Below, one piece after another: positions 1 to 64,000 of a stretch of DNA of 64,000 nucleotides. A model generated the notes under the pieces. The model did no database searches and had not been told where the DNA came from. It saw only the letters and a list, made by a program, of their open reading frames with translations. The position numbers were made by a program, and so were the translations under genes. Numbering within the stretch: the stretch's first letter is position 1; each line of letters opens with the position of its first letter. Source of the DNA: a virus; the IMG/VR virus record IMGVR_UViG_3300043449_002450, positions 1 through 64,000 of that record, one strand, 5' to 3'.

Positions 1-155
1 TCGCCCGGTTCGTGGTCCCCGACCACTTCGTCCAGGAGTATTGCCGAGACTACGACTCGAACCTCTACAGCGGCGGTCGAGGCTTCGGGGTCAGCGGGGA
101 TCGGGCATTCTTCCGGCTGGCTGAGAAAGGGCTGGGTGTGGCACAGTTCAGCTGA
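1..155 (+). CDS. C-terminal fragment of an unidentified protein (cut by window start)
   Basis: An open frame enters from the left edge (first full codon at base 3) and stops at TGA 153-155, giving the last 50 residues of a protein. The fragment is rich in Gly, Arg and aromatic residues and ends in ...GVAQFS. No domain can be recognised from this part. Codon use is strongly GC-ending like the next several genes, so it is probably a real gene end rather than a chance frame. Confidence 0.5.
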   Translation, partial: ARFVVPDHFVQEYCRDYDSNLYSGGRGFGVSGDRAFFRLAEKGLGVAQFS

Positions 156-177
156 TCCCGGGCGTCCCCGCTCTGAG

Positions 178-202
178 GTGGTATACTAACCAGGCAAAGG
201 AG
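178..202 (+). promoter_or_regulatory. Late-promoter-like octamer plus RBS, copy 1 of a repeated leader
   Basis: TATACTAA (182-189) sits 19 nt before the ATG at 208 and runs into AAAGGAGG. The whole 25-base leader recurs at 398-422 with one change, so leader and signal were duplicated together. It resembles the T4 late octamer TATAAATA; the promoter role is inferred. Confidence 0.5.
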
Positions 203-207
203 GACAG

Positions 208-375
208 ATGAAGACCATCACCGAGATCTACGAGAAGGTTGACGAGGCCACCTACGGGGCAGCCGAGATGCTCCTGATCATGTCGCTGGGCAGCGCCGTG
301 GCCATCACCCTCTACGCCGTCCTCGCGACGGCGACCCTGGGCTACATCCAGCTCTTCGCCCTGCTCACCGCGTAG
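208..375 (+). CDS. Small membrane protein, 55 aa
   Basis: ATG at 208 follows an AAAGGAGG ribosome site and the frame closes at TAG 373-375. The product has a polar N-terminus (MKTITEIYEKVDEATYG) followed by a long hydrophobic stretch from about residue 20 to the end, which predicts one or two membrane segments. It lies immediately upstream of two small lipoproteins with the same leader design. A holin or inner-membrane lysis/exclusion protein is possible from size and topology alone, but no family is recognised. Confidence 0.6.
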   Translation: MKTITEIYEKVDEATYGAAEMLLIMSLGSAVAITLYAVLATATLGYIQLFALLTA

Positions 376-397
376 ACGCGTGCACCCGATCCTGGTC

Positions 398-422
398 GTG
401 GTATACTAACAAGGCAAAGGAG
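398..422 (+). promoter_or_regulatory. Late-promoter-like octamer plus RBS, copy 2 of the repeated leader
   Basis: TATACTAA (402-409) again lies 19 nt before the start codon (428). The leader is nearly identical to 178-202. The end of the upstream gene (CTGCTCACCGCGTAG) also resembles an internal stretch of the next gene, which suggests a local duplication. Confidence 0.5.
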
Positions 423-427
423 ACACA

Positions 428-703
428 ATGCGTTCCAGCTTCCTCGATGACCGCAACTTCCCCCTCGTCTTCATGGGCATCCTGCTCGGCATGCCACTCA
501 CCGCTGTCCTGCTCACCGCGTGCACGAAGCCTACACCCGAGGAGCAGGCCCAGGCGAACATGACCTACGGTGACCAGATCCTGGAGGAGATCATCATCGT
601 CAACCCGCGGCCCAATGTGGAGTGCTACGTCCTCCGTGGGCACGGTGAGGCGGCCCCGAGGACCCTGTCCTGCGTCGTCTCGCCCGTGACGATGTCTCAC
701 TGA
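428..703 (+). CDS. Small predicted lipoprotein, 91 aa
   Basis: The protein has a charged N-terminus, a hydrophobic stretch at about residues 11-31 and a lipobox-like LLTAC with Cys32, followed by a polar tail (TKPTPEEQAQ). This is the layout of an exported lipoprotein cleaved by signal peptidase II. The mature part of about 60 residues has one more Cys pair and no recognised domain. Together with the lipoprotein at 734 it could be an outer-membrane spanin or a superinfection-exclusion lipoprotein; neither is shown by the sequence. The start is fixed by AAAGGAG seven bases upstream. Confidence 0.65.
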   Translation: MRSSFLDDRNFPLVFMGILLGMPLTAVLLTACTKPTPEEQAQANMTYGDQILEEIIIVNPRPNVECYVLRGHGEAAPRTLSCVVSPVTMSH

Positions 704-704
704 C

Positions 705-718
705 CTGGTATGATATAG
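705..718 (+). promoter_or_regulatory. Late-promoter-like octamer TATGATAT
   Basis: TATGATAT (709-716) begins 6 nt after the upstream stop codon and ends 18 nt before the ATG at 734, with AGGA between. It fits the spacing rule of the other sites; assignment is by pattern only. Confidence 0.35.
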
Positions 719-733
719 AAGCGAGGAACAAAG

Positions 734-1009
734 ATGACCCACAAGATCACCGCTCTCTGCGCTCTCCTGATCGGCCTCACCGGCTGCACCGACAACCAGC
801 GGACCAAGGCCTTCGGCGGCAGCATGTCGGTCCAGATCCCCTGTGACCAGCAGGTGTTCGACGTCACCTGGAAGGGTGAGGACCTGTGGTACGCCACCCA
901 GCCCGCACCCAGCGGCTGGACCCCGCAGACCAAGCGCTTCATCGAGTACTCGTCCTACGGGATGATCCAGGGCGAGGTTACCCTGACCGAGAGCCGGTGT
1001 GCCAGCTGA
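734..1009 (+). CDS. Small predicted lipoprotein, 91 aa
   Basis: A short signal peptide (MTHKITALCALLIGLTGC) ends in a clear lipobox LTG-Cys18, followed by a soluble domain of about 73 residues containing two further Cys (at about 36 and 89) that could form a disulphide outside the cytoplasm. It is the second lipoprotein in a row. Function is unknown; candidates are lysis (spanin-like) or modification of the infected-cell surface. The last 11 bases overlap the next frame. Confidence 0.65.
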   Translation: MTHKITALCALLIGLTGCTDNQRTKAFGGSMSVQIPCDQQVFDVTWKGEDLWYATQPAPSGWTPQTKRFIEYSSYGMIQGEVTLTESRCAS

Positions 1010-1253
1010 GAGACGGGTCAGGTCGGGTGACCTCGTGACAGACCGCTTTGGTCACGGTGTCGTCCTGGTGCAGAATCTGCACAGCCCACGATCCCGCAAC
1101 ACATGTCTGAGAGAGGGAGAGGTAGCGCTGGTTACCTGGGTAGGGATCGTCAAGGAGGTCCTCGGAGTGAATCGGGATGTCTGTGACGTCCTGTTCAAGG
1201 GCGAGGTGTGGCAGGCGAACACGATCAGCCTGCGGGTGGTGAGCGATGGTTGA
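999..1253 (+). CDS. Small beta-rich protein, member 1 of a tandem trio
   Basis: The frame opens at GTG 999 inside the end of the lipoprotein gene; an alternative GTG 12 codons in (1035, MTDRFGHG) is equally possible. The pattern GDLV...GHGVVLV...ALVTWVG...VWQANTISLRVV suggests a compact SH3-like barrel. The next two genes begin with the similar phrase V-x-x-GQLR and end with the same kind of acidic or hydrophobic strand, so the three look like diverged tandem copies. No function can be assigned. Confidence 0.5.
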   Translation: MPAERRVRSGDLVTDRFGHGVVLVQNLHSPRSRNTCLREGEVALVTWVGIVKEVLGVNRDVCDVLFKGEVWQANTISLRVVSDG

Positions 1254-1482
1254 GGTGGGACAGCTTCGGGTGTGGAAGAAGAGAGACGACGGCGGGCAGT
1301 TCTACAACATACCAGACGGCAAGTTGTGCTTCGTCACCGAGCGCTTCGACAACGGCGTGGACGAACGCGGACGGCAGCGTCCCAGCACCTTCACAGTGCT
1401 ACAGACCAGACCCGACGGCGGCATGGAGAACGTCTGGTTCTACAATCAAGAGCTAGAAGAGCACACGGTGCTGGTGGAGTGA
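1246..1482 (+). CDS. Small beta-rich protein, member 2 of a tandem trio, 78 aa
   Basis: The ATG at 1246 overlaps the previous stop region by 8 bases, implying coupled translation. The sequence starts MVEVGQLRVW, has FYNI and CFVTERF strands, then VWFYNQELEEHTVLVE. The N-terminal and C-terminal phrases align with the neighbour at 1488 (MALVEAGQLRRW ... VAEADIEDDSDVLED). It is probably a small barrel protein of unknown role. Its GC-rich codon use matches the rest of the 0-5 kb block. Confidence 0.55.
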   Translation: MVEVGQLRVWKKRDDGGQFYNIPDGKLCFVTERFDNGVDERGRQRPSTFTVLQTRPDGGMENVWFYNQELEEHTVLVE

Positions 1483-1487
1483 GGGAG

Positions 1488-1700
1488 ATGGCGCTGGTTG
1501 AAGCTGGGCAGCTCCGTCGGTGGCGTTACGCGCACCTGGACATGGACGGTGAGTTCTTCATCGTGCTGGAGCGTTACTCGATCCCGCTGCCTGGTGCTGA
1601 TTGGACTGACAACGGCTGGTGGATCCTCACCGACGGACGGCAACAGTGGGTGGCCGAGGCTGACATCGAGGACGACAGCGACGTGCTGGAGGATAGGTAG
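1488..1700 (+). CDS. Small beta-rich protein, member 3 of a tandem trio, 70 aa
   Basis: The start chosen is ATG 1488, preceded by GAGGGAG; this gives MALVEAGQLRRWRY, which parallels the start of the 1246 gene. It contains FFIVLERY and WWILTDGRQQWV strands and an acidic tail. Paralogy with 1246 is visible by eye over the first 12 residues and the last strand. Function is unknown. Confidence 0.55.
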   Translation: MALVEAGQLRRWRYAHLDMDGEFFIVLERYSIPLPGADWTDNGWWILTDGRQQWVAEADIEDDSDVLEDR

Positions 1701-1715
1701 AGAAGCGAGGCTGCC

Positions 1716-2153
1716 ATGGTGATCACATTCGACTTCGACGACACGCTTCTCTGGACAGCCGTGGACAGGGACGAGGACGGCAGCTACGTGGAGCACAACC
1801 CGATCGGCCAGAATCCCTACGTCTTCCCGCGTCTGCTGGAGGTGCTGGACAGCGGCGCCGAGGTGCGCGTCGTCACGTCTCGGCGCAGCAGGACACGTCC
1901 CGAGGTGCTGGCGTGGCTGGAGGAGTGGGGTGTCCTCGACCGTCTGGCTGGCGTGCACTTCACCGAGGGGGAGCTGAAGCATGACACGCTGGAGCGTCTG
2001 GGATCAAGGCAGCACTTCGACGACGACCCTGAGGAGCTGGCGCACCTGCCGGAGGGGTGCCGTGGTGTCCGCGCGCCGCTGCATCCCAGCTGGTCAGGTC
2101 AGCTGGGTGAGTCTGCCGTGCGCAGCTGGGTGAGGTCGCTTCTGCCTGCCTGA
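1716..2153 (+). CDS. HAD-superfamily phosphatase, 145 aa
   Basis: All four HAD motifs are visible: motif I FDFDDT (nucleophile Asp6, general acid/base Asp8), motif II VVTSR (Thr54/Ser55), motif III Lys88 and motif IV HFDDDP (Asp102-104). The protein is a minimal HAD with a small or absent cap, the size of phage 5'-nucleotidase or polynucleotide-phosphatase domains. The likely role is removing phosphate from a nucleotide or nucleic-acid end, or from a small metabolite; the substrate cannot be read from the sequence. It sits alone in a block of small accessory genes. Confidence 0.75.
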   Translation: MVITFDFDDTLLWTAVDRDEDGSYVEHNPIGQNPYVFPRLLEVLDSGAEVRVVTSRRSRTRPEVLAWLEEWGVLDRLAGVHFTEGELKHDTLERLGSRQHFDDDPEELAHLPEGCRGVRAPLHPSWSGQLGESAVRSWVRSLLPA

Positions 2154-2177
2154 GCGCGTGCAGCTGCTGCACCCACG

Positions 2178-2190
2178 TGGTAAGATAAGC
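2178..2190 (+). promoter_or_regulatory. Late-promoter-like octamer TAAGATAA
   Basis: TAAGATAA (2181-2188) lies 22 nt before ATG 2210, preceded by GTGG as at 178 and 398, and followed by an AAGGAG ribosome site. It is a weak match to TATAAATA, supported by spacing and the shared GTGG. Confidence 0.35.
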
Positions 2191-2209
2191 GCAGGAACAA
2201 GGAGACAAC

Positions 2210-2527
2210 ATGGCCTACGAGCTCACCTTCACCGTCCACCCGACCGGCGCGTCCCGGTGTGACATCTGTAACAGCCGCGTCGGCTACGGCTTCGAGACGA
2301 CCGCCCACGGCACCCCCATCTTCTTCCACTGCGGCACCTGCGTCTACACGACCTACAGCGAGGTCGAGGTGGACAGCGCGCTTCTGGCTCGGGAGCGGCT
2401 GCTCGCCCAGATCGAGCAGGAGCGTCGTGACGAGCTCGTCGAGGAGGAGGCGTATCGGGACGCCGTGATGTGCGCGTGGATCGACTTCGAGACGGTGTAC
2501 GGCGAAGACAAGCTGGGTGCGGCATGA
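2210..2527 (+). CDS. Zinc-binding small protein, 105 aa
   Basis: Two knuckles, Cys17-x2-Cys20 and (His40)Cys41-x2-Cys44, make a treble-clef or ribbon-type zinc site, followed by a charged helix (about residues 55-90, LLARERLLAQIEQERRDELVEEE). Such proteins often bind nucleic acid or partner proteins, but no family is recognised. ATG 2210 has a good AAGGAG site. The stop overlaps the next small frame as ATGA. Confidence 0.6.
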   Translation: MAYELTFTVHPTGASRCDICNSRVGYGFETTAHGTPIFFHCGTCVYTTYSEVEVDSALLARERLLAQIEQERRDELVEEEAYRDAVMCAWIDFETVYGEDKLGAA

Positions 2528-2646
2528 AGCCGCTCATCCCGCTCGACGTCATCATGCGAGCCGTGATCGTCCCTCTCATCCCGTCCCTGATCCAGCAGCA
2601 TGACTGGGACGAGGATCGCCCCACCGTCGTCGTTCCTCGCTCCTAG
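2524..2646 (+). CDS. Tiny coupled gene, 40 aa
   Basis: ATG 2524 overlaps the preceding stop (ATGA), a classic coupling arrangement, and the frame ends at TAG 2644-2646. The peptide is hydrophobic at first (IPLDVIMRAVIVPLIPSL) and then acidic (HDWDED). It could be a small membrane-associated peptide. The only support is the overlap and the codon pattern. Confidence 0.35.
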   Translation: MKPLIPLDVIMRAVIVPLIPSLIQQHDWDEDRPTVVVPRS

Positions 2647-2780
2647 TCTCGCTCCTAGGCGCAGCGTCGGGTGGCTGCTGGGATGCACCCCGTGCTGGCG
2701 GTTGCATCGTAAGACGGCGGGTGGTGGTGTAACGTGGCCCGAATAATCGAGTGACTGCGCGTGGTCTGGTTGCATCGGGT

Positions 2781-2801
2781 GAGATACGTAGATTCTAGGA
2801 G
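2781..2801 (+). promoter_or_regulatory. Late-promoter-like octamer GATACGTA with RBS
   Basis: GATACGTA (2783-2790) ends 19 nt before ATG 2809 and is followed by CTAGGAG. The same octamer-to-CTAGGAG arrangement appears at 3459-3477. The 160-base gap upstream (2647-2780) contains a repeated GGTTGCATCG (about 2700 and 2769) and nothing else I can name. Confidence 0.45.
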
Positions 2802-2808
2802 ACAGACG

Positions 2809-3174
2809 ATGCGGGTCACAGGCAGACAGATCAGGCAGATCATCAGAGAGGAGCTGGGTCGCTCGCTTCGCGAGGGCTTCTGGGGGGACGACCCGCCTGA
2901 GGAGGGAAGCGGCTACCAGCATCTGTCGGCCGAGTCGCCGATCCTCGATCTCACAGACGGACCGGTGAGGATGCAGTGGGTCAACGAGATGCTCGAGCAC
3001 CTCAGAAGCTTCCCACCCTACATGCTTCCCATGCTGACCCAGGACTTCGAGAAGATGCTGGCGGGACGCCCTGTCGGCGTAGACGTCGCCAACATGTATC
3101 GCAGCAAGGGCGGCACCGTCTTCCTCTCCCGACGCTCGGTGGAAGCGCTTCTCAGCGCGCTGCAGGGAGGCTGA
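2809..3174 (+). CDS. Candidate internal head protein with capsid-targeting-like N-terminus, 121 aa
   Basis: I place the start at ATG 2809 (CTAGGAG upstream), which gives MRVTGRQIRQIIREEL at the N-terminus. This basic amphipathic helix ends in IIRE, matching the (I/L)xE cleavage rule of the T4 prohead protease (established for T4). The rest is an acidic linker, then an alpha/beta segment with no recognised family. The gene overlaps nothing and is followed 2 bases later by another gene with the same type of N-terminus. Packaging into the head is inferred. Confidence 0.6.
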   Translation: MRVTGRQIRQIIREELGRSLREGFWGDDPPEEGSGYQHLSAESPILDLTDGPVRMQWVNEMLEHLRSFPPYMLPMLTQDFEKMLAGRPVGVDVANMYRSKGGTVFLSRRSVEALLSALQGG

Positions 3175-3176
3175 TC

Positions 3177-3467
3177 GTGACACGACAGACGCTAAGGTCC
3201 CTCATCCACCGCATCATACGTGAGAGCTGGGACGTCCCGCCGTCTGGGATGGGCGCGAGGGTGAGACGCCTGGGACGGACCGGCGCGCTGGGTGAGAAGA
3301 TGGTGTCCCTGAACGTCACCCTTCGCGGTCTCTACATCGACGCCCTGGACGCTCACGAGAGCGGGGACAGAGAGACGTACGAGCAGATCATGGGACACAT
3401 CGGCGAGGTCGAGTGGCAGCTAGCAGACCTCCAGATGCAGCACGACGCGGTGCACGACGATACGTAG
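3177..3467 (+). CDS. Candidate internal head protein, capsid-targeting-like N-terminus, 96 aa
   Basis: A GTG start at 3177, two bases after the previous stop, gives MTRQTLRSLIHRIIRESW, another copy of the basic helix ending IIRE. The remainder (about 80 residues) includes a helical segment LRGLYIDALDAHESGDRETYEQIMGH-like region that resembles a short helical hairpin. No ATG start gives this N-terminus, so the recurrence of the motif decides the start. Function beyond the possible targeting peptide is unknown. Confidence 0.55.
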   Translation: MTRQTLRSLIHRIIRESWDVPPSGMGARVRRLGRTGALGEKMVSLNVTLRGLYIDALDAHESGDRETYEQIMGHIGEVEWQLADLQMQHDAVHDDT

Positions 3468-3477
3468 ACGCTAGGAG
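3459..3477 (+). promoter_or_regulatory. Late-promoter-like octamer GATACGTA with RBS
   Basis: GATACGTA (3459-3466) overlaps the end of the upstream gene and ends 20 nt before ATG 3486, followed by GCTAGGAG as at 2783. Identity of octamer, spacing and RBS context with 2781-2801 is the main evidence. Confidence 0.45.
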
Positions 3478-3485
3478 TCTACGCA

Positions 3486-4925
3486 ATGAAGATCACCAAG
3501 AGAGAGCTTCGTCGCCTGCTGGGCGAGGCGGTGTTAGAGAAGGGATGGGAGTCGTGGGACGACTGGCAGAATCCCGGTGCCTACGCGCCCGGGACGAAGC
3601 CTGTCACCCGCGCCGCTGCCGAGGAGGAGGTCGAGTTCGCTCCCAGCGGTCGTGTTGTGGATCCCAGCCGTGAGGAGATGTGGGGCTTCGACGAGGAGCC
3701 CGACTACGATGAGATGTACGTGGGTCCCGTCCCGACGTCAGCGCTCGTCAAGCGCGTCGTGCCGAACGAGTACGACCTCGAGTTCGCCGAGGAGTTCGGC
3801 GGCGGCGAGGAAGACTATGAGGAATACGATGAAGAGACTCTCTACGAGGCGAAGGACGCAGCCAAGAAGACGCGTCCAGACGGCTACACGGATCTTCCCG
3901 CCTTCATGACGATCGGCAAGCAGTCGCCCACGAAGTATAGCGGCTACGGCGCGCAGCTGGGACACGGCGTCATAGACGATCCCGCAGTCGTGGATCCGCT
4001 GGGTGACGACATCGACGCGGGCGCGCTGCGTCAGGTGAATCGTCTCATGCAGCGCGGCGAGGACAAGAAGAAGGACAAGAAGAAGCTCAAGGAGAGTGTG
4101 ATGAGCGTGACACGGAACGACATACGGCGCCTGGTGAACGAGGCGCTAGACGAGATGAGCATGATGGGTGTCCCGGGTGGGATGCGTCGGCAGCGACCCG
4201 GCATGTGCCTCTACGTCACCTACGGCGGCGGCGTCTTCTACTTCGTCGCGCCCTGTCCCCGTCCGGGAGCCAGTGAGGAGGAAGCTGCAGAAGCTGAGGA
4301 TGCTGCGGTAGAGATGGGAAGAGAAGTCACCTCTGAGCTCGACCCAGAGGGTCGGGGCATGGCCAACGCGTTTGATCTCTACTCGTGGCTGCAGGACCAC
4401 GACGAGATCACCCACGTCCACGACTTCGAGTCTGTGGGCGGCACAGTGCCGAAGAAGACGTACATGATCCAGGTTCGAGAAGTCGGCCAGGAGGAGGGTC
4501 TCTTCCCGCCCGATGACGTGGTCAACGAGGGAGCGTTCCCCGAGGAGCTGGAGGGCGTCTACGGTGCAGCGCCACCCGAGGACTACGAGGAAGACATGGG
4601 ATACGGGGACGAGGACGAATACAGCTACGGTGACGATCCCGATGAGTTCCTCGACCTCTCAGGCGGCGAGATCATGCGACGCATGTATGATCGCGGTGAC
4701 TTCGATCAGCCATACGAAGACGACATCCCCCCAGGCGCGGCAGACGTCGCCCTTCGGATGGGACGCGGCTACAGGACAGACGAGGGTGACTTCGACCCAG
4801 ATGTCGGCTACATCGACGACCCGAAGTCTGCCCGCCACGGTAAGCCCATGAAGCGTCGGAGCGCAGATGACGAGCCCCTCAACGAGGCACGCTGGGCGAA
4901 GCTGGCCGGCATCCTGAAGGGCTGA
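3486..4925 (+). CDS. Acidic protein with two capsid-targeting-like motifs, possible polyprotein, 479 aa
   Basis: The N-terminus MKITKRELRRLLGEA carries the basic helix ending LLGE. A second complete copy starts at Met206 (MSVTRNDIRRLVNEAL), directly after a Lys-rich linker ending LKES. Between and after the motifs the protein is very rich in Asp, Glu and Tyr, with a small folded segment at about 225-330 (CLYVTYGGGVFYF). The C-terminus EARWAKLAGILKG resembles that of the 6929 gene. The two motifs and the LKE/LVNE sites would allow a prohead protease to cut it into two mature proteins. Enzyme activity is not apparent. Confidence 0.6.
   Translation: MKITKRELRRLLGEAVLEKGWESWDDWQNPGAYAPGTKPVTRAAAEEEVEFAPSGRVVDPSREEMWGFDEEPDYDEMYVGPVPTSALVKRVVPNEYDLEFAEEFGGGEEDYEEYDEETLYEAKDAAKKTRPDGYTDLPAFMTIGKQSPTKYSGYGAQLGHGVIDDPAVVDPLGDDIDAGALRQVNRLMQRGEDKKKDKKKLKESVMSVTRNDIRRLVNEALDEMSMMGVPGGMRRQRPGMCLYVTYGGGVFYFVAPCPRPGASEEEAAEAEDAAVEMGREVTSELDPEGRGMANAFDLYSWLQDHDEITHVHDFESVGGTVPKKTYMIQVREVGQEEGLFPPDDVVNEGAFPEELEGVYGAAPPEDYEEDMGYGDEDEYSYGDDPDEFLDLSGGEIMRRMYDRGDFDQPYEDDIPPGAADVALRMGRGYRTDEGDFDPDVGYIDDPKSARHGKPMKRRSADDEPLNEARWAKLAGILKG
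4089..4103 (+). promoter_or_regulatory. Internal ribosome binding site and in-frame start inside the 3486 gene
   Basis: AAGGAG (4089-4094) lies 6 nt before the in-frame ATG 4101, exactly where the second targeting-like motif begins. Translation from here would give a separate 274-residue protein ending at 4925. Either a nested start or the trace of two genes joined by loss of a stop codon would explain it. Confidence 0.45.
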
Positions 4926-4957
4926 CGGCCGCGCCCGCTGCAGGGCTATGCAGACAA

Positions 4958-4989
4958 GGGGCCACCAGGCAGGGATGCTGGGTGGCCCC
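4958..4989 (+). terminator. GC-rich hairpin after the 3486 gene
   Basis: GGGGCCACC (4958-4966) pairs perfectly with GGTGGCCCC (4981-4989) around a 14-base loop that can itself pair (AGGC/GCTG-like). There is no T-tract, so it may act as a pause, an RNA-stabilising 3' end or a Rho-type end rather than a standard intrinsic terminator. Confidence 0.4.
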
Positions 4990-5024
4990 GAGCCCTATCT
5001 GCGGCTTGCTGCCTGGGGAGCAGG

Positions 5025-5140
5025 GTAGGGGCGCCCCTAGCCCCCTATATGGTAGGGCGCCCGGGGCGCCCGCTCCGGGGGCACGCCCCGGGGCCTACAA
5101 GCCCACCGGCGCCCCCTGGAGGCCTGGAGGGGGCCTAGGT
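5025..5140. other. Noncoding palindrome-dense GC block at the composition boundary
   Basis: The gap 4926-5388 has no convincing gene. Its centre holds closely packed inverted repeats such as GGGCGCCCGGGGCGCCC and CCGGGGGCACGCCCCGGGG. To the left the genome is GC-rich; to the right it is AT-richer and poly-T/A runs begin. It could be a recombination junction, a structured RNA or a replication-associated site. None of these is proven. Confidence 0.35.
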
Positions 5141-5148
5141 CTCCGCGC

Positions 5149-5178
5149 ACTTCCCGGGAACTTTCGATCACTTTACCT
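5149..5178 (+). repeat. Intergenic palindromic element, copy 1
   Basis: ACTTCCCGGGAAC followed by TTTCGATCACTTTACC. It is the most diverged downstream flank of four copies (others at 5315, 5910 and 7793). The 10-base palindrome TTCCCGGGAA is intact. It lies in the noncoding gap before the 5389 gene. Confidence 0.5.
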
Positions 5179-5314
5179 ACCTCCCCGCATTCACTGCAGC
5201 GACCCCGTCCCTCCCGATGACCCCGAAGTGCTCCCCATCACCCGAGAGCTGTGGACATCCTTTTCCCGAGAGCAAAATCTGCACCGAGAGATCTCCGTAA
5301 TGACCCATTTTCCC

Positions 5315-5350
5315 AAAAAACTTCCCGGGAATTTTTGACGACTTTTAACC
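5315..5350 (+). repeat. Intergenic palindromic element, copy 2
   Basis: AAAAAACTTCCCGGGAA is followed by TTTTTGACGACTTTTAACC. The palindrome plus A and T flanks form a longer imperfect dyad. It lies 40 nt upstream of the promoter-like octamer of the 5389 gene, so it could act as an upstream operator or as the end of the previous unit. Confidence 0.55.
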
Positions 5351-5360
5351 TTTCTGTTAC

Positions 5361-5383
5361 AGCATATTTAGTGTCTAGAGGCG
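5361..5383 (+). promoter_or_regulatory. Late-promoter-like octamer CATATTTA
   Basis: CATATTTA (5363-5370) ends 19 nt before ATG 5389 and is followed by CTAGAGG. The same ATATTTAG core precedes the 6929 gene at the same distance. Confidence 0.45.
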
Positions 5384-5388
5384 TTGAC

Positions 5389-5907
5389 ATGAAGATCACA
5401 CAACATCATCTTCGACAGTTGATTCGAGAGATGCTGGACACCTCTGTCTCCGATGAGCTAGCTACTCTCGTGCAGGGCGACCAGCAGCTTAGGAAAGAGT
5501 GGGAGAATGCTGTCAATGCGGAGGGCGGCTTCAAAGTGCTGCGGCACGGGACACCGAGGTGGGATGCAGTCCGATCGGAGTTCATGCGTGCACACGGCAC
5601 AACAGATGACGACATGTTCGGCGACAAGTCCCGTGCCGCGCAGATCCTCTCCCTTCCTGATCGCCTGGACTGGGACGGCATGACCGAGGATGACTGGCAC
5701 AACATCGCCCTGCTCACACAGCATATGGACGGAGCACCCGCCTTCCAGAAGCGGATGCTCACCATCTTCCGGAAGTGGCGCGGTGAAGACAGCAGCCAGT
5801 ATCAATATCTCCACGACCGGATCTCTTGCCGAGAGACGGGGACGCAGCTGTTCGGGACCCAAGACGCGGGCACGAATTACTCCAAGTGCAAGTGGGTTCG
5901 AGATTAG
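5389..5907 (+). CDS. Candidate internal head protein with capsid-targeting-like N-terminus, 172 aa
   Basis: Starting at ATG 5389 the protein begins MKITQHHLRQLIREML, the shared basic helix ending LIRE. A longer upstream frame exists but would bury this motif and lacks a ribosome site. The body (about residues 20-172) is soluble and mixed helical, with several Trp-Asp phrases (LDWDGMTEDDWHN) and no recognised family. It is bracketed by two copies of the TTCCCGGGAA element (5315 and 5910), as if it were a self-contained cassette. Confidence 0.6.
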   Translation: MKITQHHLRQLIREMLDTSVSDELATLVQGDQQLRKEWENAVNAEGGFKVLRHGTPRWDAVRSEFMRAHGTTDDDMFGDKSRAAQILSLPDRLDWDGMTEDDWHNIALLTQHMDGAPAFQKRMLTIFRKWRGEDSSQYQYLHDRISCRETGTQLFGTQDAGTNYSKCKWVRD

Positions 5908-5909
5908 GC

Positions 5910-5944
5910 AAAAACTTCCCGGGAAAAATTTGTGACTTTTGACT
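5910..5944 (+). repeat. Intergenic palindromic element, copy 3
   Basis: AAAACTTCCCGGGAAAAATT then TGTGACTTTTGAC, beginning 3 bases after the stop codon at 5907. The palindrome is identical to copies 1 and 2; the T-rich downstream part is shortened. Confidence 0.55.
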
Positions 5945-5958
5945 TTTATGGGCGAAAT

Positions 5959-5980
5959 AAAATAAATAATTTCGAGAGAG
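5959..5980 (+). promoter_or_regulatory. Late-promoter-like octamer AATAAATA
   Basis: AATAAATA (5961-5968) differs from the T4 late octamer TATAAATA in one base and ends 18 nt before ATG 5986, with a GAGAGAG ribosome site between. It is the closest match in the window. Confidence 0.55.
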
Positions 5981-5985
5981 TTTTC

Positions 5986-6801
5986 ATGTCCAATCATTAC
6001 CTTGTAGCTTGCGCCGTTTTTAAGAATGAGACATGGGGCCTGCGCGAGTGGATCGAGCATCACATGCACCACGGAGTTGATCACATCTATCTTGTCAATG
6101 ATGACAGCGATGATGATTACATGTCGATATTGAGTCCCTATATCGATCGGGGTCATGTTACTCTCATTCAGAATGAGATCAAGGAGAGATATACAGGCAG
6201 GCAAGTTGACATCAATAACAGATATTTCTTGCCTCTGGCACGGACGGCAAAGTGGATCACCAATATCGACATCGATGAGTATCTTTATAGCCCTAAAGAG
6301 CAAGACATCAAGCGAATTCTTAAAAATTACGAGGATTACGCAGTCTTGAATGTGAATTGGACGTGGATGACGTCAAATGGTCATGTTAGACAGCCTTCTG
6401 GAATTGTTAGATCATTCACTAAGCGGTCTGATTATAAGACGCTGGTCAATTTTAATGTCGCGGGTCGGAGTCGTGAGACTGTGTGGTTGGGTGGATACAA
6501 GTGCGTAGCGAACACAAGTTTTGACATTAGATCTTTCAATATTCACAATGTGGCGACGACATCGGGTGATCAAAAAAACGCGTCTGTTGAATCGAACCCA
6601 GCTGATCCCGATCTTCTGGTCAATCATTATCAGCTTCAATCCCGTGAGTATTGGGAGAAAGTGAAGATGCGTCGCGGTGATGTGAATTTCTGGTTCAAGG
6701 GTGATGATCGAACATTTGAGGAATTTGACACGATGGATTTGGGTGATATCGATGATTTTAGGCTAAGAGATCAAAATACTTTTTTTGAAGCAATGCTTTG
6801 A
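5986..6801 (+). CDS. GT92/GT2-like glycosyltransferase, 271 aa
   Basis: The N-terminus CAVFKNETWGLREWIEHH, followed by GVDHIYLVNDDSDDD, is the hallmark of the DUF23/GT92-like branch of GT-A glycosyltransferases, which act on 'anchor' acceptor sugars. A metal-binding-type NIDIDEYL follows at about residues 92-99. The enzyme would transfer a sugar from a nucleotide donor in the cytoplasm; acceptor unknown. I start it at ATG 5986 because of the GAGAGAG site. It stands apart from the main sugar cluster (27-46 kb), surrounded by targeting-motif genes, and is more AT-rich than the gene before it. Confidence 0.75.
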   Translation: MSNHYLVACAVFKNETWGLREWIEHHMHHGVDHIYLVNDDSDDDYMSILSPYIDRGHVTLIQNEIKERYTGRQVDINNRYFLPLARTAKWITNIDIDEYLYSPKEQDIKRILKNYEDYAVLNVNWTWMTSNGHVRQPSGIVRSFTKRSDYKTLVNFNVAGRSRETVWLGGYKCVANTSFDIRSFNIHNVATTSGDQKNASVESNPADPDLLVNHYQLQSREYWEKVKMRRGDVNFWFKGDDRTFEEFDTMDLGDIDDFRLRDQNTFFEAML

Positions 6802-6898
6802 TTTTAGCCTTCACTGGGCAGGCCAATGACCTGTGGAGTTCCGTGTCTGCGCCGTAAAATTTTTCTCTAGTTGGGCACGTGCGTCACATGATCGGCTG

Positions 6899-6923
6899 TG
6901 GTATATTTAGTTGCATGGAGAGA
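6899..6923 (+). promoter_or_regulatory. Late-promoter-like octamer TATATTTA
   Basis: GTGGTATATTTAG contains TATATTTA (6902-6909), ending 20 nt before ATG 6929, with ATGGAGAG as ribosome site. The GTGG prefix matches the leaders at 178, 398 and 2178. Confidence 0.5.
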
Positions 6924-6928
6924 CGAGA

Positions 6929-7744
6929 ATGAGTGTGACCAGGAGCCGTATTAGGGAGATCATCAAGGAGGAAGTTGCACGGGGCCTCCAGGAGGCGATG
7001 TCTCCTGAGGAGAAGTTGATGCGTCGGCGGGAGCAGGCTCGGGCATCTCGAGCCCGTGCCGAGGATCAGCGCAGGGAGGCTGAATATGCTCGTCGTTCGC
7101 GTCATGACGTCGAGCAGCTCGGATACATCTCCAAGGGTCCTAGCCTACAACCAGGCGGGCCTCTCCCTGGCTTGATGTCCTATGATCCCACGATGTTTAG
7201 CAAGGCATATATCGATCGCCGTTTCGCTGCAGAAATGGGCATCTCCACGCCTGAGGATGTGATTGCTGCTGTTGAAGGGGGTCGGGCAAAGGTGTGGTCC
7301 GCAGGAATGATTGGGGGCGCGCAGCCTCCCTCCATGACGGTTGTGCCTGCTGATGCAAGGGCTGGCTACAATGAGACCACAGGTGCCAAGGGCTATCCCT
7401 ATGTTTACACGCGAAATGCGAAAGATGAGGCAGGTCGTCACACGCATGATCTGGAAGTGGTGATCCAGCGTGGAATTGGCTATGGTGGTTACGGTCCTAC
7501 CACCTTTAGCAATGATTCCCGTATGGGTCTGACAGCTTCGCGCCTCGCGGGTCGTATTAGCGAGGTTGTTCCTATTGACCTCTTGGGCGGTGGCAAGGGC
7601 GAGGTTGTTGATGTTGTGTCCGGAGAGAGTGGTGAGCCTATGATGGGTGCAGAGATGCCAATGGGTGATATGAATGGCGACGAGCCACTCACCGAGAGCA
7701 CCACACTTACGCGATGGAATTTGCTCGCAGGTATCAAGCGGTAG
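6929..7744 (+). CDS. Candidate internal head protein with capsid-targeting-like N-terminus, 271 aa
   Basis: The N-terminus MSVTRSRIREIIKEEV carries the shared basic helix ending IIKE. It is followed by a strongly basic helical stretch (RRREQARASRARAEDQRRE, about 27-55) that could bind DNA, then a Gly-rich globular part. The C-terminus (PLTEST...RWNLLAGIKR) resembles that of the 3486 gene (PLNEARWAKLAGI), and both have an LxE-type site just before it. The start is set by GAGAGACGAGA upstream. No catalytic motif is seen. Confidence 0.6.
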   Translation: MSVTRSRIREIIKEEVARGLQEAMSPEEKLMRRREQARASRARAEDQRREAEYARRSRHDVEQLGYISKGPSLQPGGPLPGLMSYDPTMFSKAYIDRRFAAEMGISTPEDVIAAVEGGRAKVWSAGMIGGAQPPSMTVVPADARAGYNETTGAKGYPYVYTRNAKDEAGRHTHDLEVVIQRGIGYGGYGPTTFSNDSRMGLTASRLAGRISEVVPIDLLGGGKGEVVDVVSGESGEPMMGAEMPMGDMNGDEPLTESTTLTRWNLLAGIKR

Positions 7745-7792
7745 AAGCTTAAAAATCTGCACCCCAAAATTTTTCTCTCGGGTCGTTTTGAT

Positions 7793-7830
7793 GAAAAACT
7801 TCTCGGGAGAATTTTTTGACTTTTTAACCC
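7793..7830 (+). repeat. Intergenic palindromic element, copy 4 (variant)
   Basis: AAAAACTTCTCGGGAGAATT followed by TTTTGACTTTTTAACC. The core has changed but its arms TTCTC/GAGAA remain complementary, which argues for selection on a dyad or hairpin. It lies 50 bases after the stop at 7744. A second shared string, AAAATTTTTCTCT, precedes it (7767) and also occurs at 6856. Confidence 0.55.
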
Positions 7831-7858
7831 TTGCCGTCACACGCTGTATGGATTTTTT

Positions 7859-7987
7859 GTGCGAAGTGCCCTCACCATCTTCATCATTGATACTCTTGTC
7901 AAGGCGTCATTTATCATCACTTTCTACCTCCTGTTCTCCTTCATTCGGATCTCATTGCTGCCTGAGATCTATAGATATTTCCAGTAG
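7859..7987 (+). CDS. Possible small membrane peptide, 42 aa
   Basis: Within the 257-base gap 7745-8001, a GTG-started frame encodes a very hydrophobic peptide (SALTIFIIDTLVKASFIITF, then YLLFSFIRISLLPEIYRYFQ) ending at TAG 7985-7987. There is no visible ribosome site, and the frame stays open upstream, so this may be chance. It is listed because the hydrophobic pattern is unusually consistent. Confidence 0.2.
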   Translation: MRSALTIFIIDTLVKASFIITFYLLFSFIRISLLPEIYRYFQ

Positions 7988-7996
7988 ATTCAGGAG
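7968..7996 (+). promoter_or_regulatory. Late-promoter-like octamer TATAGATA
   Basis: TATAGATA (7970-7977) is one base from the T4 late consensus and lies 25 nt before the GTG at 8002, with TTCAGGAGC as ribosome site. Confidence 0.5.
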
Positions 7997-8001
7997 CATT
8001 T

Positions 8002-8442
8002 GTGTCAGTCAAGCTACTTCGTGAGACCATCCAGACAATCTTGACAGAGGCCAGCTCATTAACAGACTTTGAGATCTCTGTCGAGCCTCCGAACACCATC
8101 AATGTTCGCAACAAGGTGACGGGTGGGAGCGGATCTTCTAGAAAGATTCAAGTCGAAGCAGAGATTGATGCGATATTGGGAACAACGACGGCGTTGCTCA
8201 AGGTCGACGAGCTTAGGATCAAGGCATTTAATCCTACAGCACCTGATGGCCAGCCTGTCCTGTCTGTCTATGTCAAGGTGAGCAAGATCGGCGTCTCTAA
8301 AGAAAGTGACGCTGATATCATAAACAAGTCTGCGTTGTTGGGCCTAGCTAACGCAGTCATCAACGGAACATCTTATACTGCGCCGTGGTCAGCAAAAAAG
8401 AACGGCATGCGTGTTCGTCTTATTGTCAACGGCAAGTCATGA
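8002..8442 (+). CDS. Candidate internal head protein, capsid-targeting-like N-terminus, 146 aa
   Basis: The GTG start at 8002 (CAGGAG upstream) gives MSVKLLRETIQTILTEASS, a helix ending ILTE. The body is mostly beta strand with repeated V/I-rich segments and has a basic end (KKNGMRVRLIVNGKS). The family is unknown. The stop codon overlaps the start of the next gene (ATGA), so the two targeting-motif genes are translated as a pair and may form a complex. Confidence 0.55.
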   Translation: MSVKLLRETIQTILTEASSLTDFEISVEPPNTINVRNKVTGGSGSSRKIQVEAEIDAILGTTTALLKVDELRIKAFNPTAPDGQPVLSVYVKVSKIGVSKESDADIINKSALLGLANAVINGTSYTAPWSAKKNGMRVRLIVNGKS

Positions 8443-9545
8443 ACGCGATAAGAGGCTACATCAGGCAGGTCCTTGCTGAGGATTTGCGAGGATTTCTCAA
8501 CAAGACATGGGACATCTCTTACAACGTCGGCGGACAAAATGCCTCCTCGCTAGATCGTCCTGAAAATGCTGATATCAAGGATAAAGCTCGCGCGGTCAAG
8601 AGCGCCTGGTGGGAGGAGGCAGACCAGACTTTCTTTGCAAGTCTGACAAAAGTGCACTGGCTTTCCGATTCTGGGACATATAATCTGAGGCGAACAAATG
8701 AGGTTCTGAATAATGTCCTGTCGCTGGCGGCACAGGGATCTGAGCTTCCCACGACAGGTTACACTCCAGGCACTGTCCAAAATTTTGCCTGGGGTCAATG
8801 GGGCATTATTGTGGGAGGAGAAAAGTGTGTCGCCACCTTTGCCGCCAACTCCATGGAGGACGTTGTCTCAGGATATGTGACACGCGATGCCCTGGCTTTG
8901 TCTTTCTTGAAGCGGGGCAGAAATCCTCTTCCAAGGCGGCCTCTCAAATTCGACCCACAGCAAGGTGCGGGAGCCATGAGCAAGGATGAGGCAGTTGAGC
9001 TGCTCCTCCAGAATCCCACTTACCTGCTAGATGCTGACTCTTGGCGCGAGCCAACTCGTGGACGCACAAATGAGATCATTGTCAAGCATTGGAAGATTTT
9101 AGGCATCATCGTTGCTAATGAGGCGCAGATCACAGGGCTGATAGATGCAGCAAAAGGTGTGACTAAGGGAATATACAATCCTGCAACACGATCTTACATG
9201 CGTGTCAATGCTAGAGACATTCCTGATTGGAAGAATGATGCGATGAACTTGATCCAGACAATACTGGATTCTGGGTTGAGGGTCTTTGCTGCACCAGATA
9301 CAGAGAAGCCCGTTGATTTTAGAGTGTTGGTTCGAACTGCCCTAGGCGTTGAGGCTGCTGATACACAGGATGTCGATGTGGCTACAAGATTTGCGCCACC
9401 GGAGCCACCCAAGATGGTGTTACCTCCCGTCAAAGAGCCGCCTAGGCCCACAAGGTCTGCGCCGGAGCCTGTGCCTGCAGAGCAACCTGAGCAAAACTTG
9501 AAGCCTGAAGCGGGATTCTCCTGGCTTTTTGATCCTGTCAAGTAG
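8439..9545 (+). CDS. Candidate internal head protein, capsid-targeting-like N-terminus, 368 aa
   Basis: ATG 8439 overlaps the preceding stop and gives MNAIRGYIRQVLAEDL, a helix ending VLAE. A globular region follows to about residue 305, with WGQWGIIVGGEKCVATFAAN and other Trp/Gly-rich strands. After it comes a Pro-rich linker (about 315-350) and a hydrophobic tail FSWLFDPVK. A packaged enzyme such as T4 Alt would be the analogy, but I do not see the ADP-ribosyltransferase residues, so no activity is called. Confidence 0.55.
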   Translation: MNAIRGYIRQVLAEDLRGFLNKTWDISYNVGGQNASSLDRPENADIKDKARAVKSAWWEEADQTFFASLTKVHWLSDSGTYNLRRTNEVLNNVLSLAAQGSELPTTGYTPGTVQNFAWGQWGIIVGGEKCVATFAANSMEDVVSGYVTRDALALSFLKRGRNPLPRRPLKFDPQQGAGAMSKDEAVELLLQNPTYLLDADSWREPTRGRTNEIIVKHWKILGIIVANEAQITGLIDAAKGVTKGIYNPATRSYMRVNARDIPDWKNDAMNLIQTILDSGLRVFAAPDTEKPVDFRVLVRTALGVEAADTQDVDVATRFAPPEPPKMVLPPVKEPPRPTRSAPEPVPAEQPEQNLKPEAGFSWLFDPVK

Positions 9546-9557
9546 ATAATTAGCATC

Positions 9558-9980
9558 ATGAAACCTAAAAACGCTCTTCGAATGTTGATAAGAAGTGAGA
9601 TAGCTGATATCTTGGCAGAAGCAAAGAAGAAATCTGTATTGCCACCTTTGCCTCCAATAGCATCGACGCCAGAATTTGATACGGAGATGCGTGACATATC
9701 AACCATGCATGATCTTGGTTACGATATCGAGAGCATGCTAGGAACCGATATATTTGGATCGGGTGAGTATCCAGAAGGTGAGCAACTTTCTAGGAAGTCA
9801 AGGTATAGTGATCCAGAGGATCTCTATCGCAAGCCTTCTGCACAATGGATGGCACAGCATTTAGCAGCCAGCTCTGATCCCAGGAAGCGACAGGTAGGAA
9901 TGAATCTTCTTAAGAAAATGGAAGATATGATAGGTCATCAAAGATACACGAGACTTGGGTCTAGTGACGATGACTATTAA
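9558..9980 (+). CDS. Candidate internal head protein, capsid-targeting-like N-terminus, 140 aa
   Basis: The N-terminus MKPKNALRMLIRSEIADILAEAKK contains a longer version of the basic helix with LIRSE and ILAE, either of which fits the (I/L)xE rule. The mature part is low in hydrophobics, with a Pro stretch (VLPPLPPI) and an acidic end (GSSDDDY). There is no good ribosome site before ATG 9558, and it lies 12 bases after the 8439 gene, so it is probably translated by coupling. It overlaps the stop of the opposite-strand peptidase gene by 4 bases. Confidence 0.5.
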   Translation: MKPKNALRMLIRSEIADILAEAKKKSVLPPLPPIASTPEFDTEMRDISTMHDLGYDIESMLGTDIFGSGEYPEGEQLSRKSRYSDPEDLYRKPSAQWMAQHLAASSDPRKRQVGMNLLKKMEDMIGHQRYTRLGSSDDDY

Positions 9981-10354
9981 TAAGAGATGAACAGCTTGAC
10001 TATTTGGCCGGCGACAGCGTTGGCCTGGTCCTCAAAGAATCCACCAACATCTTTGATCTTAGTCTTGCCAAAAAAGTCATGCTTGCCCTGCTGCATGTGA
10101 ACCATCTCATGTGCAATTGATCTGCACACATCAAAAACATGGCGTGTATCAGTGTATATCACGACATGATTATTTGATGGATTGAAATAAGCTGTTGTTT
10201 TTATTCCATGTTTTTCTCTATCACCCGTTAGAATAACACAGTAGTCTTGATCTTGCAAGTGAAGAAAGTCTTCTGCAAAGACACAGAACTGTGATATCTT
10301 TGAGATAGAATCTCTATCTTGACCGCATGTTTTTTCGGCAATTAGCTTCTTCAT
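9977..10354 (-). CDS. Small HExxH zinc metallopeptidase-like protein, 125 aa
   Basis: HEMVH (His82, Glu83, His86) followed by a downstream Glu108 in FEDQANAVAG gives a complete gluzincin zinc site, so it could be an active peptidase of minimal size. The N-terminal half has strands ending in a YFNPSNNHVVIYT segment typical of the beta-edge before the active helix. It is on the minus strand, back to back with the yeaH-spoVR-prkA operon and tail to tail with the 9558 gene. The substrate is unknown; cell-wall, host protein or virion processing are all open. Confidence 0.6.
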   Translation of the reverse strand: MKKLIAEKTCGQDRDSISKISQFCVFAEDFLHLQDQDYCVILTGDREKHGIKTTAYFNPSNNHVVIYTDTRHVFDVCRSIAHEMVHMQQGKHDFFGKTKIKDVGGFFEDQANAVAGQIVKLFISY

Positions 10355-10370
10355 GTCTCTAATCTCGACC

Positions 10371-10380
10371 TATAAGTATT
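10371..10380 (+). promoter_or_regulatory. Late-promoter-like octamer TATAAGTA
   Basis: TATAAGTA (10371-10378) is one base from the T4 late consensus. It lies in the 65-base divergent gap and reads towards the yeaH-like gene, 42 nt before its TTG start, which is longer than the usual 18-24 nt. TATATTAT at 10391-10398 is an alternative with spacing 22. Confidence 0.4.
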
Positions 10381-10419
10381 CATGGACATGCTATATTATT
10401 GGTTTGAGCAGGAGATAGG

Positions 10420-11610
10420 TTGTCAATCTTCAGAGAGCATAAGACTTCTGCAGACAGGTCTGCATCGGACCGGTCTCGTCACAAGAAGAAGATCGAAAAA
10501 GCGATCCGTGAAGGGATCACCGACATCATTGCCGAGGAATCGATCATTGGCCAAGATGGTAAGAAGCGCATCAAAATTCCTGTTAGAGGAATCAAAGAGT
10601 GGCAGTTCATCTATGGAGACAATGAGGGACAGAAGAAAGTTGGTTCTGCTCCAGGGCACGATCTAGAGGAAGGACAGGTAGTCAAGAAAGGCAAGGAGAA
10701 GACAAAGGGAAGCGGTGGAAAAGCAGGCAAGGACAAGGGCGAAGAGACATATGAGGTCGAGATATCACTCGATGAGTTGGCTGAGTATCTCTTTGATTCA
10801 CTTAACCTACCTGATCTAGACAAGAAGAAGTTTAAGAACATGCTTAGTTCCAAGCCAAAGAGGCACGGGACTAGGACAAATGGTATCCGCCCTAGGCTTG
10901 ATAAGAAGCTATCTGCAATTGAACGCATAAAGAGAAAAGCGGCAGCTAGAAGCGCAGGAAATATCGAGATCAATCCAGACAATGGTGAGGAGGTATTTCC
11001 TTTCCATGAGAATGATCTGCGATACCATTTTATCAAGAATAAGCCTAAAGAGGCCACAAACGCTGTTGTCTTCTTCATGATGGATGTCTCTGGCTCCATG
11101 ACCAAAGATATAAAATACGTCGCAAGATCGTTCTTTTTCATACTGTATCAATTCCTTCGATACAAATATGAGAACCTTGAGATTGTCTTCATATCGCACA
11201 CAACAGAAGCATCTGAAGTTGATGAGGATTCTTTCTTTAAGAGAATAGAATCGGGTGGGACATATGTCAGTTCTGCTCCAAATCTTGCTCTTGAGATCGC
11301 CAACGAAAGGTATCACCCATCATCTTGGAACGTCTACGCGTTCCATTGCACTGATGGTGATAACTGGGGCGAAGACAACCTAAAGGCTCAAAAAGCTTTT
11401 AGGGAGCTTGCAGACATCTGCCAGATGGTTGGGTATTTTGAGATATTGCTTGGAACATCAAAGGGAGAATGGAATGAGGATGTCGATAAGACGCTCTGGG
11501 GTCACCTTCTAAAGATGAAACATGATAACTTTAAGATGAACATCCTCAAGAGTGTAACAGACATCTGGCCGACGTTCAATAAGCTTTTTGGAGGATTACC
11601 TGATGTCTGA
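10420..11610 (+). CDS. yeaH: YeaH/YhbH (DUF444) family protein with vWA domain, 396 aa
   Basis: The N-terminal signature (REHKTSADRSASDRSRHKKK, then IAEESIIGQDGKKRIKIPVRG) and the C-terminal von Willebrand A domain with MIDAS motif DVSGS (Asp222, Ser224, Ser226) identify the DUF444 family. In bacteria these proteins are encoded next to PrkA kinase and act in stationary-phase, stress or sporulation responses; the biochemical role is not settled. A Lys/Gly-rich linker (about 87-112) separates the regions. Length is close to the bacterial family. I use TTG 10420 because AGGAG lies 5 bases upstream and the family N-terminus starts there. It overlaps the SpoVR gene by 8 bases. Confidence 0.85.
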   Translation: MSIFREHKTSADRSASDRSRHKKKIEKAIREGITDIIAEESIIGQDGKKRIKIPVRGIKEWQFIYGDNEGQKKVGSAPGHDLEEGQVVKKGKEKTKGSGGKAGKDKGEETYEVEISLDELAEYLFDSLNLPDLDKKKFKNMLSSKPKRHGTRTNGIRPRLDKKLSAIERIKRKAAARSAGNIEINPDNGEEVFPFHENDLRYHFIKNKPKEATNAVVFFMMDVSGSMTKDIKYVARSFFFILYQFLRYKYENLEIVFISHTTEASEVDEDSFFKRIESGGTYVSSAPNLALEIANERYHPSSWNVYAFHCTDGDNWGEDNLKAQKAFRELADICQMVGYFEILLGTSKGEWNEDVDKTLWGHLLKMKHDNFKMNILKSVTDIWPTFNKLFGGLPDV

Positions 11611-12907
11611 GTGGTCTATGGAAGATCTGAATGCTTGGGACCAGAAGATCTGTAAGATCGCAAAAGAGTGCGGATTAGACTGGTATGAGATCGCGTATGA
11701 GACATGTGATTACTTTGAGATGATCGGTAACATGTCATACCACGGTATGCCCAGCCATTTTTCTCACTGGTCATACGGAAAGTCTTTCGAGCGGACTCAC
11801 TTCATGTATAATGCGGGTCAAGAAGGCCTGCCTTATGAGCTGATTATTAACTCGAATCCGTCTATTGCCTATTTGATGGTTGAGAACCCACTATACTTGC
11901 AAGTTCTTATCATGGCGCATTGCGTCGGTCATTCTGACTTCTTTAAGAATAATAGGACATTTAAAGATACTGACGCTGATATGATCACTTCAAAATTTAG
12001 AAGTGCCAGAGCTCGAATACAGAGCTATATTGAAGATCCTTCAATTGGAATCGACAAAGTTGAAAAACTGATTGATGCCTGCCACAGCATTCAATACCAG
12101 ATAGATCGAAGAGGGAGATTTAGAAGATCTGAGAGGGAACTGGTAGATTCTTTCATGCAGGATGAGAAGAATACAAAAAAGAATAAAGATCTGGAGTCTA
12201 TTAAGTTTCCAATAGAACCTGAGTATGATGTTTTACTATTTCTAGTAGAGAATTGTAAAAGACTAGCTCCCTGGCAGAAAGATGTAATAGAGATTATTAG
12301 ATCAGAATCGCTCTATTTCATGCCACAGATTAGAACGAAGATAATGAATGAGGGATGGGCCAGCTTCTGGCACTACAGGATACTCCAAAAGCTAGATCTA
12401 CCTGATGAGATGCATATTCCATTTTTAAGAATTCATAATCTAGTTCTTAGACCCTGGGGAGGATCAATTAATCCTTATCATCTTGGGTTTGAAATCTTTA
12501 AGAAGATAGAGGAAGAGAGAGGTCTTGAGGAATGTTTCATAGCAAGAGAGGTTCACAATGATGAATCTTTTATCATGCAATATCTTGATAGAGAGATCTG
12601 TGAAAGACTTAACCTGTTTACTTACTCCCTAAAATCAAAGAGTGGGGACTGGACGATAGACGATCTATCTGACGAAGATGGCTGGAAGGAAGTAAGAGGA
12701 GCTCTCTTAGCAAATGTTGCTGGGAATGGAATACCGACCATATACGTCGATGAGGTCCAGAAGGATACTTTAGTATTAAGACATGAACATGATGGTCGTG
12801 ATCTTGAGCTTGACTACGCTGAGAATTGTGTGAGAAACATCAAAGAAATTTGGGGCGGACCTGTTAAGCTCTTTACTAAGATAGAGGATGAAGATTTTGA
12901 AATCTAA
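11603..12907 (+). CDS. spoVR: SpoVR family protein, 434 aa
   Basis: Family hallmarks are present: LPYELIINSNPSIAYLMVEN, then AHCVGHSDFFKNN (about residues 110-122) and NEGWASFWHYRIL near the middle. Bacterial SpoVR (E. coli YcgB) is co-encoded with PrkA and YeaH and affects cortex formation in sporulating Bacillus; its molecular activity is unknown. Conserved His/Glu residues would suit a metal site. ATG 11603 is chosen because GGAGGA stands 7 bases upstream and the start overlaps the yeaH stop (coupled translation). The protein is a little shorter than the usual family length of around 500 residues. Confidence 0.85.
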   Translation: MSEWSMEDLNAWDQKICKIAKECGLDWYEIAYETCDYFEMIGNMSYHGMPSHFSHWSYGKSFERTHFMYNAGQEGLPYELIINSNPSIAYLMVENPLYLQVLIMAHCVGHSDFFKNNRTFKDTDADMITSKFRSARARIQSYIEDPSIGIDKVEKLIDACHSIQYQIDRRGRFRRSERELVDSFMQDEKNTKKNKDLESIKFPIEPEYDVLLFLVENCKRLAPWQKDVIEIIRSESLYFMPQIRTKIMNEGWASFWHYRILQKLDLPDEMHIPFLRIHNLVLRPWGGSINPYHLGFEIFKKIEEERGLEECFIAREVHNDESFIMQYLDREICERLNLFTYSLKSKSGDWTIDDLSDEDGWKEVRGALLANVAGNGIPTIYVDEVQKDTLVLRHEHDGRDLELDYAENCVRNIKEIWGGPVKLFTKIEDEDFEI

Positions 12908-12923
12908 CAATAGGAGTCAACCG

Positions 12924-14849
12924 ATGGATTTTCTTGAACTTATTAAGAAGCAGCGCGAAGAAGGGCAGAAGGAATCCTGGCGTGGGACCCTAATTGATTA
13001 TCTCGCTCTTGTTAAAAATGATCCAACTATCCCAAAACTTGCGGCAAGTCGACTCTATGATTCTATAGCAAACTATGGTGTCAGCTCAATGTCTGATGCT
13101 GACCCAAGGTGTAGGAAGCTGTTTGATGGGGATAAGCTAAAGATCTATGACTATTTTAAGGACGATTTTTATGGTCATGAAAGAGTCATTGCCAAGATCA
13201 TGAGATTTCTCAGAGCAGCATCACTAAAGGGCGAAGAGAGTCGTCAGGTTCTTTTACTGATGGGTCCTGTCGGGTCAGGTAAATCAGCGCTGGCTGACGC
13301 TCTAAAGAAGGCGCTTGAGAAGGGCGCAGAACCTGTCTATCATCTTGAGGGCTGCCCAGTTCGAGAGGAGCCACTTCATCTTCTTCCAAGATCACTCAGA
13401 GATGACTTCTCTAAGATGTTAGGTGCACATATTGAGGGAGATCTGTGCCCAGTGTGTCGATACAGGCTCATGAATGAGTTCAATGGTGAGTATGAGAAAT
13501 TCCCAATTGTTAGGACGTCATTCTCTCAGCGTGCTCGGCGCGGTATTGCCGTGGTTCCTCCCATGGATGCCAACTCTCAGGACGTCTCGGCACTCATCGG
13601 CTCAGAGGACATCTCCAAGCTGGACAAATACAGCGAGTCTGACCCACGTGTTCTCAATCTTGACGGTGCTTTCAACGTGGGCAACCGAGGAACTGTAGAG
13701 TTTGTTGAGATCTTCAAGAACGAGATCGAGTTTCTCCACACAATCATCACAGCAACCCAGGAAAAGAATGTTCCAACGCCTGGTAAGAATGGAATGCTCT
13801 ACTTCGATGGTGTCATCATCTCACACTGCAATGAATCAGAGTGGAATCGCTTCAAGTCTGAGCACACTAACGAGGCCATTCTCGACCGTGTCGTGAAGAT
13901 TGAGGTCCCATATGTCCTGGAGCTCACACAGGAGATGAAGATCTATGAGAAGATGATTCGTAAATCAGACTTCAAGGCGCACCTTGCACCTCACACAATC
14001 AAGGTTGCTGCCATGTTCTCAGTGATGAGCCGTCTAAAGCCTTCACAGAAATGTGACCCGCTCACCAAGATGAAGATCTATGACGGGCAGGAAGTTGTTG
14101 AGAAGGGCCGGACCAAGAAGGTTGATATCAAGGACCTACGTGAGGAGGTCCGTCACGAGGGCATGGATGGAATCTCTACCCGATTCATCACCAAGGCTAT
14201 TGACTCGGCGCTAACTGACTCTGACAAGAGCTTTATCACACCAATGAGAGTTGTTGATGCACTTATCAAGCAGGTGAAGGAGCAGGTTGTAGACGAGGAG
14301 AAGAAGAAGGTCTACCTTGAGCTTCTCCAAAAGGTCATTCGAGAGGAATATCTTAAGATTCTCGAGGGTGAGATTGCCAAGGCATTCGTCACCGCCTATG
14401 AGGAGCAGGCTCAGAGCCTCTTCGACAACTATCTTGATAATGCTGAGGCATTTACGACCAAGCAAAAGATGAAGGATCGTGTCACAAATGAAGAGCGTGA
14501 TCCAGATGAGAAGTTCCTGCGTGCCATCGAAGAGCAGATTGGTATTAGCGGATCTGCTAAGGATGGCTTTAGAGCAGATGTGACTTCATACATGTTCGCA
14601 AAGGTCCGTCGCGGCCAGAAGGTTGACTACAAGGCATACGAGCCACTCAAGGAGGCAATTGAGAGCTATCTGATTGCATCCGTCAAGGATCTTGCGAGGA
14701 TTGTAACAAAGTCCAAGAGCAGGGACAACGAGCAGCAAAAGAAATATTCTGACATGGTTATGACACTTGTCAATGATTATGGATACACAGCAGATTCTGC
14801 AGAAGAGATCATCACATTTGCTGCCAATAATCTTTGGAGAGATTCTTGA
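12924..14849 (+). CDS. prkA: PrkA-type AAA+ serine protein kinase (YeaG homologue), 641 aa
   Basis: The N-terminal AAA+ part has Walker A GPVGSGKS at about residues 114-121. Family-specific stretches follow: HLEGCPVREEPLHLLP, a Cys-rich turn GDLCPVCRYRL, LIGSEDISKL and YFDGVIISHCNESEW. The C-terminal PrkA domain follows with normal total length (about 640). PrkA proteins are reported as ATP-dependent Ser/Thr kinases and, for Bacillus, as AAA+ ATPases with protease-like activity. All parts look intact, so it may be functional in the infected cell. Start ATG 12924 has TAGGAG upstream. The middle is richer in GC than the flanking genes, which may point to later acquisition. Confidence 0.9.
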   Translation: MDFLELIKKQREEGQKESWRGTLIDYLALVKNDPTIPKLAASRLYDSIANYGVSSMSDADPRCRKLFDGDKLKIYDYFKDDFYGHERVIAKIMRFLRAASLKGEESRQVLLLMGPVGSGKSALADALKKALEKGAEPVYHLEGCPVREEPLHLLPRSLRDDFSKMLGAHIEGDLCPVCRYRLMNEFNGEYEKFPIVRTSFSQRARRGIAVVPPMDANSQDVSALIGSEDISKLDKYSESDPRVLNLDGAFNVGNRGTVEFVEIFKNEIEFLHTIITATQEKNVPTPGKNGMLYFDGVIISHCNESEWNRFKSEHTNEAILDRVVKIEVPYVLELTQEMKIYEKMIRKSDFKAHLAPHTIKVAAMFSVMSRLKPSQKCDPLTKMKIYDGQEVVEKGRTKKVDIKDLREEVRHEGMDGISTRFITKAIDSALTDSDKSFITPMRVVDALIKQVKEQVVDEEKKKVYLELLQKVIREEYLKILEGEIAKAFVTAYEEQAQSLFDNYLDNAEAFTTKQKMKDRVTNEERDPDEKFLRAIEEQIGISGSAKDGFRADVTSYMFAKVRRGQKVDYKAYEPLKEAIESYLIASVKDLARIVTKSKSRDNEQQKKYSDMVMTLVNDYGYTADSAEEIITFAANNLWRDS

Positions 14850-14861
14850 TAGAATTATTTC

Positions 14862-16154
14862 ATGTATAGAGATGTGCTGGATCGAAAACAGATAATCTCA
14901 AGGATGAGAAAAGCTTGTGAGAATGTTGATAGAGTTGTGAGCTCTGGAAATGCGTATACAACACTTGGTAATCACAGGGATCCGGTTCAAACTCTATTAA
15001 TGAGAAGATCATCGGGTGATGGAATAATCATGCCGATGATCGAATCTGCTGCGATTGATGCTGAATTAAAATCAGCTGGGTCCGGCGAGATTTTTCTTAA
15101 GATGGTTGCTAAATATTTGTCATCTGATCTGAGAAATGAGGATATTAAGCTCATTGATAGTGAATGGCTAGACATTTTAGATCATGTTAAGACACATTCT
15201 ACTCCTGCCAGAAAACGCGATATAGCAAATATTTTGCCTAAAAGTGATGTATTTTCTAATGTAATTAGAAAAACATTTGATGAAATAAGATGTGGTGATC
15301 GTGTTATAGTCAAAAAATCGCCGACAAATTCTACATCAATTTCAAGATCAAGTGGATTTGTTTTTTCTGGCTTGAATATTGATAAGCGATTTCACAGCAA
15401 AGGTCTCTGGTCAAAGAAAAACTGCAGAATTATTCTAATCGATGGTGTTATAGAAAACATAAGTGAGATTCATAGACTTCTTGAGGATCTTTCAAAGAGC
15501 AGGCAACCTGCAATTATCGTGTGCATTGATGCTCTACCTGATGTTTGTGAAACGCTTGCAAAGAATTATGAGATTGGTAATTTAGAAGTTATCCTAATAA
15601 AGATTCCCATAGATGAAACACACATCAACTCTCTTGTAGACATGGGAGTAATCACACAGATACCTCCTGTATCTGCAGGTAGAGGCGAGACAATATCACA
15701 AGGCTGTCTTAGACAGACTTTTATTGCCAATAGAGTCAATGTGTTAAGAGATCAAATAGTGATCGAAGATGATAAATCACACAGAGAAATAAACAAACAT
15801 ATTGAAGAACTTAGAAAAAGAATCGATGATAATCGAGAATTACAAATCATTCTGGAACCCAGAATATTGAGTATGTGTGGTGCATCAATTCAGATAAATG
15901 TTGGAATTGATGATTTAAAGAGAGATCCAAATATTGTTGAAAAGCTTGATAGGTTCTTTAGAATGATTCCAAAAATCTTAAATTTTGGCATTATCAATAA
16001 AAAAGACTTGTCAAGGTTTTCTAGTGACAAGGTGTGTTTATTATTTGGTGAGCAAGATGCTGCTTCTTCTGCAACAATTTCTAAATCGATTGAGATTTTT
16101 CTTTCGATCAAGAAAAGTATCGGAAGTTCAGGAGCTGCAATCGAATCAGTTTAA
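14862..16154 (+). CDS. Divergent, shortened GroEL-like chaperonin, apparently ATPase-dead, 430 aa
   Basis: Residues about 120-155 (IANILPKSDVFSNVIRKTFD, then EIRCGDRVIV) align with GroEL's end of the equatorial and start of the intermediate domain. Residues 165-265 follow the apical pattern (FSGLNIDKRF ... RIILIDGVIENISEI ... PAIIVCIDALPDVCETLAKN). Residues 305-375 follow the second intermediate segment (HIEELRKRIDD ... CGASIQINVGI). The ATP motif DGTTT is replaced by SGEIF near residue 74, the position of catalytic Asp398 is not Asp in my alignment, and the C-terminal equatorial part is about half length. It probably works, if at all, as a substrate-binding or decoy subunit; phage chaperonins are known in other large phages. 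Confidence 0.75.
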   Translation: MYRDVLDRKQIISRMRKACENVDRVVSSGNAYTTLGNHRDPVQTLLMRRSSGDGIIMPMIESAAIDAELKSAGSGEIFLKMVAKYLSSDLRNEDIKLIDSEWLDILDHVKTHSTPARKRDIANILPKSDVFSNVIRKTFDEIRCGDRVIVKKSPTNSTSISRSSGFVFSGLNIDKRFHSKGLWSKKNCRIILIDGVIENISEIHRLLEDLSKSRQPAIIVCIDALPDVCETLAKNYEIGNLEVILIKIPIDETHINSLVDMGVITQIPPVSAGRGETISQGCLRQTFIANRVNVLRDQIVIEDDKSHREINKHIEELRKRIDDNRELQIILEPRILSMCGASIQINVGIDDLKRDPNIVEKLDRFFRMIPKILNFGIINKKDLSRFSSDKVCLLFGEQDAASSATISKSIEIFLSIKKSIGSSGAAIESV

Positions 16155-16176
16155 TATCGAGGAAGCAAAAAAATCA

Positions 16177-16401
16177 ATGTCTAAAACTTTAAGGCTAAGG
16201 ACTGACTTTAAGGTCTCAATAGACCACATTAGAGACAGGGTAATTAGTAACCTTGCCGAGGGGAAGAATCAAAAGCGTTATAACATCTCTGATTCTGACT
16301 TAAATGCAATTGTTAGAATTGTTGAAGCATCATTTGAGCAGGGTTTTATCACTGTCTCTGGACAGATCGAAAAGTCAATTAATGAGGCGATGAGGAAGTA
16401 G
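16177..16401 (+). CDS. Small helical protein of unknown function, 74 aa
   Basis: I start it at ATG 16177 (GAGGAAG upstream), just after the GroEL-like stop; longer frames would overlap that gene with no ribosome site. The sequence is charged and helical (MSKTLRLRTDFKVSIDHIRD ... SGQIEKSINEAMRK), with a central IAEGK-like loop. It does not resemble a GroES-type co-chaperonin: there is no mobile-loop or beta-barrel pattern. It belongs to the prkA operon. Confidence 0.55.
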   Translation: MSKTLRLRTDFKVSIDHIRDRVISNLAEGKNQKRYNISDSDLNAIVRIVEASFEQGFITVSGQIEKSINEAMRK

Positions 16402-16403
16402 AA

Positions 16404-16874
16404 ATGTCTCTCGAAGGTGTGAAGCACCTAATACAATGTCATTGTGTATTACCACAATACAGAAATTCTAGCCAGGCCGTATTTCATAGATTTGTGGTTT
16501 TTAGCACAATTGAAGACGACCTGTTTAAAGAAAAAGTAGTTCAATGTAATAACTGTGGAGTTTTACATCGTGTCATAGACCAATGCAGGTCTGAGATATT
16601 ACATGGCAAAGACGAGAGCAGTTCTATTAGAACTATTGAAGATGTAGAAGTGTGTCTACCAGAGCGTCTTGCAGCGTATCTAAAGACACAAAATGTCGAT
16701 CTTGCAACTTGGGAACAGGTTGAATTCATTGTTGAAAACTCTAGCGAAGATACAGATGTCGTAATTCGCAGAGATGAACAAGGAATTCACACTAATGTAA
16801 AGATTCTCACGATCAAGAGAGATGGAAATTTTAAAGTTCGATCTGAGATTATCAACAATACTTTGGAGGCATAG
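16404..16874 (+). CDS. Putative zinc-binding protein, 156 aa
   Basis: The N-terminal part has Cys-x-Cys (LIQCHCVLPQ) and CNNCGVLH about 35 residues later, together a probable zinc ribbon with the pattern HxIxCxC...CxxCG. A region with DLATWEQVEFIVE and beta strands ends the protein. Ribbons of this kind are common in phage proteins that touch RNA polymerase or DNA, but no specific family is assigned. It lies 2 bases after the preceding gene and overlaps the next start. Confidence 0.55.
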   Translation: MSLEGVKHLIQCHCVLPQYRNSSQAVFHRFVVFSTIEDDLFKEKVVQCNNCGVLHRVIDQCRSEILHGKDESSSIRTIEDVEVCLPERLAAYLKTQNVDLATWEQVEFIVENSSEDTDVVIRRDEQGIHTNVKILTIKRDGNFKVRSEIINNTLEA

Positions 16875-17107
16875 TGAATTACGATAATTCTAAAGTCTCG
16901 CAAGTGGCTAAACAACTTCAGGCTTGCCGAGATATAGTCAGAGAGATTGATAATTTTGGAATTAATGAGATCCAAAGAACACAGGTGATTTACCTTTTGT
17001 CACTGGGATTAGAAAATAGAGAAGCTATGCTAGATATTTCTGCAGCAGCTAAGAAACACCTTGGCAATCCGCTAGAGGATGCCGAAAAGACACAATTGGA
17101 GGTATAA
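16874..17107 (+). CDS. Small helical protein of unknown function, 77 aa
   Basis: The GTG start at 16874 overlaps the previous stop, with TTGGAGG upstream. The product is entirely helical in appearance (VSQVAKQLQACRDIVREIDN, then LLSLGLENREAMLDISAAAK) and acidic at its end. It could be an adaptor or dimerising protein within the operon; nothing more specific is visible. Confidence 0.55.
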   Translation: MNYDNSKVSQVAKQLQACRDIVREIDNFGINEIQRTQVIYLLSLGLENREAMLDISAAAKKHLGNPLEDAEKTQLEV

Positions 17108-17108
17108 T

Positions 17109-17303
17109 ATGAGTCTTGTAGATAGTTGGTCAGAGCTTCGCACTCTTGTTGAGAGCATCGAGGTCGATGTTAAGAAGCATGCAAGCGGTAATAAGTCTGC
17201 TGGTGTCCGAGCACGTCGTGGCTTGCGACTTGTTAAGCAGGCAGCGGCAAATCTTGTCAAGCTTTCAATGGATAGTGACAAGGACGAAAGCACCGCTGGG
17301 TAA
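17109..17303 (+). CDS. Histone H1-like (Hc1-type) small protein, 64 aa
   Basis: The pattern WSELRTLVESIEVDVKKHA followed by GNKSAGVRARRGLRLVKQAA matches the short bacterial and phage histone H1-like Hc1 family, in which a helical hairpin carries the conserved GNKxAGxRxR turn. Such proteins are thought to bind or bridge DNA. The protein lacks the long Lys/Ala-rich tail of chlamydial Hc1. It is the last gene of the operon, with GGAGG before ATG 17109, and ends just before a strong terminator. Roles in compacting host or phage DNA are inference. Confidence 0.7.
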   Translation: MSLVDSWSELRTLVESIEVDVKKHASGNKSAGVRARRGLRLVKQAAANLVKLSMDSDKDESTAG

Positions 17304-17326
17304 GTCTTAGTTACCCTTAAAAGTTT

Positions 17327-17360
17327 GAAGGCCGCCAAAAGGCGGCCTTCACTTATTTTA
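17327..17360. terminator. Bidirectional intrinsic terminator
   Basis: GAAGGCCGCC (17327-17336), loop AAAA, GGCGGCCTTC (17341-17350): a perfect 10-bp stem. It is followed on the plus strand by ACTTATTTTA and on the minus strand by AAACTTTTAA. It separates the plus-strand prkA operon from the converging minus-strand HTH gene. Confidence 0.85.
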
Positions 17361-17577
17361 GAACCAATCCAGATAATTTCTGGACCACCTTTTTCTCTAT
17401 CTGACAGATTCTCATCCTTGTCACACCTAAGATGTCACCTATCTCTTGTAGAGAGAGCGGACCTTTCTTTGACAATATAAGAGTGCAATTTTGACCTTCC
17501 TTACAGTTTATCCACATCCTGCATGTTTTGTTCTGGCAGGGAACATTCTCTTTATCGTGTAGATCAAAGCACTTCAT
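17353..17577 (-). CDS. Sigma-region-4-like HTH protein with Cys cluster, 74 aa
   Basis: Residues 41-66 (LSLQEIGDILGVTRMRICQI, then EKKVVQ) are the sigma-70 region 4.2 helix-turn-helix that reads -35 elements. The first half carries Cys14, Cys19, Cys25 and Cys31, a possible zinc or Fe-S cluster. It has no regions 1-3, so it is not a full sigma factor; small proteins of this type are likely to be transcription regulators or anti-sigma-like competitors. It is the only minus-strand gene in this part, with GAGG before its ATG. Confidence 0.7.
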   Translation of the reverse strand: MKCFDLHDKENVPCQNKTCRMWINCKEGQNCTLILSKKGPLSLQEIGDILGVTRMRICQIEKKVVQKLSGLVLK

Positions 17578-17600
17578 TTAAAACCTCGATGACATAATCA

Positions 17601-17653
17601 TATTGATATAATGTCTTATTTACTGGAAGATAAGTAGATGTTAGAGAGCGGAG
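17601..17653 (+). promoter_or_regulatory. Promoter region of the long fibre gene: TATAAT-like box and late octamer GATAAGTA
   Basis: The divergent gap 17578-17659 holds TGATATAATG (17604-17613), an extended -10-like box, and GATAAGTA (17629-17636), which ends 24 nt before the GTG at 17660. Both early (host sigma) and late transcription of the fibre gene would be possible. Confidence 0.4.
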
Positions 17654-17659
17654 AATATT

Positions 17660-20659
17660 GTGGCAGTCAAGCGAAAGATATTTCAAGAAGGAAAGATCTA
17701 CACATATGATGGCACTGACGGTGTCTATTCTGTTGTTATGGGCGAAGTCCTTGAAGGCGATGGTTACCCACTTCTCAGCTACGGTGACGGTCCTCCTGTC
17801 TCTGGAAGTGGTAAGAAAGGTGATATATTCATTGATAGGGTAAATTTTAAGCTTTATACAAGAGGTGACACAAATTGGGATTCTGGAGTCACTTTTAAGG
17901 GAGCAACAGGGCCGCAAGGGGCAACAGGTGCAACAGGAACAGCTAGCGCGCTAACAGGATATCTTACAAATGAGACACACACGGTAGCATCAACCGCAGC
18001 ATCTCCTGCCAAACTTATAGGCACAACGCCGCTAGCAACTGCAGGTGGATCAATAGTTTTACTCAACGGAACTAAGATCCTTGATGAAAATGTTTCTTTC
18101 ACGATGGTTGAACAGACATCGAGCGATGCAACATATTCTTGGAAGATAAAAGGCGGAACAGACGGATCTAATGGCTTAAAAGTTAGAGTCAATAAGACAA
18201 CAGGCACTTATGACGTTTCTGAGACGGGCAGCAATGCGTGGACAAGCGACTCAGAGACATTTGATATTAGAGGAACGTATGATGGAACTAATATTATCAA
18301 GACATATAAGATCACAAAGTCAAAAGGCGCAACAATCATAAGGCTAGTAGCATCGGGACAGACATTTAGAGTAAAGACAGATGGGACTGCTGCTAACGCA
18401 TCAAGTAAGGTGTATTTCACTGCAAAAAAGCAGGGTCATGCTGGGACGGGAAGTGGTGATGTCCTGTGGCGTGTCTTTGGTGTAGCTGCAGATGGAACAG
18501 AGACTGATATATCTGATGGAAGAGTCGGTCCGACGGGATCAGTCCTAACGGTCCCTTCAACATCAAATACAGACAAGCTTAATGCAAACATGACGGCATC
18601 GCAGTTTCTTACAGGCATAAAATTACCTGCAGGTGACGATTACGTGTCACTAAAGGTGGAAGCTTCTTTTGATGGAACAGAAGATGAGGTCACACTTAAT
18701 CCTGTTGCAGATGGAGCAGACGGTGTAACACCCGTATCAGGTTATCTTACAAATGAGGTTCACTCAGTCGCTGCATACACATTTGATAATGGTAGAATAA
18801 ACAAGGATGAGCTATCAGGAACAACGCTGGTGAATGCTGGCGGCACATTTAAGGTTCTTGAAGGCACAACAGATAAGACAACATCGGCAACATTCTCCCT
18901 ACCCGCACAAGGAGAATCGTCATCAGGAACGTCAGGTGGCAGCGCTTATGTTGAAAAAAATGGTCTAAGATTGGAAATCAACACATCTACAGGTGTCTAC
19001 ACACTGAAGATACCATCAAATGGAGTGTCAGGATGGACATCACAACGCGGCGAAGCCTTTACGCTGAGAGCCACATACTCTGGAGTCAGTGTTGATAAGA
19101 TCTATAGGATAGTAAAAACTAAAACAGGCGAAGCAGTTGTCCTTACACCATCAGCATTCACATTCAATCTCAAACCTGATGGGACAGCTAAAAATGCAAG
19201 TGATTTAATAACATTTAAAGCTAAAATAAGCTCTGTCAAGGGTGCAAAATCAGCAAATGATGATGTAACCTGGACTGTTTATGGAGTTCAGGCTGACGGG
19301 TCAATCACATCTGCTTTGCAATCAACATCTACGGCATTTGATGGAGACTTCCTTCAGGTTATTGCAGGAGATGATCTAACAATCGCTAAAATGACGATTG
19401 CAAAGTTTGTAACAGCTAGATCATCATACAACGCATTAAAAGTTAGAGCGACCTATGATACGGGTGTCTTTGACGAGGTGACTATTAATCCCTCATTCGA
19501 TGGATCAGATGGTGCTAATGGTGCTGATGCTATTTCTGGTTATCTTACGAATGAGTCTGATACAGTTCCTGCTGATGCAGATGGAAATGTTACATCTCTC
19601 GCTGCAGCAACAGGTAACTTCATTGTCCAGCAAGGTGGCTCAACAGTATCATCTAATATTGTCTATCGTGCTGATACTGCTGGATCAGGAACAACACAGA
19701 CCTTAAATAATTTAAAATTAACAATAAACTCATCAACAGGCGCATACTCTCTTGCTGAAACATCATCAGGCGCTTGGTCATCAAGCAAAGAGACGTTTAC
19801 TGTTAGAGCAATTTATTCGGGTGTTTCTCCTGCCGTCACCATCACTAAGACATACAAAATTTCTAAAGCGATTAAAGGTGTTGCTGGTTCGGCAGGTGTC
19901 AACGGGAACACAACTCTTCAAGGAATAGCAGCACCCACAGGTGCAGTAGGCGCGCTCAACGACACTTTCTTAGATACAACAAACTATATCATCTATAAAA
20001 AGACCGGATCAAGCACGTGGGAAGTGCAGGGTACAACATTCAAAGGCGCAACAGGATCTAAGGGTGACGGAGTTGCAACATACTCAGCAACGATGGCTGT
20101 AGATAACACTGTTGGTCTCTCAAATTCAACTGAGAATAAAGATGCAGAATATCTAATACTGAATAATGTCATACAAGATGTTGGATCTGTTGTTACAGCA
20201 TCTGACATTACTTCTGGCAGCACTGTAATTGGCAGAAAATTTGTAATAAGTTCGACAGGAAATTACAACATAAAATTCATAAATGTTATTAAAGTCACTG
20301 GATCAACAAGCACATCTGTTCAAGTAATTTCTGCTATAAGAGTTGCAGGAGCAACAAATACGCTCACTACATCAGACATTGGATCAGGAGCTACAGTTTT
20401 AACATTATTTGGACCAGCTGCGCTAGGATCGAGTGATATTAGCACAATATCAAGCAAATCAAACACAATTTCCCACACAGGTGGGCAAACAACGTATTCT
20501 GTCCAGACACATGAAAAAACTATAAAACTTAAAGCAGGAGTCCAAGTTGTCTTCACAGTTGATCGTGGTAGTTCATCCAACGCATGCACTGTTATAACAA
20601 ACACACTTACAGGTGATGAGACAGGTGAGAATACCATTATTTCAATCACTAAACTCTAA
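17660..20659 (+). CDS. Tail fibre-like protein with three about 260-aa repeats, 999 aa
   Basis: The N-terminal domain (about 1-85) contains GKKGDIFIDRVNFKLYTRGD, typical of fibre-tip and attachment proteins. Short collagen-like GxT runs (GATGPQGATGATG, about 88-100) follow. Three long repeats each open with SGYLTNE at residues about 100, 361 and 627. Each has Ig-like strands and ends in a DGxDG linker. The C-terminal part has a second collagen-like linker and beta strands. The role is probably receptor binding or spacing on the tail. The repeats have diverged, so they are old rather than recent copies. Confidence 0.7.
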   Translation: MAVKRKIFQEGKIYTYDGTDGVYSVVMGEVLEGDGYPLLSYGDGPPVSGSGKKGDIFIDRVNFKLYTRGDTNWDSGVTFKGATGPQGATGATGTASALTGYLTNETHTVASTAASPAKLIGTTPLATAGGSIVLLNGTKILDENVSFTMVEQTSSDATYSWKIKGGTDGSNGLKVRVNKTTGTYDVSETGSNAWTSDSETFDIRGTYDGTNIIKTYKITKSKGATIIRLVASGQTFRVKTDGTAANASSKVYFTAKKQGHAGTGSGDVLWRVFGVAADGTETDISDGRVGPTGSVLTVPSTSNTDKLNANMTASQFLTGIKLPAGDDYVSLKVEASFDGTEDEVTLNPVADGADGVTPVSGYLTNEVHSVAAYTFDNGRINKDELSGTTLVNAGGTFKVLEGTTDKTTSATFSLPAQGESSSGTSGGSAYVEKNGLRLEINTSTGVYTLKIPSNGVSGWTSQRGEAFTLRATYSGVSVDKIYRIVKTKTGEAVVLTPSAFTFNLKPDGTAKNASDLITFKAKISSVKGAKSANDDVTWTVYGVQADGSITSALQSTSTAFDGDFLQVIAGDDLTIAKMTIAKFVTARSSYNALKVRATYDTGVFDEVTINPSFDGSDGANGADAISGYLTNESDTVPADADGNVTSLAAATGNFIVQQGGSTVSSNIVYRADTAGSGTTQTLNNLKLTINSSTGAYSLAETSSGAWSSSKETFTVRAIYSGVSPAVTITKTYKISKAIKGVAGSAGVNGNTTLQGIAAPTGAVGALNDTFLDTTNYIIYKKTGSSTWEVQGTTFKGATGSKGDGVATYSATMAVDNTVGLSNSTENKDAEYLILNNVIQDVGSVVTASDITSGSTVIGRKFVISSTGNYNIKFINVIKVTGSTSTSVQVISAIRVAGATNTLTTSDIGSGATVLTLFGPAALGSSDISTISSKSNTISHTGGQTTYSVQTHEKTIKLKAGVQVVFTVDRGSSSNACTVITNTLTGDETGENTIISITKL

Positions 20660-20678
20660 ATTTTCTGGTTCTTCTAAG

Positions 20679-20698
20679 ATGATTAGTATCTAGTAGGA
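20679..20698 (+). promoter_or_regulatory. Late-promoter-like octamer GATTAGTA
   Basis: GATTAGTA (20681-20688) ends 19 nt before the TTG start at 20707, followed by TAGTAGGAG. Confidence 0.4.
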
Positions 20699-20706
20699 GT
20701 CTAATT

Positions 20707-22017
20707 TTGTCAAATCGAAAGCTTCTTGTCATCGACACCTCGGTCATGCTCTACGACCCTAACTCACTCACGGTCTTTCGAGGTAATGACGTTATCATTC
20801 CTCTAATTGTTCTAGAAGAGCTAGATCGTTTCAAGGAGCGGAAGGAGCAGATAGGATCATCTGCTCGCGAGGTCAATCGCTTCCTGGACTCGCTTAGGAA
20901 GCTGGGCAGCCTTCACGACGGCGTCGCCGTTCCAGACAAAGATGTGACGATCCGTGTGGTGCAGGTCAATGTATCACAGAATGATGCACCTTCTGAGTTT
21001 CCGATCGAGAAAGGCGATAACAAGATCATCGCGGTCGCACTGACATTAAAGGAGCGCAACCCAGATCGTGAGGTTCGTGTCATCACCAAGGACATCAACC
21101 TCCGAGTCAAGTGCGATGCTCTAGGCATGAGGGCCGAAGATTATTACAGCGACATCCCACAGTCATTTAGAGAGGGCTCACCGAGCTACTCTGGCCAGGC
21201 CCAGATCACTGTTGCCAACCGAGATGTAGATATGTTCTACCAGGAGGGTGAGGTGTCTCTGATTGAAACAGAGGGACTTCTAGAGAACCAGCTAGTTGTA
21301 GGACAGTCGGATATTGACCCACAGAAGTCTATTCTTGGAATATATTCGAAGGGCAGTGTTAGGAAGCCAAAGATCTTCCTTGAGTCCTCGATGGGAATCA
21401 AGCCCCGTAGCAAGGAGCAGACAGCAGCGCTTCATCTTCTCACCAATAAGGACATCCCGCTTGTGAGCCTAACAGGTCTTGCAGGATCTGGCAAGACGTT
21501 CCTTGCGCTTGTTGCAGGAATGTCGGGTTTAAACTCAAAGCTCTACGATCGAATTGTCATCACACGATCGATCGAGCCTGTCGGACGTGATCTAGGATTC
21601 TTACCAGGGACGTTAGAGGAGAAGATGGCGCCCTGGTTGATGCCTATTGTTGACAATTTTAGAAGTGCATTTCACGATTCTTCATACTTTGAGATGATGC
21701 GCCAGAAGGGAAGCATTGAGATCTCACCTGTTAGCTACATCCGAGGTCGTAGCTTCAACAATTGCTTCATAATTGTCGACGAAGCCCAGAACTTAACCAT
21801 TCACGAGATTAAGACAATTATCACACGATGTGGATCTGGAACGAAGATCGTTCTTCTAGGCGACACCGACCAGGTTGACACGCCATACCTTGACAAGCTA
21901 TCAAATGGATTAGCAATTGCCATTGAGAAGTTGAAAGGTAATGAGCTCTTTGGGCACATAAAGTTGGATCGTGGTGAGAGATCAGCGCTCGCAACTTTAG
22001 CAAGTCGTGAGTTGTAG
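20707..22017 (+). CDS. phoH: PhoH-like ATPase with N-terminal PIN domain, 436 aa
   Basis: Residues 1 to about 140 are a PIN ribonuclease-type domain (LLVIDTSVMLYDP, acidic residues near 38 and DNKIIAVAL). Residues about 230-436 are a PhoH ATPase with Walker A GLAGSGKT and Walker B IIVDEAQN, and the LLGDTDQVDTPYLD motif. This two-domain form is like bacterial YlaK. PhoH genes are frequent in marine phages; the PIN-PhoH form may be an RNA helicase-nuclease. The start is TTG 20707, supported by AGGAG; no ATG gives the family N-terminus. It sits between fibre genes, so it is probably expressed on its own. Confidence 0.9.
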   Translation: MSNRKLLVIDTSVMLYDPNSLTVFRGNDVIIPLIVLEELDRFKERKEQIGSSAREVNRFLDSLRKLGSLHDGVAVPDKDVTIRVVQVNVSQNDAPSEFPIEKGDNKIIAVALTLKERNPDREVRVITKDINLRVKCDALGMRAEDYYSDIPQSFREGSPSYSGQAQITVANRDVDMFYQEGEVSLIETEGLLENQLVVGQSDIDPQKSILGIYSKGSVRKPKIFLESSMGIKPRSKEQTAALHLLTNKDIPLVSLTGLAGSGKTFLALVAGMSGLNSKLYDRIVITRSIEPVGRDLGFLPGTLEEKMAPWLMPIVDNFRSAFHDSSYFEMMRQKGSIEISPVSYIRGRSFNNCFIIVDEAQNLTIHEIKTIITRCGSGTKIVLLGDTDQVDTPYLDKLSNGLAIAIEKLKGNELFGHIKLDRGERSALATLASREL

Positions 22018-22051
22018 TCCCGTAACAGCCTAATTAAACTTTGAGGATGTC

Positions 22052-22366
22052 ATGGGAAGCGTTACTCTTAAGAAAAGAGATCTTGCACGCTACTCCAAGG
22101 TCTACCCGTATAGTAGACAAGAGCCGCGCTATGTCTACTTTGCGAATGAGTCATTTGCTCTAGAGAGCACGACTGTAGATTTTAACGGGGGAGATCAAGC
22201 TACCTATGCATTTGCCAATTCATATTCATCTGTGCCCGTCGTTGTTGCCACGTCTCTAGATGATTCATTCAATGTCTTTGTAAGCGCAATTTCGACAACA
22301 CAAGTGACTGTTAAGGCAAGCATGGCTAACAATAGCTCAGCATCAATTGTCGTGGTGTCACAATGA
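22052..22366 (+). CDS. Small virion-type protein with H-type lectin-like strands, 104 aa
   Basis: The second half (TVDFNGGDQATYAFANSYSS, then VPVVVATSLDDSFNVFVSAI) has the strand pattern of H-type lectin or fibre-tip domains: 'F..Y...P.V.V......N.F...I...T.V.V'. The first part is basic (KKRDLARYSKVYPYSRQEPR). It is likely a head/tail decoration or fibre-associated protein. GAGGATGT precedes ATG 22052. The lectin reading is tentative. Confidence 0.5.
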   Translation: MGSVTLKKRDLARYSKVYPYSRQEPRYVYFANESFALESTTVDFNGGDQATYAFANSYSSVPVVVATSLDDSFNVFVSAISTTQVTVKASMANNSSASIVVVSQ

Positions 22367-22590
22367 ATGTCGTATCTTTGCAATTTGGGACTGCTTCTCT
22401 TGATAGTGCAGGATTGAGCCCAATTTTAGTCACAAATCCAGATTTTAGTCAAAGTGTTACAGGTTTAATAGGCACACCTGAATCTAATGTTTCAATCGCA
22501 TTTTATAACGTAGCAGATGAACTTTATGCTGTCGAAGCATCCTTCCCGGCAGCGACCAACTTTAACTACCTAATAGTGAGTTCTAGATAA
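22363..22590 (+). CDS. Small protein of unknown function, 75 aa
   Basis: The ATG overlaps the stop of the preceding gene and its own stop overlaps the next ATG, so it belongs to a coupled trio with the large fibre gene. The sequence is neutral, rich in Ser, Ala and beta-forming residues (PILVTNPDFSQSVTGLIG), which suits a virion surface protein. No family is recognised. Confidence 0.5.
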   Translation: MNVVSLQFGTASLDSAGLSPILVTNPDFSQSVTGLIGTPESNVSIAFYNVADELYAVEASFPAATNFNYLIVSSR

Positions 22591-25370
22591 TGGCATCGAG
22601 ACCACCAGATTTTAAAGCATCCGGCGTAAGAGCCGAGAGGATCATTGCGTCAGGCAGTGATACAAACCCAAAGCTTTACATCATTGGCAAAGATGCTGCC
22701 GGAAACGATGGAATAACAGTCGATACTAATGATCTAATTCTATCGGGTGATGGAACAGATTCATGGCTATTTATCTCAGGCGGAATAGGAAACAATAATC
22801 GAGTCACATTTGGTGGCGATGTCTATATTTCAGGAAGCCTGTCGGGTGGGGCAGCTGGATCTGACAAAGAAGTACAGTTCAATAAGCTGGGATCTTTTAG
22901 TGGTAGTTCTGGTTTCAAATATGACTATTCGACACAAACACTAATTGTTGCTAATCTTACAGTTACTGGAACTTCGACAGTAATAACATCATCAAACCTT
23001 GTCATATCAGATCCTATAGTTTACCTAGCATCTGGTAGCAAGACTTCGAACCAGAATGGTGGTATTGCAATAGCATCTGGATCGAGTATTACTAACCAGG
23101 CGCTTGTTTTTGGAAGGGTGGCCAATGACACGTGGGGTGTTGGACGGCAAGATGTAACAGGCGGAACAGCAACAAGCTTAACAACAATGACACACGTTCC
23201 CTTGAGAGCGTCTGCCATACAGTTAGGAGGAACAGTTGCAGTTATTACATCATCAGATGGGACCACAGTAATAGTCAGCGGCTCGGGTGTTCAAGTCAAG
23301 GGTGACAATTCTAGCGGTGTTAAATTCTATGAGAGCGGGGCAGAGTATCTAAAATTTACTATGAACGCAGGAAGCAGCGCGCTCATTGCATCAACTGAAT
23401 CTGCGTATCCTTCACTTTATCTTTCGGGTCAAGCTGTCCATCTAGATTCTTCTGATGGTTTGACTTGGTTTGGTAGATACTCAAGCGAACGCCTTGCCAT
23501 AGATCACACTGATTCATCTAGCCCCAAGATTGTATCAAGATTCCCGTCAGGTCAGTCTGTTAATCTAGTAATCTCAGGATCGCAAGTTGCAATAGGCTCA
23601 AATGCTGGAACAACAACATTCACTCGTGGGACAACTGGATTTTTAAAGGTTGGATACAATGGTGCTAATGATGTCACAGTTGATGGGTCACCTTATGTAA
23701 CGACTCTAGGATCGCAGAATATTACGGCTGTTAGCGGGTCTAGTGTCACACTGAACACAACTAATGGAGTTAATCTCCAGAAAGACGGCGCAACATACAT
23801 TAACATCAATAATAATAGAATATTCACAGATCTATCGGCCTCAAATAGCATCTATGTTAAACCCGGCATGTCAGGATCTTTGTATGTTTCTGGCACACTA
23901 ATCACAAATAATATTACTGGATCAAATATGTTGCTGTCTGGTGACATCGCTGTGAATGGCGGTGACATCACAACAACGGCAACAACATTTAATCTTGTCA
24001 ATGCAACAGCGACAACGGTTAATATTGCAGGCGGCGCATCAACTGCCACAAATATTGGTAATGCTTCTGGACTCACAACAATCGCTGGCGACATCAGAAT
24101 CTCTGGCAATGATATACAATCTAGCACTGGAGCAACTGCTTTAAGTTTTATAGGACCTAGCGTCACAGTTGGAGGAGACCTACAGGTTTTTGGAAATAAC
24201 ATAAAGGGTTCTGCTGGCCTCACTGCCATGACGATAAGCTCGACAGATGTCTCTGTTGTAGGTGATCTGGCAGTAAATGGCGGTGACTTAACAACCAACC
24301 AGACAACTTTCAATGTCATAAATTCTACTGCTACAACTGTAAATTTTGGTGGCGGAGCAACCAATAGAATCAATATAGGAAATTCTTCTGGACAAACTTG
24401 GATTTCAGGCTCGGCTAGATTTCCGCAAGGTTTATCGGGATCATTGACACGTCTCACAGATGGTTCTGCATATATTGTTGCCGGCCCCAATATCACTATC
24501 AATACAGGTTCTAATGGCAGTATTGAGATAACTGGATCTGCAGGTGGCGGAGGCGGTCCGTCTGGACCGTTTACAGAGGCAAGTAATATTGCTGCATATA
24601 CCACTTCATCGATTGCCATCGGTTTGGGTGCAATATCATCGACACAGGGAAGTGATGTCTCCTTCTTTGTATCAGGTTCGATAGGAAGTGCACCATCAAG
24701 AGCTTCTAGCGGATTATCTCTATTTGGTGGTGATGTATTAACGTCTGGATCGATTCATCTTGTAACTGGAAGTTACCAATCGTCTGTATCGCTTATTGGA
24801 ACAGCAACATCTGCAAGCCTAGAGATCAGAAATATGACGCTCGGCGGCGGTGTCCTTCACAGTGTCAAGACATCTACTAATAACACGGTTAATTTCCTTG
24901 AAGTCCTGCCTAATGGTTCACAGGAAAACACGAAGATAGCCCTAATGAGGTCGGCGTATGCTGGAAGCACTGCGACCAATCCTTATAAGGCAACAGATAC
25001 AAACTTCTTTGTAGGCGGCCTAGCCGGATCAAAGGGCGGCTCGACGGGAGGAACGTCGGTCTTCGGTGGCGACTTGATGATCTCTGGATCTTCATATGTT
25101 GGAACAAGCACGTCTGATAAGCTAAATGTTCGTGCATCGCTAGCATCTAGTATTATTCCGGACGCTGATCGTGTCTACGACTTGGGAACGTCAACACTGA
25201 GATTCGCAAATATCTACACAGGTGACCTGCACCTTAAGAATGATCGTGGTGACTACACTCTAATTGAGGAAGAAGATTGCCTCACGATCAGATTTAACAA
25301 GACAGGAAAGAGATATAAATTTCTTCTCGAATCTGTGCCACAATATGATGAAGATCCTATTGTAAGGTGA
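22590..25370 (+). CDS. Large tail fibre/structural protein, 926 aa
   Basis: The protein is built almost entirely of Gly/Ser/Thr-rich beta repeats. Two related modules start at about residues 450 (DIAVNGGDITTTATTFNLVN) and 555 (DLAVNGGDLTTNQTTFNVIN). A Gly run (AGGGGGPSGPF, about 650) precedes a segment AAYTTSSIAIG that also occurs in the next gene. The C-terminus has the module LGTSTLRFANIYTGDLHLKN followed by DRGDYTLIEEEDCL, shared with the next gene and probably a trimerisation or attachment domain. It is likely a fibre or fibre-adaptor. Confidence 0.65.
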   Translation: MASRPPDFKASGVRAERIIASGSDTNPKLYIIGKDAAGNDGITVDTNDLILSGDGTDSWLFISGGIGNNNRVTFGGDVYISGSLSGGAAGSDKEVQFNKLGSFSGSSGFKYDYSTQTLIVANLTVTGTSTVITSSNLVISDPIVYLASGSKTSNQNGGIAIASGSSITNQALVFGRVANDTWGVGRQDVTGGTATSLTTMTHVPLRASAIQLGGTVAVITSSDGTTVIVSGSGVQVKGDNSSGVKFYESGAEYLKFTMNAGSSALIASTESAYPSLYLSGQAVHLDSSDGLTWFGRYSSERLAIDHTDSSSPKIVSRFPSGQSVNLVISGSQVAIGSNAGTTTFTRGTTGFLKVGYNGANDVTVDGSPYVTTLGSQNITAVSGSSVTLNTTNGVNLQKDGATYININNNRIFTDLSASNSIYVKPGMSGSLYVSGTLITNNITGSNMLLSGDIAVNGGDITTTATTFNLVNATATTVNIAGGASTATNIGNASGLTTIAGDIRISGNDIQSSTGATALSFIGPSVTVGGDLQVFGNNIKGSAGLTAMTISSTDVSVVGDLAVNGGDLTTNQTTFNVINSTATTVNFGGGATNRINIGNSSGQTWISGSARFPQGLSGSLTRLTDGSAYIVAGPNITINTGSNGSIEITGSAGGGGGPSGPFTEASNIAAYTTSSIAIGLGAISSTQGSDVSFFVSGSIGSAPSRASSGLSLFGGDVLTSGSIHLVTGSYQSSVSLIGTATSASLEIRNMTLGGGVLHSVKTSTNNTVNFLEVLPNGSQENTKIALMRSAYAGSTATNPYKATDTNFFVGGLAGSKGGSTGGTSVFGGDLMISGSSYVGTSTSDKLNVRASLASSIIPDADRVYDLGTSTLRFANIYTGDLHLKNDRGDYTLIEEEDCLTIRFNKTGKRYKFLLESVPQYDEDPIVR

Positions 25371-25392
25371 TAGTTAGTTCCTGAGAATGAGG
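25369..25392 (+). promoter_or_regulatory. Possible late-promoter octamer GATAGTTA and hairpin before 25400
   Basis: GATAGTTA (25369-25376) overlaps the preceding stop and ends 24 nt before ATG 25400. GTTCCT (25376-25381) can pair with AGGAAC (25389-25394), which would place part of the GAGGAAC ribosome site in a small hairpin. Confidence 0.3.
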
Positions 25393-25399
25393 AACTTCT

Positions 25400-27370
25400 A
25401 TGGCGTTAGTCACTAACAATATCTCCGGTAGCTCAGCAGGTGACTGGAAAATTGGTGTTACAGGTTCAGTTATAATTGCAAATCCTGGATCGAGGCCATG
25501 GCCTACATTTCCAGGAACAGATGTAGATCTGTTTGTAAGCGGTAATGCTGGCGGCGTTACAGCAGGAAATGGCGTCACCGTTTTTGGAGGCGACGTTGTC
25601 CTTAGCGGAACGCTATTTGGAGGATCACCGCTTAAGATTGGAACAGATGTTGGCGTTACAGGAAGCTTGGCTCTTAATAACGTTGTCTCTGCTCCGACAG
25701 CAGGTGCTAACGAGGCAGTCCTCTACGCAAGAGCGGGAACTCTCTACTTCAAGAACGCAGGTGGTGGTGAAACAGCCGTCGGCTCCGGCGGTGGTGGCGG
25801 CGGCGGACCATTCACCGAGGAAAGCAATGTTGCAGCTTACACAACTTCATCGATTGCGGTCGGTATACAGGCAGCAGCGGCAACCAAGGGAACAAACGTC
25901 TTTCTCTTTGTCTCTGGCGCCAGCGATGGTTCGAAGGACGCGCTCTTCGGTGGAAACATAGTAACATCTGGGTCTTTGCAGGTTACTAGTACTTCAGGAG
26001 AGATTGCTCATATCGCCGGGAATGGTGAGATCAGCGGCTCGGGTGACCTTAAGGCGGGCGGAAGCCTCACCGTCGGTGGAACGGCACAGGTTGTTGGAAC
26101 TTCAACCCTAACAGGCGATGTCACCTTTGGTGGTAACATTCTTGCTGTTGGCGATACAGCAAAGAGCATCTTTACTGCAGTAACGTCCAATGCAATTACC
26201 ATTGGACAGGGCACATCAACTTTGACAGCGAGAAACCTCACAGTCAATGGAACAACTATCACTGCTACAACGCCAACTTCGATAAACCTCGGAGACACGG
26301 CAGCAACAGTTAACGTCGGTCAGAGCGGAACAAGCAACATACTAAATGTTCGTGGTAACGCAAATATTTCAGGTAATGCTGTCATTTCGGGTGACCTCAC
26401 TGTCAACGGAACGACAACGTCAGTTAATACAACAAACCTGCTTGTCAAGGATCCTCTAGTCTACCTCGCTTCTGCAAGCTCGGGCGGAACAATTAATTAC
26501 GGCGGCATCGCGATCGCATCTGGTTCGGGCTTAACAGATCAGTCTCTTGTCTTCGTCAGAGAAAGCAACGGCTCAGAGGCAATCTGGTCAGCCGGACGTC
26601 AGGATGTTTCAGGTGGACTCGCTACGACTAATCTAGGCCTTACTTACTTGCCAGTCAGGGCAAGCAAGTTTGAGATCGGAGGCACCCAGGCGTTCCTTAC
26701 GTCTTCATTCGGTCATGATGCAACGTTTAGAGCAGGATCTCTTTCTATCCATGCGACTGGCTCAAATGCCCTAGTCATATCGGGATCAACAGGGCCTAAC
26801 AACGGCGTGCAGATCAGGCTGAGTGGAATTACATACGGTCAAATCAAGGCCGACGGTAACAACATCGTCTTCGGTTCACCAGCAAATACTGCTTACCTGT
26901 CGGGCTCGGGCGTCGCCCTGCAGCATGGAATAGCAGGCGCTGTTGATTTCTTCAATAACACAACAGGTTACTTTAGAATCAACAGCGGGCCAAGTGCAAC
27001 ACAGCTATTCGGTAACTCTGATGCGGACATCTCCATTGCACCTTTCTCGGGCGCAACTGGTAAGAATGTCTTCTTAAGCGGATCAAACATCAGCCTTAGC
27101 GGATCATCTGGCATCAACTTCTACAGAGGCACATCAAGGATAGCATTCGTTGGTGCATCACCCACTAACTCACTGCTTGGTCTTCACCCCGACCAGGATG
27201 TCACATACAACCTAGGCGCGCCAGAAAGACGCTGGGCCAACATCTACACCGGAGACTTACACCTCCGAAACGATCGCGGCGACTGGACCATCATCGAGGA
27301 GAGAGATTACCTCAGCATCACGAACAACTACAACGGCAAGCGTTACAAGTTCGTTCTCGAGGAAATATAA
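25400..27370 (+). CDS. Large tail fibre/structural protein, paralogue of the previous gene, 656 aa
   Basis: It shares with the 22590 gene the AAYTTSSIAVG segment after a Gly run, the module LLVKDPLVYLASA...GGIAIASGSGLTDQSLVF, and the C-terminal RRWANIYTGDLHLRNDRGDW module. It lacks one of the internal repeats and so is shorter. The gene is noticeably more GC-rich than its paralogue, so the two copies have different recent histories; the protein modules are old. A virion fibre role is likely. It is followed by a terminator. Confidence 0.65.
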   Translation: MALVTNNISGSSAGDWKIGVTGSVIIANPGSRPWPTFPGTDVDLFVSGNAGGVTAGNGVTVFGGDVVLSGTLFGGSPLKIGTDVGVTGSLALNNVVSAPTAGANEAVLYARAGTLYFKNAGGGETAVGSGGGGGGGPFTEESNVAAYTTSSIAVGIQAAAATKGTNVFLFVSGASDGSKDALFGGNIVTSGSLQVTSTSGEIAHIAGNGEISGSGDLKAGGSLTVGGTAQVVGTSTLTGDVTFGGNILAVGDTAKSIFTAVTSNAITIGQGTSTLTARNLTVNGTTITATTPTSINLGDTAATVNVGQSGTSNILNVRGNANISGNAVISGDLTVNGTTTSVNTTNLLVKDPLVYLASASSGGTINYGGIAIASGSGLTDQSLVFVRESNGSEAIWSAGRQDVSGGLATTNLGLTYLPVRASKFEIGGTQAFLTSSFGHDATFRAGSLSIHATGSNALVISGSTGPNNGVQIRLSGITYGQIKADGNNIVFGSPANTAYLSGSGVALQHGIAGAVDFFNNTTGYFRINSGPSATQLFGNSDADISIAPFSGATGKNVFLSGSNISLSGSSGINFYRGTSRIAFVGASPTNSLLGLHPDQDVTYNLGAPERRWANIYTGDLHLRNDRGDWTIIEERDYLSITNNYNGKRYKFVLEEI

Positions 27371-27371
27371 T

Positions 27372-27434
27372 CCTCTAGTTAGTAGAGGCTTTGGCCCGGC
27401 AGTTTATCTGCCGGGCCTTTTCTTTTTTATTTTG
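27372..27434 (+). terminator. Strong intrinsic terminator after the fibre genes
   Basis: A small hairpin CCTCTA/TAGAGG (27372-27388) is followed by GGCCCGGCAG (27393-27402), loop TTTAT, CTGCCGGGCC (27408-27417), then TTTTCTTTTTTATTTT. The 10-bp stem with T-tract is a textbook terminator and separates the fibre block from the glycan cluster. Confidence 0.9.
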
Positions 27435-27451
27435 CTTGCCATTATGTCATT

Positions 27452-29281
27452 ATGACAAAGAATTGCATTTTCGTTGCTGACCTATTCACCGAAGACTACG
27501 TCGGAGGTGCAGAACTAACAACTGACGCGCTCATTAAGAAGTCGCCTTATCCAGTCATCAAGAAGCGGGCCCGAGAGGTTGACATCAACTTTATGTCTGA
27601 ACACAAAGATGACATGTGGGTATTTGGAAATTTTGCCTCTATTGACTTCAATTTGATACCGACGATTGTCGCTAATTTGAAGTATGTTGTCCTGGAATAT
27701 GATTATAAGTTCTGTCTATACAGATCGATCGAAAAGCACGAGAATGAGACAGGAAATCCTTGTGATTGCCATGACCAGCAGATTGGAAAGCTTGTTTCTG
27801 CATTTTACCACGGCGCCGATCATGTCTTTTGGATGTCTTCTGAGCAGCGTGAGAGATATAATGATAGGTTTCCATTTTTGAGAGATCGTCCGTCAACAGT
27901 TCTATCATCTGTCTTCGATGACACATTCTTTGACGCCGTTAAGAATCTCAAGAATGATGAGCCTAGAAGCGGCTGGATTGTTCTCGGGTCAAAGTCTTGG
28001 ATTAAGGGAGCAGATGCTGCTATCAAGTGGTGTCAAGATAACGATAAGTCGTATGAGGTGATATGGGATCTCGCCTACGACCAGATGCTCAATCGCCTAT
28101 CAACTACTGAAGGGTTTGTTTACCTTCCGCTTGGAGGTGACACGTGTCCAAGGATGGTCATCGAGGCCAAGCTGCTTGGATGCCAGCTTCACTTGAACGA
28201 TAACGTCCAGCATGCCGCCGAAGAATGGTTCCAGAGCTCCCCAGATGACGTCTGTGATTACTTGATGGGTAGGCCTGATGTGTTTTGGGGGCAGGTAAAT
28301 AATATCATCCAGAATGAGCCGACGCTGTCTGGTTACACAACAACAAAAGACTGTATTTCTCAAGGTTATCCGTGGGAACTTACAATTAGCTCAATGCTTG
28401 GATTCTGTGATGAGGTTGTCGTTGTTGACGGAGGCTCCACTGATGGCACATGGGAGAAGCTACAAGAGATGTCTTCTTCTAATGACAAGCTAATCATTAA
28501 GCAGATTAAGAGAGACTGGAATCACAAGAGATTTGCTGTCTTTGATGGAGAGCAAAAAGCAGCTGCAAGAGCTCTGTGCACTAAAGACTTTTGTTGGCAA
28601 ATGGATGCTGATGAGCTTGTGTATGAGGTAGATTACGGCAAGATACGCGATCTATGCAAGAAATTCCCTAAGAATTTTGACCTAATCAGCCTGCCTGTTG
28701 TTGAGTATTGGGGCTCAAAGAAGAAAGTGAGGATGGATATAAATCCCTGGAAGTGGCGCCTAAGCAGAAACTTGCCGCACATCACACATGGCATTCCTGC
28801 TAATCTTAGACTTCAAGATCAAAATGGCGACACATATGCTCGACAAGGCACAGACGGATGCGATTTTATACACAACCAGACAGGTCATGTAATTCCATGT
28901 GCGAGTTTCTATGGTGAGGATGCGCATCGAGCAAGAATGACAGCGCTGTCTGGTCATGTTGAAGCACAGCACGCCTATACTGAGTGGTTCAAGAATGTTG
29001 TCCAAATTCTGCCTTCTGTCCGGCATCACTCATGGCTCGATATTGAGCGAAAGATCAAGACATATCGAAATTATTGGCAGAGGCACTGGGAGAGCCTTTA
29101 TGACATCCGTCAGGAGGACACACCAGAGAACAACATGTTCTTTGACAAGCCCTGGAGTGAGGTCACTGATGATGATATTAGAGAACTTGCATCTCGCCTA
29201 TCAAGCGAAATGGGCGGACACATCTTTCACACAAAGATTAATTGGTCGAGAAAGACACCACACATCGAAGGTGTTGAGTGA
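27452..29281 (+). CDS. Fused glycosyltransferase: GT-B-like half plus GT2 half, 609 aa
   Basis: Residues 1 to about 290 look like a GT-B/GT4-type domain (VADLFTEDYVGGAELTTDAL at the start, SGWIVLGSKSWIKGADAA in the middle). From about 295 a GT2 domain follows (GYPWELTISSMLGFCDEVVV, then VDGGSTDGTW) with the metal-binding DAD at Asp385/Asp387. Two successive sugar transfers from one polypeptide are plausible, as in chain-synthesising enzymes; donor and acceptor are unknown. No clear Shine-Dalgarno precedes ATG 27452. It is the first gene of the cluster and its stop overlaps the next start. Confidence 0.75.
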   Translation: MTKNCIFVADLFTEDYVGGAELTTDALIKKSPYPVIKKRAREVDINFMSEHKDDMWVFGNFASIDFNLIPTIVANLKYVVLEYDYKFCLYRSIEKHENETGNPCDCHDQQIGKLVSAFYHGADHVFWMSSEQRERYNDRFPFLRDRPSTVLSSVFDDTFFDAVKNLKNDEPRSGWIVLGSKSWIKGADAAIKWCQDNDKSYEVIWDLAYDQMLNRLSTTEGFVYLPLGGDTCPRMVIEAKLLGCQLHLNDNVQHAAEEWFQSSPDDVCDYLMGRPDVFWGQVNNIIQNEPTLSGYTTTKDCISQGYPWELTISSMLGFCDEVVVVDGGSTDGTWEKLQEMSSSNDKLIIKQIKRDWNHKRFAVFDGEQKAAARALCTKDFCWQMDADELVYEVDYGKIRDLCKKFPKNFDLISLPVVEYWGSKKKVRMDINPWKWRLSRNLPHITHGIPANLRLQDQNGDTYARQGTDGCDFIHNQTGHVIPCASFYGEDAHRARMTALSGHVEAQHAYTEWFKNVVQILPSVRHHSWLDIERKIKTYRNYWQRHWESLYDIRQEDTPENNMFFDKPWSEVTDDDIRELASRLSSEMGGHIFHTKINWSRKTPHIEGVE

Positions 29282-29973
29282 GAAAGATTTCTGTAATCAT
29301 ACCTGCTTATAATGCAGCATCAACTTTACGTGAAGCTGCTGAGAGCGCTCTCAAGCAAGGTGATGCTATAGACGAAGTTATCGTAATCGTGAATGGATGC
29401 ACAGATGACACAATGAGCATTGCTCTTGGTCTTAGAGATGAGGACGCTCGCGTCGCAGTTGTTGAGTCTGTTAAAGGAAAGGTTCCTGCTAGGAATAAGG
29501 GGTTTGAGGTAGCTAAGAATCCCATCATAGCATTGCTTGATGCTGATGACATCTGGCACGATGGAAAGATTGAAAAGCAGCTAGCGGCCTTTAGCGACGA
29601 TATTGACATACTTGGCACCCAGATCACTACGACAGATAAGAAAGGCTTTCCTTTGCCCGAACAAGTCACACATCCGTGTGACGGCTTAACGATTGTGAAT
29701 CATCTTCTGAATGGCAGGAATTGCTTAGCAAACTCTAGCGTCATCTTTAGAAAGTCAATCCTAGATTTTGTTGGAACATATGAGGATTGCTTTCCATTTT
29801 GTGAAGATTACCACTTCTGGCTCAGAGCTATAAAATTTGCAAGGATGAAGAACCTACCTGAGCGTCTCGTAACTTATCGATTTGAGCACAGTCCTGCTTA
29901 TGATCCTCAAATTGCCGTAGCATTATCAAGCTTCTACAGGTCGCTGTATGCTTACACAGGCGTGATTAAATGA
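29278..29973 (+). CDS. GT2 family glycosyltransferase, 231 aa
   Basis: A canonical GT-A fold is seen: ISVIIPAYNAASTLREAAES at the N-terminus, the nucleotide-binding VNGCTDDT loop and the metal-binding LLDADD (Asp88-Asp91). Length is short but complete for the catalytic domain. A GTG start at 29278 overlaps the preceding stop (GTGA). It would add one sugar in the cytoplasm; specificity cannot be deduced. Confidence 0.85.
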   Translation: MRKISVIIPAYNAASTLREAAESALKQGDAIDEVIVIVNGCTDDTMSIALGLRDEDARVAVVESVKGKVPARNKGFEVAKNPIIALLDADDIWHDGKIEKQLAAFSDDIDILGTQITTTDKKGFPLPEQVTHPCDGLTIVNHLLNGRNCLANSSVIFRKSILDFVGTYEDCFPFCEDYHFWLRAIKFARMKNLPERLVTYRFEHSPAYDPQIAVALSSFYRSLYAYTGVIK

Positions 29974-30779
29974 TCGACATTATTATCTACTCCAAGAATA
30001 GGCCGTTGCAGCTCTACGCACTATTAGAGTCCTTATACGCACTAACTGATGCAGTTACTGCCACTAATGTGTCAGTCATCTACAAATATGACGATCCTTA
30101 CCGTGACTGCATTGCAGAATTACAAACTAAGTTCAATGCAGTTAAGTTTATTCAACAAGAAGATTTTAGGCGTGACACTTTAACAACCTTGATAACAAGC
30201 ACTAATCAGTTTTGCACCTTCCTGGTAGATGATATTATTTTCAAGTCAGGCGTCTCATTTAATGACATAGAACACCTGCTTTCTTCTAATCCTAGCGTGC
30301 TGACATTTTCCATGCGTATGGGTCTACACCTAAATTATTGCTACCCGACAAATACACACCAGCCTATTCCAAATGGCACTACAATTAATGAGATCTTTGT
30401 GTGGGACTGGACACAAGCGTCAGGTGACTGGGCATATCCAGTATCTTTAGATGGTCACATTTTCAAGAAGAGCGACATCTTAAAATGGACATCTAAGATA
30501 AATTTCTCAAATCCAAACCAGCTTGAAGATTACTTACAGAATGCTTTTAAGATTGACGCTGTATCAAAACAATGCGTTTGTCACGCAAGATCTTTAATTG
30601 TTAATTTGCCACTCAATAGAGTGCAAAATGAGTATAAGAACCGCTGTGGTGAAATTTCTGTAGAAGAACTTTATGATATTTGGATTAAAGGAAAAAAGAT
30701 CGACACACAGACAGTTGTCAACATCAACAATAATTCTGCTCATTATCCCACTAATATTGCAATAGTGGAAAGAAATTGA
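29970..30779 (+). CDS. GT-A-like glycosyltransferase, 269 aa
   Basis: It starts MIDIIIYSKNRPLQLYALLE, the typical opening of GT2-like transferases that begin 'IxxxxxxRPxxL', and has FLVDDIIF (about residue 87) in the metal-site position. The C-terminal half is unusual, with the WDWTQASGDWAYPVSLDGHI signature seen in small hypothetical transferases of large phages and bacterial glycan clusters. ATGA overlap with the gene before; TTGA overlap with the gene after. Confidence 0.65.
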   Translation: MIDIIIYSKNRPLQLYALLESLYALTDAVTATNVSVIYKYDDPYRDCIAELQTKFNAVKFIQQEDFRRDTLTTLITSTNQFCTFLVDDIIFKSGVSFNDIEHLLSSNPSVLTFSMRMGLHLNYCYPTNTHQPIPNGTTINEIFVWDWTQASGDWAYPVSLDGHIFKKSDILKWTSKINFSNPNQLEDYLQNAFKIDAVSKQCVCHARSLIVNLPLNRVQNEYKNRCGEISVEELYDIWIKGKKIDTQTVVNINNNSAHYPTNIAIVERN

Positions 30780-31624
30780 CAGCTATTAATCTTCACTTTA
30801 ATTCTATCAATAGAGGACCCGGTAAAGTTGTAGAAAATCTAGCACTAGGTTTGAATAGGCTAGGCATAACTCTTTACGCAAATGACATACCGCGTCCCGG
30901 CGTATACCAGAGCTGCTTACAGCCAACAAAAATGTTGAGTGCCCTACCAAAAAATACTTTAATGGGTCCTAATCTCTTTGTCCTACCTAGCGAATGGGGC
31001 GATTTTTGTCAAAATTTTGATCATTATGTTGTTCCAAGCCAGTGGGTTTTAAGCAAGTATAGAGAGTTTGAAAATTTATCACATGCAACCATAGACATAT
31101 GGCCTGTAGGAATAGACACAAGCACGTGGAATAGTTCTGGTTCTAAAAAGAACAATAAGATCCTTGTCTATTTGAAGAATCGAGATGCTTCTCTTGTAGA
31201 AAAAATTGTTAAAGAACTCAAAGAAGCTTTATTTGAAGTTGTTTTATTGTCCTATGGGTCATATCAAGAAGATGATTTATACAGAGCATGCATGGAATGC
31301 AGCGCCTGTGTTCTTGTTAGCAATACAGAATCACAAGGAATTGCTTATATGCAAATTTTATCCTCTGGTATACCCTGCTTTGTTCTTGATACAAAATTCT
31401 GGAACAATGAAGGAAAATATAAGCAAGTTCCTGCAACAAGCGTTCCTTACTTCAACGAAAAATGCGGTTTAATACGGGATAACTTTAACATAAGTGAATT
31501 TAAAAATTTTGCGTCTAACCTTGATACCTTTGACCCAAGAAGCTATATTGTTGAAAATCATTCGCTAGAAGAGAGTTCAAAATCTTTTTTAAACATATTG
31601 GAGGTTAAAAGTGTTAGTATCTAA
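30776..31624 (+). CDS. GT-B-type glycosyltransferase, 282 aa
   Basis: N-terminal INLHFNSINRGPGKVVENLA is a GT4-type acceptor-side start (Gly-Pro-Gly loop). SNTESQGIAYMQILSSGIPC in the second half parallels the E-x7-E nucleotide-sugar motif of GT4, but the first acidic residue sits in a changed context. Length is shorter than typical GT4 (about 370). The start is TTG 30776, overlapping the previous stop; this is the only start consistent with the frame. Confidence 0.65.
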   Translation: MTAINLHFNSINRGPGKVVENLALGLNRLGITLYANDIPRPGVYQSCLQPTKMLSALPKNTLMGPNLFVLPSEWGDFCQNFDHYVVPSQWVLSKYREFENLSHATIDIWPVGIDTSTWNSSGSKKNNKILVYLKNRDASLVEKIVKELKEALFEVVLLSYGSYQEDDLYRACMECSACVLVSNTESQGIAYMQILSSGIPCFVLDTKFWNNEGKYKQVPATSVPYFNEKCGLIRDNFNISEFKNFASNLDTFDPRSYIVENHSLEESSKSFLNILEVKSVSI

Positions 31625-32354
31625 TGAATGGGATCAAAATCTTAAGAAGATAGAGAATTTAGACTTGTCTAGCCTCTTGAAGAACAACACAATACGATCA
31701 ACTATGTATCAATCTGATATTAATATCTTTGCAAAGGAGGCAACCTACCTTCTTGGTAAATTCCCACAACAGCTTGAAAAGATACGCAGAAATAAAATTG
31801 ACAATGAGATTGGTGAGGATCTATTCGAGACAAACGTGGGAATATTTTGTCCAAATGATGTTCATCACCTTTATCACATCTGTCTTTTTATTGAAAATAC
31901 AGGGATGTCTAAGAAGAAGAAGATATTTGAATGGGGCGGAGGATATGGCAACTTTTGCAAGATATTCAATCTAGCATTTCCAGATCTCGTCGAAGACTAT
32001 GTAATTTTTGACCTACCCCAGCTCAGCAAACTACAGAGAAGCTATCTTGACTCTAAAGATCTACAGAAAGTAAAGACCGATAGCAGCACGGAAAACTTAG
32101 ATAACCTGTCTAAGACATGCGATTTATTTGTTGCGACATGGTCTCTTAGCGAATGTCCAGTTGAGCTTATTGATAAAGTTGAAAGTCTAGGTTTCCTAGA
32201 CACTTCTATGTTGGTGGCACTACATCAGTGTGGGTCCCACATTCCATTCTTCAAAGAATCAACCCATCTCCTAGAAAAGCTTAAGAAGAGATCTCCTACT
32301 ATCGTTAAAAATGAAGTTATACCAGGCATAAATTTTTATGCGTTCAAAGGATAG
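31611..32354 (+). CDS. Class I SAM-dependent methyltransferase, probably sugar O-methyltransferase, 247 aa
   Basis: The glycine-rich SAM loop is FEWGGGYGNF (about residues 104-113), followed by an acidic residue at the end of strand 2 (VIFDLPQL) as in the Rossmann methyltransferases. The first 90 residues form a helical cap. Similar proteins in polysaccharide clusters are annotated as putative sugar O-methyltransferases. GTG 31611 has GGAGG upstream and overlaps the previous gene by 14 bases. Confidence 0.65.
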   Translation: MLVSNEWDQNLKKIENLDLSSLLKNNTIRSTMYQSDINIFAKEATYLLGKFPQQLEKIRRNKIDNEIGEDLFETNVGIFCPNDVHHLYHICLFIENTGMSKKKKIFEWGGGYGNFCKIFNLAFPDLVEDYVIFDLPQLSKLQRSYLDSKDLQKVKTDSSTENLDNLSKTCDLFVATWSLSECPVELIDKVESLGFLDTSMLVALHQCGSHIPFFKESTHLLEKLKKRSPTIVKNEVIPGINFYAFKG

Positions 32355-32367
32355 GAGAAATTGTCAG

Positions 32368-33186
32368 ATGACAGAAATTAATAAGAAACCGCTTATTAGC
32401 ATGATAACATCATGCTATAATATGAAGAGTTTTCTTCCAGGTTTTCTTACAAATGTTACTAAACAAGCAGAATTTGATAGAATTCAAATTGTCCTTGACC
32501 ATAATGAGCCCGATAGTGAAGAAATATCCTGGATAGCACAATTTAATAACAAATATCCAGGCAAGATTAAGCATATGGTCAAAGACAAGGTTATTCCATA
32601 TGGCATGTCTATCAATGAGTGTATAAGAAATGCCGATGGTGATTATTTGGGCATATGGAACATAGATGATGCTAGAACTTTCAATAGCGTGGCATCACAA
32701 GCTAGGTTGCTTGATACCGATCGAGATATTGATATTGTCAATGGAAGCTTTATCATTACTAATAAGTTCGATCTTAGGTGGGGAAAGTTAGTAGATCACA
32801 GCACTTACCCAAGGTCTGAGTATCAAAGAAGTATGATCCTTGGTCCTTTTTTCATGTTTAGAAAGTCACTCATAGAAAAGTGTGGCTATTTTGATGAGCA
32901 ACTTAGGAGTGGCGCAGATTTTGACTTTGCAGTTCGAGCGACACATCATGCTAATAAGATTGGTTACTCAAAAAGCATACTAGGCTATTACCTTGATGAA
33001 GGAAAAGGGCTTTCAACTCGAGGCGACGGCCTGCAAGAGGTAGAAAGAACTGTAATTGAGTTAAGATACGGTATTCTTGATAAAGTTGATCATAAATTTG
33101 TTGAAAGAGCAAATCAATACGATATCAAAAATATTAAAATTGCAGGCAAAGACATTCCAGCACTATCTTTTATGGTGGCAAAATGA
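32368..33186 (+). CDS. GT2 family glycosyltransferase, 272 aa
   Basis: PLISMITSCYNMKSFLPGFL opens the domain and WNIDDARTF supplies the metal site (Asp100, Asp101). The GADFDFAVRA motif near residue 200 is the acceptor-site 'EDxDL'-type element. ATG 32368 is chosen because AGGAG lies upstream; the longer frame begins inside the neighbouring gene. It overlaps the next start by 4 bases. Confidence 0.8.
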   Translation: MTEINKKPLISMITSCYNMKSFLPGFLTNVTKQAEFDRIQIVLDHNEPDSEEISWIAQFNNKYPGKIKHMVKDKVIPYGMSINECIRNADGDYLGIWNIDDARTFNSVASQARLLDTDRDIDIVNGSFIITNKFDLRWGKLVDHSTYPRSEYQRSMILGPFFMFRKSLIEKCGYFDEQLRSGADFDFAVRATHHANKIGYSKSILGYYLDEGKGLSTRGDGLQEVERTVIELRYGILDKVDHKFVERANQYDIKNIKIAGKDIPALSFMVAK

Positions 33187-34064
33187 AATTTATAGCTCTA
33201 ATTCCATTTAAAAATGAAGAAAGATTCTTGCCCACATGTCTTTCTAGCATAGAAAACATTGTTGATGAAATCATATGCATCGATGATGGATCAACAGACA
33301 GATCAAGAGAGATAGCAGAGAGCTATGGATGTAAGGTCTACAAAAATGATCAACTTCAAGATTACGGATGGGCTGAACACCACATTAGGCAATCGTTGCT
33401 TCGTTTAGGTAGAGAATCCGGTGGCACACATTTTCTTTGTCTTGACGCAGATGAGGCACTCACTTACCAATGTGGCATTACATGTAGATTTGCCGCATCG
33501 ATGTTAAAACCAGGTCAAAATCTAAGAATGCAATGGCTTGCATTGTGGAAGAGTCCATACCACTTTAGACATGACAGGTCGGTCTGGAGCAATAATTTTA
33601 AGGATTTTATATTTGCAGATGATGGCATCTGTAGCTACAATTATGAGTTTATGCATGTTGCAAGAACACCCGCAAGAGATGGTGATATTACGTTAAATCC
33701 TGATATGGGCGCCGTTCTTCACTACCAGTTTGTTGATTGGGATTCGTTCAATATAAAGCAGGCAGATTATAGATGCTCAGAGCTAATAAATGTTCCCTAC
33801 AACTCAATAGGAATTAATCAGAAATATTCTATCACTTTTGAGAGAGACGACGTTTTTCTTCAAGAAATCCCTGAAGAATGGCTCATCAATATTAAGCAGC
33901 CAGATTTTGATAGTCCATACACTGACTGGAGGCGTGATAGAATTACATCATTCTTCAAGCAGAAAGGACCTGAATTTTTTGAGTCTCTCAACATCTGGCA
34001 CATAGAATCGTTGAGTGAAGAATTTAGGTCTATGACAGGCAGATATCCAAGGAGCTTGGCGTGA
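33183..34064 (+). CDS. GT2 family glycosyltransferase, 293 aa
   Basis: FIALIPFKNEERFLPTCLSS, ICIDDGSTDRS and LCLDADEA (Asp88, Asp90) are the classic N-terminal, loop and DxD motifs of the 'WaaE/KdtX-like' GT2 branch. That branch often adds a sugar to a core oligosaccharide. The C-terminus has aromatic/basic segments suited to membrane-near acceptors. Tightly coupled on both sides. Confidence 0.85.
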   Translation: MKFIALIPFKNEERFLPTCLSSIENIVDEIICIDDGSTDRSREIAESYGCKVYKNDQLQDYGWAEHHIRQSLLRLGRESGGTHFLCLDADEALTYQCGITCRFAASMLKPGQNLRMQWLALWKSPYHFRHDRSVWSNNFKDFIFADDGICSYNYEFMHVARTPARDGDITLNPDMGAVLHYQFVDWDSFNIKQADYRCSELINVPYNSIGINQKYSITFERDDVFLQEIPEEWLINIKQPDFDSPYTDWRRDRITSFFKQKGPEFFESLNIWHIESLSEEFRSMTGRYPRSLA

Positions 34065-35218
34065 TAAGAGTTGCATGTGTGAAATTTGGAGGTCTTGCAA
34101 CTGGAGGCACAGAACGCCTCTTGCAGTCTATTGCAGCCTACCTACCGAAAGACCAATTTGACGTAACATTCTTCTATTGCGATTCTGCACCTTATATTGG
34201 TTCTGATTGGGTGCACCCTGACACAGATCCATTACGTCTTAAGTTTCTTGAAGATCACAATGTCAAGCTTAAGAAGTTTAAGGTAAAGGCAAAAGATATC
34301 ACGCATCCGCACCATATGTGGATTGATAGCGATTTTTTTGATATTTTTAATGAAGAAGACTTTGATATTATACAGACAGCGAGAGCAGGACATCCTGAGT
34401 ATCCATTCACACATATCAACAAGACACCCATAATTGACGCCATCACACTTCCCGGTATGGCTGAAGACAAAGAAAATATTAAGTCTGTGTTCCACATTAG
34501 CAAATACCAGGCAATGACGTGGGCTAATGCTGGTGGACCAATTAGAAAGGCTGTTATACTCCCAATCTTTCAAGATTTAAAAAGATCAGATTTAAACCTA
34601 AGAGCATCTCTTGGAATACCTGATGATCATTTTGTTTTTGGTTTTCACCAGCGGCAAGACGATGGCATAGCAACAAGCCTAGCGTTGGATGCTTATTCTC
34701 TCATACAAAATGATAAAACTCATTTTTTGATTTTAGGCGGAAGCAAAGAGTATAAGACATATGCTGAATCTATTAAACTTAAGAATTTTATCCAACTTGA
34801 TCACACAGGTGACCCAGAAAAAATTAGTCAATTCTTAAACACTTTAGATGTCTTTTGTCACAATAGAAAAGATGGTGAAACTTTTGGTGCCGTAATTGCA
34901 GAGGCTTTATTTCATAGCCTGCCTATTATTTCACATCTTGCTCCAGCATTAGGTCAAATAGAAACAGTTGGACCCGCGGGCTTTATATGCAATGATCATG
35001 AAGCGTATTCTAAAAGAATGCGCCAATTGATAGATGATCACGATCTACGGGTCAGACTCTCAAAATTAGCAATTAAGCACTATGAAAGAAACTATCTGCC
35101 AGATATATGCATGAAGACAGTAATAGACACATACCATAGACATTCAAAATGCTTCATAAGGAAAGACTTGCGTCAAGACCAGTATATTGATAACTGGTTA
35201 GATGGTAGCGAGAAGTGA
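34061..35218 (+). CDS. GT4 family glycosyltransferase, 385 aa
   Basis: It has the Gly-rich N-terminal loop KFGGLATGGTERLLQSI, the VFGFHQRQDDGI segment of domain 2 and the donor motif DGETFGAVIAEALFHSLPII (E-x7-E). Full length for GT4. It begins with GTG 34061, overlapping the preceding stop. It is the most typical retaining GT-B enzyme of the cluster. Confidence 0.85.
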   Translation: MIRVACVKFGGLATGGTERLLQSIAAYLPKDQFDVTFFYCDSAPYIGSDWVHPDTDPLRLKFLEDHNVKLKKFKVKAKDITHPHHMWIDSDFFDIFNEEDFDIIQTARAGHPEYPFTHINKTPIIDAITLPGMAEDKENIKSVFHISKYQAMTWANAGGPIRKAVILPIFQDLKRSDLNLRASLGIPDDHFVFGFHQRQDDGIATSLALDAYSLIQNDKTHFLILGGSKEYKTYAESIKLKNFIQLDHTGDPEKISQFLNTLDVFCHNRKDGETFGAVIAEALFHSLPIISHLAPALGQIETVGPAGFICNDHEAYSKRMRQLIDDHDLRVRLSKLAIKHYERNYLPDICMKTVIDTYHRHSKCFIRKDLRQDQYIDNWLDGSEK

Positions 35219-35260
35219 TAAACTAGGTCAAGCAAATCTCTATAATGATAAGAGAGAAAA

Positions 35261-36256
35261 ATGACCATATTAATCACAGGCGTCGCAGGTTTAATGGGAT
35301 CCAGACTCGCTGACTGGATCTTAAAGAATACAGAGCATAAAGTTATTGGAATTGATAACCTATCTGGGGGCTATGTCGAAAATATCCCAAATGGCGTAAA
35401 GTTCTATAAGCTCGATCTAGTCACCGACACCAATGACTTAAAAGATATTTTCAAGAACAATAGAATCGATACAGTCTACCATCTAGCAGCATATGCTGCC
35501 GAGGGCCTGTCACCATTTATTAGAAAATTTAACTACGAGACTAATGTTATAGCATCAGTTAATTTGATCAATAATTCAATACAAACGGGTGTTAGAAGAT
35601 TTGTATTTACTAGCTCAATGGCTGTATATGGGAATAGCACGCTGCCGCCGTTTAGTGAAGACATAATTCCTAGCCCAATTGATCCGTATGGCATTGCAAA
35701 ATATAGCGTTGAGATGGATCTTAGCGTTGCATTAAAACAGCATGGTCTTGAATATACAATCATTAGGCCTCATAATTTTTACGGTGAAAATCAAAACATC
35801 TGGGACAAGTATCGTAATGTTTTAGGAATCTGGATGTTACAAATTATTAACGGTAGACAGCCTACCATCTACGGCGATGGAAAACAGACACGTGCATTTA
35901 GCTATGTTGATGACTCACTAGAACCAATGTGGCGAGCATCACAATTAGATGAATGTAAATCACAAATCATCAATCTAGGTGGAATTAAGAGCCACAGCAT
36001 AAATGAAGCATGTGACATATTAAGAGATGTAACAGGCACCAAATTAACTCCAACTTATCTTGAAGCTCGCCATGAGGCTAAGCACGCGTGGTCAACATGG
36101 GAAAAATCTGAACGTCTGTTAGGATTCAAGCACGAAATTGATCTTCACGAAGGTTTAGCTAGAATGTGGAAGTGGGCGCAAACACAGCCGCGACGTCCCA
36201 TTAAGAAGTGGGAAGAATACGAGATCGATCGAGACATCTACAGCTATTGGAAGTGA
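35261..36256 (+). CDS. NAD-dependent sugar epimerase/dehydratase (extended SDR), 331 aa
   Basis: Rossmann motif GVAGLMGS (residues 7-14), cofactor selectivity DNLSGG, SSMAVYG and catalytic Tyr143-x3-Lys147 (DPYGIAK). This is the UDP-glucose 4-epimerase-like branch; it interconverts or remodels nucleotide sugars. The exact substrate cannot be set. It is separated by 42 bases from the previous gene, with TATAATGA at 35241 and AGAGAGA as ribosome site, so a new transcript may start here. Confidence 0.8.
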   Translation: MTILITGVAGLMGSRLADWILKNTEHKVIGIDNLSGGYVENIPNGVKFYKLDLVTDTNDLKDIFKNNRIDTVYHLAAYAAEGLSPFIRKFNYETNVIASVNLINNSIQTGVRRFVFTSSMAVYGNSTLPPFSEDIIPSPIDPYGIAKYSVEMDLSVALKQHGLEYTIIRPHNFYGENQNIWDKYRNVLGIWMLQIINGRQPTIYGDGKQTRAFSYVDDSLEPMWRASQLDECKSQIINLGGIKSHSINEACDILRDVTGTKLTPTYLEARHEAKHAWSTWEKSERLLGFKHEIDLHEGLARMWKWAQTQPRRPIKKWEEYEIDRDIYSYWK

Positions 36257-36257
36257 C

Positions 36258-37013
36258 ATGTTCTCAATAGGCATTGTGACGTATGAAGCAAGATTTGAGA
36301 AATTCTTCATTCCCTTGCTGCATAGTATCAAGGCAACAAATCCAGATGTTGAAATTATAGTCTGTGTAAATGGCAGTCATAACAAGCCATTTAATAATGA
36401 CTATAGAGCAAAGATGTGCTACTTATTAAGCATGTATAAGAATGTGTATCCAATGTTTTGGACACAGTTTAGATCCTTATCTAAGCTGTGGAATAATATA
36501 CTGATTAATTCTTCGAATGATAATGTCTTGATTCTTAACGATGATGTGTCAATACGAAGTGTAAAAATGTGGAATCTTCTTGATTACGCCATCAAGGCCG
36601 CGAAAGGACAATCATTTAAGATGAATGAGACGTGGAGCTTTGTTTGCCTTAATAGGAGAGAGATTGAGCGTGCAGGTTGGTTTGATGAGAGGCTTCTAGG
36701 TGTAGGTGAAGAAGACGGTGATATGGAGTTTCGTCTATGCCAGGATAAAGGTCTAAGTAAGTTTCCATCAATAAATGGTTTCCCTATTGTCAATTACACA
36801 TCACCTGATGGCAACCAACAAAACACTAGAACAAGTCATGGTCGTTACAACATCTTCAACACTGAGTTTATTCAAGAAAAATATAAGATTGATGATGAAG
36901 GGTCTAAAATAGGCATAATGTGCGGCGACGGAAATTCTAGAGTTGTAGTTAATCCAACACCCTTGCAATACCCATGCGAGAGATTCTTTTGGGATAATAA
37001 GGATAAACTATGA
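36258..37013 (+). CDS. GT2-like glycosyltransferase, 251 aa
   Basis: FSIGIVTYEARFEKFFIPLL, VNGSHNKP and VLILNDDVSI (metal site near residue 94) define a GT-A domain. WFDERLLGVGEEDGDMEFRL is the acceptor-side 'GEEDxDL' element that follows in this family. It begins 2 bases after the epimerase stop. Confidence 0.8.
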   Translation: MFSIGIVTYEARFEKFFIPLLHSIKATNPDVEIIVCVNGSHNKPFNNDYRAKMCYLLSMYKNVYPMFWTQFRSLSKLWNNILINSSNDNVLILNDDVSIRSVKMWNLLDYAIKAAKGQSFKMNETWSFVCLNRREIERAGWFDERLLGVGEEDGDMEFRLCQDKGLSKFPSINGFPIVNYTSPDGNQQNTRTSHGRYNIFNTEFIQEKYKIDDEGSKIGIMCGDGNSRVVVNPTPLQYPCERFFWDNKDKL

Positions 37014-37043
37014 CTACAACGCACACATTCTAAAGGAAAGAAG

Positions 37044-37667
37044 ATGTATTATTCACAACTAGGTCAAGATAAAATTATTGATGAAATTTTCAATTTTTCT
37101 AACGATAAATTTTTTGTAGAAGTTGGTGCGCACGACGGTGTATCATGTTCAAACACGCTCTTTTTTGAAGAAACACGGCAATGGAAAGGAATTTGTATCG
37201 AACCTAGTCCTAAAAATTTTGCTAAACTAGTTCAAAATAGAAAGTCTATAAACATAAACTCATGTGTATCTAATTTTGAAGGAGAGGTAAATTTTGCTAA
37301 CATCGTTGGTTACTCAGAGATGTTATCAGGAATCATCGATCACTACGACCAGCGACACATTAATAGAATAAATAATGAGCTAGCTCAATATGGTGGCTCT
37401 GCTGAGATTATCAAAGTCCAATCAGTCAAACTTCAAACCATATTCAATCTATTTAACGTAAAAAATGTTGATTTTTGCTCAATTGATACTGAGGGATCTG
37501 AGTTGGAAGTTTTAAATTCAATTGACTTCAATAAGACAAAAATTAAATGCTTTTCAATAGAAAATAATTTTAACACAGATGACGTCAAAAATTTCTTAGA
37601 AAGCAAAGGTTATAATCTTTTTGTTAGACTTTCATTTGAAGACATTTATACACTGGAGAAGATTTAA
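37044..37667 (+). CDS. FkbM-family methyltransferase, 207 aa
   Basis: YYSQLGQDKIIDEIF followed by FVEVGAHDGVSCSNT and the CIEPSPKNFA loop are the FkbM signatures. The catalytic-region phrase CSIDTEGSELEVL (about residues 150-162) is intact. Such enzymes O-methylate sugars in surface glycans. AAAGGAAAGAAG precedes ATG 37044. Confidence 0.85.
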   Translation: MYYSQLGQDKIIDEIFNFSNDKFFVEVGAHDGVSCSNTLFFEETRQWKGICIEPSPKNFAKLVQNRKSININSCVSNFEGEVNFANIVGYSEMLSGIIDHYDQRHINRINNELAQYGGSAEIIKVQSVKLQTIFNLFNVKNVDFCSIDTEGSELEVLNSIDFNKTKIKCFSIENNFNTDDVKNFLESKGYNLFVRLSFEDIYTLEKI

Positions 37668-38588
37668 ATGGTGTTAATAACAGGATCTTCTGGGCTTCTT
37701 GGAAGTGAGATTCTTGCCCTGTCACCAGGAGCCATCGGTCTTGCCTCAAGAGATTGTGATCTCACCGAATCGAATCATGCCATTCTCACTCTGGAAGATG
37801 GACGAGTAGACACTGTCATCCACTGTGCTGCAAGGGTCGGAGGCGTGAAGGCTAACACAGACTATGTTGCTGACTTCTTTGATGACAACGTCAAGATGAA
37901 TATGAACGTGTTGAACGCTTGCAAGGAGAGGAAGCTGAAGCTTGTCTCCGTGCTCTCAACTTGTATCTACCCAGATGCACCCTACGTGAAGTATCCGCTC
38001 ACTGAAGACCAGCTTCACATGGGTCCTCCGCACCAGTCAAACTTTGGCTATGCCTACGCAAAGAGGATGCTCGAGGTCCAGAGTCGAGCTTACCGCCAGC
38101 AGTATGGGTGTAACTTCATCTCCGTCATTCCGAACAACCTCTATGGCATCAATGACAACTACGATCTCAACAGCGGACATGTCATTCCAGCTCTCATTCG
38201 GAAGTTCCATGAAGCGACAATTAACGGTAAGCAAGAAGTTGTTGTTTGGGGATCTGGAAAGCCCTTAAGAGAATTCACATTTGCTAGAGACGCGGCAAAA
38301 ATCATCTTATGGCTTGCTTCCAACTATGATGGTGATAAACCAGTCAACATAGGTAATCCAGAGCAAGTCTCAATTGAAAGCCTTGCACTTGCCATCTCGG
38401 GTGAAATGAGATTTAAGGGAACGATTAAGTTTGATAACACCAAACCTGATGGTCAATTTAAGAAGCCATCATCAAATGCGCATCTAAGGTCTCTCGGTTG
38501 GAAAGGTGAATACACGCCACTTTGTGATGGATTGCGTGAGACGATAGAGATATTCTTAAAAAATTACCCTAAAGTGCGAGGCATCTAG
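37668..38588 (+). CDS. fcl: GDP-L-fucose synthase (GMER-type SDR), 306 aa
   Basis: Rossmann loop GSSGLLGS, CAARVGGV (family-specific), STCIYPD and catalytic Tyr128-x3-Lys132 identify the epimerase-reductase. It converts the Gmd product GDP-4-keto-6-deoxymannose to GDP-L-fucose with NADPH. Its partner gmd lies at 40773, on the far side of three minus-strand genes. The 5' two-thirds are more GC-rich than the 3' third (shift near 38215), which suggests a mosaic origin. It directly follows the FkbM stop. Confidence 0.85.
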   Translation: MVLITGSSGLLGSEILALSPGAIGLASRDCDLTESNHAILTLEDGRVDTVIHCAARVGGVKANTDYVADFFDDNVKMNMNVLNACKERKLKLVSVLSTCIYPDAPYVKYPLTEDQLHMGPPHQSNFGYAYAKRMLEVQSRAYRQQYGCNFISVIPNNLYGINDNYDLNSGHVIPALIRKFHEATINGKQEVVVWGSGKPLREFTFARDAAKIILWLASNYDGDKPVNIGNPEQVSIESLALAISGEMRFKGTIKFDNTKPDGQFKKPSSNAHLRSLGWKGEYTPLCDGLRETIEIFLKNYPKVRGI

Positions 38589-38594
38589 AAGTTA

Positions 38595-39230
38595 TTACTT
38601 AACAAGAAATGCAGTGTGTGTTCCAGTTTTTTTGATATCATAAAAGAGTTTATTTGCTTGTAAGTACTCATCAACAGCTTGCCTCTGTCCTTCCCACCAG
38701 AAATAATCATCAAGTATTAAGACGCCACCAGTTTCTAAACGTGGAAATAGTGCTTCCATTTCTGACTTTGTAGACTCATACCAGTCTGTATCAAGCCTTA
38801 AAAGTGCAATTCTATTAGGAATGTTATCGTTAATTTTCAATGTCTCAATTACGTCACCAACAACGTATTTGATCATGTCATGAGGATAATTGAACTGTTG
38901 CAGATTATTCTTGACCTCTTCTAGAGGCGCATAACACCATGTATTAATATTTCCATTCTGGTACATCTTCCAATTTTCAAATAACTGACTTGGTGTGTAA
39001 CTTGTAGAGCTTTGTGAAGATGAAAAATCTTTACTGCCTGGCGCGGTTAGACCAGCAAATGTGTCATAAAGCCAAATCTCTCTACTTGTAGAGTTGACTT
39101 GATTTAAAAAAGACAGCCAGATCTGTTGATGCTTACCACTTTGAACACCACACTCAACTAAAGCACCTTGAATATTTTGTTCATGAATGTACTTGATTGC
39201 TTCGAGACCGTCTAAATTTTCTTTGATCAT
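38595..39230 (-). CDS. TylF/macrocin-type O-methyltransferase, 211 aa
   Basis: ALVECGVQSGKH is the SAM-binding region. LLRLDTDWYESTKSEMEALF followed by GGVLILDDYFWWEGQRQAVDEY is the TylF/MycF metal- and substrate-binding signature. The family methylates sugar hydroxyls. It lies on the minus strand, 6 bases from the converging fcl stop, with no terminator between. Confidence 0.85.
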   Translation of the reverse strand: MIKENLDGLEAIKYIHEQNIQGALVECGVQSGKHQQIWLSFLNQVNSTSREIWLYDTFAGLTAPGSKDFSSSQSSTSYTPSQLFENWKMYQNGNINTWCYAPLEEVKNNLQQFNYPHDMIKYVVGDVIETLKINDNIPNRIALLRLDTDWYESTKSEMEALFPRLETGGVLILDDYFWWEGQRQAVDEYLQANKLFYDIKKTGTHTAFLVK

Positions 39231-39868
39231 TTTATTACTACTAAAACATTATTATCTGACATATTCCTGGGATTAGGGATCTTAATGAGACCCATATAGT
39301 TGTATTTATTTCTACTAGAATCTATGTAATTTTCAAAATCGCTGAAGGAAGATTTATCAATATCCTCGATGATAAAAATGCCGCCATCAACAAGAACATC
39401 AACTGAATTTTCAAAAAATATCTTATTTGCATTAAAATTATGCAAGCCATCTTCAATGATGATATCAAATTTCCTATTAATAAATTGCCACATACTGCTG
39501 ATACAAGATGAGTTAGTTTGATCACAGTAAAAAGTCTGTATGCGATCTTCGCTAACTAGTATCTTATCATCAATGTCGGCGCCAAAAATATTAGCTTGTG
39601 AGAAATACTCTCTCCAACCACGAAGCGACCCGCACGGTGTTCCTCTCCCACTCATGTTTGATTCAATCGTTAGATCGTTTGTGCCTAAACCAAGCTCAAA
39701 GACGTTAAGCTGCCTATCTCTAAGGTGTTGAAAAATAAAATGATAGAATGTTGTGTAATTGTGATGACCGCTACCCTTGTCACTACCACAACTGTTCATA
39801 ATCTGACATAAATCTGTGCTACTATTTTGTAGGTTATGTTCTAAAAAATATTGAAATCTATCATTCAT
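39227..39868 (-). CDS. Class I SAM methyltransferase-like protein, 213 aa
   Basis: I start it at the ATG giving MNDRFQYFLEHNLQ, which overlaps the end of the upstream YibB-like gene by 8 bases; the longer frame lies fully inside that gene. VFELGLGTNDLTIESNM is the SAM loop, FGADIDDKIL the acidic strand, and FDIIIEDGLHNFNANKIFF the motif-IV region. This pattern ('LGTN...GSLRGWREYF') is known from cephalosporin-hydroxylase-like sugar methyltransferases. AT-rich. Confidence 0.7.
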   Translation of the reverse strand: MNDRFQYFLEHNLQNSSTDLCQIMNSCGSDKGSGHHNYTTFYHFIFQHLRDRQLNVFELGLGTNDLTIESNMSGRGTPCGSLRGWREYFSQANIFGADIDDKILVSEDRIQTFYCDQTNSSCISSMWQFINRKFDIIIEDGLHNFNANKIFFENSVDVLVDGGIFIIEDIDKSSFSDFENYIDSSRNKYNYMGLIKIPNPRNMSDNNVLVVIK

Positions 39869-40715
39869 TTTTGTTCTCGCTATGTGATAAAAAATCAAAG
39901 ACAGGAAACCAGTCACCTTCAGGCGGATTATTAAGCCACTGTGTCGAATTAATAACATGACACAGACTTTTATCATTTGCAATTAGAGAAAGGACAGTCT
40001 GATCATCGTCTATTAGGCTCTTCTCAAATAGTTGGTAATTTACAATACTATTGAATTCTTCATAGAATTTTTCTATAAGGACAGATGGCACTACAAAAAA
40101 GCCACCCGGGACAAAAACATTATCATCTAGAGCAAAGAATGTTTCTACGTTGTCAGGAGGAAATATTTCTTTTCGATTAAAAAGAATAACTTTGTCTACA
40201 GTGTCTCTTTCTACTAGACGTTTACCTCTAATTGCGCCTATAAAATCAGGCGCTCTATGTGCAATTCCAAAGTCTATCCATGCCACCTGTTTATCATTGT
40301 CTTCGATTAGATTTCTGTTTTTTGCAAGCTTGAGAATCTCAGGCTTCGAAAACATTGTGGCAACATATTCTGGTCTTGTGTACTCAGGAACTTTGGACGT
40401 ATGACCGCTAATTGTGATTTTTAGCTTCTCTGACTGTTGAATTTTTCTAATTTCATCTAATTTTGAGAAATACGAAAGATTGTTTCTATCAATGATTTCA
40501 AAATTAACTTTTGATCTAAAATTAGGGTGATTTTTGATGATAGGATCTAGAAAATTTTTGAAGTCTTCTTCACAAAAAAGTGTTAAGTCGACTTCAAGTT
40601 CTGAATAAAAACTAAGAAAATTCCAGACATATGTCATGATGGACCTACTACAACCGCAAGTCCAATCTTCTCTTCCTATATCGATGAAGAGACTAAAACA
40701 TTTAAGCAACTTCAT
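39861..40715 (-). CDS. HtrL/YibB-like putative glycosyltransferase, 284 aa
   Basis: SLFIDIGREDWTCGCSRSIM followed by LDLTLFCEED-like strands and QVAWIDFGIAHRAPDF recall the HtrL_YibB family, which is found in LPS clusters and has a GT-A-like pattern. The likely metal site is in the WIDFGIA segment. The start could be Met at 40715 (used here, before MKLLKCFSLF) or 40757; neither has a strong ribosome site. TATAATAA stands just upstream of 40715. First gene of the minus-strand trio. Confidence 0.6.
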   Translation of the reverse strand: MKLLKCFSLFIDIGREDWTCGCSRSIMTYVWNFLSFYSELEVDLTLFCEEDFKNFLDPIIKNHPNFRSKVNFEIIDRNNLSYFSKLDEIRKIQQSEKLKITISGHTSKVPEYTRPEYVATMFSKPEILKLAKNRNLIEDNDKQVAWIDFGIAHRAPDFIGAIRGKRLVERDTVDKVILFNRKEIFPPDNVETFFALDDNVFVPGGFFVVPSVLIEKFYEEFNSIVNYQLFEKSLIDDDQTVLSLIANDKSLCHVINSTQWLNNPPEGDWFPVFDFLSHSENKNE

Positions 40716-40772
40716 TTGTTTATTATATTGATGCTTACTTTTGAGTAAAATTGACATGAAAGGACACACTAG

Positions 40773-41747
40773 ATGAAGACTGCATTGATAACAGGTATAA
40801 CGGGACAAGATGGAAGTTATCTTGCCGAACTTCTCCTAGACAAAGGATACAAAGTCGTCGGTATGAAGAGGAGGACATCGCTTCTTGCCACCGACAGGAT
40901 TGACCACCTTCTCACACACCCAAACTTCCAGCTCGTCTATGGATCGATGAATGACGTAGGCGCTTTTTATCGCCTCTTTTCCGCACAGAAATTTGACGAA
41001 GTCTACAATCTCGCTGCACAATCACACGTTCGAGTCTCATTTGAAGTCCCAGAGGAAACAGTTGATGCAGTAGCAATGGGCCCGCTTCGACTGCTGGAGT
41101 GCATACGCAACGTCCAACCGCGGTGTCGTTTCTACCAGGCATCTTCCTCTGAGATGTATGGTGATAATCCTGAGCACCCACAGAATGAGGACACTCGACT
41201 CATGCCCGCGTCTCCCTACGCCTGTGCCAAGGTCTTTGCGCATGGACTCACTCGCAACTACCGTGAAGGTTATGGCATCCACGCCTCATCTGGTATCCTC
41301 TTCAACCACGAGAGCCCCCGCCGCGGCGAGACATTTGTCACCAGGAAGATCACCCTAGCTGCAGCCCGGATCAAACTCGGCCTACAGGACAAGATTGCTC
41401 TCGGCAATCTCGATGCTCTTCGCGACTGGGGCTATGCCAAGGACTACGTCGAAGCGATGTGGCTCATGCTTCAGCAGGACAAGCCCGATGATTATGTGAT
41501 ATCGACCGGCGAGACACACACAGTTCGTGAATTCTTGAACGAAGTCTTTGAAATTGCAGAGCTAGATGTAGATAGACACCTCGTGATTGACAACAGGCTG
41601 AAGAGGCCTCACGAGGTCCCGTGGCTAGAGGGAGACAGCACCAAAGCGAAAGAGAGGCTTGGATGGACACCAAAGACAACTTTCAAAGGTCTTGCTAAAC
41701 TAATGTACGAATCAGATCTAAAAAATGAAGAAAAGAGGTTAAGATGA
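40773..41747 (+). CDS. gmd: GDP-mannose 4,6-dehydratase, 324 aa
   Basis: TGITGQDGSYLAELLL is the NADP-binding start unique to Gmd; MKRRTS, SSSEMYGD and catalytic Tyr149-x3-Lys153 (SPYACAK) follow, as does HESPRRGETFVTRKI. It makes GDP-4-keto-6-deoxy-D-mannose, the substrate of the fcl product encoded 2 kb upstream, so the phage has the full two-step route to GDP-L-fucose. AAAGGA precedes ATG 40773. The gene is clearly more GC-rich than the minus-strand trio next to it. Confidence 0.92.
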   Translation: MKTALITGITGQDGSYLAELLLDKGYKVVGMKRRTSLLATDRIDHLLTHPNFQLVYGSMNDVGAFYRLFSAQKFDEVYNLAAQSHVRVSFEVPEETVDAVAMGPLRLLECIRNVQPRCRFYQASSSEMYGDNPEHPQNEDTRLMPASPYACAKVFAHGLTRNYREGYGIHASSGILFNHESPRRGETFVTRKITLAAARIKLGLQDKIALGNLDALRDWGYAKDYVEAMWLMLQQDKPDDYVISTGETHTVREFLNEVFEIAELDVDRHLVIDNRLKRPHEVPWLEGDSTKAKERLGWTPKTTFKGLAKLMYESDLKNEEKRLR

Positions 41748-42715
41748 GCATAGCAGTAATAGGACAAGGTTTTGTTGGTGGAAGTCTTACCACTGTGTTC
41801 TCTGAACGTGGAGAAACTGTGTATGTTTATGACAAAGCAGGCAAGCGCGCGCAGGGAGGCATCTCAGAATTTACTAGACAAATTACTAGAGACGTTGTGT
41901 CTCCCAAGTCACTTACTGAATTTATTAGAGAATGTGAAGCTACGTCGGGATTTTCTGGTGTCTATTTTATCTGCGTTCCAACACCGATGTTTGAAGATGG
42001 ATCACCTGATACGAGAATAGTTGAGGACGTTCTTGATCTTATTGCGTCTGCGCCATATGTTGCCGATAGTCCTCAGAGAATTATAGTTATCAAATCTACA
42101 GTGCCACCTGGATCAACAGAGAAATGGAATAAAAAATACAATGATCAAGATCTTTACATCATCTTTAATCCAGAGTTTCTAACCGAAGCAAACGCAATTG
42201 ATGACATGAGAACGCAGAACAGAATTGTTCTCGGCGGTCCGCGTCCCTACATCAATACAGTCAGAAACATCTTCATGCGTGCATTTCCCAAGGTTCCAAT
42301 CATCAAGACAAGCTCCACCACAGCCGAGATGGTAAAATACACAACAAACTGTCTTCTGGCAGTAAAAGTTGCTTTTGCTAATGAAGTTTCCCAAATATGT
42401 GAAGAGCTAGACAAGGATGGTATGAACGTTGACTATGATAAAGTTGTCGAGTATATTAAGTTTGATCCAAGGCTAGGGGAGACACACTGGGCAGTCCCTG
42501 GACCTGTGCCTACCCATGATGGACGTTATGTTAGGGGCTTCGGCGGTCATTGTTTTCCAAAAGACATCAATGCGCTGATGACAGTTGCTAAGCACTATGG
42601 TGTAAGACCTACAGTTATGCAGGCCGCTTGGGATAAAAATCTTGAGATTAGACCTCCGCAGGATAGAGACTGGGAGCGACAAGTTGGTCGTGCTATTAGT
42701 AAAAAAGACTCCTAA
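41744..42715 (+). CDS. Compact UDP-glucose/GDP-mannose dehydrogenase family protein, 323 aa
   Basis: Rossmann start AVIGQGFVGGSL, KSTVPPGST, NPEFLTEANA, a Lys in the central helix (TTNCLLAVKVAF) and catalytic Cys270 in GFGGHCFPKD are all present. The reaction is oxidation of a nucleotide sugar to its uronic acid using NAD. At 323 residues it ends about where the C-terminal UDP-binding domain should start (usual length is about 400-440). It may therefore depend on another subunit or be a compact variant. It overlaps gmd by 4 bases. Confidence 0.85.
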   Translation: MSIAVIGQGFVGGSLTTVFSERGETVYVYDKAGKRAQGGISEFTRQITRDVVSPKSLTEFIRECEATSGFSGVYFICVPTPMFEDGSPDTRIVEDVLDLIASAPYVADSPQRIIVIKSTVPPGSTEKWNKKYNDQDLYIIFNPEFLTEANAIDDMRTQNRIVLGGPRPYINTVRNIFMRAFPKVPIIKTSSTTAEMVKYTTNCLLAVKVAFANEVSQICEELDKDGMNVDYDKVVEYIKFDPRLGETHWAVPGPVPTHDGRYVRGFGGHCFPKDINALMTVAKHYGVRPTVMQAAWDKNLEIRPPQDRDWERQVGRAISKKDS

Positions 42716-42730
42716 GATGTATAATTTATC

Positions 42731-43540
42731 GTGACTACATTCCCAACTGGCAAACAACACGTTTCTTTCTCTGAAGTTAAGATGTGGCATGAGTGCGGGT
42801 GGCGACACAAGCTTGTCCATATTGACAAGGTTGATCTCTCTAAGCCTGCTGAGAGCCCAAGTTTTGGAACTGCAATTCATGCAGAATGTGAAGAATATCT
42901 AGAAAAGAAAACATACAATCTTGAACGACTTGACGAGTCTATACGAAAGACTTGGGAGGTCAATGGCTTTGATAATGCTGATGCATGGATCAAAGATGGC
43001 AAGATAATTCTCGAAGATGTTACCTCATTTCTTGATGAGACATTTCCAGGATGGTCTTTTATTGCTGCTGAGCAAGCGCTTTATGAGCCAATTGAAGGAG
43101 AAGACTTCTTAAAATTTAAGGGCTTTGTTGATGGAATCATTAGAGCAAAAAATAAGCGTGGTCAAGATTGCCTGTGGATTATTGACTGGAAGACATCAGG
43201 ACCTAGAGGCTGGAACTCTGATAAGAAGCGAAATAAGCTAATTCTTGCGCAGCTTGCGCTCTATAAGCATTTCTGTAGTGAGAAATTTCAAATTGATCCT
43301 AAAGATATAAAATGCGGTTTTATACTCTTGAAAAGAGGTGTAAAGCCAGGAAAATCGTGCGAACTTGTAGAAGTTTCTGTAGGACCTAAGACGCTTGAAG
43401 ATGCTAAAAAGCTTGTGCTCAATATGATCAACGGAGTTCGTGCAGGCAAAGCACTAAAAAATCGCACATCTTGCACTTTTTGTGACTATAAAAATACATC
43501 ACATTGTCCTGGATCTGGGCAATACGCAGCATTTACTTGA
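42731..43540 (+). CDS. PD-(D/E)XK nuclease with Cas4/AddB-type Fe-S cysteines, 269 aa
   Basis: HVSFSEVKMWHECGWRHKL is the RecB/Cas4 N-terminal motif with Cys22. The catalytic core is seen at WIIDWKTSG (Asp152, Lys154), with the QLALYKHF helix after it. Three C-terminal cysteines (248, 251, 259; CxxC-x7-C) complete the 4Fe-4S pattern of this family. It is a likely single-strand exonuclease for recombination or DNA processing. Its place inside the sugar cluster is odd. The start is GTG 42731, with no clear ribosome site but TATAATTTA just before. Confidence 0.85.
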   Translation: MTTFPTGKQHVSFSEVKMWHECGWRHKLVHIDKVDLSKPAESPSFGTAIHAECEEYLEKKTYNLERLDESIRKTWEVNGFDNADAWIKDGKIILEDVTSFLDETFPGWSFIAAEQALYEPIEGEDFLKFKGFVDGIIRAKNKRGQDCLWIIDWKTSGPRGWNSDKKRNKLILAQLALYKHFCSEKFQIDPKDIKCGFILLKRGVKPGKSCELVEVSVGPKTLEDAKKLVLNMINGVRAGKALKNRTSCTFCDYKNTSHCPGSGQYAAFT

Positions 43541-43545
43541 TTTTC

Positions 43546-43570
43546 ACCTGTGCTATTGTTTAGCACAGGT
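43546..43570 (+). promoter_or_regulatory. Perfect 10-bp hairpin abutting the start of the 43574 gene
   Basis: ACCTGTGCTA (43546-43555), loop TTGTT, TAGCACAGGT (43561-43570), followed after 3 bases by ATG 43574. The only ribosome-site-like bases (AGGT) lie in the 3' arm, so the stem should block initiation unless melted. There is no T-tract, so a terminator is unlikely. A binding site for a dimeric regulator is the other reading. Confidence 0.55.
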
Positions 43571-43573
43571 ACC

Positions 43574-44818
43574 ATGAGCAAGAAAAAAGTAATTGTTTTA
43601 TCTGATCACGCTTTGTCAACGTCGGGTGTCGGAACACAAACACGCCATCTAATCAATGGCATGATTGGTAAAGGCGACTGGACGTTTAGGCAGTTCGGTG
43701 CTGCTATGAAGCACACTGATTATAGGACTGTTGCCGTTAATGATGATTTTATCATCAAGCCAATTGATGGCTTTGGCAATAGAGACCTAATACGTGTGAC
43801 TTTAGCATCAGAAAAGCCCGATCTTCTTCTTATTTTTACGGATCCTAGATTCTTTATCTGGCTCTTTGAGATGGCCGATGAAGTTAATCAAGTTTGTCCA
43901 ATTGCTTGGTGGCATGTGTGGGATAATCTTCCTTATCCTGCATTTAATGCCCCGTTGTATGAATCAACTAGTCTCATAAATTGTCATTCGCATATGACAT
44001 ATGAGATGATAAAGGAAAAATTTCCTAATAAGACAAACTTCATACCTCATTCTGTGCCCGAAGATTTATTTTTCCCGCTGTCGCAAGTCGAAAGAAGAAT
44101 GTTCAGGAGACAGCTTCTGGGAACGCACAGGGAGGATCACTTCGTCGGTGTGTGGATCAATAGAAATGCAAGGAGAAAGCGTCCCAGCGATGTCCTAGAA
44201 GCATGGAAGATATTTCTAGATGACATGCATAAGAAGCGTGGTCACAAGAAAGCAACTCTAATAATGCATACAGACCCGCTTGACCAAGAAGGGCCAAATC
44301 TTTACGCTGTCGCTGAAAATTTAGGCATATCTGAAAATGTTACCTTCTCTAAAGAAAGGCTACCATTCGACAAGATCAATGTTCTCTACAACATATCAGA
44401 CTTTTGCATTAATATTAGCTTTGCTGAGGGGTTTGGGCTAGGCACACTCGAAGCAATGAACGCCGGTGTCCCAATTATTGCAGCCAAGACGGGTGGTTTA
44501 ACACGTCAGGTTGTTGACCATAGGGACGGCACACACAACGGTGTCGCTCTTGATATTGACTTAAAGACGCTGGTTGGATCACAAACCGTCCCATACATTT
44601 ATGAAGATTATGTGACAAACGAAAATATTGCTAAAGGGATAATGAAGTTCTACAATCTCTCTGACACAGAGCGTCAGGCTCTAGGACAAAAAGCATTCAA
44701 TTATGCAAGATCAGAGTTTAACTTCAATAAGACAATAGACATGTGGCACGAGACAGCGTCTAATCTTTTGGACACGTGGAAGCACAATAGAAAGACATAC
44801 ACAGTTAAGGAGCTCTAA
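43574..44818 (+). CDS. GT4 family glycosyltransferase, 414 aa
   Basis: Start ATG 43574 gives MSKKKVIVLSDHALSTSGVG, a GT4 acceptor-side loop (SGVGTQTRH). VGVWINRNARRKRPSDVLEA begins the donor domain and AEGFGLGTLEAMNAGVPII is the E-x7-E motif. Full length. A longer GTG frame would start inside the hairpin. The stop overlaps the next ATG (TAATG). Confidence 0.85.
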   Translation: MSKKKVIVLSDHALSTSGVGTQTRHLINGMIGKGDWTFRQFGAAMKHTDYRTVAVNDDFIIKPIDGFGNRDLIRVTLASEKPDLLLIFTDPRFFIWLFEMADEVNQVCPIAWWHVWDNLPYPAFNAPLYESTSLINCHSHMTYEMIKEKFPNKTNFIPHSVPEDLFFPLSQVERRMFRRQLLGTHREDHFVGVWINRNARRKRPSDVLEAWKIFLDDMHKKRGHKKATLIMHTDPLDQEGPNLYAVAENLGISENVTFSKERLPFDKINVLYNISDFCINISFAEGFGLGTLEAMNAGVPIIAAKTGGLTRQVVDHRDGTHNGVALDIDLKTLVGSQTVPYIYEDYVTNENIAKGIMKFYNLSDTERQALGQKAFNYARSEFNFNKTIDMWHETASNLLDTWKHNRKTYTVKEL

Positions 44819-45978
44819 TGAGAATAGTTGTTCGTGCACCATTACTAAGCATTTCAGGTTATGGTCAACATAGCAGGCAAGTCTATGAAGCTGTTAAGAC
44901 AATACCAGATTCTCAAGTGAGCACACAGGTTGTCCAGTGGGGAAACACGTCGTGGTATATCAATTCTGATGCTGAGAACGGGCTGATCGGTGAGATTATG
45001 TCAAGGTCATCTGACCAGTCAAGTGGATTTGATGTGTCATTTCAAGTCCAGCTACCTGATGAGTGGTCACCAAATCTTGCTCGCATCAATATTGGAATAA
45101 CAGCTGCAGTCGAGACAGATCGTTGCAATCCTGAGTGGATCCAGCGGTGCAACCAAATGTCTGCGATTGTTGTCCCATCAGCTTTTACTAAGAGCGTTTT
45201 GACATCTACGGGTGACGTAAAAGTTCCGATCTATGTCATAGGAGAATGGTATATTAAAGAAATCGATCAAGCACCAGAGGCGCTGGATGTAGACTTTAGA
45301 ACACCATTTAATTTTCTTATTGTTAGTCAAATGTCATCTCCTGATTCTACGATTGATAGGAAGAACATCACAAACACCCTTAAGTGGATATGTGAGACAT
45401 TCAAAGATGACCCATCTGTGGGTATAATCTTAAAGACAAATAGTGGTCGTGGAACAGATATTGACAGGCATGTTACTGTCGGAGCTCTTAACCATATTAT
45501 TAGCTCGATAAGACAGACTTCATCCACGCCGATCTATTTGATGCACGGAAATATGACAAATCAAGAAATTGCCTCGTTGTATGTGCACCCAAAGGTAAAA
45601 GCGCTCGTGAGTCTCACGCGCGGCGAAGGATTTGGACTACCGATACTTGAAGCAGCAGCATCAAGCTTACCTGTTGTTGCTACAGATTGGTCGGCTCACA
45701 CTGAGTTTATGAATCTTGGTAAGTGGATTAAGATCGAAAAGCAGAAGATGGTCATACCCACAAGCAGAGTTGATGGAAGAATCTTTGTCGAGGGTGTGTC
45801 TTGGGCAGATCCTTCTGAAGCTGATTTTAAGAAGAAGATTAAGAAGTTTAGAGAGTCGCATATTGTTCCAAAAGGCTGGGCAACAGATCTAGCCAAGATT
45901 TGCAGAACAAGATACACACGTGATAAAATCATTGAAGACTATCAAGGTCTCTTCAACGAGCTGATCGTTAATGTTTGA
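44818..45978 (+). CDS. GT4-like glycosyltransferase, 386 aa
   Basis: RIVVRAPLLSISGYGQHSRQ forms the N-terminal loop, and TRGEGFGLPILEAAASSLPV the donor E-x7-E motif. Between them AAVETDRCNPEWIQRCNQMS and VPSAFTKSVL are typical of the 'mannosyltransferase-like' GT4 subgroup. It is the last gene of the glycan cluster and overlaps the small membrane protein that leads into the late-sigma region. Confidence 0.8.
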   Translation: MRIVVRAPLLSISGYGQHSRQVYEAVKTIPDSQVSTQVVQWGNTSWYINSDAENGLIGEIMSRSSDQSSGFDVSFQVQLPDEWSPNLARINIGITAAVETDRCNPEWIQRCNQMSAIVVPSAFTKSVLTSTGDVKVPIYVIGEWYIKEIDQAPEALDVDFRTPFNFLIVSQMSSPDSTIDRKNITNTLKWICETFKDDPSVGIILKTNSGRGTDIDRHVTVGALNHIISSIRQTSSTPIYLMHGNMTNQEIASLYVHPKVKALVSLTRGEGFGLPILEAAASSLPVVATDWSAHTEFMNLGKWIKIEKQKMVIPTSRVDGRIFVEGVSWADPSEADFKKKIKKFRESHIVPKGWATDLAKICRTRYTRDKIIEDYQGLFNELIVNV

Positions 45979-46264
45979 GACTATATTTTGCGTGGTTCTT
46001 GCTATTTTAGGTGTATCTGTATACTACAACATCAAATTTGGCCTAATTATCTTGCGCATTGAGGATTCAATAGAAGAATGCTTGGACCAGCTTGATGAAA
46101 GGTATAGGGTAATTTCTAAAATTCTAGAAAAGCCAATATTCTTTGATTCAATAGAGGTCAGACAGACAGTTCAAGAGATTAGGTCAAGTCAAGAGCTGCT
46201 CCTCAAAGTTGCAAATAGGATGTCTAACCTACAGGAGCCTGTCAAAGATGAAAAAGATCAGTAA
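45971..46264 (+). CDS. Small membrane-anchored coiled-coil protein, 97 aa
   Basis: One N-terminal membrane helix (residues about 4-27, TIFCVVLAILGVSVYYNIKF) is followed by an acidic helical stretch likely to form a coiled coil. Similar small membrane proteins occur beside gp55-like genes in marine T4-type phages, from memory and not verified. It overlaps the sigma-factor gene by 17 bases. Function unknown. Confidence 0.55.
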   Translation: MFETIFCVVLAILGVSVYYNIKFGLIILRIEDSIEECLDQLDERYRVISKILEKPIFFDSIEVRQTVQEIRSSQELLLKVANRMSNLQEPVKDEKDQ

Positions 46265-46967
46265 GAAGCAGGTGTCCAAGAGCGGTAGCTTGAAGATGTA
46301 TTTTCATGCAGGAACGCATGATGCCATCGTCAGATTTCAACAAGAGGCTCAACAAGAGGTGCGAGATCTCATATACACAATTGAGATACTGCCAGCTTTT
46401 ACCAAGCTTGTTGAAAATCTTATCTTTATACACGGTGCGAATATCGTCGGACCAATTGATGAGTTCAAGAATGACTGCATCAGCTTCCTATACGAGACAT
46501 TGAAGAAATTTGATGCATCTAGAGGGACCAAGGCGTTCTCTTACTTTAATGTTGTTGCTAAAAATTGGATAGTTGTCAAGACACGTCAAAAGATTAAACA
46601 CACCAGAAAACATGTCAACATAGATGACAAGACAGTTGTTCCAGAAATAGAAACACTTGATATTGTTGAGCCTACTTTTGAGATCTATGGTGCAGGTGGA
46701 AAAAAAGCCTTTCAAGCACAACAACTTGAGCTTATGTTCGATGAAGTGAAGTCAAGACTTGATCAAGAACATGAATTGACGTGTATGAACGCAATTATTG
46801 AGATATTTCATAATATTGATGATATTGACTTTTTTAATAAGCGTGCCGTCTTTGTTTACATACGTGAAATGACCAATTTGAACACAAAACAGATATCATC
46901 AGCAATGTCTAACATCAAGAAGCATTATCGAGAATCTATGAAAGACTGTGAGTTCGATATCTTCTAA
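46248..46967 (+). CDS. gp55-like late-transcription sigma factor, 239 aa
   Basis: The segment NDCISFLYETLKKFDASRGT then KAFSYFNVVAKNWIVVKTRQ (about residues 72-112) is the sigma region 2-type core found in gp55-like late sigma factors of T4-related phages. gp55 directs host RNA polymerase to the late octamer TATAAATA (established for T4). ATG 46248 is preceded by CAGGAG. At 239 residues it is longer than T4 gp55 (185), with extra C-terminal helices. The predicted octamers scattered through the window would be its targets. Confidence 0.7.
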   Translation: MKKISKKQVSKSGSLKMYFHAGTHDAIVRFQQEAQQEVRDLIYTIEILPAFTKLVENLIFIHGANIVGPIDEFKNDCISFLYETLKKFDASRGTKAFSYFNVVAKNWIVVKTRQKIKHTRKHVNIDDKTVVPEIETLDIVEPTFEIYGAGGKKAFQAQQLELMFDEVKSRLDQEHELTCMNAIIEIFHNIDDIDFFNKRAVFVYIREMTNLNTKQISSAMSNIKKHYRESMKDCEFDIF

Positions 46968-46976
46968 GGAGAATAC

Positions 46977-47354
46977 ATGTCTAAAAAGACAGACTCAGAA
47001 AAGATTAATAATCAATTTGATAATCTTAAAGAAAAAGAGGACAAGGTTAAGAAATTTTCTTCTCTCCTGGAGACGATTGAAGGCCTAGATGATAAAAAGC
47101 GTGTTCTTTGGAGCGAAATCTACCATAATGCGCTGACTGATAGAGAGAACGCATCAATACTTTTTACTGATACGATCATACAGATCAAAGGAAATGCAGC
47201 AAATCACAGCATTCTTGGTCCCGTTATTGTCAAATACATTGAAAGAATGTCACGGGCAAATGATCAAATAATAAAGCTCGCTGAGATGATCACTGCAGAA
47301 GAAAACAAGCCTTTAGACACGGGTTCCATCTTTGATAAGATAATGGAGGACTAG
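46977..47354 (+). CDS. Small helical protein after the late sigma factor, 125 aa
   Basis: The sequence is charged and helical (LLETIEGLDDKKRVLWSEIY, then KYIERMSRANDQIIKLAEMI). AAGGAG precedes ATG 46977, and its stop overlaps the next GTG. Its size and position beside gp55 invite comparison with the T4 co-activator gp33, but I see no sequence resemblance, so it is left as unknown. Confidence 0.6.
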   Translation: MSKKTDSEKINNQFDNLKEKEDKVKKFSSLLETIEGLDDKKRVLWSEIYHNALTDRENASILFTDTIIQIKGNAANHSILGPVIVKYIERMSRANDQIIKLAEMITAEENKPLDTGSIFDKIMED

Positions 47355-48304
47355 TGTTTGAAGAAATTTTAGTTATTGACTATATCTCAAGTTACGCTTC
47401 TCTCACAGAAGACCAGCGCGACCAATTAAAAAGAAAAGTTATTGACCCAGGTTTTATAACAAATTGTCCAAATGGGACAATAATCGGCCACTTTATCTCT
47501 AAAGAGAGACTACCTCAAGCGCAAGTTTTTTATCCATTTTTCTCTCACATGCGAGTGCCTATTAAGGCAGGAGAGCGAGCATGGGTATTTGTGAATCACA
47601 CAGAAAGAGTTTCATATTGGCTATCAAGAAAAGTCCAAAATGGTTATGCAGAAGATTTAAATTTCACTCATGATGATCGTGCTTTCTTTGCCAAGAGCGT
47701 CACAAGCGATACGAATACTAAATTATTTCTTGATGCCGATACATCTGGACTTGATCTTGAATCGACAAGAAAAAATGCGATAAGTCGGCCACAATTTACG
47801 GGTCATGTGGTTGTAGGCGTTGCATCAAAATCTCCTGATTTTTTAATACAAGGGTCAAATAGCACTGCAATACAGCTTACAGATGACAGCGGTATAGGAA
47901 AGATACTAATAAAGTCGGGTCTAAAAGATGATATAGCAGCTTCTTTTTCTGCTGTCCAGAATACTGATGGTTACAAAGAAGCGCTAAAGCCAAACACAAA
48001 TCCGCCAACAGCACAAGCAGACACATCTATAATAGAAGTCTCTGCAGGTTTTGGAGTCGTGATTACAGTAGGAGGTGCCAGCATTAGAGTCCAACCCAAC
48101 GGTGACGTTGTTATAACACCGGCACCAGATGGTGTTATTAAGCTAGGCGGTGATGATGCTGATAAAGCTATTCTCTGTCAAGAAGCAATAAGGACGGGAG
48201 GAAATATCGTGGCACCATCAATTGTGTCAACGGCAGGAGGAATATTAGGTGCGCCTAACTATCCTGCAACAGGTCAATTTGCATCCAAAATTTTGGTGAA
48301 GTAA
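47354..48304 (+). CDS. Baseplate hub/spike-like OB-fold protein, 316 aa
   Basis: The N-terminal region (about 25-110: NGTIIGHFISKERLPQAQVF ... IKAGERAWVFVN) has the strand pattern of the gp5/gpV-type OB domain. The C-terminal part has a beta-rich stretch (SIRVQPNGDVVITPAPDGVI) suited to a spike stem. There is no lysozyme domain, unlike T4 gp5. The GTG start overlaps the previous stop. Its position at the head of the baseplate genes supports a hub/spike role. Confidence 0.6.
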   Translation: MFEEILVIDYISSYASLTEDQRDQLKRKVIDPGFITNCPNGTIIGHFISKERLPQAQVFYPFFSHMRVPIKAGERAWVFVNHTERVSYWLSRKVQNGYAEDLNFTHDDRAFFAKSVTSDTNTKLFLDADTSGLDLESTRKNAISRPQFTGHVVVGVASKSPDFLIQGSNSTAIQLTDDSGIGKILIKSGLKDDIAASFSAVQNTDGYKEALKPNTNPPTAQADTSIIEVSAGFGVVITVGGASIRVQPNGDVVITPAPDGVIKLGGDDADKAILCQEAIRTGGNIVAPSIVSTAGGILGAPNYPATGQFASKILVK

Positions 48305-49428
48305 TGGGCGCCTTGTCGAGCATAGGCATATTGGATAATGGCAAACTAACTGATAGTGCAAAGACCAGCTTTAGGATTGCTACAGCAGGATCAGTAGAAT
48401 CTGGTTTTTCTATAGGCGCAAGCTCTATTTCTGCTGACCTAATTAGTTTAGGTAATTTTAAAGATCTCGACCAGCAAGAGCACAATAATCAATATCCAGC
48501 GTGGAATGCTTACTATTCTTCTGGGCTTCTTCAAAATATTGCTCTTTCTCTTGATAAGATTCCAGATGCCGGTGTCTTGAAACCTATCGGCTTATTTGAC
48601 CCAACAAAGCCTATCGTAGTTTTAATCACAAAGCTGCAGTCTCTATTCAATAGAATTTTTAGCTTCTTAGATTTTCCATTTATTGATCTTTTGATTCTTA
48701 ATATTGATGTAGTTCTTTCAAAAGTTAGACAAATTTTACGTGCACTTGACGATATTATCAGTAATCTTGTTGAAGATGGATTATCAGCAGCAAAAGACGC
48801 CGCAGAAAGTTTTATTGACATATTGAAGACAATAGTGAGAGAAGTTCTTACAAGGTCAAATGTGTCTTCGTCTAGAATATCGGATGTGATAGAATCCATT
48901 AATGACAATATTGATGACATCAAAGAGTCTGTTGTAGAAACTGCTCAAGAAATAACAGCATCATCTTTGTTAAGCATTCCAAGCTTACCTGTTCCGTCTC
49001 TTGATATTTCTTTTATCCCACCAGGGATTGATGTCACGCCATTATTCGCAACAGTTGAAGCTGATGGTATAGATGGTATTGGAACCAAGTTTGTTAAGTT
49101 AATGGCTGCCTTTCTTGCTTTGCCGGCAAAGATTGCTGAACAGATAAAACAAGGCGTTCAAGCAGCAATTAGAATAAAAGAAGCATTTGAGATACTGATC
49201 ATTAATGTTGCGCAGGGCGTTCAAGCACTTTTATCTGCTTTATTAGAGCTAGTGTGGTCAATTATTACTAGTGTAATAAGCATTGCAGAAGCTGCCATTC
49301 TTGAGATAGCTTCTATATTTCAAACTGTCACATTTTTTGTAAAGTATTTCATAGTTAGCATGATTTCATTTCTTTTAGGATCTGGTCTTATAGCGTTGAG
49401 TGCTGCTAAAATTCTTGGAATTGCTTAA
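48304..49428 (+). CDS. Hydrophobic helical protein upstream of gp25, 374 aa
   Basis: The N-terminal third is soluble. From about residue 110 there are long hydrophobic or amphipathic helices (VVLITKLQSLFNRIFSFLDF), and the end (about 290-374) is almost continuous membrane-like helix. Such composition resembles tape-measure or membrane-penetrating tail-tip proteins, although it is short for a tape measure. Its place between the spike-like and gp25-like genes suggests a central hub component. Confidence 0.55.
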   Translation: MGALSSIGILDNGKLTDSAKTSFRIATAGSVESGFSIGASSISADLISLGNFKDLDQQEHNNQYPAWNAYYSSGLLQNIALSLDKIPDAGVLKPIGLFDPTKPIVVLITKLQSLFNRIFSFLDFPFIDLLILNIDVVLSKVRQILRALDDIISNLVEDGLSAAKDAAESFIDILKTIVREVLTRSNVSSSRISDVIESINDNIDDIKESVVETAQEITASSLLSIPSLPVPSLDISFIPPGIDVTPLFATVEADGIDGIGTKFVKLMAAFLALPAKIAEQIKQGVQAAIRIKEAFEILIINVAQGVQALLSALLELVWSIITSVISIAEAAILEIASIFQTVTFFVKYFIVSMISFLLGSGLIALSAAKILGIA

Positions 49429-49463
49429 GGCAGAGGAACCTTACATGCTAATAGTTATAAGCG

Positions 49464-49934
49464 ATGGCCGAACGTAGCTTTAAAAGTGTCGGAGAACTTA
49501 ACACAGACGCGCGCGCTTCGCAGCCGCGCCAACCTGTGCCTATTGGAATTTTAACCCCTGTCAACTTTTCATCAAAGGTTGGTGGTCCATTTGAGATGTC
49601 AACTAATATTGTCAATCAAGTCCTAGACAATTTTAGGAACATGCTACTAACAAACCATGGCGAGCGCGTTCCTCTCTATGACTATGGATCAAATTTGAGA
49701 CAACTTCTAACAGAAAGGCTGTCTATTGACAACTACCAAGAGCAGGCCATGATGTTCATCAAGACATCAACAGAAAAATACATGCCGTATGTTAGCCTAG
49801 ACACTTTCGATTTGCAGCCATTGCAGACAGATGACCAGGGATTTTCTAAAGTTAGAGTTACAATTAAGTGCTCAATTCCTAAAATAACAACTGCAACCAA
49901 ACAAATTGAATTAATAATCACAAACATAGGATGA
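49464..49934 (+). CDS. gp25-like baseplate wedge protein, 156 aa
   Basis: The GPW/gp25 pattern is clear: a polar N-terminus, then FEMSTNIVNQVLDNFRNMLL, the conserved NHGERVPLYDYGSNLRQLL, and an edge-strand domain ending with IELIITNIG. gp25 is the small wedge protein that starts sheath assembly on the baseplate of contractile tails, so the phage is a myovirus type. AGAGGAAC lies about 25 bases upstream; no close ribosome site. Confidence 0.85.
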   Translation: MAERSFKSVGELNTDARASQPRQPVPIGILTPVNFSSKVGGPFEMSTNIVNQVLDNFRNMLLTNHGERVPLYDYGSNLRQLLTERLSIDNYQEQAMMFIKTSTEKYMPYVSLDTFDLQPLQTDDQGFSKVRVTIKCSIPKITTATKQIELIITNIG

Positions 49935-49938
49935 GACC

Positions 49939-51786
49939 ATGGCCCTAACTGATGTAAAAAAGTCTTTAAAGCAAAAAAGGCAGCGGAATTATCTAGCAAG
50001 AGATTTTGACAGCTTTAGATCAGAGTTTGTTCAATACGCTAAGACCTATTTTCCTGATAAGATTCAGGACTTCTCTGAAGCGTCTGTGGGCGGAATGCTG
50101 CTTGATTTGGTTGCTTATATCGGAGATTCTACTTCTTTTTATCTTGATCACCAGTTTAACGAGCTTAGCCTTGATACAGCTGTAGAAAGAGGAAACATTG
50201 AGCGTCTAGTTCGTCTTGCAGGTGTCAAGATAAAAGGCGCAGCGCCCGCATTTTGCGATGTAGACTTCACGTTTAGCGTCGATGCAGAATTGACTTCTCT
50301 GGGCTACCTTCCTAAAAATTCACAACTCCCGATCCTCAGAACAGGCACAACTCTAAAGTCTAATTCGGGAATCGAGTTTACGCTATCTGATGATATTGAT
50401 TTTTCTCAAACGAATGCTAGAAACAAATATATTGCATCTTACAAAGTTACGTCAACAGGATCAAGAGGTGAACCAACAACTTTTAATGTGACAAGACGTG
50501 GAACATGCGTTTCTGGCGCAACATCAGAAGAATTGTTTACATTTGGTTCTGATCTTACGCCGTTTAAGACTATAAATCTTGCAAATTCAAATGTTAGTGA
50601 AATTCTCCTAGTCAAAGATACGGATGGAAATGAGTATTACGAGGTTGACTCGCTGGCACAAGATACAGTCTTTAAGGTTATAGACAACGCAAATCCTGAA
50701 GATGGTATCTCTGATTCTCTCGCCGTCATTCCCGCGCCATATCGATTTGTCACAAGAATTGCAGCAGACTCAGGCGCTGCAGAGCTAATATTCGGATCGG
50801 GAAATGCTGCCTCTTTAGATAATGATATATTGCCAGACCCGAGTCAGGTCTCTCTTCCTCTTTTTGGTGATAGAAAGACATTTCCAAAAGTCACAATAGA
50901 TCCTAACTCGCTTCTTAACTCACAAAGCTTAGGAATTACTCCAGCTAGCACGACAATTCGAGTCAGATATCGTCATGGTGGTGGTGTGTCACACAACGTG
51001 TCTGCCAACACCATCAAAACAGTTATTAACTTGGAGACAAGCTTTGGATCTGCTGTAACACCAGCAAAAGTTGCTGCAATAAGAGCGTCAGTTGTTGTTA
51101 ATAATCAAAGAGCCGCTTTAGGTGGAGAAAATGCACCAACGCTTGAAGATTTACGGCAAGTTGCTTTAGCAGTTAGAAACTCTCAAAATAGAGTTGTTTC
51201 CAAAGAGGATCTTATCGCTCGCGTTTTCTTGATGCCCACAAATTTTGGAAGACCATTTAGAATCGGTCTTAGTCCTAATCCTGTCAATCCACTATCATCA
51301 ATCATTTATCTAGTTAGCAGAGACGCTGATGAGAAGCTAGCACAATCTCCTGACGCCCTAAAGAGAAATATTGCAACATACATTAATGAATTCAGATTAG
51401 TATCAGACTCATTTGACATTCTTGATGCAAAAATAGTCAATATTGGATTTGAATACCGAGTGTCCATCGACCCAAGAGATGACAAGTCTGGTATCTTAAC
51501 AAGAATAAATAATTCAATAAAAACCTATCTAGAAACAGCAAATATGAACATCGATGCGCCAATTATGATCGCTGATCTTATGAATCTCATAATTAATCAA
51601 GATGGCGTTCTAAGCTTAGATAGCTACACATTTACAAGCCTTACCGGCACCATAGACGACAGAAAATACTCGTCTACACCAATAAGCATCAAAAATTCTA
51701 TTGTTAAGGGAAAGCTAGTGCCACCATTAGGTGGTATATTTGAAGTGAAATACCCAGATTCGGACATTGTTGGCAATGCCGTGTAG
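49939..51786 (+). CDS. gp6/gpJ-like baseplate wedge protein, 615 aa
   Basis: NYLARDFDSFRSEFVQYAKT, then DFSEASVGGMLLDLVAYIGD, is the signature start of T4 gp6-type wedge proteins. Further on, VVSKEDLIARVFLMPTNFGR and repeated beta domains match the rest of the family. Dimers of this protein form the inner baseplate ring that joins wedges. It starts 4 bases after gp25, as in many myoviruses. Length is close to T4 gp6 (660). Confidence 0.85.
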   Translation: MALTDVKKSLKQKRQRNYLARDFDSFRSEFVQYAKTYFPDKIQDFSEASVGGMLLDLVAYIGDSTSFYLDHQFNELSLDTAVERGNIERLVRLAGVKIKGAAPAFCDVDFTFSVDAELTSLGYLPKNSQLPILRTGTTLKSNSGIEFTLSDDIDFSQTNARNKYIASYKVTSTGSRGEPTTFNVTRRGTCVSGATSEELFTFGSDLTPFKTINLANSNVSEILLVKDTDGNEYYEVDSLAQDTVFKVIDNANPEDGISDSLAVIPAPYRFVTRIAADSGAAELIFGSGNAASLDNDILPDPSQVSLPLFGDRKTFPKVTIDPNSLLNSQSLGITPASTTIRVRYRHGGGVSHNVSANTIKTVINLETSFGSAVTPAKVAAIRASVVVNNQRAALGGENAPTLEDLRQVALAVRNSQNRVVSKEDLIARVFLMPTNFGRPFRIGLSPNPVNPLSSIIYLVSRDADEKLAQSPDALKRNIATYINEFRLVSDSFDILDAKIVNIGFEYRVSIDPRDDKSGILTRINNSIKTYLETANMNIDAPIMIADLMNLIINQDGVLSLDSYTFTSLTGTIDDRKYSSTPISIKNSIVKGKLVPPLGGIFEVKYPDSDIVGNAV

Positions 51787-51794
51787 GAGTCAAA

Positions 51795-53309
51795 GTGTAT
51801 AGAGTCTTCCAGACAGATAAAGATGCATACATTACCAACAAGATAATATCGCCAACGCTTAGAGCTGTTGATTCTAACACTGGTCAAGCTGGAACTGTCG
51901 ATCTTTTTAAACTTTATGATGAGAATACCATAGAAGGAGAATCTGCACCAATTGAGCTTTCGCGAGGACTAATTCACTTTGATATAACAGAACTTAGTAG
52001 ATCGTTAGCAGCGGGTGAATTTGACATAAGGTCTTCTAACTTTAAGTGTAGACTTTACATGCATGATGTCTACGGAGGCCAAACAACACCATCAAATTTC
52101 TCTTTAGTTGTTTATCCATTATCAAAAAGTTTTGACGAAGGAATAGGAAGAGACATTATTAGATTTGAAGATATTGATGTTGTGAACTACATTACAGCAT
52201 CCACATCACTATCGGCAACAATGTGGTCCACACAGGGCGCCGGCGCTGGAGGCACACTAGGCAATCCTAACTTAGACTACTTTACACAGGGTAATCTAAA
52301 TGATGGGCTAGGTGTTCTAACATTTGCCGTGACACAATCATTCGAATCTGGTGAAGAGGATCTTGATGTCGATGTCACTAGAATCATGTCAGGCGTCCTG
52401 TCAGGACAAATGCCCGATGCAGGATTTAGAATATCATTCATAGATGCGCAGGAGCAAGATGCAAAGACTCGATTTGTCAAGAGATTCGCTTCAAGAAACA
52501 CTACAAACACTTCAAAAAGGCCCGAGCTTATTGTCACATATGATGACACAATATCTGATAGCACTCAAATCTTCGAGTTCAACACAACAGGATCAATATT
52601 TTTAAACTCATTTAATAGAGGTGCACCTGCAAACCTACTGTCAGGTTCCGCTTTGGCGTCTCTTACGGGACAAAACTGCTTAAAAGTAAAGATTACATCG
52701 GGATCATTGACAAGAACATTCGACGCATCACAGCACAAGATAGGAAACACTTACATCGTAGGGGTGTATTCTGCGTCATTTCTTGTAAACTCGTTTGATA
52801 ACGACATTTTTCCTTATATGACAGCATCAAATTACCCGTCGCTTGAATTCGGTGTTAAATGGCTGTCACAAGACCAAACAGTTCAATTTGCTACGGGCAC
52901 TCTCAACATCGCACATCGTAATACAACATATTTTTCTCAAACACCCGAGCGCTATTTTGTAAACATTACAAATATGAGATCATCATATAAGTTTACTGAG
53001 AAATTTAGATTCCGGCTCTTCATCGAAGACTTTAACCGCGAAATTAAATCTGTTAAGACGCCTTTAGAAAATACAGGTATTGTTGTTGAAAATTGTCAAT
53101 TCAGAGTCAGAGACTTTGAGAGTGGTGACATTATTATCCCATTCCATGATCCTGGCACAAAGACATCTAATGATGCAACGACTCATTATTTTGACTTCTA
53201 TATGTCTTCTCTGCCTAGAGGAAGGACATACACGTTTGACTTTAAGATTATTAATAAGGGTCAAGAAATCGTTATTAATGATGTAGCAGCCAAATTTAGG
53301 GTGGAATAA
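51795..53309 (+). CDS. Baseplate-region structural protein, 504 aa
   Basis: The first half has a carbohydrate-module-like pattern (SRGLIHFDITELSRSL ... RPELIVTYDD), similar to 'DNRLRE'-type beta sandwiches that report tandem strands ending in ELxVxYD. The second half has another beta domain. GTG start with TAGGAG upstream. It follows gp6 where T4 has gp7/gp8, but I see no direct similarity to them. Confidence 0.55.
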   Translation: MYRVFQTDKDAYITNKIISPTLRAVDSNTGQAGTVDLFKLYDENTIEGESAPIELSRGLIHFDITELSRSLAAGEFDIRSSNFKCRLYMHDVYGGQTTPSNFSLVVYPLSKSFDEGIGRDIIRFEDIDVVNYITASTSLSATMWSTQGAGAGGTLGNPNLDYFTQGNLNDGLGVLTFAVTQSFESGEEDLDVDVTRIMSGVLSGQMPDAGFRISFIDAQEQDAKTRFVKRFASRNTTNTSKRPELIVTYDDTISDSTQIFEFNTTGSIFLNSFNRGAPANLLSGSALASLTGQNCLKVKITSGSLTRTFDASQHKIGNTYIVGVYSASFLVNSFDNDIFPYMTASNYPSLEFGVKWLSQDQTVQFATGTLNIAHRNTTYFSQTPERYFVNITNMRSSYKFTEKFRFRLFIEDFNREIKSVKTPLENTGIVVENCQFRVRDFESGDIIIPFHDPGTKTSNDATTHYFDFYMSSLPRGRTYTFDFKIINKGQEIVINDVAAKFRVE

Positions 53310-56300
53310 TGCCTCGCCTGAGAACAAGACCTTCGATCTTCAAGGCAAAATCAAGCCTAAGTTCAACAAATGGAATTAGTAGATCTGTTAGTAATAGCAC
53401 CTTATTTGGAAGAAACACGTCAAATGATTCTTTCGCATTAGACTCATACAAATCAGGAATTAAATCAACACAGCAGCTATCTATTAATTTTTCTAACTTT
53501 GAGAACCATACATTTTTTGCTCCTGCAAGAGCCAAGGTTGACATTGCAGCCCACAAAGTTTTTAATGAATTTCCTTACACAGGATCTTTGAGCGATATTG
53601 ACGCTTTCTTACAAAGCTTGACAGGTTTTGAGCGCTATGTCTATGATAACACACCTAAAAATGCCGGATATCTGCTATTTCAAGGTGCAGTTAACAACGG
53701 GACATTTATAGATGTAAGTCCAATATCCGGTAATAAGTTTCCCAAAGCACCCGGTGCTACAAGCCAAAATGCTTTATCTCTGTCAAGTAGCCCATTTGAA
53801 ATAGAAGCACACGTCTATGTTTCACCTAATGCCAATAATGTCCAAATAATCACCCAAAGATCATCATCAGACGCTGCCTTTACGCTTGCGCTTGACCAAT
53901 CAGCAAGCACAACACAGTGCAACTTAATGTTCCTGGTATCATCAGCCTCAGACGCCTATGTCATAGCATCCGCTTCCATAGGAAAAGGACAATTTAATCA
54001 TCTTCGGGCGAGATTAAATTCCGAACTAAGCGGAAAAAGAGCAGTAATTTACTTAAATGGCAATCTAATAGCATCATCATCTGATATACAGGACTTTGGT
54101 GATCTTAATTTCACAACACAGAGCATGCTGATAGGTTCTGGATCTGCGCATGGCATCATTGATTATGCCATTAGCCCAGTGACAACATTTGACGGCGCAA
54201 TTGATGAATTTAGATTTTTTGTTGGTGATCGGACGCAAGATGATGCTGAAAAATATGCATACCAGCAGATCTATAAAAATGATTTGATGAAGCTTAGGTT
54301 TGGATTTGACGAACCTTATGGGACGTATGATTGTGAAGACGTCGTTCTAGATTCATCTGGGAATGCTTTACATTCTTATATTAATAACTACACAAGCATC
54401 TTAAGGTTGACATCATCAATCTCATTACCCCTTACGCGCCAGGATTATTACTATAGTCCCATTCTATTTGCAGATGAGCTAACTACACAAACTTACTACC
54501 AGTCACTCATCACAAGCGCATCTGAATATGATAGTGACAACCCTAACATTATTTTTACTCTTGTTCCACTTCACTACTTGGTCGAGAGTGCAAATGCGTC
54601 AGGTCTCATCGATTATGACAGCGGCTTAGGAACACTTCCCACACTTGATACAATACCTGGCACAGGTAACCTAGCCACTACAGCTGCTCTGACACGAATT
54701 CTATGCACATTATCAATACCGCTCGATGAAATTAAGCAGTTTGTTGATAGCATGTCTAAGCTTCTCGCCATCGAACTAGACTCAGATGAAGATGTAAGTG
54801 ACCAAATGCTTCCATTTGTTGCTGACTACTTTGGTGTAGAACTTCCTAACTTTTTTGCTAAATCAAACACAGAACAATTTGTCTTTGGAGAAAATGTTCT
54901 AGAAGACCAGGTAACAGACTACACTCTAAAAGAACTACGAAGCACACTTTGGCGTAGAATTTTGGCAAATATGCCAAACATTAACGTGTCTAAAGGCACA
55001 CCATCTGCTGTAAGATCGGTATTCTTATCATCAGGTATTGTTCCCGAAAACTTTTTTGAGATTAGAGAGTTGGGCATGGCAGGCGAGACACGCTTGCAAG
55101 ACAAGAGAGAGCAGACAGTAGAAGTCATGTCTGTTCTTGACTTCTCAGGAAGTTTAGCAGCACCTACAGGAAGCAACGCTTTAATGGGGTTCAAGAGTGA
55201 TTCACCAAGGGTCGTCGGTTCCTACTTAAGCGCATCCAGAGTAGAAGTAGGATACCCATATCCTGTCGGAACATTTACCAACAAAGACATTTATTACCCA
55301 CATGGAATATCTAATAGCACTAGAGATGGTCTTTTAACAAGCGGATCTTTTTCAGTCGAAGCATCATACGTCTTTGATGTTACAAAGACACACCCAGCAC
55401 CACAGAGCCTGATGCGACTGGAGACAACATCAAGCTCGGGCTTTAACCCGCTTCTAATGAATTTAGTCTACAATCATGCAGGCATATCGGGTAGTGTTAC
55501 TTGCTCTCTATGCGTTGATTCAGTCAATACAACTAATCCAAGCGTGCTAAATTTAGTTTTGACAGGTGTCAACCTTTATGATGGTGATCGCTGGGTTGTA
55601 GGACTTGAGAAGAAAAGGCTCGATGATTTAGGCATATCATCGGGAAGCAACTACACATTAAGATGCGGTCGTCAAGCAGGCAATACTGTAGCTTTTTTCA
55701 CGACTTCGTCTTATTTCCTAGAGACGACAAATAGCGCCAATAATGCATTTTGCAACGTTGGAACACACAATGCATCTGGTAGCTTTGTAGTGATTGGATC
55801 GCAAAGTATTGACGATACACACAGCTTATTTTTAAATAATTTTGGATCAAAAGAGACACTCTTTACGGGCAAGATATCGGGAGTTAGATTTTGGTCAACT
55901 GATATTGGTCAAGCATCGTTTATCGAACACGTGAGGAGCGCCTACAATATAGGCACAAGCAACCCAGAATTAGGTCTGGGATTCGATTTGGTCCAGACAG
56001 GTGCATACCAACGGCTTCGTGTAGATGCTAGCTGCGATCAATCTACGATCAACGCAGACACGGCAGGAAATATTAGATTGTTTGATTTTAGCCAAAATTC
56101 ACTGCACTTGAGTGGATCTGGCTTTGAAGCTGGCGCGACAGTCATTAAGCCTTATAGGCAGTTTATTAATCGATTGGCACCTAGATTTGACTTGCAACAA
56201 AGCTCAAACAAGGTAAGAATAAGGGGACTTAATACTGTCCTGCCCACTGATCCCCAATATGTCATAACAGGACCTGCCTATGAGATCTATAGCGTTGACA

Positions 56301-56644
56301 ACATAGTTGATGATGTTCGATATTCAATAGAGCACTCAATAGTAAAAGCACTTGATCAAGATATTATTGCGACTATTGGAGACACACAGTATCTTGATAA
56401 TGCGTTAGGTAGCCAGGCAGACCTCTACGCAGATTCTTACAGCGATCTTGACCATCTTTCAAATGTTTATTTTAATAGGTTAACAGATAAAGTTGATATT
56501 ATGAGAACATATGAGGTTTTTAGATGGGTTGATACTGCCTTAAGTCAGCTTATAGAGTCGATTCTTCCCAAGAGAACAAGATTTTTAGGTATCAACTACG
56601 TTATAGAACCACACATACTTGAAAGAGGAAAAATTAGATACTAA
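53309..56644 (+). CDS. Very large baseplate/adhesion protein with two LamG-like domains, 1111 aa
   Basis: Two concanavalin-A/LamG-like segments are visible. The first is at about residues 117-317 (NALSLSSSPFEIEAHVYVSP ... VTTFDGAIDEFRFFVGD). The second is at about 667-875 (SGSFSVEASYVFDVTK ... KISGVRFWSTDIGQAS). Both carry the 'xGxIDExRFxxxxR' strand that ends LamG folds. Middle and end regions are helical and Ser/Asn-rich. It overlaps the preceding stop. Sugar binding is plausible given the fold, but no residues prove it. Confidence 0.6.
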   Translation: MPRLRTRPSIFKAKSSLSSTNGISRSVSNSTLFGRNTSNDSFALDSYKSGIKSTQQLSINFSNFENHTFFAPARAKVDIAAHKVFNEFPYTGSLSDIDAFLQSLTGFERYVYDNTPKNAGYLLFQGAVNNGTFIDVSPISGNKFPKAPGATSQNALSLSSSPFEIEAHVYVSPNANNVQIITQRSSSDAAFTLALDQSASTTQCNLMFLVSSASDAYVIASASIGKGQFNHLRARLNSELSGKRAVIYLNGNLIASSSDIQDFGDLNFTTQSMLIGSGSAHGIIDYAISPVTTFDGAIDEFRFFVGDRTQDDAEKYAYQQIYKNDLMKLRFGFDEPYGTYDCEDVVLDSSGNALHSYINNYTSILRLTSSISLPLTRQDYYYSPILFADELTTQTYYQSLITSASEYDSDNPNIIFTLVPLHYLVESANASGLIDYDSGLGTLPTLDTIPGTGNLATTAALTRILCTLSIPLDEIKQFVDSMSKLLAIELDSDEDVSDQMLPFVADYFGVELPNFFAKSNTEQFVFGENVLEDQVTDYTLKELRSTLWRRILANMPNINVSKGTPSAVRSVFLSSGIVPENFFEIRELGMAGETRLQDKREQTVEVMSVLDFSGSLAAPTGSNALMGFKSDSPRVVGSYLSASRVEVGYPYPVGTFTNKDIYYPHGISNSTRDGLLTSGSFSVEASYVFDVTKTHPAPQSLMRLETTSSSGFNPLLMNLVYNHAGISGSVTCSLCVDSVNTTNPSVLNLVLTGVNLYDGDRWVVGLEKKRLDDLGISSGSNYTLRCGRQAGNTVAFFTTSSYFLETTNSANNAFCNVGTHNASGSFVVIGSQSIDDTHSLFLNNFGSKETLFTGKISGVRFWSTDIGQASFIEHVRSAYNIGTSNPELGLGFDLVQTGAYQRLRVDASCDQSTINADTAGNIRLFDFSQNSLHLSGSGFEAGATVIKPYRQFINRLAPRFDLQQSSNKVRIRGLNTVLPTDPQYVITGPAYEIYSVDNIVDDVRYSIEHSIVKALDQDIIATIGDTQYLDNALGSQADLYADSYSDLDHLSNVYFNRLTDKVDIMRTYEVFRWVDTALSQLIESILPKRTRFLGINYVIEPHILERGKIRY

Positions 56645-56653
56645 TCGGATGAG

Positions 56654-56731
56654 ATGGCTATTTCGACAACAGGCAGAAAAGTTTCTGCGACAATTAGTAA
56701 AGTTGAGTTTTCTGCAGGAAAGACTAAATGA
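56654..56731 (+). CDS. Possible 25-aa peptide gene between two virion genes
   Basis: ATG 56654 opens a 25-codon frame (MAISTTGRKVSATISKVEFS, then AGKTK) that ends by ATGA overlap with the start of the 56728 gene. GGATGAG stands just before the ATG. It fills the only sizeable gap in an otherwise gapless gene row and would couple translation. It could also be a leader that just carries ribosomes to the next gene. Confidence 0.4.
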   Translation: MAISTTGRKVSATISKVEFSAGKTK

Positions 56732-57444
56732 AGCCCTATAATGATCAAGGAACATTTAGATATCACGATACAACAGTGTCGCCGATATCATCAAGTTTTT
56801 CTCCAGATCTAAACTTTGCGCAAGGTGTCGAGATAAGACAGGGTAGAAATGTCTTTAAAGCATCGGCACGGCCATTTATCTCATCGGGCCGCTGGTTGGA
56901 TATGCAGGAAGATGGTGTCATCGACCAAGAAGTTGCACCTTCTGTTCTAGGCGTGCTAATTGATCCTCTACCCTACGTAAAGTTTAATGATGCTGATGAG
57001 CGAAGAGCACCAAGCCAGATCCTTCAAGATGAAGAGATAGTTAGATCAGACACTATAGATTATAGTGATGACACAAGCAAAGACGGGCGAGCCACGGTTT
57101 TTAACCTAAATGCTAGAAGCTACATCTTTCGTGATGAAATACCGCTCCCAGCACGTGGCGTAAAGATCAACAATGAATCAATTCAGGGATACAGCGTAGG
57201 CACAAGATTTTCTCCCTACTACGAAGATGGAGAAAGCATACTTGGAATAGTGAAGCTAGGATTCCATGGAACACCCAGCGAAGTTGTAGACATATACTAC
57301 GACACTGTGCTGACAAGCTCGCTTGGCACAAAGATTGATTATGACTCGTTTGATCCGCTTAGCGTGTATGGATCATTTGGGCGCGATCTATATTCGGCAA
57401 TATTCGAGACGGATTCGGTAGCATACGCGGGGTTATTGAGATGA
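56728..57444 (+). CDS. Virion-type protein of unknown function, 238 aa
   Basis: The sequence is polar, beta-rich and acidic, with no signal peptide or membrane helix. Phrases such as KVKFNDADERRAPSQILQDE-like and SLGTKIDYDSFDPLSVYG suggest an extended structural protein. It is coupled to both neighbours (ATGA before; ATGA overlap into 57441). CAGGAAAG precedes the start. It belongs to the late structural operon. Confidence 0.55.
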   Translation: MKPYNDQGTFRYHDTTVSPISSSFSPDLNFAQGVEIRQGRNVFKASARPFISSGRWLDMQEDGVIDQEVAPSVLGVLIDPLPYVKFNDADERRAPSQILQDEEIVRSDTIDYSDDTSKDGRATVFNLNARSYIFRDEIPLPARGVKINNESIQGYSVGTRFSPYYEDGESILGIVKLGFHGTPSEVVDIYYDTVLTSSLGTKIDYDSFDPLSVYGSFGRDLYSAIFETDSVAYAGLLR

Positions 57445-60413
57445 AAAGCAGAATACTTAATGTTTCGCCTCGTCCCTATCTAAGAGACTTAGATTCCAAA
57501 AATGTCTTACCCGCAATTGTCAGGACAGGATATCAAAATGAGATTGGATCAAAAAATGAGCCGTTCAATGATGCTGATGTTTTAGTCTACACATCAAGTC
57601 AAGTCATTGCGCCCTACATGATCCCATCGGCATCTGCAGGTTTTACGACAGGCTCTCTAATTTTCACAAGCAACATTAAAGATTCAACGTCATACCTTGA
57701 CAAGCCTGTCGTCAATGGTGTGCTTTCACCGTTTATTGAATATTCAAATCCCGCAGGTTATAACTTAGGTTCTGAAGATAAAGGTTTCCCGCAAAACACA
57801 TATCCGGGTTTTTCGTCTCCTGAAAAAGATAAAATTGCCATAACAATCGACATAACACCCAGCGCTGAGAAAAAACTTACACGTCTTAGTAGAGCTGACA
57901 GCATATCAGGATCTGCGGCTGGCGAGTTTTATGATTCAACACACACAGGATTTGCTTATTTCAACTTTGTAAATAAGACATGGGACTATGTCGGTGAGAC
58001 TGATCCTGTAACAGGAGCGGATCTAAATTACACTTCTATCTTGACTTCGTCTGATGCTAGAATGACAAGCGGTCATAGAAAGATGATGTCGCAGTTTTGT
58101 AGCACACCTAACGTTGCAGGATCAACTAATCCTGCTGCGGGTTTAGCGCCTACGACTGTTAGCCAGCAATATGATAGAGGCTACGATAAAATTGGTGAGC
58201 CAACCTCAATGTTTGAGGCACCATACGCACCGCGCTATCATGCTAATCAAAACCAAACAATCAAACTTTCAGACTACATTAAGCATCCAATTGTTGTGGA
58301 CAGATTCTCAGTCGAGCTTCCTGTTAAATCTAGAAGAATTCAAAATCCACCCGTAGATGCCACTTGGTCAAGAGACACTGGATTTGGACGAGATATTGAT
58401 AACTACGTTGTCTTCCTATACACACAAAATAGATCAAATGCTGTCAAAGACAGCATAACGGATGTCTCAAGTAGCATAAGAAATCTAGTAGCTAGAAAGT
58501 CATTCTGCTTCTATAACACACAGACATTTTCTTCTGGCCTACAAGCACAGCCTATAATACATGATGCAGCCTACTCTGCGTCATTTAGCATGACATCAAC
58601 TCAAGCCAAGACGGCAGGCGTTCGCCAGATAGAAGAAATTGATGCAAATGTCTATATGACATTTCGGCCCACAACATTTAATCAATATTATGGTGGACAA
58701 TCAAAATACGGCGCATTTAGAGAAAATGCTTCATCAAAAGACAACATCATACTGCAGCATTTTTGGCGCGGCGGACAGTATGCATCTGGTTCTACAAATG
58801 ACAGCTTTGTTCGATGGGGATCGTCGACCTACACGTTAAATAAAATGGCAGGCTATGAAGCTGAATCGGGCAGCATGAACCAGAGCCTTGTTGCTACCGT
58901 CCCAAGCCAGCGGGCGCTTATTAGCTCATTTTGGAAATCATCACAAGATACAAGAACAGATACAGCATGGACTCCTGATGCTAAAATATCAACAGAAATT
59001 TCATGTAGTGTCGAGACGCCAATTATTCTATTTCCTGAAGACGAGCTAGTCCTCGGAATCGAGTCAGGTGTTCATCCAAATACAGCATTTGTTAATTCTA
59101 CAGGAAGCGGCTTAGATGAATCATTGTTTAACGTCACAGGTTCAGTGCTCACCATCAAACAAGAGAATGCTAAGATTGTAATCTATGGATCTCTTGTGCA
59201 GAATGCAAAAGAACTTTTGCCCAGTCTAAACCAGCATCTCGGCTCAGCGGCTGTCAGCGAGGATATACACTATAACAACTCAGTTGTAGATCAATATGAT
59301 GTCTATCCGCGTGCTTATTACTCGGCTTCATACATTAATAACATCATAAACGGATCTAATCTTCCTAATAGAAGAAGAATTGGTAATTTCACTGACGTAA
59401 ATCCCGCTCAAAGCATTTCAAGAGGTTATCTAACATATGCAAATACACAATTCACGGGTTCATTTTCGAGAAATTTAAAGATCTTTGATCAAGATGTTGT
59501 CTTTTATGATTCAATGACACCTGCGCCTAGCGCAATTGCAGCTGGAATTACAAGCGCATCAGCCAATTTGACAGCCTCATACACAGGATCTGCTGGCTCT
59601 CAAACGTTAATCAGCGCGTCAGTGCCGCCATCTAGAGTAAGAATTGATAGAATATTTGTTGATACAGATGTTACGGTTAGTGTATTTCCTGCCGTAAACA
59701 TAGACATACCAGTTTTTGCAATCCAAAATATCAAACCAGGCGAAAATACTTATGATGTTGGAGGCGTGTCTGTTAAATTCATTAGTAATGATAAAAGATA
59801 TTTTAGAAATGCTTTTGCTTACGAAACAAGCACAGAAAATACGCAGAGGAGTAGAGAAATTGAGCTAGAGCTCATAAGAGCACCACTAACAAGCTTGTCT
59901 CCGATCGCGTTTGGTGTAACATCAGTTCTTGGAAGAGGCGACGCAGCACGTGCTTTGCTTTATTATGATTCTTCATGGCATCCTCTTTTCAATGACTTTG
60001 AGCCCGATATTGATCCTCCTTTTAAATTCAACTACGGTGCAGGCGCAGCATCAATACGTTATGGCCTTTCTAACATACGTCTAACACCACCAACATACGT
60101 TTTTAAACGAGATCATTATGGCTTTGTTCGAGACATGCTAGAACAGTCACGCGATTCTAGAGCACAATATCTAGTTGGATCAAAGCCAGTTGTTACAGAT
60201 AGTGTCGTTATTGCTGAGTTTGTTAGTGCATCATCGGACATTAAAGCTGACCCATACAGGACTCAGTGTAATAACGTCAGTAGATTTTGTACATCGTCTG
60301 TTCCTTACGATGATGGACGTGTTAGAAGCAGAGGCGCTGTTCCTGCTGTAACATTGTCAATTGGCCCCAACAATCTCATTTTTGGTGTTACAGGTAGCTT
60401 TGGATTCAAATAG
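57441..60413 (+). CDS. Very large virion protein of unknown function, 990 aa
   Basis: No repeats or catalytic motif are evident. The protein is rich in Ser, Asn and Tyr with scattered beta strands, and has a segment with FYDSMTPAPSAIAAGITSAS in the second half. The composition matches the neighbouring baseplate proteins. The ATG overlaps the previous stop. A tail or baseplate peripheral role is inferred from position and size only. Confidence 0.55.
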   Translation: MKSRILNVSPRPYLRDLDSKNVLPAIVRTGYQNEIGSKNEPFNDADVLVYTSSQVIAPYMIPSASAGFTTGSLIFTSNIKDSTSYLDKPVVNGVLSPFIEYSNPAGYNLGSEDKGFPQNTYPGFSSPEKDKIAITIDITPSAEKKLTRLSRADSISGSAAGEFYDSTHTGFAYFNFVNKTWDYVGETDPVTGADLNYTSILTSSDARMTSGHRKMMSQFCSTPNVAGSTNPAAGLAPTTVSQQYDRGYDKIGEPTSMFEAPYAPRYHANQNQTIKLSDYIKHPIVVDRFSVELPVKSRRIQNPPVDATWSRDTGFGRDIDNYVVFLYTQNRSNAVKDSITDVSSSIRNLVARKSFCFYNTQTFSSGLQAQPIIHDAAYSASFSMTSTQAKTAGVRQIEEIDANVYMTFRPTTFNQYYGGQSKYGAFRENASSKDNIILQHFWRGGQYASGSTNDSFVRWGSSTYTLNKMAGYEAESGSMNQSLVATVPSQRALISSFWKSSQDTRTDTAWTPDAKISTEISCSVETPIILFPEDELVLGIESGVHPNTAFVNSTGSGLDESLFNVTGSVLTIKQENAKIVIYGSLVQNAKELLPSLNQHLGSAAVSEDIHYNNSVVDQYDVYPRAYYSASYINNIINGSNLPNRRRIGNFTDVNPAQSISRGYLTYANTQFTGSFSRNLKIFDQDVVFYDSMTPAPSAIAAGITSASANLTASYTGSAGSQTLISASVPPSRVRIDRIFVDTDVTVSVFPAVNIDIPVFAIQNIKPGENTYDVGGVSVKFISNDKRYFRNAFAYETSTENTQRSREIELELIRAPLTSLSPIAFGVTSVLGRGDAARALLYYDSSWHPLFNDFEPDIDPPFKFNYGAGAASIRYGLSNIRLTPPTYVFKRDHYGFVRDMLEQSRDSRAQYLVGSKPVVTDSVVIAEFVSASSDIKADPYRTQCNNVSRFCTSSVPYDDGRVRSRGAVPAVTLSIGPNNLIFGVTGSFGFK

Positions 60414-60431
60414 TTAGATTAGAGGATTGAG

Positions 60432-61373
60432 ATGGGTTTCTTAAACTCTAAGACTAGGATCATGGACGTTGTGATGACTCCCCTTGGGCGTGCATCTCTA
60501 GCGACAGGAGGATTGACTGTATCATACGCGTCATTCACAGATGGCCAGACATATTACGATGCAAGCAGCATAAGCGGATCCTATGATGACGCAGTTGATC
60601 GTGTCTTTTTGGAAAGTCCACCATCGCTTCCTCAAGACACGTATGCAATTGTGACAGACGACACCGGACAGATAATTCCTGTGGACGCATTTGGGACTAA
60701 AGTTACCGCAAAAGGAGATCTATTCCAGGGAGGAAAGGATGTCACCCGCCTTAATAATACGGGATCATTCTCTTCAGCTATCAGCAGTGTGACCAACTTA
60801 TTTCAAGATTCGATGAGATTTGGCACAATCATCGCGTCTAGAGATCCACTTGATGATCACCCAGATTTGATATTATCGACTACAACGGCCTCATTTCAGA
60901 TAAATAACTCTGAACCATTTGATCTGGATGACAAGCCAATCTCAGTTAACGCTGCGCCAAGCCTTTTCTTTGATAAGCGCCTGACGAACTTTGCACAGTT
61001 CACATATTTGCCGCCCACTGTTAAAAAAAATGATGTCTATAGCAAGCTAGGCAGATACAAAAATATAAAGTCACACGACAGATACACTTACAACGATTTA
61101 AAAAATGACCTACAGGGAAAAAGCGGCACACCCAAGCGGCAAAGAGTCGACATAGAGATAACAGACACATCAGAAACTAATGATATTGTTATCCAGCTAT
61201 TTGAGACAAATAATAATGGAATTATTAAGTTGGATGCTGTTGATTACGGCCAGTTCGTGGATTCGAAAGACAGAGATCATCCAAGCAAGAGAGTCATATT
61301 TTATGGCAAGGTATTTGTTGATGAGACAGGCTCTCCAACATTCGTCAACTTGTTTACCATGGTAATTGACTGA
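60432..61373 (+). CDS. Virion-type protein, 313 aa
   Basis: The N-terminus KTRIMDVVMTPLGRASLATG then LTVSYASFTDGQTYYD looks like the opening of a family of structural proteins in large phages, in which a 'LTxxGRxxLAxGxxxxxxxxFxDG' block recurs; this is from memory and not verified. The rest is beta-rich. GAGGATTGAG precedes ATG 60432. It overlaps the next ATG. Confidence 0.5.
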   Translation: MGFLNSKTRIMDVVMTPLGRASLATGGLTVSYASFTDGQTYYDASSISGSYDDAVDRVFLESPPSLPQDTYAIVTDDTGQIIPVDAFGTKVTAKGDLFQGGKDVTRLNNTGSFSSAISSVTNLFQDSMRFGTIIASRDPLDDHPDLILSTTTASFQINNSEPFDLDDKPISVNAAPSLFFDKRLTNFAQFTYLPPTVKKNDVYSKLGRYKNIKSHDRYTYNDLKNDLQGKSGTPKRQRVDIEITDTSETNDIVIQLFETNNNGIIKLDAVDYGQFVDSKDRDHPSKRVIFYGKVFVDETGSPTFVNLFTMVID

Positions 61374-63298
61374 TGCCAACAATCCAACAAGATCAAGTAA
61401 GATTTCCGCTAACATTTGATAGTGGCGACTTATTCTCAATAGTAACACATAGAAACGTGGGAGAGATTACATACTTCACTTATAGAATTCCTCTTGTGTA
61501 TGATGTCAATGTTGAAATTGATCCATCTTTGACCATGCAGGTTAGGATAGTAACAGAGCAAAAAAGAAATCCAATCAAGAACATCACAAAAAAGTCTCTT
61601 CTGAATGGGACAGCTTTAAAAGATATTAGAGCTCAGCCCGCAAATAACTTTTTTACGCAGAATTTATCTACATCTCATGTCACAATACCCTACGTTGATC
61701 TAGTAAAGAAAAATCTAACATATGACATTGAGATCCCTATTACGGATATTAAGAATCAAATAGTATTTCAAAATGTTCTGCTTGATAAGGATGGTGTTTT
61801 TTACATAGGAAGTTCTATAACAATAAATCACGATGATAAATTAACGTTATACGATGTTGCAAAGAATAACTTTGATGTTAGAGCGGGATTTTTAGATGAT
61901 AACACAATTGCCGTGTCTGCCGTCTCTTTTGATCCCCTAATAGGAAAATTTAATTTTTATGTGAAAAATGAGACGCAGATTGATTCTAAGACATCATACT
62001 ATGAATTAATTTCATCTAGCGACTTAGATGGTAAGGGCATTGCAACAATTAATTTTAATATCGAAAAAGGGCAAAAGCTAATTTTTGCTGTAACGCCTAA
62101 CACAAAGTTTAAGAACACATCTATGTCTCAAATGAGAGAAACTGAGGTGGGAAGTAGATATAATCACATCATCTTGCCGTTCTATATGTCAGGAATAAGT
62201 GATGTTTTTCTACGATTTACAATTTCAAGTGTATCAAGCTCTGTAAAGCGTGTCTTGCTTTATAGGCAAATTTATGGAAGCAATAAACGAGAATATATCG
62301 CTTATGCTGACAATAAAGGGACAGATATCATAATTGATGATCCACAAAGACTTACAAAGTATGACGCTGTCTACACATTAGATTACATTGACAAAGATTC
62401 TGTTCTTAAGACATCGCCTAGCCAAGTTTTTGTGCCAAGCTTAAAGCTTAACACGCTTGCTAATATTGCGGCGAGTGTTGTTGATCAAAAATTCTATGAG
62501 GATAGAGTAACAACAAAATTTGATATTAAAGTTAATTACAATAATACTACTGCGTTCGACCAAATCGTCAGTGACTTAAAAAAGATCGGCCTAGACAATC
62601 TTTTTGATGAAGATCTGAAGAAGATGACAAATAACATTAAGCCGCTTATCAGAGTCCTTGCATCCAGGATAAATTTGAATGATGGCACTCAAGAAGAGTT
62701 AGGAGTGATTGAGCCAGGTGAAGTATCCTACGTAAATAGCACACGTGATTCATATCAGTATCTCTTTGAGATCGCGATAAGGTCTGCGCCCGAGCTAATG
62801 GAGAACCTCGCATCGAGCCAAAGAGTTTTATCAAATATTTCTAGAGACTCTAGAGACATAGTTGATACGGCAACAAAAACTATTGCAACAAGATTTAAGC
62901 AAGGACAAACATCTTTTACTGCCAAGTTTTTGTCAAAGGCATCTTTAAGCGATTCATTGCTAAAATATGGCAATGCAGCCTCAGGAATAGATCTAGGATA
63001 TTACTCTGGTCGAACAGGAATATTCTCTAGTATTTCAATAGCTAATCTTGAAAAAAGTATATTAATTAGCGATGTCACTTACCAGAAAATAAATACAGGT
63101 GGAATCTTGACATGGAAGTTTACCGGCAATCCCATCTATTTTAATGTGACTGCGGGTGGTATAACTAGAAAAGCGGCCATAACCAGCAACAGAACGTGTG
63201 TGTTTTACTTAGATTCATCTATCAAGGGTCAAGTTACTATTAGATCTGTGTCTAAGTCAACTGCACAAAATGCCTATGCTTCCACGGAGATCTCTTAA
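61373..63298 (+). CDS. Large virion-type protein with an FN3-like segment, 641 aa
   Basis: Around residues 280-365 (SSVKRVLLYRQIYGSNKREY ... YTLDYIDKDSVLKTSPSQVF) there is a strand pattern like a fibronectin type III domain. The part after about 370 is more helical and ends with another beta domain (FNVTAGGITRKAAITSN). It is expressed in the coupled structural row. Family unknown. Confidence 0.5.
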   Translation: MPTIQQDQVRFPLTFDSGDLFSIVTHRNVGEITYFTYRIPLVYDVNVEIDPSLTMQVRIVTEQKRNPIKNITKKSLLNGTALKDIRAQPANNFFTQNLSTSHVTIPYVDLVKKNLTYDIEIPITDIKNQIVFQNVLLDKDGVFYIGSSITINHDDKLTLYDVAKNNFDVRAGFLDDNTIAVSAVSFDPLIGKFNFYVKNETQIDSKTSYYELISSSDLDGKGIATINFNIEKGQKLIFAVTPNTKFKNTSMSQMRETEVGSRYNHIILPFYMSGISDVFLRFTISSVSSSVKRVLLYRQIYGSNKREYIAYADNKGTDIIIDDPQRLTKYDAVYTLDYIDKDSVLKTSPSQVFVPSLKLNTLANIAASVVDQKFYEDRVTTKFDIKVNYNNTTAFDQIVSDLKKIGLDNLFDEDLKKMTNNIKPLIRVLASRINLNDGTQEELGVIEPGEVSYVNSTRDSYQYLFEIAIRSAPELMENLASSQRVLSNISRDSRDIVDTATKTIATRFKQGQTSFTAKFLSKASLSDSLLKYGNAASGIDLGYYSGRTGIFSSISIANLEKSILISDVTYQKINTGGILTWKFTGNPIYFNVTAGGITRKAAITSNRTCVFYLDSSIKGQVTIRSVSKSTAQNAYASTEIS

Positions 63299-64000
63299 AT
63301 GCCTATTCAAAAGTCTTCTACACGTCTCATTGCACAAAATGAAGGAAGCGGAAAGGCATCTGCTATTGCTAAGAGCGAGATTGGTTCTAGTCAATCTAAA
63401 TTAACAAGAGAAGATTTGACCACAAACTTGTCAACTGCAGGCGTCGCTGCAAATATTGATGCTAATAAATTGGCAGGTAACGATGTAGTCAAGTTAAAAA
63501 AAATAAATGACTCGCTTTCAAAAAGTTTAGCGATTCTACAAGAAGAAGATGAGAAAAAGAAGTCAAAAACTAGAGTCAGTGACGACCAGCTATCAGGAAA
63601 AGGAAAAGGAAAAGGAAAAGGAAAGGGCAAAGGGGAAAAAGGAAAAGATGGCAAAACAGGAAATTACATACCTCCAGAAGTAAAAAGCACAGCAATAACG
63701 CTAAGCCCAACTGATTATGATGTCTACTTGACAGGATCAGGCGTCAATAGTATACAGCCTGTCATCATTGCCGACGTTCCATTTAACAACTACTTCAACT
63801 CAGAAAGTCCTGCTTACGATATTGTGACACTTCAGCAAGGGCTAAAAGATGATACAGTCTTGATAGCTGATCAATTGGTAAAGAACTATTTTAGATCAAA
63901 CTCTGCAAGATTTGCCGCACTAAAGCAGATAAGCGATAAAAATATTTCTTTTTACAATACAGCTGTTAATTCTGTTGCCGATATTGCTGTTGCTTCAAGG
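63299..64000 (+). CDS. N-terminal part of a virion-type protein, cut by window end
   Basis: ATG 63299 directly follows the previous stop and the frame runs open through base 64000 (234 residues seen). The first 85 residues are helical and Ser-rich. A stretch of Gly-Lys pairs ((GK)7GEKGKDGKTG, about residues 100-119) then makes a short flexible basic or collagen-like linker. Beta-rich sequence follows (VYLTGSGVNSIQPVIIADVP). The linker is encoded by a GGAAAA hexamer run. Probably a fibre or connector protein. Confidence 0.6.
   Translation, partial: MPIQKSSTRLIAQNEGSGKASAIAKSEIGSSQSKLTREDLTTNLSTAGVAANIDANKLAGNDVVKLKKINDSLSKSLAILQEEDEKKKSKTRVSDDQLSGKGKGKGKGKGKGEKGKDGKTGNYIPPEVKSTAITLSPTDYDVYLTGSGVNSIQPVIIADVPFNNYFNSESPAYDIVTLQQGLKDDTVLIADQLVKNYFRSNSARFAALKQISDKNISFYNTAVNSVADIAVASR
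63595..63630 (+). repeat. In-frame GGAAAA hexanucleotide run
   Basis: About five near-perfect GGAAAA units (63595-63624), then decaying GGAAAG/GGCAAA units, encode Gly-Lys repeats. Copy number could change by slippage in 6-base steps without losing the frame. Confidence 0.6.

Follow-up and report, generated by a model that had tools for sequence, protein, structure and literature searches.

A basic N-terminal peptide on unrelated proteins of a T4-type environmental phage as a predicted capsid-targeting propeptide

In a T4-type phage record of 176,181 bases, 27 proteins with unrelated bodies bear a common N-terminal tag or a near variant of it. Eight of them lie in the window analysed here (bases 1-64000 of the record), 17 lie further along, and two more start with other N-terminal forms. 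We propose that this shared N-terminus is a capsid-targeting propeptide, the basic amphipathic helix of which would dock the protein on the core of the prohead while the head is being assembled. The S77 protease encoded at 83252-83860 would then cut after (I/L)-x-E and release the body inside the head before the DNA is packaged. As the tag would load proteins into the forming head and then be removed, delivery into the host together with the DNA is probably possible; this ejection of the freed bodies is the weakest and most distant step of the proposal. We assign a probability of about 0.8 to the reading as a T4-like system of capsid targeting and gp21-type cleavage with a longer, basic and widely reused tag.

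Results

Tagged starts in the window

The original prediction had named eight gene starts (2809, 3177, 3486, 5389, 6929, 8002, 8439 and 9558) and one internal copy at 4101, and all of these are present. The 14-residue pattern given for them stands in part: 2809, 3486, 4101, 5389 and 6929 fit it closely, some of them one position off, whereas 3177, 8002, 8439 and 9558 match only a looser core of the form hydrophobic-(R/K/Q/H/A)-x-hydrophobic-hydrophobic-x-E. Most of the tagged starts are preceded by a Shine-Dalgarno-like sequence, which the start at 9558 lacks, and the start at 8439 overlaps the stop of the 8002 gene.

On the plus strand, the tag MRVTGRQIRQIIRE (2809..2850), with aggag upstream, opens a 121-aa protein (2809-3174). 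It is followed by MTRQTLRSLIHRIIRE (3177..3224), a looser fit with a GTG start behind ggagg, at the head of a 96-aa protein (3177-3467) for which the gene caller favoured a later start at 3249. The tag MKITKRELRRLLGE (3486..3527) begins an acidic protein of 479 aa (3486-4925), which ends behind PLNE in RWAKLAGILKG (4890..4922), the peptide of the scaffold C-terminus. The same protein contains the internal tag MSVTRNDIRRLVNE (4101..4142), preceded by LKE and AAGGAG. Because of this upstream AAGGAG, the internal copy could mark an internal translation start, internal protease sites or both. MKITQHHLRQLIRE (5389..5430) leads a 172-aa protein (5389-5907), whose body bears a faint, not significant resemblance to DUF6624 (E 0.19). 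MSVTRSRIREIIKE (6929..6970) leads a 271-aa protein (6929-7744) that also carries the scaffold C-terminus peptide, RWNLLAGIKR (7712..7741) behind PLTE, and whose residues 3-31 are weakly matched by phrog_2436 (E 0.01), a 50-position family of unknown function. The looser core occurs in MSVKLLRETIQTILTE (8002..8049; GTG start; 146-aa protein, 8002-8442) and MNAIRGYIRQVLAE (8439..8480; 368-aa protein, 8439-9545), and the weakest fit of all is MKPKNALRMLIRSEIADILAE (9558..9620; 140-aa protein, 9558-9980). On the minus strand, a 125-aa protein with a HEMVH motif (10354-9977) starts with MKKLIAE (10334..10354), tentatively a short T4-like form, with which the start MRKMIVEKSCAQDKDS of a protein adjoining a tagged array in the related genome G005 may be compared.

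Other genes of the window include an adjacent trio at 10420-14849 of DUF444 (YeaH/YhbH type, 9e-110), SpoVR (4e-122) and PrkA kinase (8e-143), a neighbourhood that is also typical of bacterial stress and sporulation operons. A long stretch at 27452-45978 holds genes resembling those of glycosyltransferases and nucleotide-sugar enzymes, as judged by their N-terminal sequences only.

Tagged genes in the remainder of the record and their bodies

The remainder of the record was scanned as well, and the further copies that the original prediction had proposed to look for were found in number, extending the feature from the range of 2809-9630 first given for it up to the end of the record. In record coordinates, tagged genes start at 74688, 83862, 84410, 135215, 137082, 140045, 141131, 152280 (minus strand), 153229, 155655, 165347, 166497, 168162, 170013, 172917, 174583 and 175665, and other N-terminal forms were found at 142439 and 162806, the latter in an M23 peptidase. 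A weak match of phrog_1970 (50 positions, unknown function; E about 0.01) covers only the tag region of the 84410 protein. The record also encodes a phage GroEL-type chaperonin (144393-145985; Cpn60, 2.8e-65) and a phage sigma-70 type factor (147349-148089).

The bodies behind the tag had been described as unrelated, and a comparison of all 27 against each other gave a best E of about 0.04, with no detectable homology. Together with a Pfam search of 101 tagged proteins from relatives, in which six families only were found with a single member each, this led us to reject a common body domain. Domains recognized in relatives include AAA_33, HD_4, NT5C (nucleotidase) and pterin dehydratase. Most tagged proteins are without any family, and most bodies are orphans that are not kept from relative to relative. 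When viral contigs were searched with the 8439 protein, a single weak partial match was returned, and the 174583 protein returned none, too little to gauge the conservation of cargo. The 135215 protein (135215-135913) carries an iron/manganese superoxide dismutase C-terminal domain behind its tag (2.7e-17), with relatives in G001 and G006, and is a candidate for a virion-packaged oxidative-stress enzyme.

In the 74688 gene (74688-75020) the tag is a variant that ends in D instead of E (ILSDD, IIQDD) and is kept in the relatives of G001 and G005. In T4 IPIII, an Asp at the cleavage position stops processing and leaves targeting intact (PMC9026906); we therefore predict that the 74688 protein would be targeted and packaged but remain uncut. 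In the 174583 protein (174583-175668), YRG, SSS and EKEVI are spaced, by eye only, as the R-S-ExE motifs of the T4 Alt ADP-ribosyltransferase. An alignment with T4 Alt gave no support for such an assignment and the predicted structure has a pLDDT of 41, so that it remains a guess.

Prohead protease, head operon and capsid cleavage site

A gp21-like protease, which the original prediction called for, is encoded at 83252-83860. Its product matches Peptidase_S77 (1.1e-25) and phrog_207 head maturation protease (1e-52), and its His, Ser and Asp positions align with those of T4 gp21 (GECDHP, GISSRG and the Asp column). The head genes further include Portal_T4 (1.4e-80) and a Gp23 capsid protein (8.9e-78). 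Portal, protease, tagged core genes, scaffold and gp23 follow the T4 order when compared with the T4 record, and the space between protease and capsid gene holds the small tagged genes 83862 and 84410 as well as a 466-aa protein in the position of gp22. In 62 of 77 related loci the gene immediately behind the protease is a tagged core gene, and in 51 of the 77 a second such gene lies close by. With tagged core genes beside the protease across these loci, the prohead core appears to be the home of the tag. The capsid protein contains LRE61, which is invariant in seven related genomes (the present phage and six others) while the next residue varies. This site aligns with the T4 gp23 cleavage position LTE65 and has the (L/I)-R-E form found in the tag.

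The scaffold C-terminus as a second tag

The scaffold in the gp22 position ends in RWxxLAG(I/L)K, or nearly so, in all 65 loci inspected. Isolates show similar ends (RWQKLAGIIK in Flavobacterium phage immuto, RMKKLAGIVK in Microcystis phage Mel-JY01), and in RM378 the gene ahead of the capsid gene ends in ERIKRLAGL. Two proteins of the window, 3486 and 6929, carry such an end behind LNE and LTE, respectively, and five more non-scaffold proteins of relatives end with the RWxxLAG form. By placement, this form was found 20 times C-terminally, once N-terminally (in immuto, followed by ITE) and twice in the interior of two related nucleotidyltransferase-like proteins; a looser version opens the 142439 protein and related proteins of G001 and G006. 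We read this as cargo borrowing the tail of the scaffold as a second, interchangeable tag, which would have been copied onto the C-end of proteins such as 3486 and 6929. A looser scaffold-type tag would stand at the N-end of other cargo, and (I/L)-x-E would usually separate tag and body. A precedent is found in T4, where gp21 cuts Alt near each of its two ends (PMC9026906). The copied tail also suggests where such cargo would dock.

Both the operon context and the scaffold tail bear on a different interpretation, in which the tagged proteins are core or scaffold-like shape components of the prohead that are broken down or expelled ahead of DNA packaging and are not delivered to the host. Two tagged genes lie in the head operon beside the protease, the acidic 3486 protein has the scaffold peptide at its C-end, and the 142439 protein shares, by eye, a YEIDE segment with the scaffold. 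T4 offers a precedent in its core proteins gp22, gp67 and gp68, the first two of which are cleaved into fragments (PMC9026906). Against this interpretation, some tagged bodies carry enzyme domains such as superoxide dismutase, AAA_33, HD_4 and nucleotidase, most tagged bodies are orphans that differ between relatives, unlike core genes, and one relative, G008, has 41 tagged genes. Some of the enzymes behind tags in relatives (nucleotidase, AAA_33, HD_4) look ordinary and would be of doubtful value as injected proteins, which weighs against our own reading. Certain tagged genes may be conserved core components and not injected cargo, but as an account of the whole set we consider this interpretation unlikely.

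Statistics and occurrence of the tag in other genomes

The core form was found within residues 1-30 of 23 of 180 genes, compared with 2.0 expected from protein interiors (P about 4e-17), and 200 shuffles gave at most 7 such genes. The core regular expression was derived from the present genome and then applied unchanged to other phages, which are the fair tests because the expression was written after the present genome had been viewed. The N-terminal excess recurs in G008 (41 observed, 5.8 expected), G017 (26 and 2.8), G024 (13 and 2.0), G005 (13 and 1.4) and G014 (10 and 1.5), and is absent from T4 (5 and 2.9), cyanophage S-SKS1 (4 and 2.4) and RM378 (3 and 1.8). The tag helix is basic and amphipathic, with a mean moment of 0.96 vs 0.69 and a net charge of +1.1 vs +0.1. 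Glutamate occupies position 14 in 293 of 316 tags. It is also the predicted P1 residue at this position in 179 of 202 N-termini that were picked by residues 1-12 only and do not match the scan pattern, so that the glutamate was not selected for. In half of the 316 tags another E follows directly on the predicted P1 glutamate, which we count against our interpretation.

A DNA-level scan pattern encoding M(K/R)ITxxx-hydrophobic-R-x-hydrophobic-hydrophobic-R-E matched at least 120 stretches in IMG/VR, compared with none for the exact reversed pattern, and among the matches listed nearly all open a frame with a differing body. In G008, tandem arrays with near-identical starts occupy 47-58 kb and 282-292 kb. 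Bacterial and archaeal genomes (257 billion bases) contained 21 matching stretches. Convincing arrays there are confined to two bins, both with S77, that are probably phage contigs binned with bacteria; many of the other matches are very short or tag-like in pattern alone. A tblastn search of the named-phage collection with a 20-residue tag query found nothing, a query of this length being too short to be informative. Among isolates, immuto (Flavobacterium sp. LMO8) and Mel-JY01 bear related tags, but none was found here with the exact MKIT form. Four immuto proteins, one of them annotated as cobalamin adenosyltransferase, start with a third N-terminal form, MENFDLKKFLVENKLT.

Large contigs that had been chosen only by the tag DNA pattern contained S77 in 16 of 18 cases, and the two without it may be fragments because they lack portal and capsid matches too. 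Among random contigs of at least 40 kb, S77 was found in 1 of 22 (0 of 7 among those of at least 96 kb); the compared contigs are related, and the counts are therefore not independent events. This association, together with the tagged core genes next to the protease, the conserved glutamate, the matching capsid LRE site and the scaffold peptide on the same cargo proteins, makes it very improbable that the helix instead targets proteins to a membrane, to DNA or to a replication compartment and has a terminal I/L-x-E that only happens to look like a protease site, even though a basic amphipathic helix could bind membrane or nucleic acid and some tagged bodies resemble cytoplasmic enzymes.

Identical residues of the tag use the same codon at a frequency of 0.61, compared with 0.43 expected. 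As codon choice at these residues has drifted to a large extent, conservation is largely at the peptide level, and DNA-level repeats were rejected as an explanation. That the start is a functionless leftover of recombination or duplication, a 5' gene module spreading cargo genes, is thus hardly credible despite the near-identical starts in the G008 arrays and the somewhat raised codon identity, since the residues, and the glutamate specifically, have been retained.

Discussion

Every prediction of the head-packaging reading that genomes allow to be checked agrees with what was found: the protease, the further tag copies, the association with S77, the P1 glutamate and the capsid LRE. Docking, packaging and cleavage of the tagged proteins are what we infer from these features.

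The closest known counterpart is T4, where a capsid targeting sequence on the internal proteins is removed by gp21 cleavage after (L/I)xE (PMC9026906). As in IPI, IPII, IPIII and Alt, a short N-terminal peptide ending hydrophobic-hydrophobic-x-E is found on unrelated proteins; the protease family and the head gene order are the same, and diverse cargo is possible. The present tag is, however, longer (14-21 residues) and basic, has the form M(K/R)ITxxQLRxII(R/K)E, occurs on tens of genes, compared with a few in T4, and is accompanied by a second, scaffold-derived tag at either end. The T4 peptides MKTYQEFIAE and MELITELFDE were read directly from the T4 record, and the form shared with MKTYQEFIAE is limited to the last residues, no clear sequence homology being seen. 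As T4 is without the present tag form, homology with T4 is no basis for the proposed docking. The T4 vertex protein gp24 begins with MAKINELLRE, likewise a short helix ending in LLRE, and its N-terminal propeptide is removed by gp21 (PMC5694885), but gp24 is a single shell protein and not cargo.

phiKZ and SPN3US package many proteins with their DNA and process them with a gp21-related protease (PMC5694885), which resembles the many predicted packaged proteins and the protease described here. Their propeptides are mostly longer than 100 residues and are cut after A/S/G-x-E, and a small shared helix tag is not reported in that work (PMC5694885). The first 30 residues of P1 DarB are enough for a reporter to be packaged in the capsid (PMC9024508), but this signal belongs to a different phage and protease and is not shared by many proteins. 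In the open-access literature no description of the tag was found, subscription papers being mostly outside the search, nor was virion proteomics for any tag carrier.

Overall, we consider it fairly probable that T4-type environmental phages of a large and mostly uncultured group load their heads by a general code of two signals. One would be an N-terminal helix ending in (I/L)xE and the other the RWxxLAG(I/L)K end of the scaffold, copied to either end of a protein, and with them single phages would package 20 to 40 fast-changing orphans. Phage proteins delivered with the DNA are the first to act in infection and are small, fast-evolving and unannotated; those of T4 include anti-restriction proteins and host-takeover enzymes. 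If the tag is a loading signal, hundreds of orphan genes of environmental phages would become predicted virion cargo at once, and a testable protein-packaging code as well as new packaging tags would be at hand. If the two-signal code is true, virion-delivered proteins would become predictable from sequence alone.
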